Assembly (NCBI GenBank): GCA_021234155.1
Contig: JAJEKV010000049.1
Coordinates: 3,191,487-3,255,486 of the forward strand
DNA length: 64,000 nucleotides
Direction of reading: 5' to 3'
From: Isoetes taiwanensis
Taxonomy: Eukaryota > Streptophyta > Lycopodiopsida > Isoetales > Isoetaceae
Shown: in pieces, positions 1 to 64,000 of the stretch
How the letters are laid out: every line of letters begins with the position of its first letter
Numbering within the stretch: the stretch's first letter is position 1
Notes under the pieces: model-generated
The model's input: the letters and a program-made list of their open reading frames with translations, nothing else
Database searches by the model: none
What the model was told of the DNA's origin: nothing
Made by a program: the position numbers and the translations under genes

Positions 1-290
1 GGAGATGATGACCAAACATCGAGAAGCACACAAAGAAATAGGGCTTATAATATGAATCGCCCAAGAGGTGAGACATGGAAGCCCACAAAACGCTCGGCTA
101 AAATCTAATTGATAACGATGCACCACCGCATGGCCATGACGCCGATTAAAAGCGGGGTGGCGGTATTAATAGAAAGTAAGAAAAGCCTTCAGAAAAGGCT
201 ACAATATACCAGCGTGATGTGCTAGTGGCGCCCTTTAGGGAGGTCACCCATGCTACATCAGTCCAGGGGCCTTAGGGCACAAGGGACATC
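1..290 (+). mobile_element. LINE family 2, 3'-end fragment (cut by window start)
   Basis: This stretch matches 4792-5050, the 3' untranslated end of the family-2 LINE at 3731-5192, nearly base for base. It lacks the pentanucleotide tail that follows at 5051. It directly abuts repeat unit A, just as the other copy abuts unit B, so the duplication that made units A and B probably carried this LINE end along. The rest of this copy lies outside the window. Confidence 0.75.
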
Positions 291-1037
291 TCCCCCATGC
301 TCGCATCATATCAATTCTTCCTTTCTCAATAGATTGTCTATGATCATCTCTATAACTTTAATAACTTTGCAAAATCTAGAAATAATTATGGATATTCTTG
401 TTCTTCCATAGTATCATAAATCCCTTGTACCTCCACGGCACTACTCGATCGTATCTCTACAACATAGATGCAACTTGTGTCAGGCTTATTGTGTTGCAAT
501 CACAATTACCACTCTTCAAAAATATACATTATGCACCCTTGTTCAAACCTATTGCATTGTGCATCACAAGTGCTAATTTACTAAGAGCCATTCACATTTA
601 GTGCACTGTGTTTGAGCTTATAATGTTGCAACTATAATTATCAATCTACCATGGGTACACTTTATACAAAAGTAAATATTTAATTTTTATTGTGCATAAA
701 GAAAAATCAACTTACAAGTTTGTCCATTTAATATGTAGCAAAATAACAGGGGGTTCCAGGGGGATCTGATATGGATCAATGCCTCGCAGTCTTGACGAGC
801 TGATGAATATGCAAGGGTTCCTCTACTTACAGAAGGAAACTTTATATGGGTCACTAAACACAGAAGTTAGTCACAGGCTTTAGACTGGTCGTTGACGGCA
901 GAAGCTGGTCACAGACTTGGAGTCAATATCCTTTTGATGAGTCTGACTGTCCATTAAGTAGACGATTTTTCCTTTTTTTTGTACCTTTTGTTACAAATCT
1001 CCATAAGTGACATCTCCTTTTGCTGGTTGCATTATTG

Positions 1038-3491
1038 CTGCTCAGGGACAGCAACATTTCCGCGTAACCGATGGTTTGATGCGGAGTGTAAAGAACGCAA
1101 GCGCCAGCTCCGTCACATTCTGGATCCAGGTACCCGCTTGCAGGCCACCACACAGTACCGCGCCCATCTGAAGGAGACAAAGGCGCGGTACCTTGCCAGG
1201 CATCAGGGGGAGATGTTCGGCCTGCTGGACACTCATCCTCGAACCTTTTGGCGCAGAGTGCTTCGAAGGCCAGCCCAGCCTACAGGGGACATCACACCCG
1301 GGCAGTGGGAACAATACTTGCAGCTCTATGACCCACCAGGGACGCGTACGCCCATACCCCCACAGGATGGCCCCCCATTGGTTCTCGCGGAGGAGGATGT
1401 TGTGGAGGGCCTGCAACGGCTGGCTAATGGGAAGGCAGCTGACCTCGATGGTATGCAGGCCGAGTTACTCAAATGGGCAGGGCAGCCGCTGGTGCCGATC
1501 CTCACTACCGCTCAACGGATCATTGCGGAAGGTTTCCCCGACAATGGACCACAAGCGTGGTTGACCCCATTCACAAGGCTGGGCGACCCACACCGTCCGC
1601 CCAATTACGGACGATCATGTTCGGGATTCCAAGATTTGCCAAACCGTTATCGGCATTCTCGAAAGCGCGATTTGACCCATCGGGCGTAGAGGGCAGCGAG
1701 ATGTGCGAGCCCTCACACAAAGTAAGGCTTTAGACCCCGCCACTCAACGATTGACCATATCTTTAAAATCGCGGCACCGATTGAAGATGGACCCGTAATC
1801 ATCGGCAGGACTTGTATTGCTGCTTTGTGGACTTCGCGAAGGCTTTAGATACGGTCCCCCGGGAAAAGCTACGGGCTAGACTGCATCAACTGGGGCTGCC
1901 GCTGCCTATGCAGAATGCCATATACAGGCTGTATGAGAGTTGTTTTGGCAGGATGCAGCCGACGGACCAAGCATTCACCAGTAGCATCGGGGTCCGGCAG
2001 GGCTGCCCCCTCTCAACAACACTTTTCGGCCTCTACATTGATCAGTTAGAGCCCTGGCTTCATGAGCATGGGGGGATGGCATACAGCTTTTGCACCAGGT
2101 CATCCGCCAGCTCATCTATGCAGACGATGTTGACCTTCTGGCCCACACCCCAGAAGTTATGCAGTCTCATCTGGATGCCCTAGACACATTCTGTCAGGCT
2201 ACAGACATGCGCGTGAATCTGGCCAAGACCAGGGTGGTTCTCATATCCTCTTCACGCCACCCCACGCCTCCTGCACTCACATATCGGGGACAGCCTGTGG
2301 AGGTCACGCCCACCTACAAGTACCTAGGGGTGGAGTTCCCCTCCTCGCTCTGTTGGGAGGCATCCATCCGCTTGCGGGTGGTGGCCCAGCCGGAAAAGCT
2401 TTATGCCATGCGTAATAACACCACCGTGCGTAGAGCTCTCTATGATTGGGGCCATCGGGCCACATCTGTTTTCGCAATCGGTCGAGCCCGCCCTTCTTCA
2501 GACGGTCGAGGTTTGGGGCCGATCGTCTCTTTAGCTTACACTGGAATGACTTGGAGCAAAAGTGTATAAGGCATTTTGGCACGCACTTGGGGTGAAACCT
2601 TCAGTCCCCATCGTAAGGGCCGCTAAAAACCGGATTCTTGTCGCTTCAACGGGCAGCCCTTGATAGACACATCGCCTATTTTCGTAAAGTGGTTAATATG
2701 GGTGATGCTTTCGGCCCCGCACCGCTTACGCCGGGCAATGGGCCCGCAGCCGCTCGGCCGCTTGGAGGGGTAAGAGAGATCGCTGGTTCGCCAGATGGAA
2801 CGCAAGAAGAGCATGTGTACGCAAGTGTGGGACACAGAGGCCGATCGTGGCGTACCAGGGAGTACCGGACGCTTGCTTCCTTGGCAAGCTCTGGGACCCC
2901 GGCGCTCTAGAGCAGGTCAAAATGGCCCATTACAAGGAGCATATCAACCCCGTGTTAGCCCGGGGCCCGCAGCTCTATCTGCGTTCCCAGCTGCCCCTGA
3001 AAAAGCGCATTCGCTCATTGCCTCCATTCGCTCTGTCAGTGCTGTCAAACGGGTGCCATTGAGGATGAGTCTCACACTTTCCAGAGTTGCCCAAAGATTC
3101 GGTCGATCCGGGCGATATCGCTCCCTTAGTACGGCCGGACTTGCCCCTACATTTGCTGATGAACACACCGTCAGTACGTGCTCTAAGGTCGTACATTCAG
3201 GAGGTACTGGATCTGCGAGCTCACCTTTGCCCCGCCCTGGCTGCCCGCTCATCAGGCACTACGGGTGCGGTGCATGAGTGTATATATTTGTGTGTTTTTG
3301 CATTTTATATATTGGAACAGTTTGTCAGCAGGCTGATTGCTGCCATGGTTTTTCCCTCGAAAACCCTTCGGGGCGGGGGTGTTTTAATCCGGGTAGTAAT
3401 CCGCTTGCTGCGCTTTTGTATTGGGTCCCATAGACCGATTGGTCTCCGTGGACGATAAAAATACCTTCCTTCCTTCCTTCCTTCCTTCCTT
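1038..3491 (+). mobile_element. LINE family 1, copy 1 (5'-truncated, decayed)
   Basis: Non-LTR retrotransposon fragment. The broken frames encode the endonuclease-RT linker (PRNRWFDAECKERKRQ, ~1060), an RT region with GVRQGCPLSTTLFGLYID (~1990) and the catalytic box YADD (~2116), then the C-terminal region, followed by a 3' UTR ending in a short hairpin and (CCTT)n at 3463-3491. Unit B (5925-5975) gives the uninterrupted target. No target duplication longer than a base or two is visible. Frameshifts and stops show it is dead. Clade not assigned; it is not the plant L1 type seen at 27-34 kb. Confidence 0.85.
1042..3277 (+). pseudogene. LINE reverse transcriptase pseudogene (family 1)
   Basis: Coding remnant of the family-1 polyprotein, spread over several frames: linker 979-1689, fingers/palm 1812-2183, palm with YADD to thumb 2090-2569, and C-terminal domain 2795-3277. 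The LANGKAADLDGMQAELLKW block matches the same block in copy 2 (about 35190-35260) and in LINE E (about 44420-44500). At least four frame changes separate the blocks. It would have copied its own RNA at a nicked target site. Confidence 0.8.
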
Positions 3492-3730
3492 TGTATTAGT
3501 CAAGCTTGTCCATTAAATGGTTCACGTTGCTTGTCTTTGCTATTATAAAAATAGCATGTCAACATTTTAGAAGGATTATAACAGGCTTGCCTTTATAAGA
3601 AAAAGATGCCTTTGTAAACAATATTTTAAAAATGGTCCCCCATATTATCCTATGCCCCTTCATAGTATTATTGGGAAAATCTCATAGGCATAATATTTAC
3701 ACTGAATTTGTCATATTTCTCAAACCTATT

Positions 3731-5192
3731 AGAGAATGCACAGGTTATTAAAGCTACTAGAGAGCTTCTGCGAAAGAATAGGGTTAACAGTGAACCTCGT
3801 GAAAACCAAAATAGTCATCTTCGGTAACAGGAACAGACACAGGCCTTTTAGGTATATGGGGAGAGAATTAGAGGAATCAACAGAATATAGGTATCTGGGA
3901 TATGACGCACACAGCACGGGGAAATGGGCTAAAGGTGCAGATGCCAGGGTTCAATCAGCCATTGGGAGCTACTTCAGTATGAAAAATTTCTGTAATAAAA
4001 GTAGAATAATCAACTGGGAGATCAAGTGCTACTTGTTCAGTGCAGTGGTCGTGTCGACTCAACTATATGGGGCTGAAGCATGGGGATCGGGCCTAACAGA
4101 TAAGAAATGGGACAAACAAGAAGGGATCTTTAGACAATGGCATAAACAGGAATTTAGGGTGCGGGCAAACACACCCCTGACAGAAACCAATGGAATTGAG
4201 AGCATGGGAAAGGACTATCAGGTACCTAATGAAAGACAATTCAGGGGGTCACTTAGGGAAGCTGTCAAGCATTGCAATCAACGAAGCAAAATCACACATC
4301 ATCATAAGCAGTGGATGGTTCAAAGATGTAGCGATATGGACTAGAGAAATGGGGATGAACCTGAGTGATCTAGTAAATGAAGGGAAATGGAATGAAGACT
4401 GGGCTGACAAGGCTACATGACCATGGCTGCAAAAACACACCGGACCCAAGACACTTTGGCTCACGACAGTTTTCAATCCAGAACAGCAGATAGGGCAACA
4501 GATGTACCGAGACAATCTGCTAGGGAAGGCCAGGAGAGATGTCCTGGCGAGATTTAGGATGGGGAGCCACGATCTAAGAATTGAAAAAGACAGATGGAGG
4601 AAAATAGAAAGGGAGAACCGGATATGCAGAATCTGTGACACAGGAAAAGTAGAGGATGAGAATCACCTGCTCAACGAGTACCCAGTGTACGGAGACATCA
4701 GGAACAAGTACTCTGGCATAAGATGGGGATAGCCAGTACACACCCTGATGATAAGGGCAGACACAATGAAAGATCTGGCAGATGCAATCCAGGAGATGAT
4801 GACCAAACATCGAGAAGCACACAAAGAAAGAGAGCTTATAATATGAATCGCCCAAGAGGTGAGACATGGAAGCCCACAAAATGCTCGGCTAAAAGTTGAT
4901 TGATAACGATGCACCACCGCACGGCCATGACGCCGATTAAAAGCGGGGTGCCGGTACTAATAGAAACTAAGAAAGGCCTTCAGAAAAGGCTATAATATAT
5001 CAGCGTGATATGCTAGTAATGCTACATAGTCCAGGGACCTTAGGGCACAAGGGAGAATAATTCTATTCTATTCTATTCTATTCTAATCTATTCTATTCTA
5101 TTCTATTCTATTCTATTCTATTCTATTCTATTCTATTCTATTCTATTCTATTCTATTCTATTCTATTCTATTCTATTCTATTCTATTCTATT
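3731..5192 (+). mobile_element. LINE family 2, 5'-truncated copy with (TTCTA)n tail
   Basis: The fragment starts within the RT palm/thumb (MHRLLKLLESFCERIGLTVN), runs through YRYLGYDAHSTGKWA and a Cys/His zinc-like C-terminus near 4620-4690 (C..C....H), then a ~310-base 3' UTR and a pentanucleotide tail. The junctions are clear because repeat unit C keeps the empty site (6221-6240): CAAACCTATT then CAAGTGGACC are adjacent there and separated here by 1462 bases. Stops and frameshifts (about 4190, 4420) show decay. Confidence 0.85.
5051..5192 (+). repeat. (TTCTA)n pentanucleotide tail
   Basis: About 28 near-perfect TTCTA units form the 3' tail of the family-2 LINE. Such microsatellite tails are typical of LINEs that do not use poly(A). 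One unit carries a T-to-A change (TAATC). Confidence 0.95.
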
Positions 5193-6230
5193 CAAGTGGA
5201 CCACTCCCCCATGCTCGCATCATATCAATCCTTCCTTTCTCAAGATAGATTGTCTATGATCATCTCTAGAACTTTAATAACTTTGCAAAATCTAGAAATA
5301 ATTATGGATATTCTTGTTCTTCCATGATATCATAAATCCCTTGTACCTCCACGGCACTACTCGATCGTATCTCTACAACAGAGATGCAACTTTTGTCAGG
5401 CTTATTGTGTTGCAAACACAATTACCACTCTTCAAAAATATACATTATGCACTCTTGTTCAAACCTATTACATTGTGCATCACAAGTGCTAATTTACTAA
5501 GAGCCATTCACATTTAATGCATTGTGTTCGAGCTTATAATGTTGCAACTATAATTATCAATCTACCATGGGTACACTTTATACAAAAGTAAATATTTAAT
5601 TTTTATTGTGCATAAAGAAAAATCAACTTACAAGTTTGTCCATTTAATATGTAGCAAAATAACAGGGGGTTCCAGGGGGATCTGATATGGATCAATGCCT
5701 CACAGTCTTGACGAGTTGATGAATATGCAAGGGTTCCTCAACTTACAGAAGGAAACTTTATATGGGTCACTAAAGACAGAAGTTAGTCACGGGCTTTAGG
5801 CTGGTCGTTGACGGTAGAAGCTGGTCACAGACTTGGAGTCAATATCCTTTTGATGAGTCTGACTATCCATTAAGCAGACGATTTTTCCTTTTTTTTGTAC
5901 CTTTTGTTACAAATCTCCATAAATGACATCTCCTTTTGCTGGTTGTATTATTGCCCTTTGATATTAGTCAACCTTGTCCATTAAATGGTTCATGATGCTT
6001 ATCTTTGCTATTATAAAAATAGTATGTCGACATTGTAGAAGGATTATAACAGGCTTGCCTTTATAAGAATAGAATAGAATAGAATATGATTTTATCGTCC
6101 ACGGAGACGAAAAAGATGCCTTTGTAAACAATATTTTAACAATGGTTCCCCTATCCTATGCCCCTTCATAGTATTATTGGGGAAATCTCATAATATTTAC
6201 ATAGAATTTGTCATATTTCTCAAACCTATT
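5193..6230. repeat. Repeat unit B (~1 kb)
   Basis: Second copy of the ~1 kb unit. It lacks the LINE present in unit A and so shows the pre-insertion state. It has its own 42-base insertion at 6069-6110. The copies differ by scattered substitutions only. Confidence 0.85.
6069..6110 (-). mobile_element. 42-base micro-insertion: LINE family-1 3' terminus only
   Basis: Unit A reads straight through here (about 3598). Unit B has 42 extra bases which, reverse-complemented, read GTCTCCGTGGACGATAAAAT, the extreme 3' end of the family-1 LINE, followed by ATTCT repeats. This looks like an insertion in which reverse transcription stopped after about 20 template bases. Confidence 0.7.
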
Positions 6231-6937
6231 CAAGTGGACCACTCCCCCATGCTCGCATCATATCAATCCTTCCTTTCTCAAGATAGATTGTCTACGATCA
6301 TCTCTAGAACTTTAATAACTTTGCAAAATCTAGAAATAATTATGGATTTTCTTGTTCTTCCATAGTATCATAAATTCCTTGTACCTCCACGGCACTACTC
6401 GATTGTATCTCTACAATACAGATGCAACTTTTGTCACGCTTATTGTGTTGCAATCACAATTACCACTCTTCAAAAATATACATTATGCACTCTTGTTCAA
6501 ACCTATTGCGCCGTGCATCACAAGTGCTAATTTACTAAGAGCCATTCACATTTAGTGCACTGTGTTCAAGCTTATATGTTGCAACTATAATTATCAATCT
6601 ACCATGGCTCATGGGGGATTCACACAGAAGACCCGTATAAACCTAGTGAGTGTATGGAAGGGGGTTTTTTCTCGACGTTTTTGTACGTATACTAGGGGTT
6701 TAAATCCCCCTCTTACTGACATTCTAGTGTGTTTTGTCCACGGAAGGGGTTTTTTCCAACACTTTTGCGTACGTATATAGGGGTGTTTCTTCTCACCTGA
6801 AGCACGCAGGTGGCATATGTTCATGAGATAAAGGTGAATCCCCCGTGCCATGGCTACACTTTATATAAAAGTAAATATCTAATTTTTATTGTGCATAAGG
6901 AAAAATCAACTTACAAGTTTGTCCATTTAATATGTAG
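6231..6937. repeat. Repeat unit C (partial), with a MITE inside
   Basis: Third copy of the ~1 kb unit. It follows the others through the shared GTTTGTCCATTTAATATG, then continues into the ~440-base repeat array, where units A and B diverge to other sequence. A 238-base MITE interrupts it at 6610-6847. Confidence 0.8.
6610..6847. mobile_element. hAT-type MITE, 238 bp
   Basis: The insertion is defined against units A and B, which lack it. It is flanked by an 8-bp duplication CCATGGCT (6602-6609 and 6848-6855) and has 14-bp terminal inverted repeats, CATGGGGGATTCAC and the complement of GTGAATCCCCCGTG (13 of 14 match). An 8-bp duplication with CA-starting termini is the hAT pattern. No transposase is encoded. 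Confidence 0.85.
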
Positions 6938-8158
6938 CAAAAGGGATCTGATATGGACGTGAAAAAAACAATTCCTGAAACCATAGACCATATATCCCTA
7001 AAACAATTGAATGGGTTGTTATAAAAAAAACATAGATTCAAGATAAAAAATAATCATATTAACTCACTGGATATATTGCTTAAAGTAGTCTTATTAGGAC
7101 ATTGAGTTATTTTGATAGAGGTTCGAGCCACCATGTTTTATATTCTAAAACCTTGGGCCGTATAGAGGTTTGATATTCCCTCAAAACCTTAGGCGAAATC
7201 GTATTTTATATATCAAAATCATAGGCGCCTCCAATCATAAATAACTATTAGTCCAAAGTGCACCTCGTTTAGAGTATGTAGCAAAATAACAGGGGGTTCC
7301 AGGGGGATCTGATATGGATGTAAAAAAAAAGCAATTCCTAAAACCTAGACCATATATCCCTAAAACAATTGAATGAGTTGTTAAAAAAAAACATAGATTC
7401 AAGATAAAAAATAATCACATTAGTTCACTGGATATATTGGTTGAAGTAGTCTTATTAGGACATTGAGTTATTTTGGTAGAGGTTCGAGCCCCCGTATTTC
7501 ATATTCTAAAACCTTAGGCAAAGCCGTATAGAGGTTCGATATTCCCTCAAAACCTTAGGCGAAATCGTATTTCGTATTTTAAAATCATAGGCGCCTCCAA
7601 TCATAAATGATTGTAAGCGAAACAAGAGGTGCCCACAGGCCCCAACATATGATTGGGTCATAGGATCGACGAATCCGACGACTGTAGTAGTCCAAGGTGC
7701 ACCTCGTTTAGAATATGTAACAAAATAACAGGGGGTTCCAGGGGGATCTGATATGGATGTAAAAAAAAAATAATTCCTGAAACCATAGACCATATATCCC
7801 TAAAACAATTGAATGAGTTGTTATAAAAAAAAACATAGATTTAAGATAAAAAATAATCACATTAGCTTACTAGATATATTAGTTAAAGTAGTCTTATTAG
7901 GACATTGAGTTATTTTGATAGAGGTTCGAGCCCACGTATTTGATATTCTAAAACCTTAGGCAAAACCGTATAGAGGTTCGATATTCCCTCAAAACCTTAT
8001 GCGAAATCGTATTTCATAATTCAAAATCATAAGGCGCCTCCAATCATAAATGACTATAAGCGAAACGAGAGGTGCCCAGAGGCCCCAACATACGATCTGG
8101 GTCGTAGGATCGACGAATCCGACGATTATGGTAGTCTAAGGTGCACCTCGTTTAGATT
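6938..8158. repeat. Array of three ~340-446 bp direct repeats
   Basis: Three units begin near 6930, 7272 and 7712, each with AGGGGGATCTGATATGGA (the first partly deleted) and ending near GTGCACCTCGTTTAG. Each holds GAGGTTCGAGCC, which resembles a pol III B box, and a second partial match. The first unit lacks an internal ~100 bases. A diverged inverted copy lies at 21119-21455, so this is a dispersed family. No coding frame is convincing. Confidence 0.8.
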
Positions 8159-9099
8159 CACTGAGAAAGAAAATAAACTCAATTCTTTATCCTAAAGTTG
8201 CAATTTGTAACCACTTCTTCTTTCTACACATATATAATCGGAGTCTCCTATTTTTTTTTTCTTGTTCCTTTACTTATTTTTTCTCCGCCGCCTTTTCGTC
8301 GTTTGTCCACAGCTTTTTTAAAGAGAACCTTATCTACTCATGAGACAGCTGTATTGTGTCTTTACAAGAAACGTGCGCAAATTGTCTTCAATCATCATTT
8401 ATTTAAGGCGTCGATCTTCATTTAATGCTCCGATCTTCATGATTCGTTAAGGCTCCGATCTTTAAGGAATGAAAAAACACAGCAAACTTTGCAAAAATTT
8501 AAGAATCAGAATTTGTAATTGACACCTCTTGACGATTGGCACCACTAGGAGATTGAGCATGGTGTTTCTTATGCACGTATAAAATTTGTTGTTGTTCCAG
8601 ATGTTACTCTGGATTCAACAAGATTTTTATTATGGATCAATCTACCTCTAACATTTCATGTGGATCTCTCTGGGTATAAATAGATAGAGTTAGATTGCCT
8701 AAGTTTTTCAATTCAGTAAGACTCGTTGTAAGCAGTTTCATATAAGTTATACCGCCTATTACCAAATTTGTTTCAAATCCCCTGTTTTCTTTGGTTTCAC
8801 ACAGTAGCACCAGTTAATCACGGAATTAGTGTCTATAACAGTGTCACCTTTATCTTTTCCTGCTATAAGTGAGATCATTCACAGAATTAGTATCAAGAAT
8901 AGACTCGCCTGTGTATCTTTTTCTGTTGTAAGTGATAAATTCATTGCTTTTAGAGCTCTAGGCTGCGCCAAAATTTTCAAACATGTTCAGAGATCTATCA
9001 TCTCTTCATGTTTGCCTGAGCTTAGCCATACTAGTGAGGGCCAACTATTCCACAGAAGCTGAGCTGGCCTCGAGGTAAGATGCAAAGAGCTGAAGCTTT
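8159..9099. other. No gene recognised
   Basis: AT-rich sequence with no convincing frame, RNA gene or terminal repeats. The motif CTCCGATCTT recurs at about 8429 and 8453. Confidence 0.6.
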
Positions 9100-9104
9100 G
9101 GCTG

Positions 9105-9335
9105 TATTAACAGTAATGAATTAAGGGATTAATCTCCCTGAACAAACACAATCAGTTTGTGCTTGTACACGTCATCAATCCATGTCAAAGGACATGATGA
9201 TGTGTAAGTGTCCATTCATGAAGAGATGCAACTCATGCCTCTTCACTGACTATGTAAAGCCATGATCCAGGCTCTTTGGATCAATCATCAATCTTCAATA
9301 CATACAATTTTCCGCTTATTTTCTGATTATTAACA
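9105..9335 (+). repeat. 5' LTR
   Basis: Starts TATTAACAGTAATG and ends GATTATTAACA, followed directly by the primer-binding site. No clear TATA box seen. Confidence 0.9.
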
Positions 9336-9348
9336 TGGTATCAGAGCC
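9336..9348 (+). promoter_or_regulatory. Primer-binding site (initiator tRNA-Met)
   Basis: TGGTATCAGAGCC immediately abuts the 5' LTR and matches the standard plant initiator-Met primer site, where minus-strand cDNA synthesis would start. Confidence 0.9.
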
Positions 9349-10426
9349 TCGTTAAAAGGCTGAAGAAATCAAGGGCTGCCTTGTAGAGCAGCCCAGCCCA
9401 AGCAACAGTCAAGCGAACGATCCTGGACACTGCGGAAGAAATTAAGGTTTATACAAAAATCTTAAATTTTTTTTCTCAATCTTAAGCAAGCACATAAAGT
9501 AGCAAGATTATGCTGCTATGACATTGCTCATTGAAGCAAATTTATCACGGCTTCTGTACAAGAATTTTGAATTGGCATCCCCCCTGCCAAATTCATGTTA
9601 AGGTCTCTGCCATGGAAGGCAATGAAGACTGAAAAAGGATGCTGACGCTATCAAACGATGCTCAGCCTGAATTCCAGTGAACAAGACACTGAGAAATATG
9701 CACAAAGTTTGCATGAAAATCTCCCAGAGAGATCACCCTGCGAAGAATAATGCCGCAGCGGAACCTTGCAGAAGAAAATTGCAGAAAGAAACATGGGCCA
9801 ATCCGAGTTATTGGATCCATTCAATCTATGAAGGGCAAGAAGTTTTTGTCCCTTCTCGTGAACAACAACAGCAGAAGAACGTCAAACACTCTGGTTTTAA
9901 TCAACCGGAGCAAAGCAGATCATGCCATCAATTGGTTCTTTCCACATAACAGAGATATGACGGAATCGAATTCCAGTCATGCTGTCCAACGACAGCAGAA
10001 GGAAGGAAAAATAACTTACTGGTTTTTTGGATCAGCCGGATTTAGCCATCCTAAAAATATGGCCTTTTGCCCAATTCGCCCAGACCAACAGGTCGAGACT
10101 ATTATGCCGAAACTCTGTTTTTTTAACCAGATCATTATCAGATACGGCGTTCGCGGCTGATGGACGTCGACCAAGAAAATTTTTGGCAATACTTTGCCAC
10201 GTGGCCAACTGGAACGAAGAGGTGCGCCTACCAGACGCACCCCTTCCGGCTCCTTAATCTTGCTTCCAACTTTGATTTATCATCTCTGCTCCAACTTCGA
10301 TTCTATCTAATCTGCTTTTCCAAATCACTCTTGAAGAGCCTGCGCAACTCTTCAAGCCTCATATCTTCTAGCAGAAAATTATTTTGGATTGGAGCACCTT
10401 TCAACAAGCAAGCAAATCCTTACAAA

Positions 10427-10591
10427 ATGGACAAAGGGAAGAGACCTGCAGAAGAACAATCTTCGAACTCACAAGGCAGTTCCAAGTATTCACCTCCTCC
10501 AAAGCGAAAGGTGAAGTACTCTCAGAATTTGTTTATGATAATGCCAGAATTATTTAAGACTTCCAATAAGAGTCAAAATCATGGATTGTGA
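10427..10591 (+). CDS. Small basic ORF with NLS-like motif, inside the LTR element
   Basis: A 54-codon frame starting MDKGKRPAEEQ and containing PPPKRKVK, which resembles a classical nuclear localisation signal; two basic clusters about 20 residues apart also fit a bipartite signal. It lies in a longer open frame from 10160. It could be a remnant of gag or a captured host exon. Expression is unproven. Confidence 0.35.
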   Translation: MDKGKRPAEEQSSNSQGSSKYSPPPKRKVKYSQNLFMIMPELFKTSNKSQNHGL

Positions 10592-10668
10592 ATTGAATTC
10601 ACATCATCCACATTTGGACCTTAAACTCATATTGTTGCTCTAAGCATCAACAAGAGCTTCAGCAACCG

Positions 10669-10995
10669 GTGTACATCTTACACCATCCAGGGGAAGAGAC
10701 CAAGGAACCCAGTTCCTTGAATGGTCCCCGGATTAATGAGAGTCCCATTGAGATCACTTCAGATGACAACACTCCAATTCCCAACGGAAATAATGAGAGT
10801 GCTGCATCTCCAATTTCTATTATAGAAATATCAAGTGATTCATCTATTCTGGCAGCCGAGTCTTATGACGATTACTCAAGCATAAGTACTCCTAATTCTG
10901 ATGAAGATTTGGCAAATGATGGCGAATACTATCAACTCTTTGAAGCCACCACAACTGGAGCTCAAGAGTATTCGGAGTCGTCATACTCCAGATAA
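10669..10995 (+). CDS. Acidic Ser-rich ORF with SUMO-interaction-like motifs
   Basis: A 108-codon acidic frame. PIEITSDD and SIIEISSDS both have a short aliphatic core followed by Ser/Asp, like SUMO-interacting motifs. The rest is Ser/Asp/Glu-rich and low in complexity. It follows the NLS-like ORF and may be part of the same broken product. Composition alone could produce such motifs, so function is speculative. Confidence 0.35.
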   Translation: MYILHHPGEETKEPSSLNGPRINESPIEITSDDNTPIPNGNNESAASPISIIEISSDSSILAAESYDDYSSISTPNSDEDLANDGEYYQLFEATTTGAQEYSESSYSR

Positions 10996-11510
10996 GTTGT
11001 TCCATTCTGCAAACATAATAAAAACCATCCATAATAATTTGGATGTATAAACCCACAAACTAGTGGTCATCTACATGATGTTAAAGCCACCTCTAAGTGG
11101 TACTCCATAGGGCACTAACTCTTCTAGGTCAAAAACTCTCCAACCTAGATCTTGTTGGAAGTTCCCAAGATCAAAAGGGGGAGAAGTTAGGGAAAGCCAT
11201 AAGCACATGGCACACCCATTTTATGTGTGAAGAGTAGTGGAGTTATTCTGGAAGTTTGATCTTGTAAACTTCCAAAGACTTGAAATAAAGTTCAAGTGTT
11301 GCAGCTTACAAAGTTAAGGGTAAGTCCACAACCCTAGTGGTAGTACCTAACTTGTGAATTTGGGAATAAGCCCACATTAGATGGCATCCATAGTAATGAA
11401 GACCACGTTCTGGTGGTAATGCTTATCATGAAGCTGCAAGTGAAGAAAGGAGCAATGAAGACTCCAAGATGAAGCCGCATAAAATCATATAAAGGTTTGT
11501 TCATGAAGAT

Positions 11511-11520
11511 TAAGGGGGAG
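11511..11520 (+). promoter_or_regulatory. Polypurine tract
   Basis: TAAGGGGGAG directly before the 3' LTR, the usual plus-strand priming site. Confidence 0.85.
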
Positions 11521-11756
11521 TATTAACAGTAATGAATTAAGGGATTAATCTCCCTGAACAAACACAATCAGTTTGTGCTTGTACACGTCATCAATCCATG
11601 TCAAAGGACATGATGATGTGTAAGTGTCCATGTCCATTCATGAAGAGATGCAACTCATGCCTCTTCACTGACTATGTAAAGCCATGATCCAGGATCTTTG
11701 GATCAATCATCAATCATCAATACATACAATTTTCCGCTTATTTCTGATTATTAACA
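11521..11756 (+). repeat. 3' LTR
   Basis: Matches the 5' LTR apart from a 6-bp duplication (GTCCAT), two substitutions and one deleted T. Followed by the flanking duplication GGCTG. Confidence 0.9.
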
Positions 11757-11761
11757 GGCTG

Positions 11762-13289
11762 CTCCCTGTGCAAAAACTGCCACGGAATGGCAGATCAAGG
11801 CGAAGATGGAAGGTCTTGGGTGTATTCCAATGCAAGGGCTTCGACAAGATCAGATAATTAGGGGGAAAAAAAATAAGCCATTCCGATGCAAGGGTAGAAT
11901 GGCAAAGATGGACTTAGGGCAGATGGTGAAGGGCGTTGCGGGCACTGGCTACATAGCCCATATCGTTATTGTGGAACAAAATATAAAGAATGGATTTTCT
12001 TACACAGAGGATTTTGATGGAGAGACTTCACTGCAAAAATAGGTGCAAAATCAGCTACAATGTTGGCAAAAAGAGTGCAAAAACTTACTGCCTAACAAAA
12101 CAGCGGAGAAAAGAGATGATCATAATAGAGAATATTTGATTCAGGCACAATATCATACCCACAAATTAATCCCTTCACCTCATCTTCTACACCCCAATGA
12201 AGGGCCTATGCATACCTAAGTCCATCATCAGCCAGGATCACCTCTTTAATCATTTCAATGTTGTAGATTAGATACTACCTGAGGCAGATCTATAAGTATA
12301 AATTGAGCTCCTAATCTAGCTGCCACAGGCCAGAAAGTCCTATTTCCCCATAGTTTTCTTGGAGATACCATGAAAGAGCCATGGCGGCCACAACTGAAAA
12401 GTAAAGCCTTTTGAGGGCAATTGGGTCATGGTTTCATTTTGTACTCCACAATGGCTTCCAACACCTCTTGTACCGCATCTATGCTAACTAACGCGGCCTC
12501 CTCAAATAGATCTCCAATATCTGGATCCTCCATTTGCCTGCAGAAACCCACTGCCCAATCAATTCCACTCAAGTTGATTCGGCAATAATTTTTGCACTCT
12601 TTTTTGCCAAATCAAGAGAACTTCAAAAAATATACCCCAAATGAAGGGTATTTTTATATGGTGGCTGAACAATTACAACAAAGTTGTTTTTCAGAAATAA
12701 CAGCTACACGATGCATCTTCTCCTCTATCATTTTATATTTTACCGAAAAAAGGCAACTTTTATTGAAATTTTTTTGAATCGGTGTTCCCCAACCATTATA
12801 ATATTCCACCATAGCTCAAGATAATTTCCTTTAGGGACAAATCAATATTAGAACACGAGAACACTTCTTAATCCTAGTGCCCAACTTTGACAAAAAGATA
12901 TCTTACATCACTCTTCTCCATTCAACAATAAATTCTCTAGCTAAAAGGTACTTTAGTCTCATATGGATATGTAGCCTATTGAGGCCAATGTGCCATAAAG
13001 TCTTGTGTGACTTCAATGTTGATAATGGCTTTAGCTTTAGCTATCACTTGCTAGCTTCCACAACATTCCAACTTCATATTGTGCGTCAGTATAGGGAAAT
13101 GTATAGCGCCTAGGGGGCGATAAGTTTCTTGTGGCTATAACCCTTGCTCATTCTTCATCCTAGAGACTTGCTTTTTCTCGCTCTTCAGTAGCATTAGATA
13201 TTTCGGCTATCTGCTTCAAAGGCTTGACTTCTTCTAACATATGCATTTGAGTAACTTCTTGAGGTTTGGGTGGTTCAATTTTTGTTATT
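11762..13289. other. No gene recognised
   Basis: Short frames only (for example 11806-12042, Lys/Gly-rich). The minus strand continues downstream of the gag remnant, so part of this may be unrecognisable Ty3-type pol, but no RT or integrase motif is visible. Confidence 0.5.
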
Positions 13290-14040
13290 TATCCCTCCCT
13301 GTAAAGACAATCCCTTATATAATGCTTTCTCCACATCTATAACATCCTCTCTTTGGTTTCTTCCTTTGCTTGAATTGATTGCCTTCTTCTTGCTTTTTTC
13401 CAAATTCATTGCTCTCACTATTGTACCTTCTTCTTTTAAAATATTAAAAGTATATGTATTTCCATTCTTTTATTTGCCTTTTTTTCACATCCACCTGGTC
13501 TGAAGTTTCCTCGTCCGAGATGTTTAACTTTCGAGTTTTAAATCTACCTTCCTCTCGACTATAAATGCCAACTTTGTAGCCTCATCTAAATCTATCGGAT
13601 TCAATATTTCCATCTTTACACATATGTCATCTCTACATCCACTGACATATTTTTGCGAAAGTTCATTTCCATCTAAATTTCTTATCAATGTTGCCAAATG
13701 GGTGAATTTAGAAGTGTAGAACAATTGTTTCATATTCATTTTGTATTAAATGGTCCCATGTGCTTTGCAGCTCAATTTGACAATTGGAAGATAGATGATG
13801 CGCTTAAATGCTTTTTGGAAACTTTCCCATTTGTCTACCTTAGGATCACACTCTTGTCTGCTTGGCACCATGCTTGAGCTTGAGCTTGATCCTTCAGACA
13901 AGTATCCATTGCTTGCAATCTTTCTACATCAGTTGCTTAACATGCTCGAAGAACTTTTTCCACTGACTTATAAAACTAACAACTCCAACTGGCTTCGTCT
14001 TTCATCCGTTGAAAGTCGGCATGCCTGCTTTCTTTAACTA
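13290..14040 (-). pseudogene. Ty3/gypsy-type gag remnant
   Basis: On the minus strand, 13739-13524 encodes a stretch including LDEATKLAFIVERKVDL, typical of plant retrotransposon gag C-termini. Downstream at 13344-13307 a CCHC zinc knuckle is visible as CYRCGE then HYIRDC, separated by a single-base frameshift. Upstream frames toward 14040 are too broken to align by eye. No LTRs found. Confidence 0.6.
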
Positions 14041-15198
14041 CTTTCTCAACTTTGGTGGTGGTGGAGGATTTGTTAGTTGAGGATAATTACGTAGAAATAG
14101 CTGCTGGTATGTATCTGGAAGGAAGCGGTACAAAATAGCCAAATTTGAGAATTTGTTGTCGCTTTTCTTGTTTTTAACATATGAAATACATATTTTGTCA
14201 AAAAGGGCACCTTTCATTTATTCCGTACTTTTTTTGCATTTTAGATATTATACTTTGTGCCTATTCTTGACATAAACTTTGTTAATCGAAAATAGAAAAT
14301 ACACTAGAACATACTATGTCTATTGATGCAAGTATAACAAGATGCAACTAGAACCAGCCTCAAGCACAATGCACTTACAAACTATAGCGTGGTCAAGTGA
14401 TAAGACCCAATCTAGAGATAATGTCTCTAAATACAATCTCTTGCATCCGGTTCAAGAGATTCATATGCCATCAATAAGTTTGCTTGGCAACAGAAACAAT
14501 GCCAGGAGCAGAGAATATAATACCATGAAGGACATAGAGTCTTCGACATTCTCAAATGGACTACAACGACTATGGAGAGTCAAGATGGAATGCTCTTTTC
14601 TTAGTTGGATGCCAAGAGAATGCTGGTTAGACCTCCTCACGATCAATGGACATTTTGCAAAAGGTACAAAAGGTTCAATGGACATATTGCAGAGACACGA
14701 CGATCACAATGATGGCAAAATGCATTCACATGCAAATGCCTATGAATAACCTACCATTGAAGTATCGAAACCTTCAGATGATGCTCCTAAATCCACAAAC
14801 TACGAGCCCAATTCTCCTGTAGAATTTTTACTGCCATCTAGCATGCAGCAAAAGGGCAATTAATGTCAAGAAAAGAAGATATACAAAGCTGACATCATGG
14901 TATATTTTCCATAGCACTAGCAGCCACAATCAAAGGCAATTTTTCTGCCACCTTTTTCCACAATAACGTATTCCATATAGAGAGAAAGAAAGTTGTTTGA
15001 AACATAGTTCGTGGTAATAAACAGCTCTTAATGTGCCAGACATGTGTTGAAATAGAACCTATTTGAACCCATCATCGACGTTGAATGCACAGACCGATGC
15101 AAAAAATGGAGGCGCTCATAAATCTTGTGATCATAGTGATGCCCACTATTAAAGTACCTCCAATTAAATATAGGTTGAAGATGTCTCATTGCATCCCA
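14041..15198. other. No gene recognised
   Basis: Short frames on both strands (for example 14342-14749) show no domain or motif I know, and no repeat boundaries are visible. Confidence 0.55.
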
Positions 15199-15207
15199 AA
15201 CCGTCAA

Positions 15208-15635
15208 GGGAAAATTTAAAAAATGCCCCTAATTTTTTGCAAAATTGCGAAAAATACCCATGTTTTAAGGGTATTTTTGGTAAAATGATCATAACTTTTT
15301 TTTGATGATCCAAATAGGAATATGTCCTTCAGATGAATTATAGGTGAGAATGATATCTTTCCATTAAAACTAAAATCATCTGAGAGTTTGGAATTGTAAG
15401 TTATGATTACAATTTGTTTGTGTCTAAGATTTCACATAACTTGTGATTCCAGACTCCGATTCAGGTAATTTTAGCTTTGATGAGAAGATAGCATCCTCAT
15501 ATATAATTCATCTGAAAGATACATTCCTATTTGGAACATCAGAAAAAAGTTATGGCCATTTTACCAAAAATATCGCTAAAATAGGGGTATTTTCGCAATT
15601 TTGCAAAAAATTAGGGGCATTTTTAAAATCTTCCC
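15208..15635. mobile_element. Mutator-type foldback MITE, 428 bp
   Basis: A 9-bp duplication AACCGTCAA flanks it (15199-15207 and 15636-15644). The ends begin GGGAAAATTT and, complemented, GGGAAGATTT, and the arms stay complementary for roughly 130-150 bp with shared blocks such as TGCCCCTAATTTTTTGCAAA. Long arms, G-starting termini and a 9-bp duplication fit a Mutator-like non-autonomous element. The apparent frame at 15443-15694 is an arm of the palindrome. Confidence 0.88.
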
Positions 15636-15969
15636 AACCGTCAATAAACTCTGCAAAAATGGAAACGTATTTTGAGAATGGCCTGAATGAGTAAAACATA
15701 GCCCATGGTAAAACATATTTAACTGCAATTTATCAAATGGAATGTAGCGATCAACTAGTTGCCTGATAAGACACAAACCAAGAGAATCATCCACATCCCC
15801 GAGAAGCCTCCAATATAATAAGTTCTGCACCTTAGATTATGAATCTATCAACAAGGAGGCCCTGCATACATGGGTACTACTGAACAAAGACTTGGACACT
15901 GTGATGCCATCCACAAGTGATAACTTTATTGTAATCCACCAGAAGAGATGTTGCTCTAAGCTTTAATAT

Positions 15970-16021
15970 TCTCTTTACAAGAACCCTACATGGATAATCA
16001 TGCAAGGTTCTTGTAAAGAGA
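15970..16021. repeat. Perfect 16-bp inverted repeat (hairpin)
   Basis: TCTCTTTACAAGAACC (15970-15985) and its exact complement (16006-16021) are separated by 20 bases. A third partial copy, TTCTTGTAAAGA, follows near 16049. No gene is nearby. Confidence 0.8.
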
Positions 16022-16403
16022 TTATCGGTGCAAAGATTATTGAGATTATTCTTGTAAAGACATTGAGGTTTAAAATGGCCAAAAATACATTTTATACTTC
16101 TAAGATATGTTTTTTGGGAAAAATATGTACGAAATTTTTATTAAAAAAAGTACAGTACCTATCCTTGACTAATACATGCTTCTTCTGTGCCTTCCTCCTT
16201 GTTCGCTTTAGTGGCTAGTCCATTGGGTTAGCAACTAAGAAATCTTATGTTAAGTCTCTGGGGGGTTTGTTATATGTCCTCATGGATGCTGCCAATGTGG
16301 CATGACGTAAAAATTCTATCTATTTATTTATCCATCTTTATAACAAAGCGTAAAAGAGCCTCTTAGATGATGCAACAATAAATAACTAGCACAAAGCCTC
16401 AAC

Positions 16404-16493
16404 GATGGATGGATGGATGGATGGATGGATGGATGGATGGATGGATGGATGGATGGATGGATGGATGGATGGATGGACGCACGCACGCACGCG
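16404..16493. repeat. (GGAT)n then (CGCA)n microsatellite
   Basis: About 18 GATG units run into four CGCA units. The open frame through it is a repeat artefact. A smaller (ATTC)n tract lies at about 16856-16876. Confidence 0.95.
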
Positions 16494-17182
16494 GGGCCAT
16501 TGGGCATTCATGACGAATGTCAATGACTGGATGAAAAAACTTAGATGGGCCCTTCATGAAATAGAACAATTGTTAGAGCAGAAACATGGAGCTTCATAAG
16601 ATCCATCATGAATTGGTATTTAAAACCTAATCCAAGTAAGCATTAACACATAAAATATCAAGGTGACACTATTATAAGCTTTCGCAAAATCATGTTCAAG
16701 ATACACAATCAGAAGATTTTGCCAAGACGGGCCCAATTAATTCCCTTATATGCAGCGGTAAAGTTGTTAAGGATGCACCTCCTAGGCAAAACTCACGACT
16801 GAGTTGTTGAAATGGCATGTCCGACTGAGTTGTTGACAGGTCTTTACGGACGTTATTCATTCATTCATTCATTCATACAAACAAACAAACAATGAGCATG
16901 AAAAACAGGGGCATGGACAAGCAAGTTATGGGCTATTGAAATGACAGATTGCAGCTATGTTCTTTGCTGAAATTTTAAAGTTCTTCTTGGGAACATTTCT
17001 AGAAATTCCAAATCGATGGGGCTGTCAATTTGTAAGCTTCTAAAATATTGGAGTTGAATGGGGACTTTGGTTATGACATACCTTATATATTAGCTTGATC
17101 ATAAGAGCTCATTTACATTAAATCTCAGGAATATATTTACAGGCTACAAAAAATAGTCTCTACAATCTACAAAGAGTGCAGG

Positions 17183-18145
17183 CTATGGTGAAGGATAAGC
17201 ACAGCTGCTAGTGGACGGATCCCACAAGGCAGGTAAAAGAAATGCTCTGCTTCCAACACCATAAGCATTGAAACTGGCACCACTCTTTTTGTCCACCAAC
17301 AGATCTCCTGGATAACCAGAGTAAGAACCCTTTCCAAATATGCCTGTGCAAGCTGTAGCAGCTTCTAATGGGGCCTTAGCATCTCCTTGATAGTATCCAT
17401 TGGTGAAAGGATTTGTGGCAGTCCCAGCAACTATGGTAGCAATGTTTATGATCATTCCGTCAATACCCACATCTCCATTTGGTGCAATCAGTGGCTTTGT
17501 ATCAGGCCCAAAATAATTTTTGGCGCTTGCAAATGGCCAGGCGCATTTGCCAGGGCATTGGGCTGCTGAGTTTCCAACCCAAGCATATGGAATTGCTTGC
17601 TTTTTATCGCTTTTGATTGAGGAATGCGAAGCACAAGTTTGCACACAGAAGCCTTCTACATTGACATCATCAGAAGTGAGGAGCAGATAGAGAGCATTTG
17701 ATCCTCCGGCAAAGGGCTTAGAATTGGATGCCTGCTTTACCAGATTCTCCATATCCAACTTCTTCAGATTTTTACCAAGCGAATACGAATCAGATGATTC
17801 TGCTCCCAATTTCACAGATTCCAGAACAGATTTTCCTGCAGCATCTTTATAGCCAGAAGTTTTTTTCCACCAGGAACTAACGGAGGGGGTTTTCCTATCG
17901 ACGGATGAAAATGATGCGAGGAAATCTTTGACAATAGCCCGTTGAGCAGGAGTGAAGGAACCATACCATATGAGATAAACATTGAGGGTTCCCTGGCCAG
18001 ACAAAAGGGGGCCTTTGTGGTAATTAAGCACCACAGAAGGCTGCTGCACAAGCTCGGCTAGATGGCGATGGTGAGAAGGCCTGGCATTTGAGAGTAGAAT
18101 AGAGGCACAAAACAGAGCAACAGAAAGGAGGACTCGGAAACCCAT
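17183..18145 (-). CDS. EXL: EXORDIUM-like (PHI-1 family) secreted protein 1
   Basis: A 320-residue intronless protein of the plant EXORDIUM/phosphate-induced-1 family, secreted to the cell wall and linked in Arabidopsis to brassinosteroid- and carbon-dependent growth; its biochemistry is unknown. The N-terminus (FRVLLSVALFCASILLSNA) is a signal peptide ending at about residue 21. Family blocks follow: LNYHKGPLLSG (~40-50), LNVYLIWYGSF (~54-64), PSVSSWWKKTSGY, YVWVG-like YAWVGNSAAQCPGKCAWPF (~188-206), APNGDVGIDGMIINIAT, NPFTNGYYQGD and the C-terminal RAFLLPALWDP. Length matches the family (about 310-320). The start is fixed by the signal peptide and by the paralogue at 62268-63230, which starts identically. 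Confidence 0.95.
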   Translation of the reverse strand: MGFRVLLSVALFCASILLSNARPSHHRHLAELVQQPSVVLNYHKGPLLSGQGTLNVYLIWYGSFTPAQRAIVKDFLASFSSVDRKTPSVSSWWKKTSGYKDAAGKSVLESVKLGAESSDSYSLGKNLKKLDMENLVKQASNSKPFAGGSNALYLLLTSDDVNVEGFCVQTCASHSSIKSDKKQAIPYAWVGNSAAQCPGKCAWPFASAKNYFGPDTKPLIAPNGDVGIDGMIINIATIVAGTATNPFTNGYYQGDAKAPLEAATACTGIFGKGSYSGYPGDLLVDKKSGASFNAYGVGSRAFLLPALWDPSTSSCAYPSP

Positions 18146-18228
18146 TTTGCAAATGATGTTCGGTTTCGCAAATGGCGAAGAAAGAAATATTAGACAAACA
18201 ACTTGGGAAATGAAAGGAAGAGTCCTCC

Positions 18229-18236
18229 ATTTTATA
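18229..18236 (-). promoter_or_regulatory. TATA box of EXORDIUM-like gene 1
   Basis: CCTATAAAAT on the minus strand, about 85-90 bases upstream of the start codon, giving a plausible short 5' UTR. Confidence 0.7.
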
Positions 18237-18294
18237 GGCCCCCTTGTAACATTGAAGTTTCAATGTAGGTTCCATAACCCAGCCTGGAATTATA

Positions 18295-18302
18295 TGACGT
18301 GG
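18295..18302 (-). promoter_or_regulatory. ACGT-core element (CCACGTCA) of gene 1
   Basis: TGACGTGG on the plus strand, 59 bases upstream of the TATA box. The same octamer lies at matching spacing before gene 2 (63440-63447). Such ACGT-core sites bind plant bZIP factors. Confidence 0.55.
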
Positions 18303-18399
18303 CCTCACCTTCGCTTGGTCCATCATCTTTGTGTTGGTATATTTAATTTGATCATAGACATTTGCGATTAAGGTAAATTTCTAGGTACCAATTTAATTA

Positions 18400-18963
18400 A
18401 ACAAACCGGCAATATATGTTTCCTTCACGCCGACATGAACACATATCTTAGTACCCTTCCACTTCTTCATTCCTATTTTATCATCTGAATGCATGAATCA
18501 TTCATCTTAGGTACATAGTTTATAGCTTACGAGCGAACATGGCTTGTTTAATCCTTTGGCAATCAGTCCATGCTCCTTCGCCTTCTAACAATGTCTCTCC
18601 TTTCTTCAACATTACGACTATATATACTGATTATATACTTAACAAAACTATGTTGATTATGAACTCTTTGTTTAATGCCATAATGTACCTACCAATGTCT
18701 CCAATGGCCCGACATAATGTCATTCAACTTGTTCATCCTCTCAACAATAAGTCATTTCTTGAGTACTTCATTCTTTAGAGTTGACATGCATCGAGTTTCA
18801 CAACAATTAGGTCTATCCTATACACATGTTGCAACATGTCATTAGCAATTGATAATGATTATCATCCACTATATGAGATTTGCAGCTCCTCAACTGATGT
18901 TCAAAGCTTGGTCGATAAGTTATGGGATCTATTCCCACAGTGTCCTACTAGTTGGCCCACAAA
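18400..18963. other. No gene recognised
   Basis: AT-rich intergenic DNA upstream of EXORDIUM-like gene 1. A short frame at 18539-18778 shows no known domain. Confidence 0.5.
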
Positions 18964-19720
18964 CGAAATTTTGACCACCTTAAAATTTCGCCCTTTTTCG
19001 ACTCGTTTTTTTACAGTGAAAAAGTTTGTTGATTGTCTTTGCGGTTTTGGCGGCGCCGCTTTCTACTCTGCTTTTGCACTGCGCCTTCTCCTCTGCTTGT
19101 GCACTCTGCTTCTGTCGGTTTCAACCATAGCTTTGCCCTGTAGTCGGCCGGAACTGTAGCACGTCCTGTAGTCATAGATTTGTGGTTGCCCTGTAGTCGG
19201 CTGGAACTGGATGGACGATGGTCCAAAAAGGGCAAGATTCTTTCCTGCACTGATGTGAAGAAAAAACAGAGGAAATTTGGAATTTTTCACAGCAAAAACA
19301 AGGTGCAAACAGGGGATTTTTTTCACTATTCTTCCATGATCTTCCCCTTTCCGGGCCGATTCTTGTTTTTATTTTCTTTCTATCTTCTTCCAAACGCAAT
19401 GATCCTAATATCAGGAGTTTTTTCAGCTTTATTCTTCAGGAGCTCGTAGCTCGATTATTGCAGACGAGTCCAATCCACAGAATGAAGGCCTCCTGCATAC
19501 AGTGTAAACACCTATCAAATGTAATAGAGTGCAGAGTGTAAAATCAGAGCCGCCACCGGGCAAAGATACGATGCAAACGCCATAGCCATGGCTGGAAACA
19601 AGGCCGGAAACGCTGGAACCATAGCCAAGGCTGGATGGAACCGCTGGAAATGCCGGAAACGCAAAGCCAAGACTGGAATCAATCATGAACGGGCGAAATT
19701 TTAAGGTGGACAAAATTTCG
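18964..19720. mobile_element. Inverted-repeat element, ~757 bp, unclassified
   Basis: Termini 18964-18993 and 19691-19720 are inverted repeats matching at 29 of 30 positions, starting CGAAATTTTG and continuing CCACCTTAAAATTTCGCCC. The interior holds a short tandem motif (CCCTGTAGTCGGCYGGAACTG at about 19137 and 19188) and GGCTGGAA-type repeats (19585-19675). No transposase. Target duplication is unclear because the termini are themselves AAATTT-rich. Confidence 0.65.
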
Positions 19721-19862
19721 TCGGAGAATTTCACTCACCGTTGAAATTTCTCCAGGAAATTTCGAGCAGACCTGGCGGCACCACTCGCGGCTCCGGCCGC
19801 CGTGGCCCGTGTCAGTCCTGAATTTCCGAGAAATTTCAAGGTGAGTGAAATTTCTCCTTCCT
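19721..19862. repeat. Palindromic mini-element (~140 bp) abutting the previous one
   Basis: Left arm GGAGAATTTCACTCACC plus TTGAAATTTCTC is complementary to the right arm near 19826-19858 over about 40 bp with small gaps. The centre is GC-rich. It may be part of a compound of related AATTTC-rich elements. Confidence 0.55.
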
Positions 19863-19869
19863 AAATACA

Positions 19870-21118
19870 TATAGCAATGAGCCACCACTCTGGAGAACTC
19901 TTTAGCTTGTTGGAAATCGAGAATTTTCGGCACGTGTAGAATTTGTGCTCATTGGAGATTTGTTATTTCTTTTGGCATTGTATGCAATCATTTAGATACA
20001 ACAATCATTGCCCATTTCGTTTGCAACCTTACTCTTGCAATGACAAACTAATAAATACCATCTTTAAGAGAAGCATGGGCAATGTTGATATGAAGTTGTA
20101 TCTAGACACACTGCCTATATAAGATGGCCATTTGGGTTCACATATCGTTTATTACAAATGCTATATATGGGAAAATACAGGATATGTGGTTGCCTCTTAT
20201 AGAAGTAATTGAAGACATTGTTTTTTCCGCAGAGGAATGGGATAGAGTATGGAAACATTTAAGGCATACGATGCTTGGCATCAATTAAGTGATATGATGC
20301 TACATGCTTGATGAAATAAATTTAATCTGCTTAATTGATTATATTCTTTATGAATCAATATCACATTGCGCAAGGTTGTCATTGTGGACCCTATACAAGC
20401 CGAAAGATTTAATATAAGATGCCGATAAACACAGAATGTTCTACAATTGGACTTTATTCTAGAGTGCTCATTATACAACATTTTGAATGACGTAATAAAA
20501 AGCATTCTCTCACTTTTATATGAAATTAAATTATCCATAAAGAAAAAGGGCATTCCTTAGTTAAAAATTATTTGGCTTCAGGGAGGCAGAAAACATATGA
20601 ATGCAAATAGTGGAGTAGATCAAGTAGAATCTTTGCTTTTTCCAAGCATGTCATACAAAGCGCTCATCTGGAGCTGAAACATCATATCACGCAGAGGAGA
20701 GGTTCCATGCTCCAAGGGGAATTGAAGGGTAGAATACGGCCATATATTTGAAAGAAGATGGTGAAGCAAATTTTGGATTCGACCCGGGGGGGAGGGGATG
20801 AAGAAAGTAAATAAGATTTAGGAGACTGTAGAAGGCAGTTATATAGCAAATACATGGATATCATAATTTGATCATTATATTAATTTAAAAAAGCAAAACT
20901 ATCATTACCTTTAGGTTAGTACTGGATATTTGATATCATATAGCTAGAATTTGCTACCTAATTTTTTACATCCACAGACTTCACAAATAACTTCATTATC
21001 AAAATGCTCATTATGGCATCTAACAAAGAGCACTAAGGATTTTTTTAGAAGAGTTATAAAGGCTATGGAGGGGATAATGAAGATCAGTTTGAAGGACAGT
21101 CAACACCTATGTTTTTCC
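19870..21118. other. No gene recognised
   Basis: AT-rich intergenic DNA. Short frames at 20281-20553 and 20682-20864 (minus) have no recognisable domain. Confidence 0.5.
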
Positions 21119-21455
21119 CTATATTCTAAACGAGGTGAGCCCTGGACTACCTCGATCGTCGGATCCGTCCATCCTATAGCCTAGATCGTATGTTGGGGCC
21201 TCTGGGTGTGTTTCGTTTCAATTATGGTCATTTATTATTTGGGGTGCCTATGATTTTGAAATATGAAATACAAGTTCGCCTAAAATTTTAGAATATAAAA
21301 TAAGGAGACTCGACCAGAATAGTTCTTATCCTAATAAGAATGCTTTAACTAATGCAACCATCAAGCTGATGTGCTTATTCTTTCTATTGAACCTATGCTC
21401 CCCGTTAGGGGTATAGTCTATGGTCTCAGGAATGGTGATTTAAATGGATTCATAT
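21119..21455 (-). repeat. Diverged inverted copy of the 6938-8158 repeat
   Basis: Read on the minus strand this matches the end of the arrayed unit in order: ATGGTCTCAGGAA-type sequence, the TTATTAGGA block, the AGGCGCC-like block, GAGGCCCCAACATACGATC and finally the CACCTCGTTTAGAAT boundary (21119-21135). It shows the family is dispersed. Confidence 0.7.
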
Positions 21456-21840
21456 CCCCCTTGAATGAATGAATAATGAATAAGCTGGGTTGTCTTAAAT
21501 AAATATATCAATATAATATTTATGTTTGCTTTGTTAGGGCCCAGGACCCAATTTTTTTTTTTTTTATTATAACAATCAACACATAATTACCATTAACATT
21601 AATTAACACAGCCATTGCATCCAACACTTTTAAATTAAAACCCCCTTTGGTTTGGGTGCATATTCACACGGGGGGGTGACTCTGGATATCGAGAGCTGTT
21701 GGATGGGCATATTTACCCATTATTCCTCTATCTAGGCCATTGATAGCGATCCTTGTTTGTGGGATATGCTTGTACAAATTTTTGTATACTGTATCACAAG
21801 GCTTGCAAAATAGTATAAGGTTTGAGGCAATGTACTAAAT

Positions 21841-21841
<1 letters not shown>

Positions 21842-21878
<37 letters not shown>

Positions 21879-22029
21879 ACGACAAACTTTATTGAAACAC
21901 CAAGCCAAAAGCCAGATACAACTACAGAGGCGGGAATAAAATCTCAGAGGATAGTCATGATCCTTTGAGTAGAACACCAGCCTAAGCAGTTCGTCTAATT
22001 CTGCTCTCGAGCCTATAACCATAGACCTT
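21842..22029 (-). mobile_element. L1-type LINE 3' end with poly(A) tail, 188 bp
   Basis: On the minus strand it reads a short 3' UTR ending TTTCAATAAAGTTTGTCGTT and then about 32 As. Imperfect 10-11-bp duplications TGTACTAAATG (21831-21841) and TGTACTAATG (22030-22039) flank it. This is a severely 5'-truncated insertion. Confidence 0.8.
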
Positions 22030-22245
22030 TGTACTAATGAAAAGCACGAGGAGCTGAAAAACTATGGAAACCTGGACTCCACTGTAAACAATAATGAAGA
22101 TAAAAGATTTAATCTGTGGAAATAGGGCAATACCTTAGAAAGAATTATAAGACCTAGGTTTTCTGAATGGATTAAGAAAGGAGTTCCAAATGAATCCCGT
22201 AGCGGCAGAGTAGAAGAGGCCTTAAATTCTCTTTCTTCTAAAAAC

Positions 22246-23270
22246 TTGTCTGCCAATCTAGAACATCTTCTTCAACCAGCAGGTATCAAACCAGAACATG
22301 GCAACCTTAAAGTAACAGAGATAAACCATTCAAGGCATATCAGGAACATAGAAAATCTAATCTCTAAGGCAGTGGTGGGATTTTTTACGGGAGGTTTTTT
22401 GGACCACAGGAAGCTACAAAATTGGCTCACCAGGCATCTTGACGCTCTGAATATGCCGCAATTTCAGAGCATCAAAGCTATTGGGAATAACCTTTTCCTA
22501 ATACTATTCGATGATGAGAAAGCGGTGGAAAAGATAGTTTCCAGGGGAGTAGACCGCTTCGCGAGGAATTTGTGTTATATCAGTACTATACTCCAGGTTT
22601 CACCCCAGATAAATTGTCTGTTGTTAAATTTCCCTGTTGGCTTGAGATAGAACAGCTTCTAATGGATATGCTTGACTCGGAATTTTTAACTGCCATAGCA
22701 AAGACCCTGGGGATATACATAACTTATTCGATTGCAAAGGGGCCAAGGATTTGTATGGGCATTACAACAACGGAGGGTACTCCACAGTTCACTCCCGTGC
22801 GAAGTGGGACATACTTACTCCATGTTCAAGTTAAGACTCATAAACGGATGGAAGATTAGAAGGATTTCCCCACAATGGAAATTAAGGGTTTGGAAGATTG
22901 TTTTGTGTTCAGGAGAGAATCACAAGGCAACATCAAAGTAGCAGGAGAAAAGGCAACAAAGTTGCACGACAATGTCAAAGTAGCAGGTGAAAAGGTAATA
23001 GAGCTAAATGGGAAAAAAAGGAGGGATCATATAAACCCAGGTGAAATGGAATGTGATGTTATGTCACCATCTAAAGAAAATCCAGAATTGGACAAGAAGC
23101 AAGAGCGAGGGGTAAACATAGAAAATAGAAAGGAAAAGGCGAATGAAGATGGGTGGGCCATGGTACAACACAGAAATGGTGGCAAAATTAAAAATCAGAT
23201 GCGAAAGAGGTTGCCCAATCCGGGAGGTACCACAAAAAATCTCACAGGTCATAACTGTCCCAATATGTAA
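22246..23270 (+). pseudogene. LINE C ORF1 (DUF4283-like RNA-binding) remnant
   Basis: Frames at 22246-22650, 22572-22859 and 22875-23270 together give a DUF4283-like region (FQSIKAIGNNLFLILFDDEK, then FARNLCYIS and GFTPDKLSVVKFPCWLEI) and a Lys/Glu-rich tail. Two frame changes break it. In intact LINEs this protein coats the element RNA. The usual zinc knuckle is not visible. Confidence 0.7.
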
Positions 23271-23493
23271 GCAACAGTAGAGAATCACAATGAGGAAATA
23301 CCAACTGAGTATATGGCAATAGAATATCAAGCTACTAATGAGGAGTTTCCAATGCATAATAACAGATAAGCGGATTTACCAATGGATGAAAATATAGACG
23401 ATCTTGCTGATGGAATGCCAAGAAAAAAGCGAGCTATACCAAGATTGGGAGAACAGTGCTATGAGATGACATCACCCAGACAATTGAATGTGT

Positions 23494-25142
23494 TCTCTAA
23501 TGCAACATAAAATCCTTAGCTGGAACATCAGGGGGGTAAAATCCTCTGAGGCCAAAGGCAGTAGGCTATCTCTAGCGTTGAAAAAAATTTTCCCAGATAT
23601 TGTTTGTTTACAGGAGCATAAATGTAAGAAGGAAGAAGGAAGAAGGAAGAAGGAAGAAGTTGGGGTCTTGCTTAACCTACTAGGAAAACATTATGTGGGC
23701 ATCATGTCGTCTAGTGGCAGTTCTAGTGCGGGAACCTTTATTGCATGGAGAAAATAGTTGAAACTTCTATCGACATATACAGATCATTTTGGGAGGTGCA
23801 CAATACTAACCTGGTATGCTCATGGTAAAAAATGGGGAATGATAATTATTTATGCACATAATCAAGCCAGGCAAAGAGCGTCCTTATGGGCCAGTATGAA
23901 GAACAGACTGAAAATTTTTGACAGAGATACACGGTGGATTATGGTTGGGGAACTTTAATATGGTAGAAAGCAGTAATGATAGATATGGGGGTGGGATCGA
24001 AGTTGTGCATGGATTCAAAAAGGAAGGAAGGAAGGAACATGCTTAATGAATTGGGATTCATGGAATTACAGGGAGATCCAGGCTTCACATGGTGTAATGG
24101 TTGGATTGGAGATGGCAGAGCATATGCATGGCAGGACAGATGCTACGTAAGTGCTCAGGTCTTGCAAGAAAGGAACATGTCACTATACCGTCATAATCTC
24201 TTAGAGAACTCTATTTCAGATCATAATCCGCAGATTATACGCTCTTCCAGAGTTAGTACATCTAAACCAATAAAGACAGTCTTCAGATTGAATCCCAGAT
24301 TTCTTAAGGATGCAGATTTTAAAGATCAATGTAAACAGATTTGGACAACGGCTAGTAGAAACAAACAGGGAATGGAAGCAATGATTGTGTCTCTAGCAGC
24401 AGTTAAAAATATTGCTAAGGCTTGGGGTCGTAATAAGGTGGCCAAGGAAAACGCTTTATTGGAGTCACATTACAAAAAATTGATCGAACTTAGAAGAATT
24501 GATACTAGCTCAGGCGAAAGGGAAAAAATAGTTCTAGAGAAAATTAAGAGAATAGAACAAATCAAAATTCATGACGTGGATCAACGAAGGTGACAAATGT
24601 AGTGTACAGGTTTTTTTTTTAGAGTTGCAAAGCACAAGAAACAAGCAGCCATCTTGTCCTCAGTACAGGTGGAGGATGGATCCATTATCCGGAACCCACA
24701 ACAGGTGAAGGAGTTTGTTTCTAAACATTTTGAAGATTTCTTTAAGAAAAAGAATATAAATTTTCAAGAGTGCTTTGAGGAGTTAATTCTTTCCAAAGTT
24801 GTATCTAAAGTATCTGCTACGCAAAGGGAACAGCTTGAACAACCGCTGTCCGTTGAAGAGATGCGTGGGCCATCTGCTCTCTGACCAAAAATAAATGCCC
24901 AGGTCAAGATGGCATTCCAGCAGAATTCTTTCAGGAGTATTGGAAATGGGTACAGCCTATTGTGTACAGTGCTTATCAGGACTTTCTACCAGCAGATAAG
25001 CTTGATCACAAACTAAACACTGGATGTATCACCTTAATCCCAAGAAGGAACCGAAGGCCATAGGGGACTGGAGACCTATTACATTGTTGTCAACCTTTTA
25101 CAAAATTATAGCAAAAGGTTATGTGGAAAAAATAAAATTATA
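23494..25142 (+). pseudogene. LINE C endonuclease and N-terminal RT remnant
   Basis: It begins HKILSWNIRGVKSSEAKG, the APE-type endonuclease opening, with IVCLQEHK. A heptanucleotide expansion (23627-23659) encodes KKEEGRRKKEE, absent from other LINEs. Later come the endonuclease SDHNPQ box (about 24217) and the RT entry region CPGQDGIPAEFFQEYW (about 24896). Stops at 23755, 23956 and 24591 and a frame change near 24880 disable it. It stops abruptly at the Helitron junction. Confidence 0.8.
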
Positions 25143-25147
25143 TCCTG

Positions 25148-25760
25148 CAACATGTCTTTTCGAATGGTGTGTTGATTCAACACGATGAATTGTAGCATTT
25201 CTTGTTCCATATTTGCAAACATATCACAATGTATTCTTGAAATAATTGGCCAGCCATGTGAAGGGGAGATGCATGACCATGACGCATGAATAGATGATAT
25301 CTATAGTACTACATAATAGTTACTTCCTTTGCATCACTCCGTCCATGAGGTATTTTAAGATGCCATCCATCTGTACCATAGGGAAGAAGTAGCACAACGT
25401 GTAATGGATCATATACTGCGTGATATGCATCTATGAACGTCAAGCCACCATCCTTAGAGTGTATAATAATGTCTCTTTGACCATCTTCAGGCTTATCATC
25501 AATAGGCAGCACTTTGCAAGAAGGTATATGCAAATGGATATCCATATTTGGATGAATACGCAAGATTTGTGCCGCGCTAAAAAATATGCTAACAAGTGGA
25601 TTATGCTCGGTCATAAGGACCTGCAACTGCACCGCTATTTCTTGCTTCAATCCATCAAAAATGGGCATCCTGCATTCAACTTGCATATCATCACCATCCA
25701 TGTGTATAACTGTGCAAATTTTGCATGCTCTTGATGCCTATCACACCGATGTTTTTAAGT
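25148..25760 (-). pseudogene. Helitron Rep/helicase N-terminal domain fragment
   Basis: Minus strand, 5' to 3': HAKFAQLY, then (after a frameshift near 25700) a long frame 25701-25309 with GLKQEIAVQLQVLMTEHNPL, QRDIIIHSKDGGL and YDPLHVVLLLPYGTDGWHLK, then after another frame change LFQEYIV, MFANMEQEMLQFIV and NQHTIRKDML. This order (FAQLY..., RDI-LH, YDPL-PLLFPYG-DGW, LFQ-Y-VD-, RLNYIR-NQ) is the Helitron-like N-terminal domain. The Rep HUH motif and helicase are absent and no hairpin terminus is visible. Confidence 0.8.
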
Positions 25761-25920
25761 TGTATAGAAGTGTTGTTTTATTCCAAAAACAACATCATCA
25801 AAATGGCACCAAAAGTCCAGGTGGTCATTTTCTCTAAACTTGCTAGAAGATACAGTTGACTTTTGGCAGAAATTTCCTACAATGTTTTTTTGGGACTTTT
25901 TATTCTGTGTTGTCAACGTT

Positions 25921-26005
25921 TTTTTTTTTTTTTTCATTATTGTTTTTTTTTTCATTATTGTTTTTTTTCATTATTGTTTTTTTTTCATTATTGTTATTAT
26001 TTTTT
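25921..26005. repeat. (T8-10 CATTATTG)n minisatellite
   Basis: Four units of a T-run followed by CATTATTG. Frames across it on both strands are artefacts. Confidence 0.9.
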
Positions 26006-26179
26006 GTCAACGTGCCCTTGTGGTGGTTGCAAGTGGAAATCAATAGAGGCTGTGTGCCACTTTTCTCGGTGGTGAACAAAAGAACGCAACACAGATGGAT
26101 TGGGGCAGGTTTATCGTGCATTGGAGATTGGTATCGATGCGGTGTACAATGTTCCTGGGAGTCATTCCAAAGCGAGTTT

Positions 26180-26884
26180 AACTTGAGAATGCGAGATAAG
26201 CGAATTTGGAACATGGTCGTACGTGATAATATTCCGCCTTATGCGGTTCCACAAGTAGATGCTTTCTGCCTACCTCGCGAAAATCTTGATAAAAAACATT
26301 TTGTTTCAAAGGCATACAAGATCCTGCATGTGAATGAATTGATAAGTCTCCCCTCTTAATGGGAGTTAACATTAGAAGATAATCAAGTCACTCGAGTATG
26401 GAAAGGGGTCTGGAGGAGCCACTTGCCACCAAAGGTATCCACACTATTATGGCAAATTTTTCATAGAGCAATCAGGGTCAATATATTAGTGAGCAAGTTC
26501 AACCATGATGTATCATCGAGTTGCCCAATGTGCGGGCGAGAAGTAGAAACAATTGAACACTGTCTCATGGATTGTAGAGAACTCCATCTAGTATGGGAAA
26601 ATTTGAAGGACGCGTTTGAGACTTCTATTTCAGAAAAGGAGATCGTGTTAGGCCTATATCCATCATCTTGGCCAACTGAAAAAAGAGTTGCTTTGAATCT
26701 ATGCAAAGGATGGCTTCTATGGCTAATATGGAAAAGGTGGAGAAAAGTTGTGTTCTCCCAAGAATATCTCCACCCTAATAACCTATGGCCATCTTTGAAA
26801 CAAAAGGCCCGCCAATATCTTGCAGCATTTGAGGAGGAGGAGTGGGCTTCCCAAGCCCACGACTTTCTTTCATCACTCTTATAA
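26180..26884 (+). pseudogene. LINE C C-terminal (zf-RVT) remnant
   Basis: LRMRDKRIWNMVVRDNIPPY, then PPKVSTLLWQIFHRAIRVN, then the zinc-binding-like CPMCGREVETIEHCLMDC and WENLKDAF, which is the zf-RVT region found after RT in plant L1-type LINEs. The final frame 26423-26884 is open for 153 codons. A stop at 26357 separates the two parts. Confidence 0.8.
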
Positions 26885-27707
26885 AAGTTTAGCTTCATAG
26901 CCAAGTGGTTATCCCTACATAAACAAATATGGTGTGTAGGTGTATGATATCACTTGGCGTATGTATGTCATTGATGAGTTCCAATTAATATATATATCTG
27001 ATCCTTCAAAAAATAAAAATAAAAATCCACCCCCGTAAAAGGACTTGTGACTTCTGGGGAATAAATCCAATTGAAATGACGTGCGCCATTTTTCTTGAAC
27101 TTTTGTCTTTTCCTCCATTTTCAGTTCAAAATTGTTTCTTGGCAAAAAAACTCCCTGAAGCCTGCATTGCTATTGGATCTGAAGGAAATTTGGCAATTGA
27201 AGGGGCTGCCCCTGTAGAGGGCCAGCATTATCGAATTGCTCATAATTTTCTCTTTCATGGAAGCTAAAATTTTTGCAATTCTTAAACAGGGACAGAAACT
27301 AATCTGTGGTTTTCTCTGTGGCACTCCTGCTGATCTTTGGAATAGCTTCTTAACAGAAAATCTCTTCCCGGATAATCTTTTCTCACAGGAATATAGCTTT
27401 GTTCCAAGCTGTGTTGAATTTGAGACAGAGATCATCGATTCTTGGCTGGAGGAATTTGTGGGAAGCAAGAGAATTCAAGCTACTGCTATTTTCAGAGTGC
27501 ATTGTGACTGGTCGGATGACAAAATTATAGTTAAATTGTACTCCCCAATCTGATTTCAATTGTTTTTAGTGTTCCTAAATTTCATAGTTTAGCAATTGAA
27601 GGTAATCCATTCCGCCTAATTTGTCCAATTTCTCTCGATCCTACTCTCTAGCCTATTTTTTTCCCTTTCTTTAGACTCCCTCTGTTTTTTGGCGCTCAAT
27701 TGCCCCT

Positions 27708-30217
27708 TTGTTGTCCCCTCCTGAAGTAATCATGAACTCTGCTGGCCAATGTAACCTAAATTCTTCGACATTGCCCTTTCTCCATTGCTTCTTTGCTCTT
27801 TCTAAGGAGGATCAAGGCGCTCTCTTGGCAAATCTTCATAAAATCTCGGCTGGTCCTGCAAAATTCATCCCTTTTGGAAATTTCAAGGATTTATCTCTTC
27901 TGGAAAGAAAACTGACACCCCTGTCAGATAAAACTCCAATTTGGGACAATCTCTCCATGGATCCAAGTGCAATTGGAAACTCGACCTCTGATAAATCCTG
28001 CTACTGATGTTCCTTTGCCATATGGAGTCGTTAGGCCATCAAATGAAGTTCGCTCTGATGAAGATTGGGATGGTATTCTTCAGCAAGAGAGGCCAGACAT
28101 TGCTTCAAACCTCGCCACTGTTCATGGTATTCATCTTAACTCACCTATGGTTCTTGAAAAGCTGAAATGCCTCTCAAACTCTGCTGTTGTTGTTAAAATC
28201 AATAAGGTCGGGATCAGCATTGAAAAACTTTGGTCTTTTCTGCTTTCTTTACAAAAAGGCCTTTCTATCAGAGCTGTTTACTGGTTAAACTATCCTTAAA
28301 TTATGGTTGAATGTGGTAGTCAGAGGTCTGCTAACTATCTGTTGCAAAGTGGTACTCTAGTTTTCGAAAATTTTCATTTGTCTTTTATCAAATGGAATCC
28401 TAAGCTTTCAACTGCCGACCTCAATAACTTTCTTGTTGCCTCAACCTCTTTATTTGGCTTAAATCCTATTTACTGGAATGAAGAATCAATCAAAAGCCTA
28501 TTCAATTCTATTGGCAACTATGTATCTACTGTTTATGCTCCATATAAGCCTCCTGTTGTCTATGTCCAAATTGACATTTCTAAAAAAATTCCAACCTCAA
28601 TTCCTTTCACTGATTGTTTTGGCCAAAAAACTTCCCTGGATCTAAGGTGGAATGGTTTACCTCCTATTTGCTCTTCTTGTGATTTTAGGCATGCTTGGTA
28701 TACTAATTGTAAGGAGAAAGGAATTCAAGACTCAAACTCAAAGGGAGGAACTTGTGATTATGCTATCCCTTCTCTTCCTCCTACAAACCTACTTCCTGAA
28801 AAACAGCAAGAAGACAAAGCTACCACTTGGAAAAAGGTCAATGGTAGCACAAAGAGAATTGCCAAAAAAGGGATGGAAAAGGGCATTCAGATTGGTGTAA
28901 ATGCTCAATTTGCTGCTGGTCACAGAAAATCCTCAATTCCCTCTGAAGTTATCACTAATTCTGAGAGATACAAAGCCAAAGGAAAAGCAAAAATGTATGA
29001 GGACGAGACTTCTAAGGATTTACATTCTACTTTGGCTAAAATTGCTGCTGATTCAAAATCTTTGAGGTACCAAAGTCATCATTCAAACTCAAAATGGAAT
29101 CTATCCAACTGGATTCCCATCAAAGGCATTCATTAACTAAGGAAATTCAAGCAAAATATTCCTTGCAGAATAAGGAGGAATAAACTCAAGAAGACAAACT
29201 GGTGTTATCCCCAAACCACCAGATAACTTCATCAGAAATAAAGATATTGCTGAGACTTCCAAAAAGGTCTCCTCTGAAATACATGATCCTAAAGTGACAA
29301 AGGAAAATTTGGTGAAAACTTCTGAAGACAATTCAAGTAAGCAAGACATTGATGAGGTAATCCAATGTTCTAACCAATTTGCTGTCTTTACTAATTCTCA
29401 TGCAGAACAGATGGAATTACTGCAATCAGAAAATGAGGATTTAGAAGTTCCCCTAAATCACTTAACTAAACCTCCATCTCAGCCACCACCTAATCTGCTG
29501 GAATTTGATACTCCTATCCCAAAAATGGTGAATTTCCTTGACCTCATTGACCTTTCCTCTCCTGAAGACTCTATCTCTTGCCATGACCATCAACCTGTTA
29601 TCTCTAACAAAATAGCAGATCAGCTGGCCTCCATAGATTTCACTGTTAGACCTATGAATACTTATCAACAGATAAGTCATGAAGGTTTGGAATTAGATAA
29701 GGATAAAGGAAAAAAGTTGGATCAGCAGGGTCATAAAGGATCAGAAGAATCAACTCAGGACTTACTTAAGGGTGATATTTGTGACATTGAATTTGTTCCT
29801 GAGACTCCACAATCTGCTGGTATACAGTGCACTGAGCGAGAAAAGTCCCCTTCCAGGCAAGTTCTTGAACCTTCCAAGTGTCAATTTCATAATAGTCTTA
29901 ATAATAATGAAATGGCTAATAATGCTGCTGTTAATAAGACTATTAATAAATTGTTTGAGTTTATTCCTGGGGGGATTTCCTCTGATGAATTAGACAGTGA
30001 CAAGGAAAATTTGTGTACTAATGGGAATGACAGTAATTGGGATATTGAATATTATCTTAACTCCTCCTCTGGAGCTAATAGTGACAAGAGAGAGACAAGT
30101 AAAGCAAAGGTGGGCAGAAAAGCTAAATTGATTGCAAATTATAGTGCTCCTGCCAATAATACTAGAAGTAAAAATAAGAAAGATAGAAAAGGGAAATCCA
30201 AATCCAAGCATAGATAA
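27708..30217 (+). pseudogene. LINE D ORF1 (DUF4283-like plus knuckle plus acidic tail)
   Basis: Frames 27708-28007, 27967-28299 and 28303-29136 are nearly contiguous; one in-frame TAA (28297-28299) separates the last two, and a frame change near 29140 leads to 29294-30217. The middle is DUF4283-like (LVFENFHLSFIKWNPKLS, LFGLNPIYWNEESIKSLFNS) and ends in LPPICSSCDFRHAWYTNC, a CCHC-like knuckle with altered spacing. The tail is acidic, then strongly basic (about the last 60 residues, SKAKVGRKAKLIANY...), which suits nucleic-acid binding. Confidence 0.75.
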
Positions 30218-30254
30218 TTTCCTTGTCCTTTCCTAGCTTTCATTTTCTTCAAAA

Positions 30255-33200
30255 ATGAAGATTCTATCATGGAATCTTAGGGGAATTAAGGGAGTTCTCA
30301 AAAGAAGGAGAGTTATTTCTCAAATTAAATCTTACAAGGCTGATATCATCCTTTTGCAAGAATTAAAGCTGCAGAAATTTGAATGTGCTAATCTTGGGGA
30401 CTGGATAATCCCTGGTAGCTCCTCCATCTGGTTGGAGGCTGAAGGAACCTCTGGGGGCATATGTATGATTTGGAAGGATCTAAACACTGAACTTTTTATA
30501 ACAGCCTGAGCAAAATGTGGCAGTGTACCATCTTCAATATTATGAATAAATCATTTGGTCTTATTAATGTCTATGCCTCAACCAATCCAAAAGAGAGAGA
30601 GCTTCTTTGGTTAGATATTAATCATTGGATGAAGGCACAGAATATTAATGATTGGATTCTAGCTGGAGATTTCAACAACACTCCAAATTGGGACCAAAAA
30701 TTAGGTAATAAGATCAACATGACTAGATTGGAAAAAAATCATTGGAATGATCTTATTGATGATCACTCTTTGCTGCTGATCCCTTCCTCCTCTGCTAAAT
30801 TTACCTGGTCTAACAAGAGAAAAGGAAATGCTAGAGTTTTCTGTGCCCTTGACAGATTTTATTTAAATATCTCTAACTCCAATTTCTGGGATAATGCCTA
30901 TGTTTTTAGTGATGAATCTATTGCTATTTCTGATCATCAACCTCAATTCCTTTGCACCTATCGTCAGATTTCTGCTCCAAGATCTGGAAATATCCCCTAC
31001 AAATTTAACTCTAGTATGCTTCAAAATGCCTCCTTTTGTCAAGAGTTCAGGGTTTTTTACTCTCAGCTTCCTAGAGTAACTGAGGTCATGTCTATGAAGA
31101 GCTTTTATTCTAATTTGAAGACTTCCAAGTCTTGGATTAAGGAATGGACCAAAAAGCTAAATTCTGAGAGGATAAAAGAAAAAAATATCCTTCTACAGCA
31201 CATGAGAGATGTTAGGCTGGCCTTAAATGATGATCCTTTCAATTCCACCTTACATATTCAAGAGGAAAATCTTGAGAAAAAGATTAAGCTTATTGAAGAA
31301 TTTGAGGCCAAAGGTGCTGCTATTAGATGCAAAATTAAATACACTAATGATATGGACTCTGGCAGCACTAAATTCTTCTTTAGAGCTGCCAAAACAAGGC
31401 AGGCTAAGAGCTCTATTAATGAGATCACAAATGACTCTGGAATGGTTTTGAACAGTCCCTCTGAAATCTCGAATTTCTTTTATTCTAAATATTCTAATTT
31501 GTTCTCTAAAAGCATCAACTCTGATACTTTTGTGGACAATCAGGCTAAGAAATTTATTGATTTGATTGATTCTATTATTCCAAGTGATCATTGTCAAATG
31601 GATCTTTCCTTCTCAAAGGTTCCAAGTTCTGATGAAGTTTTCTCCATCCTCAAGAGCTTTAAGCATGGCAAATCACCTGGTCCTGATGGATTTCCCCCAG
31701 AGTTTTTCTTAGAATTCTGGGATGTAATCCAGAATGACTTCATGTATTTCATAAGGGGTTTTTGGGAAGCTAAGCATCTTCACCCTTCTATTGCTAGTGG
31801 ATTTATCTCTCTAATTCCTAAAGTTGATAAGCCTTCTTCTTTTTCTGATTGGAGACCCATCTCTTTAACTAATTCCACTTATAAGATCTGTGCTAAAATT
31901 ATTGCTTCAAGAATCAAGGATTATTTGCAGAATTGCATCAGTGGAAATCAGAGTGCTTTTCTTCCCAATAGATTTATTCTGGAAAATTACATTGCTGCTA
32001 TGGAAGGTTTACATTGGAATAAAATTTCGAGTCAAAATTGTGTCCTCCTTAAATTGGATTTCAAAAGAGCCTTTGACAATATTAGATGGGATTTTATTGA
32101 ATATGCTATAAAAAAACTTTGAAATGATTAAGCTTATCATGGGCTTGAATCTTAGATCAAATTCTGCTATCCTCATCAATGGTTCTCCAAGTGCATTCTT
32201 CCCTCTTGAAAGGGGGTTCAGACAAGGCTGTCCTTTGGCTCCCTATCTATTTATTGTGGTTGTTGAGTTATTAACCAAGGCTGTAAAGCATCACCAAAGG
32301 ATTGGAAATCTTTCTGGTCGTAGGCTTCCTGACTATACTTCTATTTGCATCCAGCAATATGCTGATGACACTTTATCATTCTTGGAAAATAAGGCTCATA
32401 ATATTAATTTCTTCATGGATGTCTTGAGCCAGTTTAGTGCAGCCTCTGGAGTGGACTTAAATTTATCCAAATGTGTAATTATTGGTGACTGTAATATCTC
32501 TAGTGTGGCTGGCATTAAAATTATTAAGACCTCAGAGGTCAACAAACTTCTGGGTATGCCATTATCTCTAAATTCCTATATTTCTGGTCTGTGGTCCCCA
32601 ATTATTGAGAAGATAAGAGCTAAACTTCATTTATATAAAAATTCCCTATCTCTGGCTGGTCGGGTGGTTATTGCTAATCAGGTTCTCACCAGTTCTCATA
32701 TTTACTTCTCCACTGCCTTAGTGGCCCCTGCCTCTGTTTACAAGCAAATAGAGAAGATAATAAGGAATTTCATTTGGAATGGAAACAATTTGGTTAATTG
32801 GAACACAATTACTAAAAAGAAAAAGGATGGTGGTCTGGCTTGTAAAAATATTCATAAGCAAGCTCAAGCTCTTGCTGGCAAGTTTGTTTGGAAAGCTTTA
32901 AATGGTTCTGATAGTGTGGCCTCCAAATTTATTATGTATTGGCTTAGGGAAAGTTCTCATGTGGAACATCCTTCAATCTCTCATGAATTGCCAAATTCTG
33001 CTTTTTGTGAAGTCTCTTTAGCTCCTAATATGTCCCCTCTCATGAGAAATATTATTAAAGCTTGGAATATCCTTTTGGCATTCAAATATGATCAGGGTGC
33101 AAGTTTTCATTCAAATATGTCTATTTTCTGGTCATCTCCTTTTATGGATCATCCAAATCATGTTCTGGCCTTAAAACATCCCCAGATTTATAAGAAATGG

Positions 33201-34028
33201 AGTTCTCTTGGCTTCAAAAGCTTGGGTGATTTGTGGCATAATATTAGATGGATTACTTGGTCGAATCTCAAATTGAGAATCAAGGGATCTCATACTGATA
33301 AGAAGATCTATAAACATATCAGGAACATAGTTGGTAATTCGATTCCAAATCATAATTTAAGCAGCAAATTGGCTTGGAGCCTAAACAGGAAATCTTGCTA
33401 CAAGGTAAAGGATATTTACAATTTCTTAGATCAGAGTCTTGACCTTCCTAAATCTTCCACAGCTTGGAACATTGATGCTGCTGCTACTAAATCTCTTATC
33501 AAAAATGTCTGGAACTCTTATGCTTCCAAGAAAATTTCCTTCTTTATTTGGCTTATTGCAAACAAAAGTGTTCCTTGTCTTCAGGTCATAAATAGTAGAA
33601 ATCCAAATGTTTCAGCCAATTGTCCTCTAAATTGTAATGTTGTTGAGGATTTGGAACACATCTTCTTCTGCTCTAAGTTGGATCCCCTATGGTCTTGGTT
33701 TATTTCTTACTTTGGCAACTTTGATAGATCTTCCATCATTAATTTTCTGCAAGGGAATGACACCTACAAAAACACTATTGCCTTCTTGTATCTTTGGAAT
33801 GTTTGGAAATCGAGAAATAGATGCTTGTATGGTAAAAAAAAGTTTTCTGTTACCTGGATCAAATTGCATTTCAAATATGATATTGAGCTATGGTACACAT
33901 CAAAAACGATGCCCATATCCTCCTTAAAATCCCCCATAAAAAACCCCTTAAAATCCCCCTTTTCGTGGAATGGACATGATTTTCAGAAACGGGGTATTTG
34001 GCCACAATCCCCCGTTGTGATTTTGTAG
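30255..34028 (+). pseudogene. LINE D ORF2: endonuclease - reverse transcriptase
   Basis: MKILSWNLRGIKGVLKRRR opens the APE endonuclease, with ILLQELKLQK; a one-frame break at about 30505 leads to 30515-32122 with the AGDFNNTPNWDQK and ISDHQPQF boxes and the RT fingers (HGKSPGPDGFPPEFF, WRPISLTNSTYKI, KLDFKRAFDNIRWDF). A slip in an A-run near 32110 leads to 32124-34028, with FRQGCPLAPYLF, the catalytic YADD (residues 79-82 of that frame), the thumb, and a zf-RVT-like region (ANCPLNCNVVEDLEHIFFC). Two single frame changes are the only lesions I see. Confidence 0.85.
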
Positions 34029-34030
34029 AT

Positions 34031-34450
34031 TGATATCCCCTTATTTGAATTTTCTTTATATCCCCCATTGCCATATGCAATGGTCATACCCCTTTTCTCA
34101 CAAATAATGTTTATACCCCTTTCTAGGAACAATCCCCCTTTGTGATTTTGTAATTTAATATACCCTTATTCCGTTCATACCCCTTATTCCTTTCATACCC
34201 CTCTTCTCAACCATCCTCCTTTTATGTTTTCATACACCTTTCTAGGAACAATCCCCCTTTGTGATTTTGTAGTTTAATATACCCTTATTCCGTTCATACC
34301 CCTCTTCTCAACCATCCTCCTTTTATGTTTAATATCCTCTTATTCCGTTCATACCCCTTTTATGTTTATACTCCTTTTCCGTTCATACTCCTTTTATGTT
34401 TCATATCCCCTTATTCCGTTCATACCCCTCTTCCCAACCATCCTCCTTGC
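34031..34450. repeat. Pyrimidine-rich minisatellite, left part
   Basis: Irregular tandem copies of CCCTTATTCCGTTCATACCCC, CTTCTCAACCATCCTCCTTT and CCCCCTTTGTGATTTTGTA, with a longer period of about 117 bp (34126 versus 34242). It continues at 37303-37560 beyond an inserted LINE. Confidence 0.8.
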
Positions 34451-37302
34451 AGGAGTGATACGCAGGATGGGGGAGCTAGTGTGTTGGATTACCTTCTCGC
34501 TCCTGTAGCAGCACTTGACATGGTTACACACTTCTCCATTGGCACAAGCACAGGGGATGAGGAGGCTTTGTCAGATCATTACCCGCTTTATGTCACGCTG
34601 AATTGGGAGCACTCAATAGTGGAGACACCGCAAAGGGGGCATGGAGGGTTACCGTACATCCCACGCTATCAGAAGCAGGGACAGTATGAATCTGTGTTGG
34701 TGCGGGAGTTACAGGGGTTTGATAGCTTCTACACACTGCAAGACAGGTGTGCATGGGTCGGTGAGGGCCGCTGGTACTTGAGAGGCTTCCTTTGCAGTGA
34801 AGGGCCCTCCAAGGAGGGACACCGCACATTTTCCTGAGAACCCGTGGTTTGATGCTGATTGCAAGGCTCTAAAGAGCCAGTTGCGCTTGGTAATAGATCC
34901 ACAGTTGCGGCCACAGGCCCTGCAAGACTATAAGATCTTCCTAAAAGCCAAGAAGGGGAGATACATGGCAGAAACCCAGGAGCGCCTGTTTGACATGCTT
35001 ATGGCAGAGCCAAAAGCTTTTTGGCGTAAGGTGTTATACAAGAAGCGCCCGGTGGTCGGTAATGTAAGTGTGGAGCAATGGATGCACCGCTTGCCAGGGG
35101 AGTTATATGACCCCCGAGGGGAGCTAATGCGGGGTCCCGGTGAGGTAGGAGAGGTGCTGCGGCTCACGCGGGAGGATGTCAAGCGGGATCTCGGGCATCG
35201 GGCGAATGGCAAGGCAAAGGATTTCTGAGGGGCTGCAGCGCCGAATTTGTTGAAGTGGGGTGGCCCATCTATAGTAGGGCCCCGGCGGTGATCATTAACC
35301 GTGCTCGGCGAGGGCCTCCCCGTGAGTGGATGGTTAGTAAGGTTGTTCCTGTTCATAAAAGCCGGTATCTACGGATGAGCCGGTAATTCATTGGATGATT
35401 ATGGTAAGCTCGCTCTTTGCAAAGCTCTGGCGGGGTGCTAGAGAAGAAACTCACTAAGTGGGCCGAGGAGGCGGGGGGTGCGGGCAATTGGTCAGCGGGG
35501 CTTTCGCCCACTCACTCCACCACCACCATATCTTCACTTTGAGAGTGTCGATGGAGGCAAGCCGCAATCTTGATGAGGACTTGTATTCTTTGCTTTGTAG
35601 ATTTTAAAGGCTGCATATGATCCGAGTCCCGAGACATCTTTGTGGCGAGAGGTTGCAAGAATTGCGAGTTCCACGGGGAGTTGCGAGAATGTGGTGCACC
35701 AGCTTTATGATGGGATTTATCTTTGCTGTACTGCCTTATGAAGATCGGCGGGTAGCTAGCACTATGGGAGTTAAGCAGGGCTGCCCGTTGTCTCCAACGC
35801 TTTTTGGGTTGTACATTGATAGCTTGGAGGCGTGGATCTGACACCATGGGGAGCCGGGGTGCAATTATCCGATGCGACCTCGTGGGGCGATTACTATATG
35901 CGGATGATGTAGCTTTGCTAGCCCACACGGCCAGCAGTATGCAGCAGCATTTGGATGCCCTCAGTGGGTTCTGTGGGGCAACGGGAATGACAGTGAACTT
36001 GCACAAAACTAAGCTTCTCGCGATCCTGTCCTCGCAACACCCTATCCCGGGAGTTATATTACGGGGGCGGGGAAGTGGAGATGGTCGGAGCTTCAAGTAT
36101 CCGGGAATTGATTTCACTACTAACATCTTTGTGGGATGAGTGTGTGGAGAGGAGAGCCAGTCAGTTTGGAAGGCTTTTATATGCGATTAAAAAACGCGTG
36201 TTCTTGGGATAGATCTCTGTGGATCGGGCGAGGAGAGCACACACATTTTAGAGCTTTGGTCGAGCCGGTCTTTGCTATATGGGGTGGAGGTTTGGGGCCC
36301 AGCAGTTAGCAAAAATACATGGGATAGGTTGGAAAGGGTGCGAAAGCTTTCTTGACATATAGCTTGGGAGTGAAGGACACCGCATCAGACGATTTTTGTT
36401 GTATGAGGCGGGGTTCGCCTTTACAAAGATTCGCTATCTTGAGGGCATCTTACTTGCTTCCATAAGGTGGATGGGATGGATGAGCATCGCTGCCCCCCAC
36501 AGTTTGTGTTGTTAACGGAGGGCCCCGGTTGGTTGAAGAGGGTATGGCACGAGCCTTTGTAAGGGATGGTTTAGGAGGTGGTCTATGGATTACCAACGGA
36601 TGGTGGCACCGCGCATTCGGCGCGAGAATGGGCAATTGGATGCGGGCTATCTTTGCCACCACCGTGGGATGCCTCTACTCTTGCAAAGCCCAAGGCGAGC
36701 ACTATCACGCTTCAGATTAATCCCGGCCTTGAGCATGGACCCCATCGGTACTTGAAAGCACACATCTCAGTGAAGAAACGGAGAGCTATTGCTGCCATAA
36801 GGACGGGTTCCCATTACCTCATAATTGAAACAGTCCGCTGGGGGTTGAATGGCGGGCACGGGATCCCCAGGGAGGAAAGGATATGTCAGTGTTGTGAGAT
36901 GCACGTGATAGAGGATGAGCACCATGCCCTCCAAATGATGCCCAAAGATATGCCCATGTCCGAAAGCAAAGGCACACCGATCTTAGATGCTTTCGACACA
37001 CCGCTACATCGGGTTACTTGCATCACCTATGGTAGCGCGGCTGGGAGCTTACATCCTGCAGATTTCGGCCGTCAGACTTGCTCTTCTGGGGCATGGTATT
37101 TGAGAGCCTACTGCTAGGGTTTTTCCTCCCAAGTGGGGGTTTTTTCATCCCGGTAGTAGGGTTCTACTGTACAGTTACATTGTTTGTTTTTGGTGTTGGG
37201 GTTTTTGGCTTTTTTGCCTGTTCTCTGCATGTACCGTCTCATAGGCCTTTGGCCTCCGTGGACGTTAAAATAAACTTCCTTCCTTCCTTCCTTCCTTTTG
37301 TG
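34451..37302 (+). mobile_element. LINE family 1, copy 2 (5'-truncated), inside the minisatellite
   Basis: It begins within the endonuclease C-terminus (EEALSDHYPLYVTLNWEHS, ~34560), continues through the linker (ENPWFDADCKALKSQLRL, ~34840), RT with GVKQGCPLSPTLFGLYIDSL (~35770) and YADD (~35900), and ends with a hairpin, CCGTGGACGTTAAAAT and (CCTT)n. The flanks ACCATCCTCCTT and TTGTGACCTTGTA join to make normal minisatellite sequence, so the insertion boundaries are secure. Frames change many times; inactive. Confidence 0.88.
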
Positions 37303-37560
37303 ACCTTGTAATTTAATATCCCATACTCTTAATACCCTTTTCTCAAAAATCCCCCCTTCGTGATTTTGTGTTTAATATCCCCTTATTAAACACAAAACCT
37401 ATTCTATTCTATTCTATTCTATTCTTATTCCGTTTCTTACCCCTCTTCTCAACCATCCCCCTTTTGTGACCTTGTATTTAATATCTCGTACTTAGTTAAT
37501 ACCCTTTTCTCAACAATCTCCCTTTTTTATTTTGTAGTTTACTTAGATCAGATAATAAAG
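37303..37560. repeat. Pyrimidine-rich minisatellite, right part
   Basis: Continuation of the array at 34031-34450. It contains an insertion near 37385-37425 made of about ten unrelated bases plus (ATTCT)n, resembling the family-2 LINE tail alone. Confidence 0.75.
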
Positions 37561-37589
37561 CATATAGAATAGAATAGCATATGAAGATG

Positions 37590-38352
37590 TAGATTTGAAT
37601 GCAGATAGGACGGAATTGGGTGCAGGAGCACAGATGCGTGCAGGTGAACACAGAGGCCGATCGTGACAGCCTGCGGGAATACCTGGACGCTTGCTTCCTT
37701 GGCAAGCTCTGGAACCCCGACGCTCTAGAGCAGGTCAAAACGGCCCATTACAAGGAGCACATCAACCCCGCGTTGGCCCGGGCCCCGCAGCTCTACCTGC
37801 ATTCCCAGCTGCCCCTGAAAAAGCGCAGACTCATTGCCTCCATTCGCACAGGTGCCCACCATCTCCGCATCGAGATGGGCAGGCGGATTGGGGAGCCCCG
37901 CCAGGACAGGCTCCGTCAGTGCTGTCAAACGGGCGCCATTGAGGATGAGTCTCACACTGTCCAGAGTTGCCCAGGATTCAGTCAGATCCGGGCCAGATAC
38001 ATTCTCTTAGTACGGCCGGACTTGCCCATATATTTGCTGATGAACACACCGTCAGTACGTGCTCTAGGGTCGTACATTCAGGAGGTACTGGATCTGCGAG
38101 CCCACCTTTGCCCCCGCCTGGCTGCTCGCTGATCAGGCACTATGGGTACGGTACATGAGTGTATATATTTGTGTGTTTTTGCATTTCGTATATTGGAACA
38201 GTTTGTCAGCAGCCTGATTGCTGCCACGGTTTTTCCCTCGAAAACCGGGGGTTTTTTAATCCGGGTAGTAATCCGCTTGCTGCGCTTTTGTATTGGGTCC
38301 CATAGACCGATTGGTCTCCGTGGATGATAAAAATATCTTCCTTCCTTCCTTC
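37590..38352 (+). mobile_element. LINE family 1, copy 3 (3' end only)
   Basis: It matches 2800-3480 of copy 1 closely. The C-terminal RT-associated domain is open for 177 codons (37599-38132), including YLDACFLGKLWNPDALEQV and the Cys/His cluster CCQTGAIEDESHTVQSC. This shows that copy 1 lacks about 70 bases here. It ends with hairpin AGACC-GATT-GGTCT, TGATAAAAAT and a short (CCTT)n. Confidence 0.88.
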
Positions 38353-38737
38353 TAAAACAAAAAACTTATTATTTTACACTGTGTTGTCATCAGATGCGTC
38401 ATATTTCATGCGGCAGAAAAATCAACGTGATGCGTTATCAATACTACGCAGTGGCCAAAATATGGCGGACTTGCTCTTAGGGCAGCCAGCTCCATGGATC
38501 GCTTTCTTAAGTCTCTTGCCTTCTGCAACGGGTTATTGTTTCTCCTCTCCTTTCCAAGATTTATATTGTGGTAAGTAACTTATTTAAACTCTGATTTATC
38601 TACTCTATTGTCAGAATTTTAGATCTCTTTATAGCCCAAACTTTTGCACTGTGTTGCTTTGGTTTGTAGCTTCTGGAGGACATAATCGCGCTATTTTGTT
38701 CAAAGATCTGGTTTAAGGAGCCAGATCTTGCTTTCCT

Positions 38738-41700
38738 ATGGCTGCTGTTTCTCCTAGGCGATCTGCGGGTTACCTGCATTCATCTCCGGGTACCCTTTCC
38801 TCATTAAGTCGTCCGCCCAGCCATAGAAGCCCTTCGAGTCGGTATGACAGAGAATCCTCTTTGGCGACCTCAAATGGTGGTGAGAATGCAACAGAAACTG
38901 CAGAAATGTTGGCTAAATTGGCCATTGAAGAATTTGCCAAGGATAGTGTCTTTTCTAAGTTTTTGTCTGATGACTTCAATGCTACACAATTTGCCAGTGA
39001 TGCATTGCGTAGTGGGTCTGCGGCGGCTTCTACAGAAAAGCTTGAGGAGGGAATTCAGCTGCTTGATAAACAGCTTAGGAATGAGATATTTCTCAGGCAC
39101 AATGAGCTTTTCCAGCAGCTTTTGCGGCTAAAGGATATGGAAGGTGCACTTACAGTTGTCAAGGCAGGAGTAAGTAGCCTTCAAAGCTCTTTGAAAAGAG
39201 TTAGGTCAGAGATTGCTGATCCATATAAGCAAATCAAGCTGAAGTCTCAGCAACTGTCATCTCTTCATGAAACCATCGAGCTTCTCAGGTCTGTTGTTAG
39301 AACCCTCAAACTGTTGAAAAGATTAAGGGAACTACTGGAAGCTGAAGGGGCAAAGTCAGATTTATCAAAGGCTGCTCAACTTTATAGTGAAGTAGAAACA
39401 TTGAGAAAGGAATCAGATCTTTCTGGAATTGAAATCATAGATGAGGAGATCCCTTGGTTCTTGGAAGCAGGAAATAAAATTAGGGCCGAAGCCATGAAAG
39501 GTTTGGAGAGAGGCATGGAAGCCCTTAATCAGGCTGAAGTCGCTAGTGCTTTGCAAGTATATTATAACATGGGAGAACTCAAATCTACTGTGGAAACAGT
39601 GGTTAATAGGTATAAGGTGCAAGCTATTAAGAGTATCAACACAGCATTAGATATGAAAGCGATATCTTCAAGTGCTGGCACTTCTGCCGGTCCGGGGGGT
39701 GTTCAAAGAAGTGGTACTCCACAAATTGGAGGTGGATCAAAGGCAAGGGAAAGCCTCTGGCAAAGATTGGCAGTTTGCATGGATCAACTGCACTCTATTA
39801 TTGTTGCTGTATGGCATCTGCAGCGTGTTTTGTCCAAGAAAAGGGATCCTATATCTCATGTGGGGTTTTTTGATGAAGTTGTCCAGGTATTTAAATTTCA
39901 GTCTTTCTGTTTATATTATGCAGAATTTGTTACGTAAACATATAAAGTTGGCTTGAATACCTTCAGGCTGGTGATTCATTTCTCACTGAGCGTGTTTGGG
40001 AGGCTTTGGTCAAATGTTTTACAAGTCAAATGAAATCTTATTTCACAGCATCAAGCTTTGTGAAAGAAACTTTTGTATCAGGCTATCCAAAACTTCTGGC
40101 AACTGTAAGTGGTCTGCTTCAGAAGGTTGTACGGGATACTGATGTAAAGGGCATTTTCCCAGCCATTAAAACTGAAGATGGGGAACAGCTCATAAGGGCA
40201 CTTGAGCCATTTCAGACCGCCTACTTGACTCAATGCTTGAATCGTTTGTCTGAGCAAGTGCATGGTATGTTCCCAGCAGCAATTCGGGGTAGCATACCTA
40301 CACAGGATCAGATTGCAAAATTTGTCATTCGGATTCAGGAGGAGATTGAAGCTGCAAAACTGGATACAAGACTCATGCTTCTAGTTTTACATGAAATTGG
40401 CAAAGCACTGCAATTGCTTGCAGAAAAGTCGGAATATCAGGTGTGTTACATGTATCTAACCTTTTATTCTTAAAAAAGTCTTTATTCCACAACTAAGATC
40501 ACGACTCACCATTTAGGTTTCTTAGAAATGTACTCTTGGAAACTAGGGCATTTTCTAAACACTGCCTTTGGTAGGTAGAATCCTTCAATTGAGCTTTAAA
40601 CATGCCTCTAAAACATGCATTGATAAGGACATTTGAATTTCGGTAGGGCTTATTTTTCTGAAGGAAGAGTCATTTGCAGTTTGCATTCAATTAAAGGTAA
40701 TATTATATAGCCTCTTCGTTTTTGGACTCCATTTGAAGACGCCATGTCACGCTTCATGCCATGCAATTGAATGATTATCTTTAATTACAAGAATAAAATT
40801 TCTAACATGTAAAACTGCTTCATTTAAGACAATTTTTCATCTATAATTCAAGTTTAGTGCGCTTTAGGATTTTAGATTTCCTTCATTCTGTTTCGTGCTC
40901 CTCTTTAGATTTTAACTTTTGTTAGGCTGCTTTGCATTTATGCAGATCACAACAGGTCCAGATTCACGTCAAGTGTCTGGTTCTGTAACCCCCCTGCAGC
41001 TGAAAAATTTTAGCCTCTGCCTCCATTTACAAGAAGTACATCAGAGAGTCACTGGCATGCTTGCTGGTCTACCAGATGCTGCAGCAGAGATGCTTTCACC
41101 ATCGCTTGGTTCAGTCTATGGTGTGACACTTGATACAATCACTCCGCTCTTTAAAGCCATGATGGAAAAGTTGGAAAACTGTATCCTAAAAATGCATGAA
41201 CAGGATTTTGCTTCAGATGCTATGGATGTGGATATGGATGGTGGTAAACAGAAATATTTGGAAGAGATACAAGAAGCCACACTACATTTTCGTAGCGAAT
41301 TCCTATCAAAGCTTATGCCTTCCCCTGCATCTTCATCTATTATAGGCGATTCAATCTATTCAAATCTTGCGAGGAAGATGGCATCACGTGTTTTGTTGTC
41401 ATTTGTACGCCATGCTGCATTAGTCAGGCCATTATCTGAGATGGGAAAGCTTAAGATGGCAAAAGATATGGCAGAACTTGAACTAGTCGTTGGTCAAAAC
41501 GTATTTCCAGTTGAGCAACTTGGTAGTACCTACAGAGCTTTGAGGGCGTTCAGACCCCTCATATTCCTTGAAACCACAGAAATTCTCAACAGCCCCCTCT
41601 TGCATGAACTTCCACCAAGTGTCATACTTCATCATCTTTTCTCCAGGGCGCCTGATGAGCTGGAGTCTCCCATGAAGCGTCTGAATCTTACACCTTTACA

Positions 41701-41884
41701 GTACTCATTATGGTTGGATTCTCAAGGGGAAGAACAAGCATGGAAGGGCATTAAAGTGGCATTAGACGATTATGCAACCAGAGTGAAATCTCGTGGGGAC
41801 AAGGAATTTAGTCCTGTTTATCCTCTTATGTTGCAGCTGGGCACAATTCTGATTGAGGAAAAGCAATCACAAAAGAATCAATAG
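38738..41884 (+). CDS. COG5: Conserved oligomeric Golgi complex subunit 5 (COG5)
   Basis: Three exons, 38738-39886, 39967-40440 and 40946-41884, with GT-AG introns of 80 and 505 bp, all phase 0, encode 853 residues, close to the ~830 of plant COG5. COG5 belongs to lobe B of the eight-subunit COG tether, a cytosolic peripheral complex that captures retrograde vesicles at the Golgi and so supports glycosylation and wall export. Recognised blocks: FAKDSVFSKFLSDDFNATQF (~67-86), the helical N-terminal bundle (~90-210) with IDEEIPWFLEAGNKIRAEAM, VCMDQLHSIIVAVWHLQRVL (~345-365), and the C-terminal SRVLLSFVRHAALVRPLSE and TPLQYSLWLDSQGEEQAWKG. The frame is intact in all exons. The start codon opens the first frame and precedes a Ser/Arg-rich N-terminus typical of plant copies. 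Confidence 0.95.
39887..39966 (+). other. COG5 intron 1
   Basis: CAG|GTATTT donor and CTTCAG|G acceptor; 80 bp. Reading through would hit a stop at 39935. Confidence 0.85.
40441..40945 (+). other. COG5 intron 2
   Basis: CAG|GTGTGT donor and ATGCAG|A acceptor; 505 bp, AT-rich, stops in all frames. Confidence 0.85.
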
Positions 41885-42619
41885 GATGGAAGTCACATAA
41901 GGAAATTTCTGAGATGTTTACTTCATTCTCTGTATTGCTTCTTGAACATGATGGCGGCCATAATTTTCCTTGTGCAAGTTGTATAGGTAGTTTTATATGA
42001 GAGGCTGTAATTCGGGCAATTGTTGTTTATGTTGAATGAATAGCTCTACCGGAGATGTATTTTTGGGAGCAAAGTTCATCGTGTTGTTGGAAAAGTTGTT
42101 TTCCTGGTCATCTAGCAACAACTTTGCGAGATAAAAGAACAAGACAAGTCCAACATGAAATTCAAATTACAATTGCTATTTAACACTACTTTCATGTAGG
42201 TATTTGACATGCCTTTAAGAATCAAAGGAAGTTTTATATGCCCAACAGAAAGTGTATTTTCAGAAGGCACCTTGTCTTATGATTGGCATCTAGAAAAACC
42301 TCAAAGGAACATTTCAAGAAAGCATGAAAAGGTGCCACAGGAATGTACAATATAGCACCTTCTGCACCATTCTTTCATAAGCAAGTTCAAAGAAATATTA
42401 TCAATTCATGACACCAAATTTCAACATGCTTGAAGTTGCTTTGGAAGATGGAGAAGAAAGATGGAACAAATTCGGGTTTGGAGTGCACACTGTGAACATG
42501 GTGTACTGACATGCCTAAAGCATACAATTTTTGGCATTCCGGAAAGATAAGTGAGAATGATGAGGGTTTCCAGGTGCTGCCTCCCTTGAGAAGATTGAGA
42601 TATGGTAAGTTGGCTTGTC
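41885..42619. other. COG5 3' UTR and spacer
   Basis: Sequence after the COG5 stop. The 3' UTR probably ends by about 42060. No gene or repeat boundary seen up to the LINE E end. Confidence 0.5.
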
Positions 42620-44633
42620 CATTATATTTATTTTATTTATTAATCAAGCCATTTAGGCCCCCAAGCCTCTATGGCAAAGAATACAAATTAATACTTTGGC
42701 ACTTAATTCAGAGTGCCATCAATATCAAAATTACTCATAAGAGTGAAAAGCTCAATTATGTCTTCTCGTTCTTTCAAAAGATCTCTAAAATATGAATATA
42801 AAGTATGTGCAGGCAAAAGGAAAAGTTCACCAAGTGTTAAAGCTATAATGCCATAACGAGCCCTTATCTGTTCGGAGTGCATGTTCTTCATCTTCAATTG
42901 CTAGTTCTAGGCAACTTGGATAAAACCGCTCTTTATGGGGTGTTTCATCCCACCTACCAGTCTCAATTCACAAATTATGAGATGATAATCTCATTTGCGA
43001 AATAAGCATGCGTTTCTTCCTGCTGATACATGAGAGTAGATAAGCTGCTCTTTATACTCTGCCAGATCGTTTAGATTAGTCAAGTAAAACTTCTTTTTTA
43101 CATCTTTATCATCGTCTACTCGCCAAAGTTTACGAATTGCTCATGCAGCTACATAATCATGTATCTCTTCAAAGTTCTGGGATAGCAGTCAATTGTCATC
43201 ATCAAGCCATTTCCTTGCCCATCACTTAACATCGGCGTACCAACCTTTTGTGCTATGCATAAAGGATTGGTAAGGTAATCGGTCAGTGTCCATATCTAAA
43301 ACCCTGTTAACAAATGAAATGGTTCTGCACTTGATTCCCAATTCAACTATCAAGAATCTTTTTTGTATCTTCTCTATATTGCTCCACCCCTTTGAAGATA
43401 AACCTGGCCCCCAAACCGGGCTTCCATAAAGAACCACTGTTTTTACTTGTATCCAAAAAAAAAGTTTCTTTAGTCGCCAATGTTCAAAATTGTTGATTTT
43501 GCACTGATTCATCATACTGTAAAACGCTCTGAGACCACCTGATGTACGTTTCTGAGCTGCCAATGTCCACTTATAATTATTTGACACTTCAATTCCTAAA
43601 TACTTATAATTCGTGACCTGTTCAAGTGGAACACCACCTACATAAAATATTGTGTATCCTGGCCTCCTAGCACCATTATCTTTGATTTATCGGGATTTAC
43701 CCTCATGTTTTTTTCTTCACGAAAGCCACATAATACATCTAGATGGTGTTGCAGTCCAGCTGGGTTCTTTGAAATTAATAACAATATCATCAGCAAAAAG
43801 CAGAAGCTGCAAAACATACCTTCCCAAATGGACTCCTAAACCTCCAAGCATCGTCGTCCAATTTTCTAGTTCATCTATGAACAATCCAAAAAGAATTGGA
43901 GAACAGGGACAACCTTGCTTTACCCCAATGGTATTCTGCACTTTTTCTGGCCCTGTAAATGGGAAAGATAGTTCTACTAGCACCCTGTAATATAAGCACG
44001 CAACTGCATGACGAAGTTCCTCTGGAACTTGTAGCATTTCCAGTCTGCAAGCAAGATCCTTCCTCTTAACTGTATCAAAAGCCTTTGTGAGATCTATAAA
44101 GGCAAGGTATCTTTTATTACTAGCACCCTTTGCACTTTCAAATAGTACTTGCAGTGTAACTAAATGGTCCAAAGTGGAGTGATCAGTTCTAAAACTTGCT
44201 TAACTAAAGGTCCGAATATCATTTTCATCTGCCCATAAAGACAATTTCCGTTCTAGCATAGACGCAAATAATTTAGCAAATATATTGCTCACTAAAATGG
44301 TCCGATAATTCTGCACATCATCTCTACTACCAACTTTATGAATAGATACAATCCTATTTAAGCACCATGTATCTGGAAATCCATTTTTCAAAGCATCATT
44401 ACATAGATCAGCAAGGAGTTCATGTAACTTGGATCCTTCCCATTTCAGAAGCTCGATTGTCAGCCCATTGAATCACATGCTCAGCCATTTGCCATATTTC
44501 TAAGCGCATCAGAGACATCTGTGTGTGTGTGTAAAAAACAATGATGCTTCTCCACTAAACGCGAAACCCTCTACATGAATAGTCTGATATAAGGCCTTTA
44601 CCAAATTAAAGAGATCATCTCTTTGGATATGGA
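42620..44633 (-). mobile_element. LINE family E, 3' half
   Basis: Minus-strand LINE from the linker before RT to the 3' end. Order on the minus strand: IQRDDLFNLVKALYQT (~44620), VSDALRNMANG (~44500), NGFPDTWCLNRIVSIHKVGS (~44390), FIDLTKAFDTV (~44095), GVKQGCPCSPILFGLFIDEL (~43900) and FADD (~43780). Then the thumb region, VKTVVLYGSPVWGPGLS (~43440), ETGRWDETPHKERFYPSC and EDEEHALR (~42940), and an A-rich end AATAAATAAAATAAA (~42630). The matching 5' half lies 13 kb away at 57562-59575. Several frameshifts. Confidence 0.82.
43222..44500 (-). pseudogene. LINE E reverse transcriptase remnant
   Basis: RT in three main frames (44391-44200, 44172-43717 and 43587-43222) with catalytic FADD in place of YADD. 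One break is a stop near 44200. It is related to families 1 and 2 by the GVxQGCPxSPxLFGLxID block and the Cys/His C-terminus, so these are sister lineages distinct from LINEs C and D. Confidence 0.8.
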
Positions 44634-44652
44634 TAAAAGCATGAAAGGGTGT
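44634..44652 (+). repeat. Left terminal inverted repeat
   Basis: TAAAAGCATGAAAGGGTGT, the exact complement of 57536-57554. The preceding ATATGGA matches the ATATGGG outside the other copy except for one base. Confidence 0.75.
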
Positions 44653-44956
44653 ACGTACATCGTACTGAATTGAAGGACGAATTCGTGCTTTTTCGGGCTA
44701 CATTTTGGGTGTACAACGTGACACTCCGATTTGTCTTTTTGTAGCAGGTCCGCAATGATTGCGAGAACATCCCCTGACAACCCACCGCCGGAATTCTTGG
44801 CGCACCGAATCGAACTCAGTTTGAATGAATCCGTCCCTCCCTTTTCAAAATTTCCCCCTTCCCAGAACGTTAACCAAACAAGAATCCTGCAAGAAAGATG
44901 GAGAATTTCACAAGAATTCTACAAGGAATTCCAATCAATTTCATTTTTGCAGATGG

Positions 44957-47928
44957 AGGGCGAGAACTCCATTGCAATTGCTGGTTCTAAATGCAGGTAT
45001 TCCGACACTGGCCTGTGCTACGCTACGAAACAAATAAAGCAGCGTGTTGATAGGTCGGTGGATTGCATTCTCAGCTGTTTGCAACCCCTTCGTCCAGATC
45101 AAAGAGTAGTCTTTGGTGCTCGTTTAGGATGACAGGCTTTTTTCTTTTTTCAAACCTGTGATTGGAAATCCTTCTGAAGTTATTGTTATGAAATCAATGA
45201 TCAGAAACTTGAAAGATGGGCTTCAAGACGTAAAATCTGCTAATAGCAAAGACCTGTTGGCTGCAAAACATTCGCTGTTATCAATGATTATTGGAAAAAA
45301 AAGGCGATATAAACAAGACTGTTTCTTCAAAATTACTAAAGATACAACCAAGAAATTTATCCAAAGCTGCAGCAAGAAGGAAGATAATGTCATTAAGTGG
45401 AGCAAACATGTGGGCTTTGGCAGGGAGAAGGCCAAGATCGAATAGAATCGATGACTCAATCAAGCGTCAGGTTCATGAATTTCGGCTTGATAATACCAAA
45501 GTTTCACCGAAGGTTAGAGATGTCATGAAGAGAAGAACACAAGCCATACAATACCTTGACATCTCACACGTTTGTTCTTGCAATTGAATCAATTCTCAAT
45601 GGAATCTGCAATTGAATCGATTCTCATTGGAATCTTATATTTTCTTCTCAATTCTTTCATGATCTTCTTGTGTACATTGCAGTACAGTTTCCCAGTGACC
45701 TCTTAGTGAATGCACATGGTTATCATGACATGTATTGCATTACAATGTCTGTTACATTGTTTACATGGTAGCAGAAATTTTGCAGTCATGTACCATTAGC
45801 TACTTTTTAGATGTGAATCCATTTACAGTTACACGTACATGCACCTGCATTTAACATGTACCTGCCTATTAGATTTACATCCCTTTATACTTAAATGTAC
45901 TTTCAGGTAATGAAGCCAAGAAGCTATAAGATATGTACATTACATGTACATTTATGTACATTCTATGTACAGTTATGTACATGCACACTATATGGACATC
46001 TCTAAAATTCGTTAAATGTACATCAGATGTACACATGTATTACAAATGTACAAATGTACTGATTAGTACTTTGGATGCATCTGCTTGCTTATAACAAATT
46101 GCTAACATGGTCTAATACTTGTGTTGTTGCAGTCTGAGCTTTATCAGCAGTTTGTCTAACAGAATCCTGATACCAAGATTCGCCTTCGACATTTTGAGTA
46201 TCTGAAACCTGAGTGTATAAGGAAATTGAAAGAGAGGAACACATGTTGTTGTGTCAAACATGAACAGGCATATCTGTACAGAAAGGCCTTCAATGATATG
46301 AGAAGGGCTCTACATGTTAATTGCACTTGCTGCTGCAGTGTTTGTGCATCCCAGGAAAACAATGGAGTGTGTCAAGCAAATAAGAAGACTTGATAATGTC
46401 AGCATCTTGTGGAGGTCAAGAGTTTGTGAGAAATATGTGACAGATGAATGGCATAAATTAAAATGTATCAAGGGTGAATGTGAGGAATGTGGAGACATTT
46501 GTCCAAAAGAGGAAGATGGAACATGCATGCAGGATGTCGATTGGCAAGTATATGCTTATGTCAATGAGCCTTCCAAGAAAGGTACATCCAGAAGGCTTAG
46601 ATTAGTTGCACAGCATGACAAGGTATCTGTCATGTTAAAGAACATGAAAAATCAGCTTGCTAAGTTTACAGATCATAACTTTACTGCACACTGGCAGAGG
46701 AAACAGTTCAAAAGATGTATTGAGAAACTCCCTAATAAGAGTGTGTTGTCTGTTGTTGACTTTGCAGAGAACTACACATTGAAGCCAGGGACAGAAGTGC
46801 AATCAGAGCACTGGAATCCTGATCAGATTACGATTTTGGTCCATATTTCAATGATGAAAAACGAAGGCAAGCTTACAAAAACAGTGCATTTCTTTGTTTC
46901 AGATGACAGGAAACATGACACTCATTTTGTACAACATGCTTTTAAATTACATTTGGCGTGGCTTAAGAATAATGGAGGCAGTGACATAAACCTTCATTAT
47001 GTGTGGTCGGATGGTTGTGCATCTCAATTCAAGTCTTCAAGGGTATGGTATGGAATCTGCAGATACCATGTTGAAAACAAAATTCGAGTGATATGGAATT
47101 TCTTTGGATCTGGCCATGGGAAAGGCACACATGATGGAGAGGCTGGTATAGCCAAGTTATGGCTTGAGAGCGAGCAAAGAAAACAAAATGGCATGCCAGT
47201 GACAGGTGCAGCAATAGCTTGTGCAGTTTTAAGGACCAAGGAATCGGAGCGTGAAAGGATATTTTGGGAGGTTGGAAAAACTGATGTGGACAGGCAGCAA
47301 GCATTTAATTGCAAGACTTTACATAATATTCAGCAAATACATTCCGTCTCAACCATAAACCCAAATGACCCAACGAAGTTGCTTTGCAGACCACTCTCGT
47401 GTTTCTGTGATGCTTTCATTATCTTCGATTGGCTGAATTGTGAGAACATACAACATTGTGGCGAATGGTCCCTGAAAAGTTTGGAGCCCACAGATCATGT
47501 TGCCTCTCGTGGAGAAGCTAAAAATGATGTGGATGTGTTGTATGCAGAAGACGAGCCTGGTTTAGATGACACCGTAGGAGTTTCTGATGTTTTTGTATCA
47601 TTTGCAGCACCAGACAATGTAGAAGGTGTTCCATACTATGTTCTAGTATGTACAAGGGAAAAACATGCATTGGAAGAAGATTCGGTTGATGACTATGGAA
47701 ATGAGTACGCTACTGGTACTAGAACTAATTCCAGGCTGCCACAACAAGTATAAACTACTTCCTAGTAAGAATCTTTTGGTACCCGCTGAATCCGTCATTG
47801 GGTTTAGAATTCCATTCAACAAAGTAACTCACAGGCTGAAGGGGGCGACCACAGCATTTCATTTGCCCGATGAAGTTCATGAGTCATTGCTATCACAACT
47901 TCCAACAATTGTAGATGTCATGGACTAA
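44957..47928 (+). pseudogene. Transposase-like gene (RNase H-like, D/D/D), lightly broken
   Basis: Exon 1 covers about 44957-45569 (frames 44957-45132, 45158-45445, 45291-45569) with NRIDDSIKRQVHEF, NTKVSPKVRDVMKRR and a GT donor at 45570. Exon 2 starts at 46133 after TTGTTGCAG; phases agree (0/0). It continues ELYQQF, IRLRHFEYLKPECIRKLKER, a Cys-rich region, then the 479-codon frame 46314-47753. Candidate catalytic residues in that frame: Asp149 in SVVDFAENY, Asp233 in VWSDGCASQFK, Asp274 (or Glu276) in GSGHGKGTHDGEAGIAK. Cys51/56/59/63 may bind zinc. Lesions: TAA at 46157, a frame change near 46330, frame changes in exon 1 and at the 3' end. I recall similar uncharacterised proteins from repeats in animals and algae, but cannot name a superfamily. 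Confidence 0.6.
45570..46132 (+). other. Probable intron of the transposase-like gene, rich in TGTACA
   Basis: Donor CAC|GTTTGT and acceptor TTGCAG|T keep the frame. Between about 45785 and 46070 I count roughly 14 GTAC cores, most within ATGTACAT-like palindromes. Confidence 0.6.
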
Positions 47929-47934
47929 CTCAGA

Positions 47935-48166
47935 TCTGGAGATGTGAACATACATTTACATACATCAATGTACATCTGTTGTACATCAGCGTACATTTTT
48001 GAAATAACTTGTATATCCCAATTTGAACAGAATTGAATAAAGTTTATTGCATAAGCATTTAATATCATTTTATCAATCTGAAGATAAGACATGAACAGAT
48101 TTTCATGGAAAAATGGTCTATATATTCATATTGTACAAATAAATACAACATATTTATACCACGGGT
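47935..48166. other. Spacer between convergent genes
   Basis: Shared 3' region of the plus transposase-like gene and the minus Ulp1/HAD gene, with three more GTACAT motifs at 47968-47995. No gene. Confidence 0.5.
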
Positions 48167-48762
48167 TCATGGTTCATGGTGTACTTTCAAAATGTCCTCA
48201 GGGGGCTTATATCTAATGACTTCTGCATTATGCCTTCCTTTCTTCCAGTTGGCTGTAGAAATGCTCTCCAAAGCAGTAGTCCATGCTGTTTCAATTGCAC
48301 GTGCCATTGGGAACCTACCCCATCTTATTCGTTCCTCATCCACTACAATTGGTTGCCCCCAAGGGTTATGCACCAAATGATTTGCTGCCAACCGAATTTT
48401 CATTTGATCTCGTTCTCCCTTATCTTCTACATTGTCAACTTTTTCCCAAATTCCAGGAAGAGCGGTATGGCAGCGAGGACTAGTGCCCAACCCAATGTAC
48501 TTGCAGCTTTTCGTGGTGGTTTGAGCATCCGGGCGCAACAGAATTCTTTCCCTTAACAATTTAATAGTCTTTTGCACATTAGTCCCTTCATCTACAAAGC
48601 AAATTAAGATCACTTAAATATATGTAGACACTGAAACTTAAACCAAATATGAAAGGAGAGAAAAACTTGTACCAAAACAGAATACTCATGTGCACTTTGA
48701 ATAACAAAAAAACTGTCATATATTTACATCTGGAAAATGTGTACATCAGTTAAAGTCTGTAC

Positions 48763-49515
48763 CAACAATAGGCCATTCGAGAGGCCAATAACAGTTTGGC
48801 AATTTCTCCATTCCCTGCTCCACGTATTAACTGAACTTAGAAAGTAGAGCAGCCAAGTTATTGCCATAGTTACCCAGCAAAATGCCTTCAACCTGCTCAG
48901 ATATTCCATCTGCTGCATTACTCATTGGGCGCTCCTTCACGTAGCTTGTAGCATCTGCAACAACTTTTAAACCACTAAGCCAGGGAATGAGTTCCATGAC
49001 AAACAACATGTCGCCCTGTAGAACTGGTGTCCAAGAGAAAGGACATATGAAGCTTCCTGCAGGATTCAGCGTTGCTTTGTATCTTTCGTCATTGATTAAA
49101 ACTGTATTGGCATAGTATTCAGGATACTCTTTCCATACTACAGCTAATGGTTTCACAAACAATCCTTTGTCTGGTTCAGTGGGATGTTTGTGTGGAAGAG
49201 ACCAACAATGCTTCTGACTGTAAATAAACTTCAGTTTTATGCCAAAGACATTGCAGATATGGTCCACAACTGGCTGCAGATTCTTTGATGTGAGTGATGA
49301 CCAAATGGCAACATCAAAATGCTCTCTAACAAATGCTAACAGTGATGCTAGCCCTGGCCTACAATAAAATATCCTGTTTCCTAAATCAAATTTCAGCTCA
49401 TCTTTTTGAATCTTCTGGTATCTTGAGTTCGCAGCATCACTCTTGTGGACGCTTTTGCCCAACACAGAATTTAAGTCAAATACAATGAGCTTCATGATTG
49501 ACTCAGATGATTCAC
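48763..49515 (-). CDS. Exon encoding FCP1/HAD-like phosphatase domain
   Basis: MKLIVFDLNSVLG opens the domain; numbering from that Met, Asp7 is the HAD nucleophile and the normally acidic +2 residue is Asn9. WSSLTSKN (~65-72) fits motif II, Lys115 in LFVKPLAVVW motif III, and NDERYKATLNP (135-145) motif IV. FCP1/SCP relatives dephosphorylate Ser/Thr, classically on the RNA polymerase II tail, using DxDx(T/V). The Asn may lower or abolish activity. The frame enters in phase 1 from the upstream exon (G|GT), so this is an internal domain, not a separate gene. After the TAA at 48829-48827 coding continues for 21 codons to a GTACAG donor. Confidence 0.65.
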
Positions 49516-49904
49516 CTGTGTCAGCAACAAAACACTTGAGAGTAGAGTGAAAGAAATATAATTACAGTAAATATATTACAGTGAAATACATGTTATTACA
49601 CAGTTAATGTTTGCACAGGTACAAGTGACATAAGAAAGTCATATTTCCATTAATTGTTGAATACAAAGAAAAATGAGCATGACTCATGATAAACTGTAAT
49701 TCATATGGCCAAACTATTTACCCATGGTAAGAACAACACTTTGTATGTCCATCTCGCCTTCGACAATTAGAACCTCTATTAGATGATTTCTCCATGACTT
49801 GGCATAGGCATCAGTGAACCAGTTGGATGTCATCTGCATGGTTCACAAGTATTAAAAAACTGTATCAGCAAAGAATGCACAAGAAAATACTTTGTTCTAC
49901 TTAC

Positions 49905-50741
49905 AAAAATGGAACTTGGTTGTGCAACAACCACGGCATCGATGAATGCGTGCATGTAAGCCACAATGTATGTGCAAGGAGTGCTGTTACTGGTTTCAGG
50001 CACTTTGGGATGGTGGACAGGGGCATCAAAATTCTTCCTGCCATGGCTTAGACTGTTGGATCGCAACATCATGTTATTAATCACAAGCTTATGAAACCTG
50101 CAAGATCGCAATGTGAGAATAAGGAAAGCATAAGAAGTTGCAATATGTGCATAATCAAATGATTCAAAAGAATTCGAAACTGATACTACTTTTGAAGTAG
50201 TTTAGCGTCCACTGCGTAGCCTTTGACAGGAGATAATATCTGTATGCTTGGACTCACTAAATATGGGAGAGCGTTTTTGAGTGGACCAGCAAGCACAAAT
50301 ATTGCCAAACCAAAATTTGGCCCTTGCAGAACCGGGACAAAAATATATTGACATCGTGCAAGCACAATACCATCCATCCCTTCCTTTATGTGGGTGTTCT
50401 GGACATTTGCAGAACTCCTGTTCTTAAGGGCACTCACAAAATTGAGGAAGCTCTCTGGTTTGAACATAAAGAACTTATTTTTAAGCTCAGATGAAAGAGA
50501 GCTGCAAAGGTACATGCACACGAATCCAAAAGATATATTAATACTCTGAATGAGTGTAAGAATGAAATAATAGAAAAAATATTTAAAAGCCTACCTCCCA
50601 TACACTTCTACCATCTTTGATGTCAAGTCAAGCTTCCAGCAAAACTCGTCAACATCGGTTTGGAACACAACAGGTGCAGGCTTAGGTGGACAGTCCCTGT
50701 GAGGAGTGAATGGGACCAACCTTCTCAGTCGGTCCATTAAA
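49905..50741 (-). CDS. Exons encoding degenerate Ulp1-like (C48) protease domain
   Basis: Three exons (50741-50595, 50501-50190, 50097-49905) join in frame. Ulp1-like order is visible: LTSKMVEVYG and MFKPESFLNFVS before CQYIFVPVLQGPNFGLAIFVL, where peptidases of this family have an F-PV block followed by HW; then VPETSNSTPCTYIVAYMHAF, matching the (P-Q-x-x-N-x-x)DCG(V)(F) Cys block. The His is replaced by Asn, the DCG Asp by Pro, but the Cys is kept. Ulp1 enzymes cleave SUMO. Plant Mutator-like elements are known to carry Ulp1-like genes, but the accompanying transposase here is of another type. Confidence 0.5.
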
Positions 50742-51769
50742 CTGTACAAGGCAACGAGAGTATTAGCATCACAAAAATTATATAAGTCATGAATAAACAA
50801 GATACTCACTTTGCTCTGTCATCACCATCCTTTGTGCCAGAGTCAGAGGCTGCTCCTTCTGCATCTTTTGTGGACTCTTGCATCTTGTTTGCTATGTCAT
50901 CAAGCGCGCGATCAATGTCCTCTTGTTCTGGTTCTGACTCAGAAGCAGGTTTATCCTTAATTTCAACTTGTGATATTGTCCTATGTATTGAAAAACTATG
51001 GTTAATTATCATAAAGCTGAGATGATTAAACAAATTAGCTAACTAATCCTGCACATACCTCTTTCTTGGTGGTGGTAGTGCCTTGCCTGGGGATTTCCTT
51101 TTTGGAGGGTTCTTTTTTGCTGTAGCCTATTTTTTTCCTCGTGGAGTTACAGCAACAACCTTCTTTTGTTTCCTCCTAGGAGTAGACTCAACATCCACCT
51201 CTTCCTCTTGGGGCTCCTCTTCCCTGCACTTGCCTAGGTTAAAATCAGGATCTGTATCCACTGTAGCATCTGTAATAGGTACAGAACTAGCTTCTGCAGA
51301 TGATGCTGATGTTGATGATGGAGCAGACCCTGATTTTGCAGCATCTGAAGCTTTCTCTGGAGATTTTCCAATTACTAATATTTCAGTTTTTTCAGTTAAT
51401 GATTTTGCAGCTTCTGATGGACCTAAGGATACAGTTTGATCAATTGGTAACGTATTTGCAATTCCTGCTGCTCTAGCTCTCAAAACTGCCATCTTCTCAA
51501 TTTGTTCAATTTCAGACTGCCATGTTCGAGCTGGGACTATTGTGACAGGTTCTGTTACTGGCAGAGACATCCTGGTTGGTGTTTTGGAAGTGGAATCTGG
51601 CATCTGTTCATATTGAAGGTTTTCACGGTCATCACCATCTGTACACAAAGTCGATGCAGATGGTTCAGCAATGTCAGCGACGGTAGGTTGCATGGAAGTG
51701 GCCTTTTGGATATAAACATCCTCATCTAGAAACAAACAAATGGTGTAAATGTTAATACACATAAAAGCA

Positions 51770-52270
51770 AAACTCAATGTTAATAAACATGAAAATAGAA
51801 CTTAAGTATGAGAAATATCAGGTACATTCTGGTACATCCACCTGTGACATGTACATTTCATGTACATCGAATGTATCAAATGTACGTAACTTTAAAAGCA
51901 GCCATTCAACCTACGTCTATTGTACATTTAATGTACATATAATGTACATAATGTATATAGGTGGACCCAAGCATGCAGATTGCAGAGAGAGAGAATATAG
52001 ACCTATGCCCAAAAAATGCACATATATGTAACAAAGGTACATTAAATATGAATCATCTACCGATGCACTCCAACCACAGGAACATATGCATCCAAAAAAG
52101 GAACATGTACATCTACTTGCAGATGTAGACTCAATTAAATCCATGTATAACTAATACATAAAACAAATCATACATATGCAGCCCAAGCTAAAAAATAGAA
52201 GCATCAATAAACAAGCAAGTATATGCCTATGTACCCCTGCAAACAGATGTACAATAAAAAAAAACACATA
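51770..52270. repeat. TGTACA-type motif cluster
   Basis: About a dozen GTAC cores, mostly as ATGTACAT, in AT-rich sequence that is probably intronic for the minus gene. Confidence 0.6.
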
Positions 52271-52377
52271 CAAGGAACAACAATGCACTATAAGACATAC
52301 ATGTAGAACTATGTAGATTACAGTAACAAATATGAATCAAGAGCAATCTAAGATTAATCATTTAGAGTAATGCATAC

Positions 52378-52627
52378 CTTGTCCAGCAGGGAAACCAAGC
52401 TGATTTTGAATCCCTCATCCCAAATGCAGCCTTTTATGCAATTCTGTTTTTCATATACGAGATAAGACAAGCAAAAGAGGCAATAAGGATCTCTGCAAGG
52501 AGCCAGCAGCACCAAACCAGATTTGCCAAAGCCTTGGCCACAACAGGTACACGAATTGAATGAGATGAACTCTTGTACAGAAGTAGCTCCTACAGGATTT
52601 GGCCTAAGAAGCAAAGTTTCATTAAAT
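52378..52627 (-). CDS. Candidate RING-like zinc-finger exon
   Basis: After acceptor TTTCCAG the frame reads NETLLLRPNPVGATSVQEF, then FNSCTCCGQGF, LLAPCRDPYCLFCLSYL and QNCIKGC, and reaches an AAG|GTATGC donor at 52378. The Cys spacing (C-x2-C, C-x4-C-x2-C, C-x3-C) resembles a short RING or related cross-brace finger. It lies 650 bases upstream of the Ulp1/HAD gene on the same strand, but its exit phase (0) does not match the next exon (needs 1), so a further exon or lesion is required if they are joined. Confidence 0.45.
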
Positions 52628-52639
52628 CTGGAAAAATAT

Positions 52640-55600
52640 GAATGCAATGGAATTTTTTTATGGTAGGGTTGTTGGAGGGTTATATATACCTGTTGTAGGG
52701 TTATGCACGTTGTAGGGTTATGTATACTTGTTGCAGGGTTATGTATACCTTAGATTAAACACACATATCTATATATACACGAATACATTGACATGTGTCA
52801 TACCTACCTCAACATGATATGTAATGCATTTTAGCATACACAACTAGAATAAGGATACATCTGATACATACAACTAATTCAAGATAAGAAACATACGATA
52901 TATAAATATGATGTTATAATCTAAGAGAACCTTTGATTGATGTTATGTCCTTCCACACGTCTACTTGGAACCTTCATTCGTCAAATATAGAACCACAGAT
53001 CCTGCATTGCATGTCCATAGACCCAATTAGCTCATTAAGGTTGAAGATTTCCATGCATCAACATCATTATACGTACTATCATGAAGCCAACTTGGATTTC
53101 ATCAATACGTCATCTATGCCAAGACAGATAGTAAAACACATACTTGTTTTTGGAGTATTGTTAATGCTTCTTGCAAGGATATGATATGGTATCATTGACT
53201 GCTTGCATACATCACCTACCTACATTTAGCAACAAAGTAGGTGATGGTGGGACATCCTGCACGATTAAAAAGAGAGAGGAAAGTCAATCTACATGCCAAA
53301 TATAAGTCATTAGTGAAATAGTCTCCACTTATGGAGTCATATGCTCCACTTGAGTAAAATGGGGCCACTGCGCCATTTAAATGGTGTGATGCCTCATTTG
53401 AGTCAAACTAAAGTAAATGGAATGTCGACATGCAGAAAATGGTGCCATATAATGGTAGCTCCATTTACTACTAATGTCACCATTTAAATAGCTTCATGGC
53501 TCTATATTAGATTAAATGGAGCCTGACAGAACCAAATGTCATCTCCATTTTAGGTTTTACATTTTGACTCAAATGGGGTAGGCTTTTTATCTATTCATTA
53601 CATTCAATCTGACATCAACTCATTGTACACTATAAATTTCTGCTAAAATTCCTGGCATTCTATTACTCTTTTATATGCATCTATCCACTTAAAACTTACA
53701 CATCAATACCTATCAAAATTTAAAGCACCAACCTCGGAAAGAATAGTGTAGAGAAGAGGTTTGGAGTTGATTACAGCAGTAACATTGGAATGTAGAGAAG
53801 ATGCAAAGCCAATTTGTCCATGCCACGAGCTAATACCTTGATGATCAACAAAGAAAAAAAGAACTTTGCAAGATCAAGCATCTAAGATTAGCTCCATATA
53901 GAATGCGTAAACTAAAGCAAGAATAGTACCCATGTAGGCGCTTAGCATATGACGTGCATCCGCGTTAAACAAATTGCATTCGCATGGTGTGTCGCAGAGG
54001 AAGCGCTAAGATGGAAATAAAATAACCTCCTTTCTAAATGGCATTAACATGGAAGGCTTTTTTAATTTCGAAATAGGGATATTAGAGGTAATTCAAAATT
54101 TGAATTCAAATTTTAGATTGACGGGCGGGATTGGGGGGAATTTCAAAATTTGAATTCAAATTTTAAAATGAGGGGCGGGACTTGGGGGGAACTGAAAAGT
54201 TTGAATAACATATTCCCTCCAACCCCTACTTTCAAAATATTTTACCATTTCCATTCCACCATATTGCTCTCCTTCTCGACCACCGTATCATTTGTCGCCA
54301 TGAATATTGTCCTCCACCGCCTCCTCGTCCAATGCCCCTACACACCTCCATAAACCTTCACAACGTGCGTTATGCAGCAGCACCACAAGCGCTTCATCCT
54401 GGAACACTGTATAGCCTCCTACCACCAACCTAGTGCTCTTCTCCTCCTCCATTGCCATATCCTTTGTTGTCATACCATCGTCATCTATTGCCTCCTGCAC
54501 CAGCACCCTCTAGCTCCAGCATCTTCTCTTCTCATTATCTCCTTCTCATGTGCTCCTCTAGCATCTCGTCTTCTCATGTTCTCCCCTAGGTTTACCTCCC
54601 TCTCTCTCCCTCTCCCTCTTCCTCTCCCTCCCTCCCTCCCTTTCTTTGTTAGTACAGTTGGATTATGTTGTACCAAGTGCCATTTGATGATGAAGTAGCA
54701 ACTTATACAATTGGAGTAGCATTCTACATGTTTAGCCTTTACGAGTTACCAGTTGAATATCAGTTGGCATGCACATTCACCTATAACTCTATAATTCTTA
54801 CCCGAATATGGGCTCTACTAGGACCCATTGCTCTTTGACCAGCTCCAGCACCATCATCAAGGATCTACAAGCAAGCAAATATTTTAGAAGAAAAAATAAG
54901 AATTCTTGGTTGAAAAGTGTTTACAGTGCAGAGGAGAGACCATTGATTATATTCACATGCTGCAACTCTTGAATTACATGCTGCAAACACATCAACATAT
55001 CTCTTGATTTCAGTTTGGATTTACTGCAAGATGATTTTAGTAGCTTTCAGAAGCCTTTCGTATGCTTTGATGCATCAAGACACAGCTGGTAGCAGTTATT
55101 TAATGCCTCAGCCAATGGATCTCCATAGTTACTGCAAGAACAAAAACGCCAAGACTAAAATACGTTAACTTGTTTACCATAGCCTAACAGAATGCATGTG
55201 CAAAACCCCAACATTATACTTACCAAGTCCAAGCCATAGAGCTGTGGCGGTTGGATCTTTTGACTTATTCCGTGTTTCTGTGCTTCCGATGAAGATCATC
55301 GAGAACGGCTTAATCTGTACCTGACTTTAAGTTGAATCTTGAATGGGACGCAGTGCCGAAAATATATCACCTGCATTTGTGCGATTAGAGAGTTAGGAAA
55401 GCCTGCAAGCGTGGCCCATCCTTGCCATGGAATCATGATTTCGTAGCACTTTCCAGAAAGAAAATAAATAGTTTAGACCGATCCATAGTTTCATAGAGTT
55501 TTAAGAAGTCTCAGGTATTACCTGAATACCATGGCTCTTGCAGACTTGGAGCAGTGTAGAGGTTGCAAAGCTCGGATCATTCACCCTCCGAAGGCAGCGG

Positions 55601-56300
55601 TCACCTTGGATTTTTTGGCGGACCTCCAGGTTTACCAAGCTCCATTCCGGCGCCAGAGAGCTGCTGTGAGATCTTGGATTTCCGTCATCTTGGAGCTTGG
55701 ATTTCTTAGGGATGAGCTGCAGCGCCGCCAGAGGGCCGCTGAAGAGATTTTAGGTTAGAAAGCCGCTGGAGATATTTTAGGGTTAGGAACAGAGAATTCT
55801 TAAGTCTTCGTTATGTACAAGGTCTAGTTTTCTAGAACGTATTTTTTGGCAACACTAGCCACTAGGTCTTGCACCATACTGTAAAAATAAAATGATCGAC
55901 GTAAGATAGCTAGATAGATAACTATTTGACCATTTTAGCCCTAAATCTTGTGACTAATATTTATAAAATCTTACGATTCTTTGTATAATTGGTTCTTGAT
56001 AATAATCAAATGGCACTATTTTGTTTGATTTACTTCCACAGTTAACTTAAATAGAGCGAGTTTTCACTTCTAAACTTAATAAGGTTGGGGTATTGAAATG
56101 CTATTTATCATTATTTTGTTTGTTTTGCATCCAATGGTACCACGTTCTTGGTAAAATAATTGGTTGGTGGCGCCATTTGCATTCTTTTTTAGGTTGTTTT
56201 CCGCTGTTTTTTCCCCAAATGGCGCAATTTTAGGCACGAAATATAACAGAAATTAAAAAAAAAAAAATATTTTCGAGCAAAATTGGAATCACCAAATTTC
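52640..56300. other. Non-coding interior of the large element
   Basis: No convincing gene. It contains a possible MITE (53395-53575, 13-bp inverted ends CATTTGAGTCAAA), a 50-bp tandem duplication (54091-54190), a CT-rich tract (54595-54645) and a short open frame at 55531-55758 (Arg/Ala-rich, no known domain). It may include the 5' exons and promoter of the Ulp1/HAD gene. Confidence 0.5.
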
Positions 56301-56321
56301 CAGATTTAATGAAACTGTGCT

Positions 56322-57483
56322 TTAAGGTGCAGAGCAATAGGTCCTGCTCTCCCCATGAAATTCAAAAATCTGGGAATGCCTTTGTTGAACAAGTTCCATG
56401 CAGCTAAGTTTCTCCTTTGCTTGTTGAATTGAAATTTTATGTTTTTCAATGTCTCTAGTTGCTTCCTGCAAACCAATCTCTAGCTTAGAACAGTGCTGCT
56501 TCTTCTCTGTTCTACTCATAACCAAGTCTTCCAATTTGCATTTCAAAACTCCATAGCTAACTTGATTTTCAGCAGGATCATTGGCCAATTTGTCAAATTC
56601 CAACTTCGTGTCTTTTATTTTCAGGAAAATCTGCTGCAAATCTTCTTCTAGCATATCCTTTTTACCCTCAATCCGGCTGATCACTTTCAATGCATCCCTC
56701 CTTTTGGCTTCCAGTGCTTCCACTTCATTCAATAGGTTAATTTTATCCTCTGAACCATTCTTAAGTAACTGATTTATTATGTCAACATCAAATTTAGAAT
56801 AGCCTAAAGCCCTAGCATTCTGATGCAATACCACCTCCTGCTTGATGTTCGACGATTTTCTTGTTGTAGGTTCCTCTGTAATATCTGAAGTTTTGGCAAG
56901 ATCCTTGGCGGTCTTAGCAACATCCACCCAATCAATAAGGCGTTCCTTCAAATGAAGAGCAAATGCCCGAGCAAAATATGTGGAAATATAGTGGTTTGTT
57001 ACCTGCTTCTTGCCATAAAACCAATTCATAATATTTAAAAAATTCTTCTTTCCATGCATTCTGAACTCTGCCTTCCTTGAATCCTCTTCTATTCTTTGGA
57101 GCTGCACCCCATACTTCATTCATAATTTCCTCGAGTCTGGGTATGTGGATCTCGGCATGTTTTTCACGGAGGTCTTTGGCTTGGATCACAGCCAAAAGTT
57201 TTCTCTTTGTTGGTAATTTTCCACTGCCGGAATTGCTAGTTTCTTGGTTCGGCTGTGGTGAAGAGCAAGCACTGAGTTGGGGAACAGATTTTGGGGCCAT
57301 AAGTGGACCAAGAATTGGTGATCGGAGTGGAGGCAGAGTATGCGCGGGCGGGATAGCGAACGCGAGGCAAAGCAGTGCAAGAATTTGGTAAAGAAATTTA
57401 AAATCCGAAAATGGTGCGGTTGCAGAGTGGTGGATAGCATTAATCATGGCAGTTACTAGCGGTTCATGATTATAGGACTCCAT
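56322..57483 (-). pseudogene. Coiled-coil protein gene beside the right terminus
   Basis: Frame 57483-56932 starts about 50 bases inside the right inverted repeat. Candidate start MAPKSVPQLSACSS (~57300) is followed by KRKLLAVIQAKDLREKHAEI and EIMNEVWGAAPKNRRGFKEG. It overlaps frame 57119-56322, which ends in about 160 residues of heptad-rich helix (LEAKRRDALKVISRIEGKKD, LEEDLQQIFLKIKDTKLEFD, EKHKISIQQAKEKL). A one-base frame change in the overlap joins them into a ~390-residue protein. I do not recognise the family. Position suggests a DNA-binding or accessory factor of the element, but this is inference. Confidence 0.45.
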
Positions 57484-57535
57484 AATTTGTGCATTGGGTA
57501 CATATGTATATGTATAAAAAAGGCTACATTTCTAG

Positions 57536-57554
57536 ACACCCTTTCATGCTTTTA
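57536..57554 (-). repeat. Right terminal inverted repeat
   Basis: ACACCCTTTCATGCTTTTA, exact complement of 44634-44652. LINE E sequence resumes just outside. Confidence 0.75.
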
Positions 57555-57561
57555 CCCATAT

Positions 57562-59575
57562 TACCTATGCCCATATGTTTTTTGCATCGGCTATCTCCTG
57601 TTCCGTCATGACCATCTCTTGATGCTTCCGTAGCCACTCTCTTTTCTTTCTTTTTACTACTATATTCTTATAATGTTTCAAATCTCATATCCCTTTACTC
57701 TGTTTAAATGTCCTCTTTGCGTCAAAGCATTCTTTATCAAACCATTTACTATATGTTTTTCTTTTTCCCTGTGGGTTTGTATATCCAAAAACAAAGGATG
57801 CAACATCCTGTATCAAATGCTGAATCTGCATATTTCTTTCTTTGCTGCCATCCCATTTTATGTTTTCCAGTTTTTGCGTCAATCTATCTTCATACTTGGA
57901 TGCTAATTTGTAGCTCATCCTTAATTTCAGTTGTGGCAGAACTGGTGGCATACTTTTATTGCACTTCATATCCAAACAAATGTGCAAGGGTGCATGGTCT
58001 GAGTCTGGATTCCTGTCCATAACAATAAATACTGACACGAGCTGTATATTACTTGGTTCACCGATTAACAAATCAACAGTGCTACAACTATTAGGCTGGA
58101 AACATGTAAGTCCTCCGGAGTCAAAATATTTTTTAAGGCCATTGTAGATTTTCATATTAAATGATTCGCATAATGCAAGAAGATGCCTTCCCATCTTATT
58201 TTGCATGCAATCTACGGATGTTCTTGACCAAGCATCATGTTTCGCAGTTAAGTCATTTAACCACAAGTCATTACCTTCTCCTGGCAGCAACGTGGCTTGC
58301 GTATCACTGATTCTGCTATTTAAGTCACCCATTATGAAAACTGGTCCTTTTTGCTGATATTTCAAGACATCAGAGGCTAGGTGGAGAAAGGGATCATCAG
58401 CACTCAAACATTTTTTTGAATATACCGCAATAGGCTGTGGATCTAATGGCGCAAAATAAGCAATTGCAAGGTATACATCTGCCTTACTTGTATGAAATTT
58501 TAGCCAGGCATACTGCGCATATTCATCCTTCTTCTCCATTGTGAAAGATTTTACAATGCTTTTCTTTGCATAGCAAGCTATTCCACCCCATCCCCTTCTG
58601 CTGTTTCCAATAGGATTCCGGACTGAATCGATAATCTCAAAGCCAGAAATTGCCAATAACCTGCTAGTCTCCGATTCCCATGTCTCTAAAAAAGCCAGTA
58701 TATCATATTTTTGAAACAGAGTATCATCGCTGATGATAGTATTCTCATTTAAACCATAGACATTCCAAATTAGAAGCTTGAAGGCATCGTTTCCCTATGC
58801 CCGATTACAGACAACCAATCTGTTATTAATAATATGCGCATTTTTTCCCTCATCTTTCAGTTTATTAACTTCATCTAAGAGCTGTCTCCGTTCTTTTTGC
58901 TGCTGCAGCGTTAAATCATCATTTAACCAGAGTTTCTGCCCTTTGAGATGACTTCTGTGTTGCATCACCCTTGTTCGTGCTTCAATTGATCAAAATTTCA
59001 GCAATATCAGTCTATTTCTGCCTTCTATCTTTTTGCCAAGTCGCCTGCAATACAAGACTCCTGGGTCTACCAAATGCATGCATTCTCTAAAAAACATATC
59101 AACAGTATCATTAATGTTCTCACCTTCTTATTCCTTTTAGACCAACAACAATAGTATTCTTCGCCCTTACGGTCCCTTTCTTCTTGCTCAGACAGCCGCT
59201 CCTACCCTTGTGCAAAAAAGGATGTAACCTTGTTCTCTAAATTTGAGGTGATCTGTGCTATTATATGTTCATGGTTTTCAGATTTAAAATCAGATTGAGA
59301 CGAACCAGTGTCTCCTTTACTTCATCCAATCCTGATTGCACCTCCTTTATGCTGCTTTTGATTATCTGTAATTCATCCTTCACTGTCTTTATCTCCCCCT
59401 AAACATTTCGAATCTCTTCTCTGGCAGCTTTCAATTCATCTGTAACAAGTTTTATCTCATCTCTTGCTGCCTTCAATTCAGATGTGAGACCCTGAACCAG
59501 GTGGATTAGCTCGTCTTCCTCCTCCAACGGCTCTACTCCCTTACGAGATGCCCTTTTAAGGGACATCGCTCAACC
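57562..59575 (-). mobile_element. LINE family E, 5' half
   Basis: Minus strand: ORF1 with a coiled coil (LVQGLTSELKAARDEI, DELKAAREEI, KSSIKEVQSGLDEVKE) from 59567, then an RNA-binding-like part ending LKGQKLWLNDDLTLQQQKER and GKNAHIINNRLVV (~58960-58820), as in L1-type ORF1 C-termini. Next is the endonuclease (FKLLIWNVYGLNENT..., ~58785). The linker SKWFDKECFDAKRTFKQ (~57740) continues to KHQEMVMTEQEI and is cut at the element's right terminus. Stops and frameshifts in ORF1. Confidence 0.8.
57685..58656 (-). pseudogene. LINE E APE-type endonuclease
   Basis: A 323-codon open frame covering most of the endonuclease: GWGGIACYAKKS, VYLAIAYFAPLD, FIMGDLNSRISD (metal-binding GDLN) and DSDHAPLHICL (catalytic SDH). 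The upstream opening IWNVYGLNEN is cut off by a stop near 58660. This is the longest undamaged LINE E segment. Confidence 0.85.
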
Positions 59576-59797
59576 AAAAAGGTCCGACCTATTTCAAGGG
59601 CGCCCAATTAAGCGCCAAAGTTCCGCCAAAATAAAGCACAAAAAAGGGTTGGAAACATTTTTGGGACCTTTTTTTTGGCATGTAACATCCTTTATCTAAT
59701 ATCTCTTACTTATAGAGACATTGTTGGAATGCTGAAGGATATGTAATGGGCACACATGAAGAATGACTCGGTGGAAGAGTGGTGTAATCCCACCAAT

Positions 59798-59868
59798 GGA
59801 CTGGTAGCTCATTGTTAGAGTACTTGGTTTACAAGTTAGTGGTCCTGGATTCAATGCTTAGCATGTCC
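59798..59868 (+). repeat. tRNA-like sequence, probable SINE head
   Basis: TGGTAGCTCA-TTGTTAGAG resembles the A box and D arm, GGATTCAATGC a decayed B box, and GGAC at 59798 pairs with GTCC near the end. Pairing in the anticodon and T arms is poor, so it is not a working tRNA. Confidence 0.4.
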
Positions 59869-59925
59869 ACCCAATCAAAGGAGGCTCATTTCTCAGCATG
59901 GTATTAGAGCCATGTCCCAAGTAGT

Positions 59926-60245
59926 AATTGCAAGGGGATAGTCCCCATTAGTGTATGGGTGAGAATGAGCAAAGCTTGGCCATAAATAGAGGGTGCTTAA
60001 TTGCAAGGGGATAGTCCCCATTAGTGTAGGGGTGAGAATGAGCAAAGCTTGGCCAGTGCAATCCATGGTCCCAAGTAGAGGGTGCTCAATTGCAAGGGGA
60101 TAGTCCCCATTAGTGTAGGGGTGGGAATGAGCAAAGCTTGGCCAATGCAGTGATGGAGTTGCCCTTAGAGAGGGGAGGGTGCTTAATTGAAGAGGATGGT
60201 CCCAATTAGTGTAGGGGTGAGAATGAGCAAAGTTTGGCCAGTGGA
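59926..60245. repeat. Tandem repeat, four units of ~73-97 bp
   Basis: Units start near 59926, 59999, 60088 and 60185, each with AATTGCAAGGGGATAGTCCC and GAGAATGAGCAAAGCTTGGC. Spacer lengths vary. The minus-strand frame across it is a repeat artefact. Confidence 0.88.
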
Positions 60246-60379
60246 ATACAAAATAAGGCTTTACCCTTTGAGGCAATCTAAACAAGACGCTAACGCAGCG
60301 AAGAATTGCCTTAGTTCAAAACCCAAAGATAGTTATAATCTTAAAGTTCTCCCTTACAGGTCCACATTTGAATGTTGAA

Positions 60380-60984
60380 GCTGTAAGGGTCTGTATGCTC
60401 CCGATTTGCTTTCCAGTTGAAGGTTGCTCAAGAACATATTGGTGATTGATGGTTCTTGAAACTTGGAGCTTTCGACAGAGCAACTCATAAATTCGCAGTT
60501 ACATAATAATGCATAGGTATTAATAATAAAATTGATCAAAAAAAGTTATAATTAATGCAGGACAAGGTGCAGGTTTCTTATGATGAGTATGAAAGCTCTT
60601 CTGCTTGATCATGATAACCTTTTCCATTCAAGTTCTTGAAATTCTTGCCCCATGTGCAGATTAAATGGAAAAGCAGCTTCTTAACTTACTCTACATTGTC
60701 ATTCCGCTAGAATGGTGCAAGGGCTCGGATTACAAAAGCTTTTGAGTTGCAAAATCAAAGACGAAAGGCTTTGCTATTGCACAACCTGTTGTCGTCGGGC
60801 TCAAAATCGGCAACACAGGTCAACACAATAGTCTTAAATGCAAAAATTGATGTCTACACGAGCACAAAAAGAAAATACACAAAATTAAAGGTCAAGAGAA
60901 TAAGAACCGGCTAGTGACCAGTAAAAAATAAACATTCCAACAAATATTCATAGTATATTCCAAGATCTCACCAAACATGGGTTT
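60380..60984. other. No gene recognised
   Basis: AT-rich spacer with no convincing frame or repeat. Confidence 0.5.
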
Positions 60985-61329
60985 TCCCCATTTTGCAATT
61001 CCTCCCTCCTTTGCCCCTCGGGCTGAAAGGGCCGGGCCGGGCGCCTGCCGAGCACACCCGGGCCCTGTTTGGTCGATGCGGTGCCGCGTGGAAGGGTGGC
61101 GCTCGGGAGGTGCGATTGATGGGTGGCGCTCGGGAAGGAGCGTTTCGCCTTAGTGATGATGCACCTCCTCTGCGACTTCCTGGCGTTTTCGAACGCCGCC
61201 TTCCTCAAGCGCTTTGGGTGATTGGCGTTCGCCTATTGGATCTTTGTTTCCGACTTGGCCGGTGCCCTCGTGGCCACCTTTTGCCGGTGTAGCTCTGTGG
61301 GTTTAGGGACTTGACCTCGTTCCGGTGGC

Positions 61330-61757
61330 GGCTCTTATGGTCTAGTGGTTTGATCGAGCTCCTTGATTGGGTCGCCACTGGGATCTTTGCACCAAAGATC
61401 TATTTGCTCGGTTTTAGCGAGAAGGTGGAGATTTAGCACGTGCGTAAGCTTGCACCAGTCCTCAGCACCCAGCTGTGAAGAGGTTACGGTTCGGAGGCGT
61501 TTGGTGAAGTTCTTCTGTTTGTTGGAGGTATGCTTGTTGCTTCTTGCAATAGCATGGGTTTTTGGATATGTAGTCATCCTGGCAACAGTTTTTTCCCATG
61601 TGGTTTTTAATCTGGGCCATGGTGATTATACTTTATTTTGTTTGTAAGGGCTTCGGTCCATGTTCTGGTTAGGGACTTCGGTCCCGCTTTGTACTTGGGT
61701 CCCATAACCCGATTGGGTTCCGCGGACGTTAAAAATTTCTTCCTTCCTTCCTTGGGG
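61330..61757 (+). mobile_element. Element with family-1 LINE 3' end (LINE fragment or SINE)
   Basis: It ends with the family-1 signature: hairpin AACCC-GATT-GGGTT, CCGCGGACGTTAAAAAT and (CCTT)n. Upstream is GC-rich sequence that does not encode RT. TATGGTCTAGTGGTTTGA (~61337) resembles a tRNA A box, so it could be a SINE that borrowed the LINE tail. The 5' limit is uncertain; unusual GC-rich sequence extends back to about 60985. Confidence 0.6.
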
Positions 61758-61816
61758 CAACCAAAAAACAAGCTTTCTATACAGGTTTAGTTTGGGAGGG
61801 TAAATTGAGGGTGCAC

Positions 61817-61922
61817 TTGCAGGGCAAACACCTAGGCTTGGGGGGTGGGAAGCTATACCTAAAGAAAAGCAGCTGGCCAGCATTTTTTTTTTTTTTTTTT
61901 TTTTTTTTTGCAGGGCAAACAC
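61817..61922 (+). mobile_element. Short poly(T)-ended insertion between 15-bp direct repeats
   Basis: TTGCAGGGCAAACAC occurs at 61817-61831 and 61908-61922. Between them are 76 bases ending in about 25 Ts. Some plant SINEs end in poly(T), but local duplication is an alternative because nearby sequence (AACAAGCT at ~61767 and ~61928) is also repeated. Confidence 0.45.
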
Positions 61923-62132
61923 TGAAAACAAGCTATCTATATAGGAATTTGAGCGCCTAAAACATAGGACTAGGTCATATTTAAACCACGGGCATATCTT
62001 TGGTATATCTGGCCAGGTTTTTGTTATGTTAAAAAACCACACAAAAAAAAAAAGAAAAGAAAAAGCACACGTGCTTGATGATTGTTTTAACATGATATCT
62101 TGGTAGGACTTAGAAAAAATAGAATCTTACAT

Positions 62133-62252
62133 ACTGCAAAAATAGTCCCAAAAATGTACACTGCACACCTCAAAAAGAAGTATCTACAACAGACTGCAAA
62201 ATTAGTCCCAATATGTACACTGCACACCTCAAAAACTAAGCATCTACAACAG
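62133..62252 (-). repeat. 60-bp tandem duplication in the 3' UTR of EXORDIUM-like gene 2
   Basis: Two 60-bp units starting ACTGCAAAA at 62133 and 62193, both ending ATCTACAACAG. They lie directly downstream of the gene stop and probably in its transcript. Confidence 0.8.
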
Positions 62253-62267
62253 GTTGAGGAGTGCAGG

Positions 62268-63230
62268 CTATGGTGAAGGACATGCACAGCTGCTGGTGGA
62301 AGGATCCCACAAGGCAGGCAAAAGGAATGCTCTGCTTCCAACGCCATAGGCATTGAAACTGGCTCCACTCTTTTTATCCACAAACAAATCTCCTGGATAA
62401 CCAGAGTAAGCACCCTTTCCAAATATGCCTGTGCAAGCTGTAGCTGCTTCTAGTGGCGCATTGGCATCTCCTTGGTAATACCCATTGGTGAAGGGATTTG
62501 TGGCAGCGCCAGCAACTATTGTCGCAATATTTATGATCATTCCGTCCACACCCACATCTCCATTTGGCGCAATCAATGGCTTTGTATCAGGCCCAAAATA
62601 ATTCTTGGCGCTTGCAAATGGCCAGGCGCATTTGCCAGGGCATTGGGCTGCAGAGTTTCCAACCCAAGCATATGGAATTGCTTGCTTTTTATCGCTCTTG
62701 ATTGAGGAATGTGAAGCGCATGTCTGCACACAGAAGCCTTCTACATTGACATCATCAGAAGTGAGGAGCAGATACAGAGCATTTGATCCTCCGGCAAAAG
62801 GCTTGGAACTGGAAGCCTTTTTTACCAGATTCTCCATATCCGCCTTCTTCAGATTTTTTCCAAGTGAATATGAATCAGACGACTCTGCTCCCAGCTTCAC
62901 AGACTCTAGAACAGATTCCCCGGCAGTATTCTTATAACCAGAAGTCATTTTCCACCATGAGCTGACAGAGGGTTTATTTTGATTCGCAGAAGAAAAGGAA
63001 GCCAGAAAATCCTTGACGATAGTTCGCTGCGAAGGGGAGAAGGAGCCATACCAGATGAGATAAACATTAAGCGCTCCCTTGCCGGATAGAAGAGGGCCTT
63101 TGTGGTAATTCAGCACCACAGAAGGCTGCTGGACAAGCTCGGAGAGACGGCGATGGTGGGAGGGTCTGGCATTACAGACAAAAATACAGGCACAGAGCAG
63201 AGCAGCAGAGAGAAGGATTCTGAAGCCCAT
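62268..63230 (-). CDS. EXL: EXORDIUM-like (PHI-1 family) secreted protein 2
   Basis: A 320-residue intronless paralogue of the gene at 17183-18145, same strand, about 90% identical (I count 32 differences). The frame is open for 78 codons upstream (to 63464), but the start at 63230 is preferred: it gives the signal peptide FRILLSAALLCACIFVCNA, matches the paralogue's length exactly, and the upstream part spans the TATA box. All family blocks are kept, including YAWVGNSAAQCPGKCAWPF and APNGDVGVDGMII. Substitutions concentrate in the signal peptide and residues 82-103. Likely secreted to the cell wall; molecular activity of the family is unknown. Confidence 0.95.
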   Translation of the reverse strand: MGFRILLSAALLCACIFVCNARPSHHRRLSELVQQPSVVLNYHKGPLLSGKGALNVYLIWYGSFSPSQRTIVKDFLASFSSANQNKPSVSSWWKMTSGYKNTAGESVLESVKLGAESSDSYSLGKNLKKADMENLVKKASSSKPFAGGSNALYLLLTSDDVNVEGFCVQTCASHSSIKSDKKQAIPYAWVGNSAAQCPGKCAWPFASAKNYFGPDTKPLIAPNGDVGVDGMIINIATIVAGAATNPFTNGYYQGDANAPLEAATACTGIFGKGAYSGYPGDLFVDKKSGASFNAYGVGSRAFLLPALWDPSTSSCACPSP

Positions 63231-63367
63231 TTTCGCAGATGAAATTGGGGATTGAGTTGAATCACAGAAACCGAAATAAGAGATATGATTTGCAGAAACG
63301 GCCTTAGAGATTGAGAAAATCGGAATGCCAAATTCGTGCTTGAGGGATGCAAAAGAACGGATGGGCA

Positions 63368-63375
63368 TTTTTATA
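63368..63375 (-). promoter_or_regulatory. TATA box of EXORDIUM-like gene 2
   Basis: CTATAAAAA on the minus strand, about 140 bases upstream of the start codon. Confidence 0.7.
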
Positions 63376-63439
63376 GCGATGTCAAGCTCTTGCCAGCAGG
63401 CTGAGAAATAATAAAATCCAGCTGGACCACAGTCAACCA

Positions 63440-63447
63440 TGACGTGG
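63440..63447 (-). promoter_or_regulatory. ACGT-core element (CCACGTCA) of gene 2
   Basis: TGACGTGG, 65 bases upstream of the TATA box, mirrored by gene 1 at 59 bases. A TTGAC W-box core lies beside it on the minus strand. Confidence 0.55.
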
Positions 63448-63464
63448 TCAATAGTTGGACGCAC

Positions 63465-64000
63465 ACCGCTGGCGCTTCATTATTTTAGGCCTATCGTACA
63501 TTTAAGAAATGGTGGATGTTACACATCTTGTTTGTATGCAATTTCTATTCCACCTTCTTTGTGCTTTGTTTTGTGCGCTCCCCTTCTAAGAAAAATAGAA
63601 AACAAAAAAAATATGTCTCCCTGTCTCTCTAATATAAGCATTGTAATCCTTTAACAAACAATTGTTTGATCTCTTCAAGCATATCCAACCGACACTACAG
63701 CCGCCACCAAATGGAGGTAGACAATACTAAACACTTCTTGCTTTCTTTTCACCAGAGTGGAAAATTGTTCCTTGTGATATGATGAGATTACTTCATTTCT
63801 TTTCCTGGAAACAATCAGAATTTTTTTATTTCATTCTGTAAAAAAATCAGAATGTAAGTAGAAACAGAATGCAAGTAAAGCACTTAACATTCCTCGAAAT
63901 GAAACTCGCGACGTGTCATCACCACATTGGAACTCAGGGCAGGATGACACGTAAGTGTTGTTTACGTTTAACCCACTTCATTTTAAAATTTCAAACCCTT
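63465..64000. other. Upstream region of EXORDIUM-like gene 2
   Basis: No gene seen. It contains a 10-bp inverted repeat ACGTGTCATC (63911-63920) and GATGACACGT (63943-63952), both with ABRE-like ACGTGTC cores. Confidence 0.5.

Follow-up and report, generated by a model that had tools for sequence, protein, structure and literature searches.

A cut-and-paste DNA transposon with terminal inverted repeats lies inserted in a LINE within the window, the 64,000-nucleotide stretch of the Isoetes taiwanensis genome (contig JAJEKV010000049.1, positions 3,191,487 to 3,255,486) analysed here. The element is almost certainly a two-gene transposon, in which a transposase-like gene converges with a gene for a multi-domain companion, and the companion is very probably under selection for its function. 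The copy in the window is decayed. We propose that its live ancestor would have been a cut-and-paste transposon of about 9.2 kb with 22-bp termini and two converging genes, in which the transposase would cut and paste the element while the companion, as a selected part of it, would act in trans to maintain the activity of the copies. For this, the companion would most likely be tethered to arrays of ATGTAC-cored motifs, both intronic and intergenic, and would lift silencing from the element and its 260-bp miniatures via SUMO- or chromatin-related contacts. The sequence data show the layout of two genes with their domain homologies and motif arrays, the copy number, the signature of mobility and the between-family constraint, while the chemistry of the transposase and all that the companion does are inferred. 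The proposal as a whole is given a probability of about 0.5.

Insertion in a LINE, termini and copies

The initial annotation had described a transposon of about 12.9 kb with 19-bp termini and a target duplication of at most TA, separating the two halves of one LINE. The perfect 19-bp inverted repeat was indeed located at the LINE breaks (44634-44652 and 57536-57554), and similarity among copies starts three bases outside of it (GGG; GGA at the left end in the window), so that the element spans 44631-57557 and the termini had to be lengthened to 22 bp. About 3.7 kb of the length given there is a nested element: this 3714-bp transposon is flanked by a 4-bp TAAG duplication (52605-52608 and 56323-56326) and is not part of the ancestral element. 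The proposed target duplication was too short, as it is 4 bp in length and reads ATAT in the window copy. A perfect 4-bp duplication was found in 28 of 32 copy pairs and none in the other four. In the first set, with both ends in hand and judged by eye, 10 of 12 copies were duplicated, counting C1028 after one additional base was permitted in its terminus, with C121 and C667 lacking a duplication; in the second set, computed from the genome-wide listing of termini, 18 of 20 pairs were duplicated, with C193 and the C4 miniature lacking one. A C952 pair was excluded from the count because the terminus is missing at its left end. The target sequences are mixed among the duplicated pairs.

The splitting of a LINE by the insertion was borne out as well. 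When the two flanks were joined with one ATAT retained, the halves did join into one LINE: 34 of the 40 scored matches crossed the junction, 20 of these 34 covering bases 1-398 or more and one reaching just 27 bases beyond it. The window's own LINE halves matched bases 1-200 and 197-400 of the joined query, their overlap (197-200) being the 4-bp duplication, and the other four matches stopped before the junction, began past it or crossed it by few bases. That the element is part of the LINE is ruled out by these matches running across the empty site.

Searching the 1.66-Gb genome for the 22-bp terminus with at most one mismatch gave 1011 occurrences (494 + 517) and none for its reversed control, indicating that the inverted repeat is not due to chance. 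Together with the LINE junction matches, the 1011 termini exclude host genes that happen to be flanked by repeats, and an LTR element is excluded by termini that are inverted rather than direct. Within this genome, the one in which this was checked, the genes as well as the termini are multi-copy rather than single-copy. Among 100 of the 1011 termini that were listed, 25 facing pairs were found, 13 of them 9.1-9.8 kb in length and 10 of them miniatures of 252-265 bp composed of the two ends of the element. The typical full-length element is about 9.2 kb.

Table 1. Features of the element in the window copy and the evidence for each.
Feature	Position	Strand	Basis or remark
Target site duplication ATAT, left copy	44627..44630	.	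copy comparison; overlap of LINE half-matches
Left 22-bp terminal inverted repeat, GGATAAAAGCATGAAAGGGTGT; GGG in most other copies	44631..44652	+	copy comparison, genome counts
Transposase exon 1, approximate ends	44953..45560	+	frame interrupted in window copy
Transposase intron, approximate, with ATGTAC-core array	45561..46140	+	core counts
Transposase exon 2, approximate, presumed catalytic core	46141..47927	+	frame interrupted in window copy
Intergenic stretch between converging genes, 3 ATGTAC cores	47928..48169	.	core counts
Companion C-terminal domain (LPGxWEKV...NPWG), no Pfam match	48170..48613	-	sequence comparison
Companion NIF/FCP1-like phosphatase domain, PF03031, E 6.2e-14	48830..49561	-	Pfam
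Companion Ulp1/SENP-like domain, two exons and short intron, approximate ends	49895..50577	-	profile, L086 counterpart
Companion charged low-complexity linker exon, approximate	51130..51801	-	counterparts in L049, L069
Companion intron with ATGTAC-core array, approximate; low end overlaps open stretch of linker exon	51750..52390	-	core counts
Companion Cys-rich exon	52354..52606	-	RING E 0.43, below Pfam cut-off
Nested transposon of 3714 bp with inverted repeats AAGCAMAGTTTCATTAAATCTGGAAA	52609..56322	.	absent from two other copies
N-terminal domain of companion and its coiled coil, ends approximate	56327..57360	-	frame interrupted in window copy
Right 22-bp terminal inverted repeat, GGGTAAAAGCATGAAAGGGTGT on minus strand	57536..57557	-	copy comparison, genome counts
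Target site duplication ATAT, right copy	57558..57561	.	copy comparison; LINE junction matches

The transposase and its place among known superfamilies

A transposase-like gene and a converging multi-domain gene, as initially annotated, are both present in the element (Table 1). The frame across the exon 1 stretch of the transposase is open in the C1032 copy (L031). Three motifs, VDFAENY, WSDGCA and GHGKGxHDGE, are conserved among the transposases, and in exon 2 they hold the candidate acidic residues, namely Asp 46758-46760 (VDFAENY), Asp 47010-47012 (WSDGCA), and Asp 47133-47135 and Glu 47139-47141 (GHGKGTHDGE). TIR DNA transposons are expected to encode an RNase H-like DDE/D transposase. 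Judged from the sequence, the acidic-triad pattern is compatible with a DDD transposase; these residues are putatively catalytic and the chemistry is presumptive. No match above cut-off, and no integrase match, was obtained from Pfam for the window transposase or for those of the diverged families L068 and L086, and a MULE transposase domain was absent from their Pfam results at E values of up to 1 (window and L086) and up to 5 (L068). Searches of PDB sequences, of phages by tblastn and of PHROGs gave no credible match to the transposase, nor did viral contigs or an 84,980-species prokaryote collection, both scanned via few short peptide patterns of the transposase alignment. Pfam scores for DUF3122, Pro-kuma_activ and Citrate_synth_N fell below their cut-offs and were taken as chance; the weak Pro-kuma_activ score recurs in both L068 and L086. 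A single-sequence structure model of the window transposase, for which no alignment was used, had a mean pLDDT of 34.8, too low for the model to be of use.

There is about an even chance that the element is an ordinary member of Sola, with its companion and arrays alone being new, or even those already present in a repeat database. The acidic-triad pattern is compatible with a DDD transposase, and Sola transposases are, to our knowledge, unlike other known transposases. According to the available parts of the two sources, Sola2 has a 4-bp target duplication, the length found here, and its elements may carry additional captured proteins such as Fanzor1 (PMC3627910), while Sola1 is tabulated for plants, in the moss Physcomitrella (PMC9033089). 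However, the Sola2 duplications are AT-rich whereas those of the element are mixed, and both the Ulp1/NIF companion and the ATGTAC arrays are absent from the Sola descriptions in these parts. The case for Sola is one made by description, and the transposase may instead found a new superfamily.

Ginger and the TTAA-targeting groups are rejected. Ginger1, in the available portion of its description, has TGTNR ends, terminal inverted repeats of 40-270 bp, CCGG/CCGT targets and a Gypsy-type integrase with a fused Ulp1. The element resembles it in the 4-bp duplication and in the Ulp1 domain that many of the described Ginger1 members carry, but differs in its 22-bp inverted repeats and in having the Ulp1-like domain in a separate gene, and it is excluded from Ginger1 by GGG ends, mixed targets and the lack of an integrase match. 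Kolobok and piggyBac use a TTAA target and are ruled out by its presence in none of the 28 duplications.

The companion gene

Homology to known domains is found in two parts of the companion. While the NIF/FCP1-like domain is recognized by Pfam directly, the Ulp1/SENP-like domain of the window has no Pfam match of its own, and a PDB profile search with the window-type exons ranked SENP7 first and second, with E values (0.0075 and 0.0093) that are sums over two stretches, each weak by itself. The counterpart in L086, 32% identical to the window's domain and belonging to an element with a 54% identical transposase, matched Peptidase_C48 above the curated cut-off both with its two exons joined manually (E 9.5e-8) and with the second exon alone (E 2.9e-4); its first exon alone gave no such match, and SENP7 was its top PDB match. 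Ulp1/SENP (C48) peptidases possess a canonical His-Asp-Cys triad. Compared with SENP7 and L086, the window-type domain keeps the Cys and has His replaced by Asn and Asp by Ser, and the L086 domain keeps CysGly, has Asn in the Asp position and, placed by eye outside any SENP7 alignment, a HisHis near the presumed His position. Motif I of NIF/FCP1 has a canonical DxD form, from which the window family departs with DLNSV in five of the six copies showing the motif and DLNFV in the sixth (seven rows, one copy appearing twice). DxD-like matches (FDLDEAV etc.) were discarded for being antisense to transposase exon 1. Because presumed key residues are changed, both the Ulp1-like and the NIF-like domains may be inactive as enzymes in the window family. 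Among the titles and beginnings of abstracts listed by literature searches, no report of a NIF/FCP1 module in a DNA transposon was found.

A NIF domain was found within 15 kb at 28 of 88 merged transposase loci, with 0.005 per locus expected by chance, and a scored match within that distance was missing at the remaining 60. All 28 neighbours lie on the opposite strand downstream of the transposase, 21 of them at a distance of 1.0-1.6 kb; for the N-domain, the arrangement with the transposase departs from the expected order in 3 of 20. With queries taken from the window companion, transposase loci of 60% identity or more had a companion nearby in 33 of 53 cases, and those under 60% in 1 of 37. 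The hand-picked low-identity loci L068, L085 and L086 carry companion pieces, including stretches related to the C-terminal domain that adjoin their transposases, with the Ulp1 part in L086 only.

Between families, dN/dS was 0.12-0.29 for the transposase, 0.20-0.32 for NIF, 0.29-0.43 for the Ulp-like domain (13 loci of less than 70% identity, most of them unchecked for an adjoining transposase), 0.38 for the N-domain and 0.34-0.50 for the C-terminal part. The companion is constrained between families (0.20-0.50), a statement that applies mostly to families with 76-81% identical transposases and not to the 54% level. Within the family, values were 0.94, 1.06 and 0.72 for the transposase, 0.30-0.51 for NIF and scattered from 0.19 to 2.5 for the remaining companion parts. 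Since the within-family values of the companion are already low or scattered, the between/within contrast is clear for the transposase alone.

Motif arrays and comparison with VANDAL transposons

The sequence ATGTACAT occurs 11 times in 9213 bases of the element (60 shuffles gave 0.23 on average and never more than 2) and not once in 51 kb of flanks. ATGTAC cores number 14 in the transposase intron (24 per kb, several spaced 10-11 bp), 12 in the companion intron (19 per kb) and 3 in the intergenic stretch (12 per kb), with densities of 0-2.3 per kb in six coding stretches and 0.4-0.5 per kb in the flanks. Over 12 loci, 72 of 228 consecutive distances between cores are 10-11 bp, although none of this length is found among the 11 cores of L085. 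The miniatures carry 3-6 cores without such phasing, and for L096, one of ten miniatures, the core count was reached in 2 of 300 shuffles. These counts are not independent, because the 12 loci and the miniatures share descent. The arrays are probably protein-binding sites. By analogy to VANC/KIU acting on Arabidopsis VANDAL transposons, we infer, tentatively and at somewhat less than even odds, that the companion has an anti-silencing role.

It could equally be the transposase that the arrays serve. Two-protein transposons use cofactors, and on a possible, if rather doubtful, reading the arrays would be bound by the transposase, or by a companion that assembles the transposition complex, with the companion acting as a cofactor of transposition instead of counteracting silencing. 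A helical spacing of 10-11 bp would suit a cooperative nucleoprotein complex, and the cores retained by the 260-bp miniatures would then be required in cis for mobility; however, the dense arrays are internal, in introns and the intergenic stretch, at least about 1.3 kb away from the termini, and each outer stretch of the window copy holds a single core. That the companion is a roleless passenger made of captured host Ulp1 and NIF gene fragments, as the altered-looking enzyme motifs and the transduplication of Ulp1 domains into plant MULE and CACTA elements (PMC2528002, available parts) might suggest, is very improbable in view of the converging orientation at 28 of 28 transposase/NIF neighbours, the homologous domains adjoining a 54% identical transposase and a between-family dN/dS below about 0.5 in every measured domain.

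The preferred reading, a companion that relieves silencing from the arrays, invites comparison with MULEs. MuDR has two converging genes, and MULEs have 8-9 bp target duplications. The likeness to MuDR drawn in the initial annotation holds for the converging two-gene layout but extends neither to the transposase, without a Pfam MULE match, nor to the duplication length, and MULE membership is ruled out by the missing MULE domain together with a duplication of 4 bp rather than 8-9 bp. In the available parts of the reports, Arabidopsis MULEs are described as transposons that evade silencing in a sequence-specific manner by means of VANC, which binds short motifs located within introns and between genes, often as tandem repeats (PMC5735166), and Ulp1 is present in some VANC genes (PMC13317346). 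VANDALs with VANC/KIU (Kaonashi) resemble the element in having a second gene that may include Ulp1 and that in KI-MULEs is antiparallel to the transposase, and in carrying arrays of short motifs in their introns and between their genes, the motifs of VANDALs varying by family. This VANC-type layout, a second gene plus motif arrays in non-coding stretches, is found in the element. By contrast, VANDALs are MULEs, whereas the element has no MULE match and a 4-bp duplication, its motif is ATGTAC-cored and a NIF domain is added; it is likened to VANC by layout and not by protein sequence.

It is doubtful, though conceivable, that all of the following hold at once: a non-MULE lineage with VANC-independent, sequence-specific anti-silencing, a companion reading family-varying, helically phased arrays, 9.2-kb copies and miniatures that thereby stay mobile, and a transposase that may found a new superfamily. 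If true, a second system with another transposase would share the VANC-type layout of an Ulp1-type companion and intronic motif arrays, representing convergent evolution and offering additional protein families and target words for comparison, in a system made testable by its high copy number and its miniatures.

Ends of the element and composition of the window copy

The element is a transposon of two genes, one of them a companion gene under constraint, with ATGTAC arrays in cis. Its perfect 19-bp inverted repeat was found where the initial annotation had placed it, within an extent of 44634-57554. In an initial set of 28 end loci, the similarity already sets in at a GGG (GGA or a variant in a few) that precedes this repeat, so that the termini are 22 bp long and the element occupies 44631-57557. 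With one mismatch at most, the 22-bp terminus occurs 494 times in forward and 517 times in reverse orientation in the 1,658,258,908-base assembly, and its reversed control gave 0 matches. The target duplication, formerly put at TA at most, is actually 4 bp in length and reads ATAT in the window. A perfect 4-bp duplication flanks 10 of the 12 copies for which both ends were available (C1028 was scored as perfect after one extra base was permitted in its terminus), the exceptions being C121 and C667; two of the ten, C1048 and C1053, span 29 and 48 kb and therefore must contain further insertions. Such a duplication was also present in 18 of 20 further pairs picked among the terminus matches listed, and absent from those of C193 and the C4 miniature. 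The duplicated words differ between copies (e.g., GACT, GCCA, TGCA, TAAG and AAAG). The first 100 exact termini listed include 25 facing pairs, 13 of them at 9.1-9.8 kb, 10 at 252-265 bp and two longer.

The flanking halves do form one LINE: when both flanks were joined with one ATAT kept, 34 of 40 scored matches crossed the junction, 2 were the window's own halves, overlapping by exactly four bases, and the remaining 4 did not cross it or crossed it by a few bases only.

The length of ~12.9 kb first proposed holds roughly for the ends but not for a single element. Apart from 52607-56326, almost all of the window copy has a counterpart in the C1032 copy (L049 with L031); that stretch is also missing from the C1065 copy (L050 with L032), a copy with its own insertion and its own deletion. 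Because other copies lack this segment and a separate transposon of 3714 bp lies there, the window copy is a decayed 9.2-kb element plus a nested one. The nested terminus, with one mismatch at most, occurs 31 + 21 (52) times in the genome (control 0). The frames of transposase and companion are both interrupted in the window copy.

Features in and around the window copy, including the parts of the companion
Feature	Position	Strand	Remark
LINE	42600-44630 and 57562-59700	minus	endonuclease PF03372 and reverse transcriptase PF00078 stretches; middle part matches 34 other places spanning the insertion site
Open stretches near LINE and transposon	39946-41884	plus	presumably resembling a COG5-type vesicle-tethering protein (recognized by eye)
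Nested transposon	52609-56322		own inverted repeats AAGCAMAGTTTCATTAAATCTGGAAA; 4-bp duplication TAAG
Companion, N-terminal part		minus	coiled coil
Companion, Cys cluster		minus	RING score under cut-off
Companion, charged linker		minus	
Companion, Ulp1/SENP-like part		minus	
Companion, NIF/FCP1 domain		minus	E 6.2e-14
Companion, C-terminal part		minus	without match

The transposase and its companion

The transposase consists of an exon of approximately 200 codons, an intron and an exon of approximately 590 codons, and 95 scored matches in the genome merged into 88 loci with 47-100% identity. Three motifs kept across families, VDFAENY, WSDGCA (rarely WSDSCA) and GHGKGxHDGE, would be compatible with a D-D-D or D-D-E pattern. 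In agreement with the first impression that it fits no nameable superfamily, no credible relative was found in Pfam, PHROGs, PDB sequences, viral contigs, phages or prokaryote genomes.

The companion runs on the opposite strand from the right end toward the transposase. Among the matches listed, NIF lies within 15 kb of 28 of the 88 transposase loci, opposite and downstream at all 28, which bears out the converging multi-domain gene originally described; the N-domain is near 18 of the 88, where 17 of 20 relations follow the order expected, and 54 of 56 N-domain/NIF pairs within 15 kb share direction and order. Merging the matches listed (150 each) left at least 146 NIF and at least 143 N-domain loci.

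Taken by themselves, the window's Ulp-like exons matched nothing in Pfam. When window-type exons were combined into a profile, SENP7 ranked first and second among PDB sequences (E 0.0075 and 0.0093, summed over two individually weak stretches), and the counterpart in L086, a diverged-family locus (32% identity to the window's), exceeds the Pfam cut-off for Peptidase_C48 with SENP7 as best PDB match, leading to the Ulp1 reading. Compared with canonical residues, the window-type part retains the Cys while the presumed His is Asn and the presumed Asp is Ser, and NIF motif I reads DLNSV, suggesting that both domains may serve binding rather than catalysis. Unlike the window family, the L086 Ulp1 domain (745-1312) retains the CysGly motif and, judged by eye, has a HisHis roughly where the His would lie, so protease activity may have been lost in one branch.

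Between families, mostly those with 76-81% identical transposases, dN/dS was 0.12-0.29 for the transposase, 0.20-0.32 for NIF, 0.29-0.43 for the Ulp-like exons (13 loci, <70% identity), 0.38 for the N-domain and 0.34-0.50 for the C-terminal part; the 54% identical transposase of L068 gave 0.16 with dS close to saturation. Within the window family the values were 0.94, 1.06 and 0.72 for the transposase and 0.30-0.51 for NIF, with other companion parts spread over 0.19-2.5.

Among the matches listed, queries with the window's companion located one nearby for 33 of the 53 transposase loci at ≥60% identity and for 1 of the 37 below it. Three loci below 60%, selected for open frames, were read (L068, L085 and L086), and in all three the C-terminal companion part converges on the transposase; L086 also has Ulp1 and a NIF stretch just under the Pfam cut-off (21.4 vs 21.8 bits), 30% identical to the window's. 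Since companion parts adjoin these diverged transposases, the pair existed before these families diverged, although the companion may have been lost from other members. Separately, L085:1-1478 carries another NIF, of greater divergence (E 6e-9), and a C-terminal companion piece on the plus strand just before another family's transposase, so that the genome contains another companion lineage.

ATGTAC arrays and miniatures

The 9213 element bases contain ATGTACAT 11 times (60 shuffles: mean 0.23, maximum 2), whereas 51 kb of flanks lack this word. ATGTAC/GTACAT cores number 14 in the transposase intron (24 per kb), 3 between the genes (12 per kb) and 12 in the companion intron (19 per kb); by comparison, the six coding stretches counted have densities of 0-2.3 per kb, the two outer stretches, with a single core in each, 3-5 per kb, and the flanks 0.4-0.5 per kb. 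Consecutive cores are 10 or 11 bp apart in 72 of 228 cases (12 loci, several of one family). Phased arrays recur in the matching transposase intron of L033, L034, L035, L038, L068 and L086, the word being altered to GTACATTATGA-like in the last two, and L085 has 11 cores with 10-11 bp spacing in none.

All ten short pairs (L087-L096, 252-265 bp) have ends resembling the large element's, so by sequence they look like its miniature derivatives, their middles mostly being without match to it. These closely related miniatures hold 3-6 GTACAT-type cores each, without phasing (shuffle means 0.30-0.41), a count reached by 0 of 300 shuffles for nine and by 2 of 300 for L096.

By analogy with the VANC/KIU proteins of Arabidopsis VANDAL transposons, the companion would bind the arrays and relieve silencing of the element; that the arrays act in transposition itself is nearly as likely.

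Relation to known transposons

MULEs and TTAA-targeting groups were ruled out as the class of the element, as was Ginger by the definition in PMC2836005. An Ulp domain opposite to the transposase is described for KI-MULEs in PMC2528002. Titles and abstract beginnings listed from the open-licence PMC literature yielded neither such an element in Isoetes nor a NIF/FCP1 domain in a DNA transposon. A new superfamily is possible. Alternatively, the element may belong to Sola. Sola1 occurs in Physcomitrella according to a table in PMC9033089, and the element shares the 4-bp duplication reported for Sola2 in PMC3627910.
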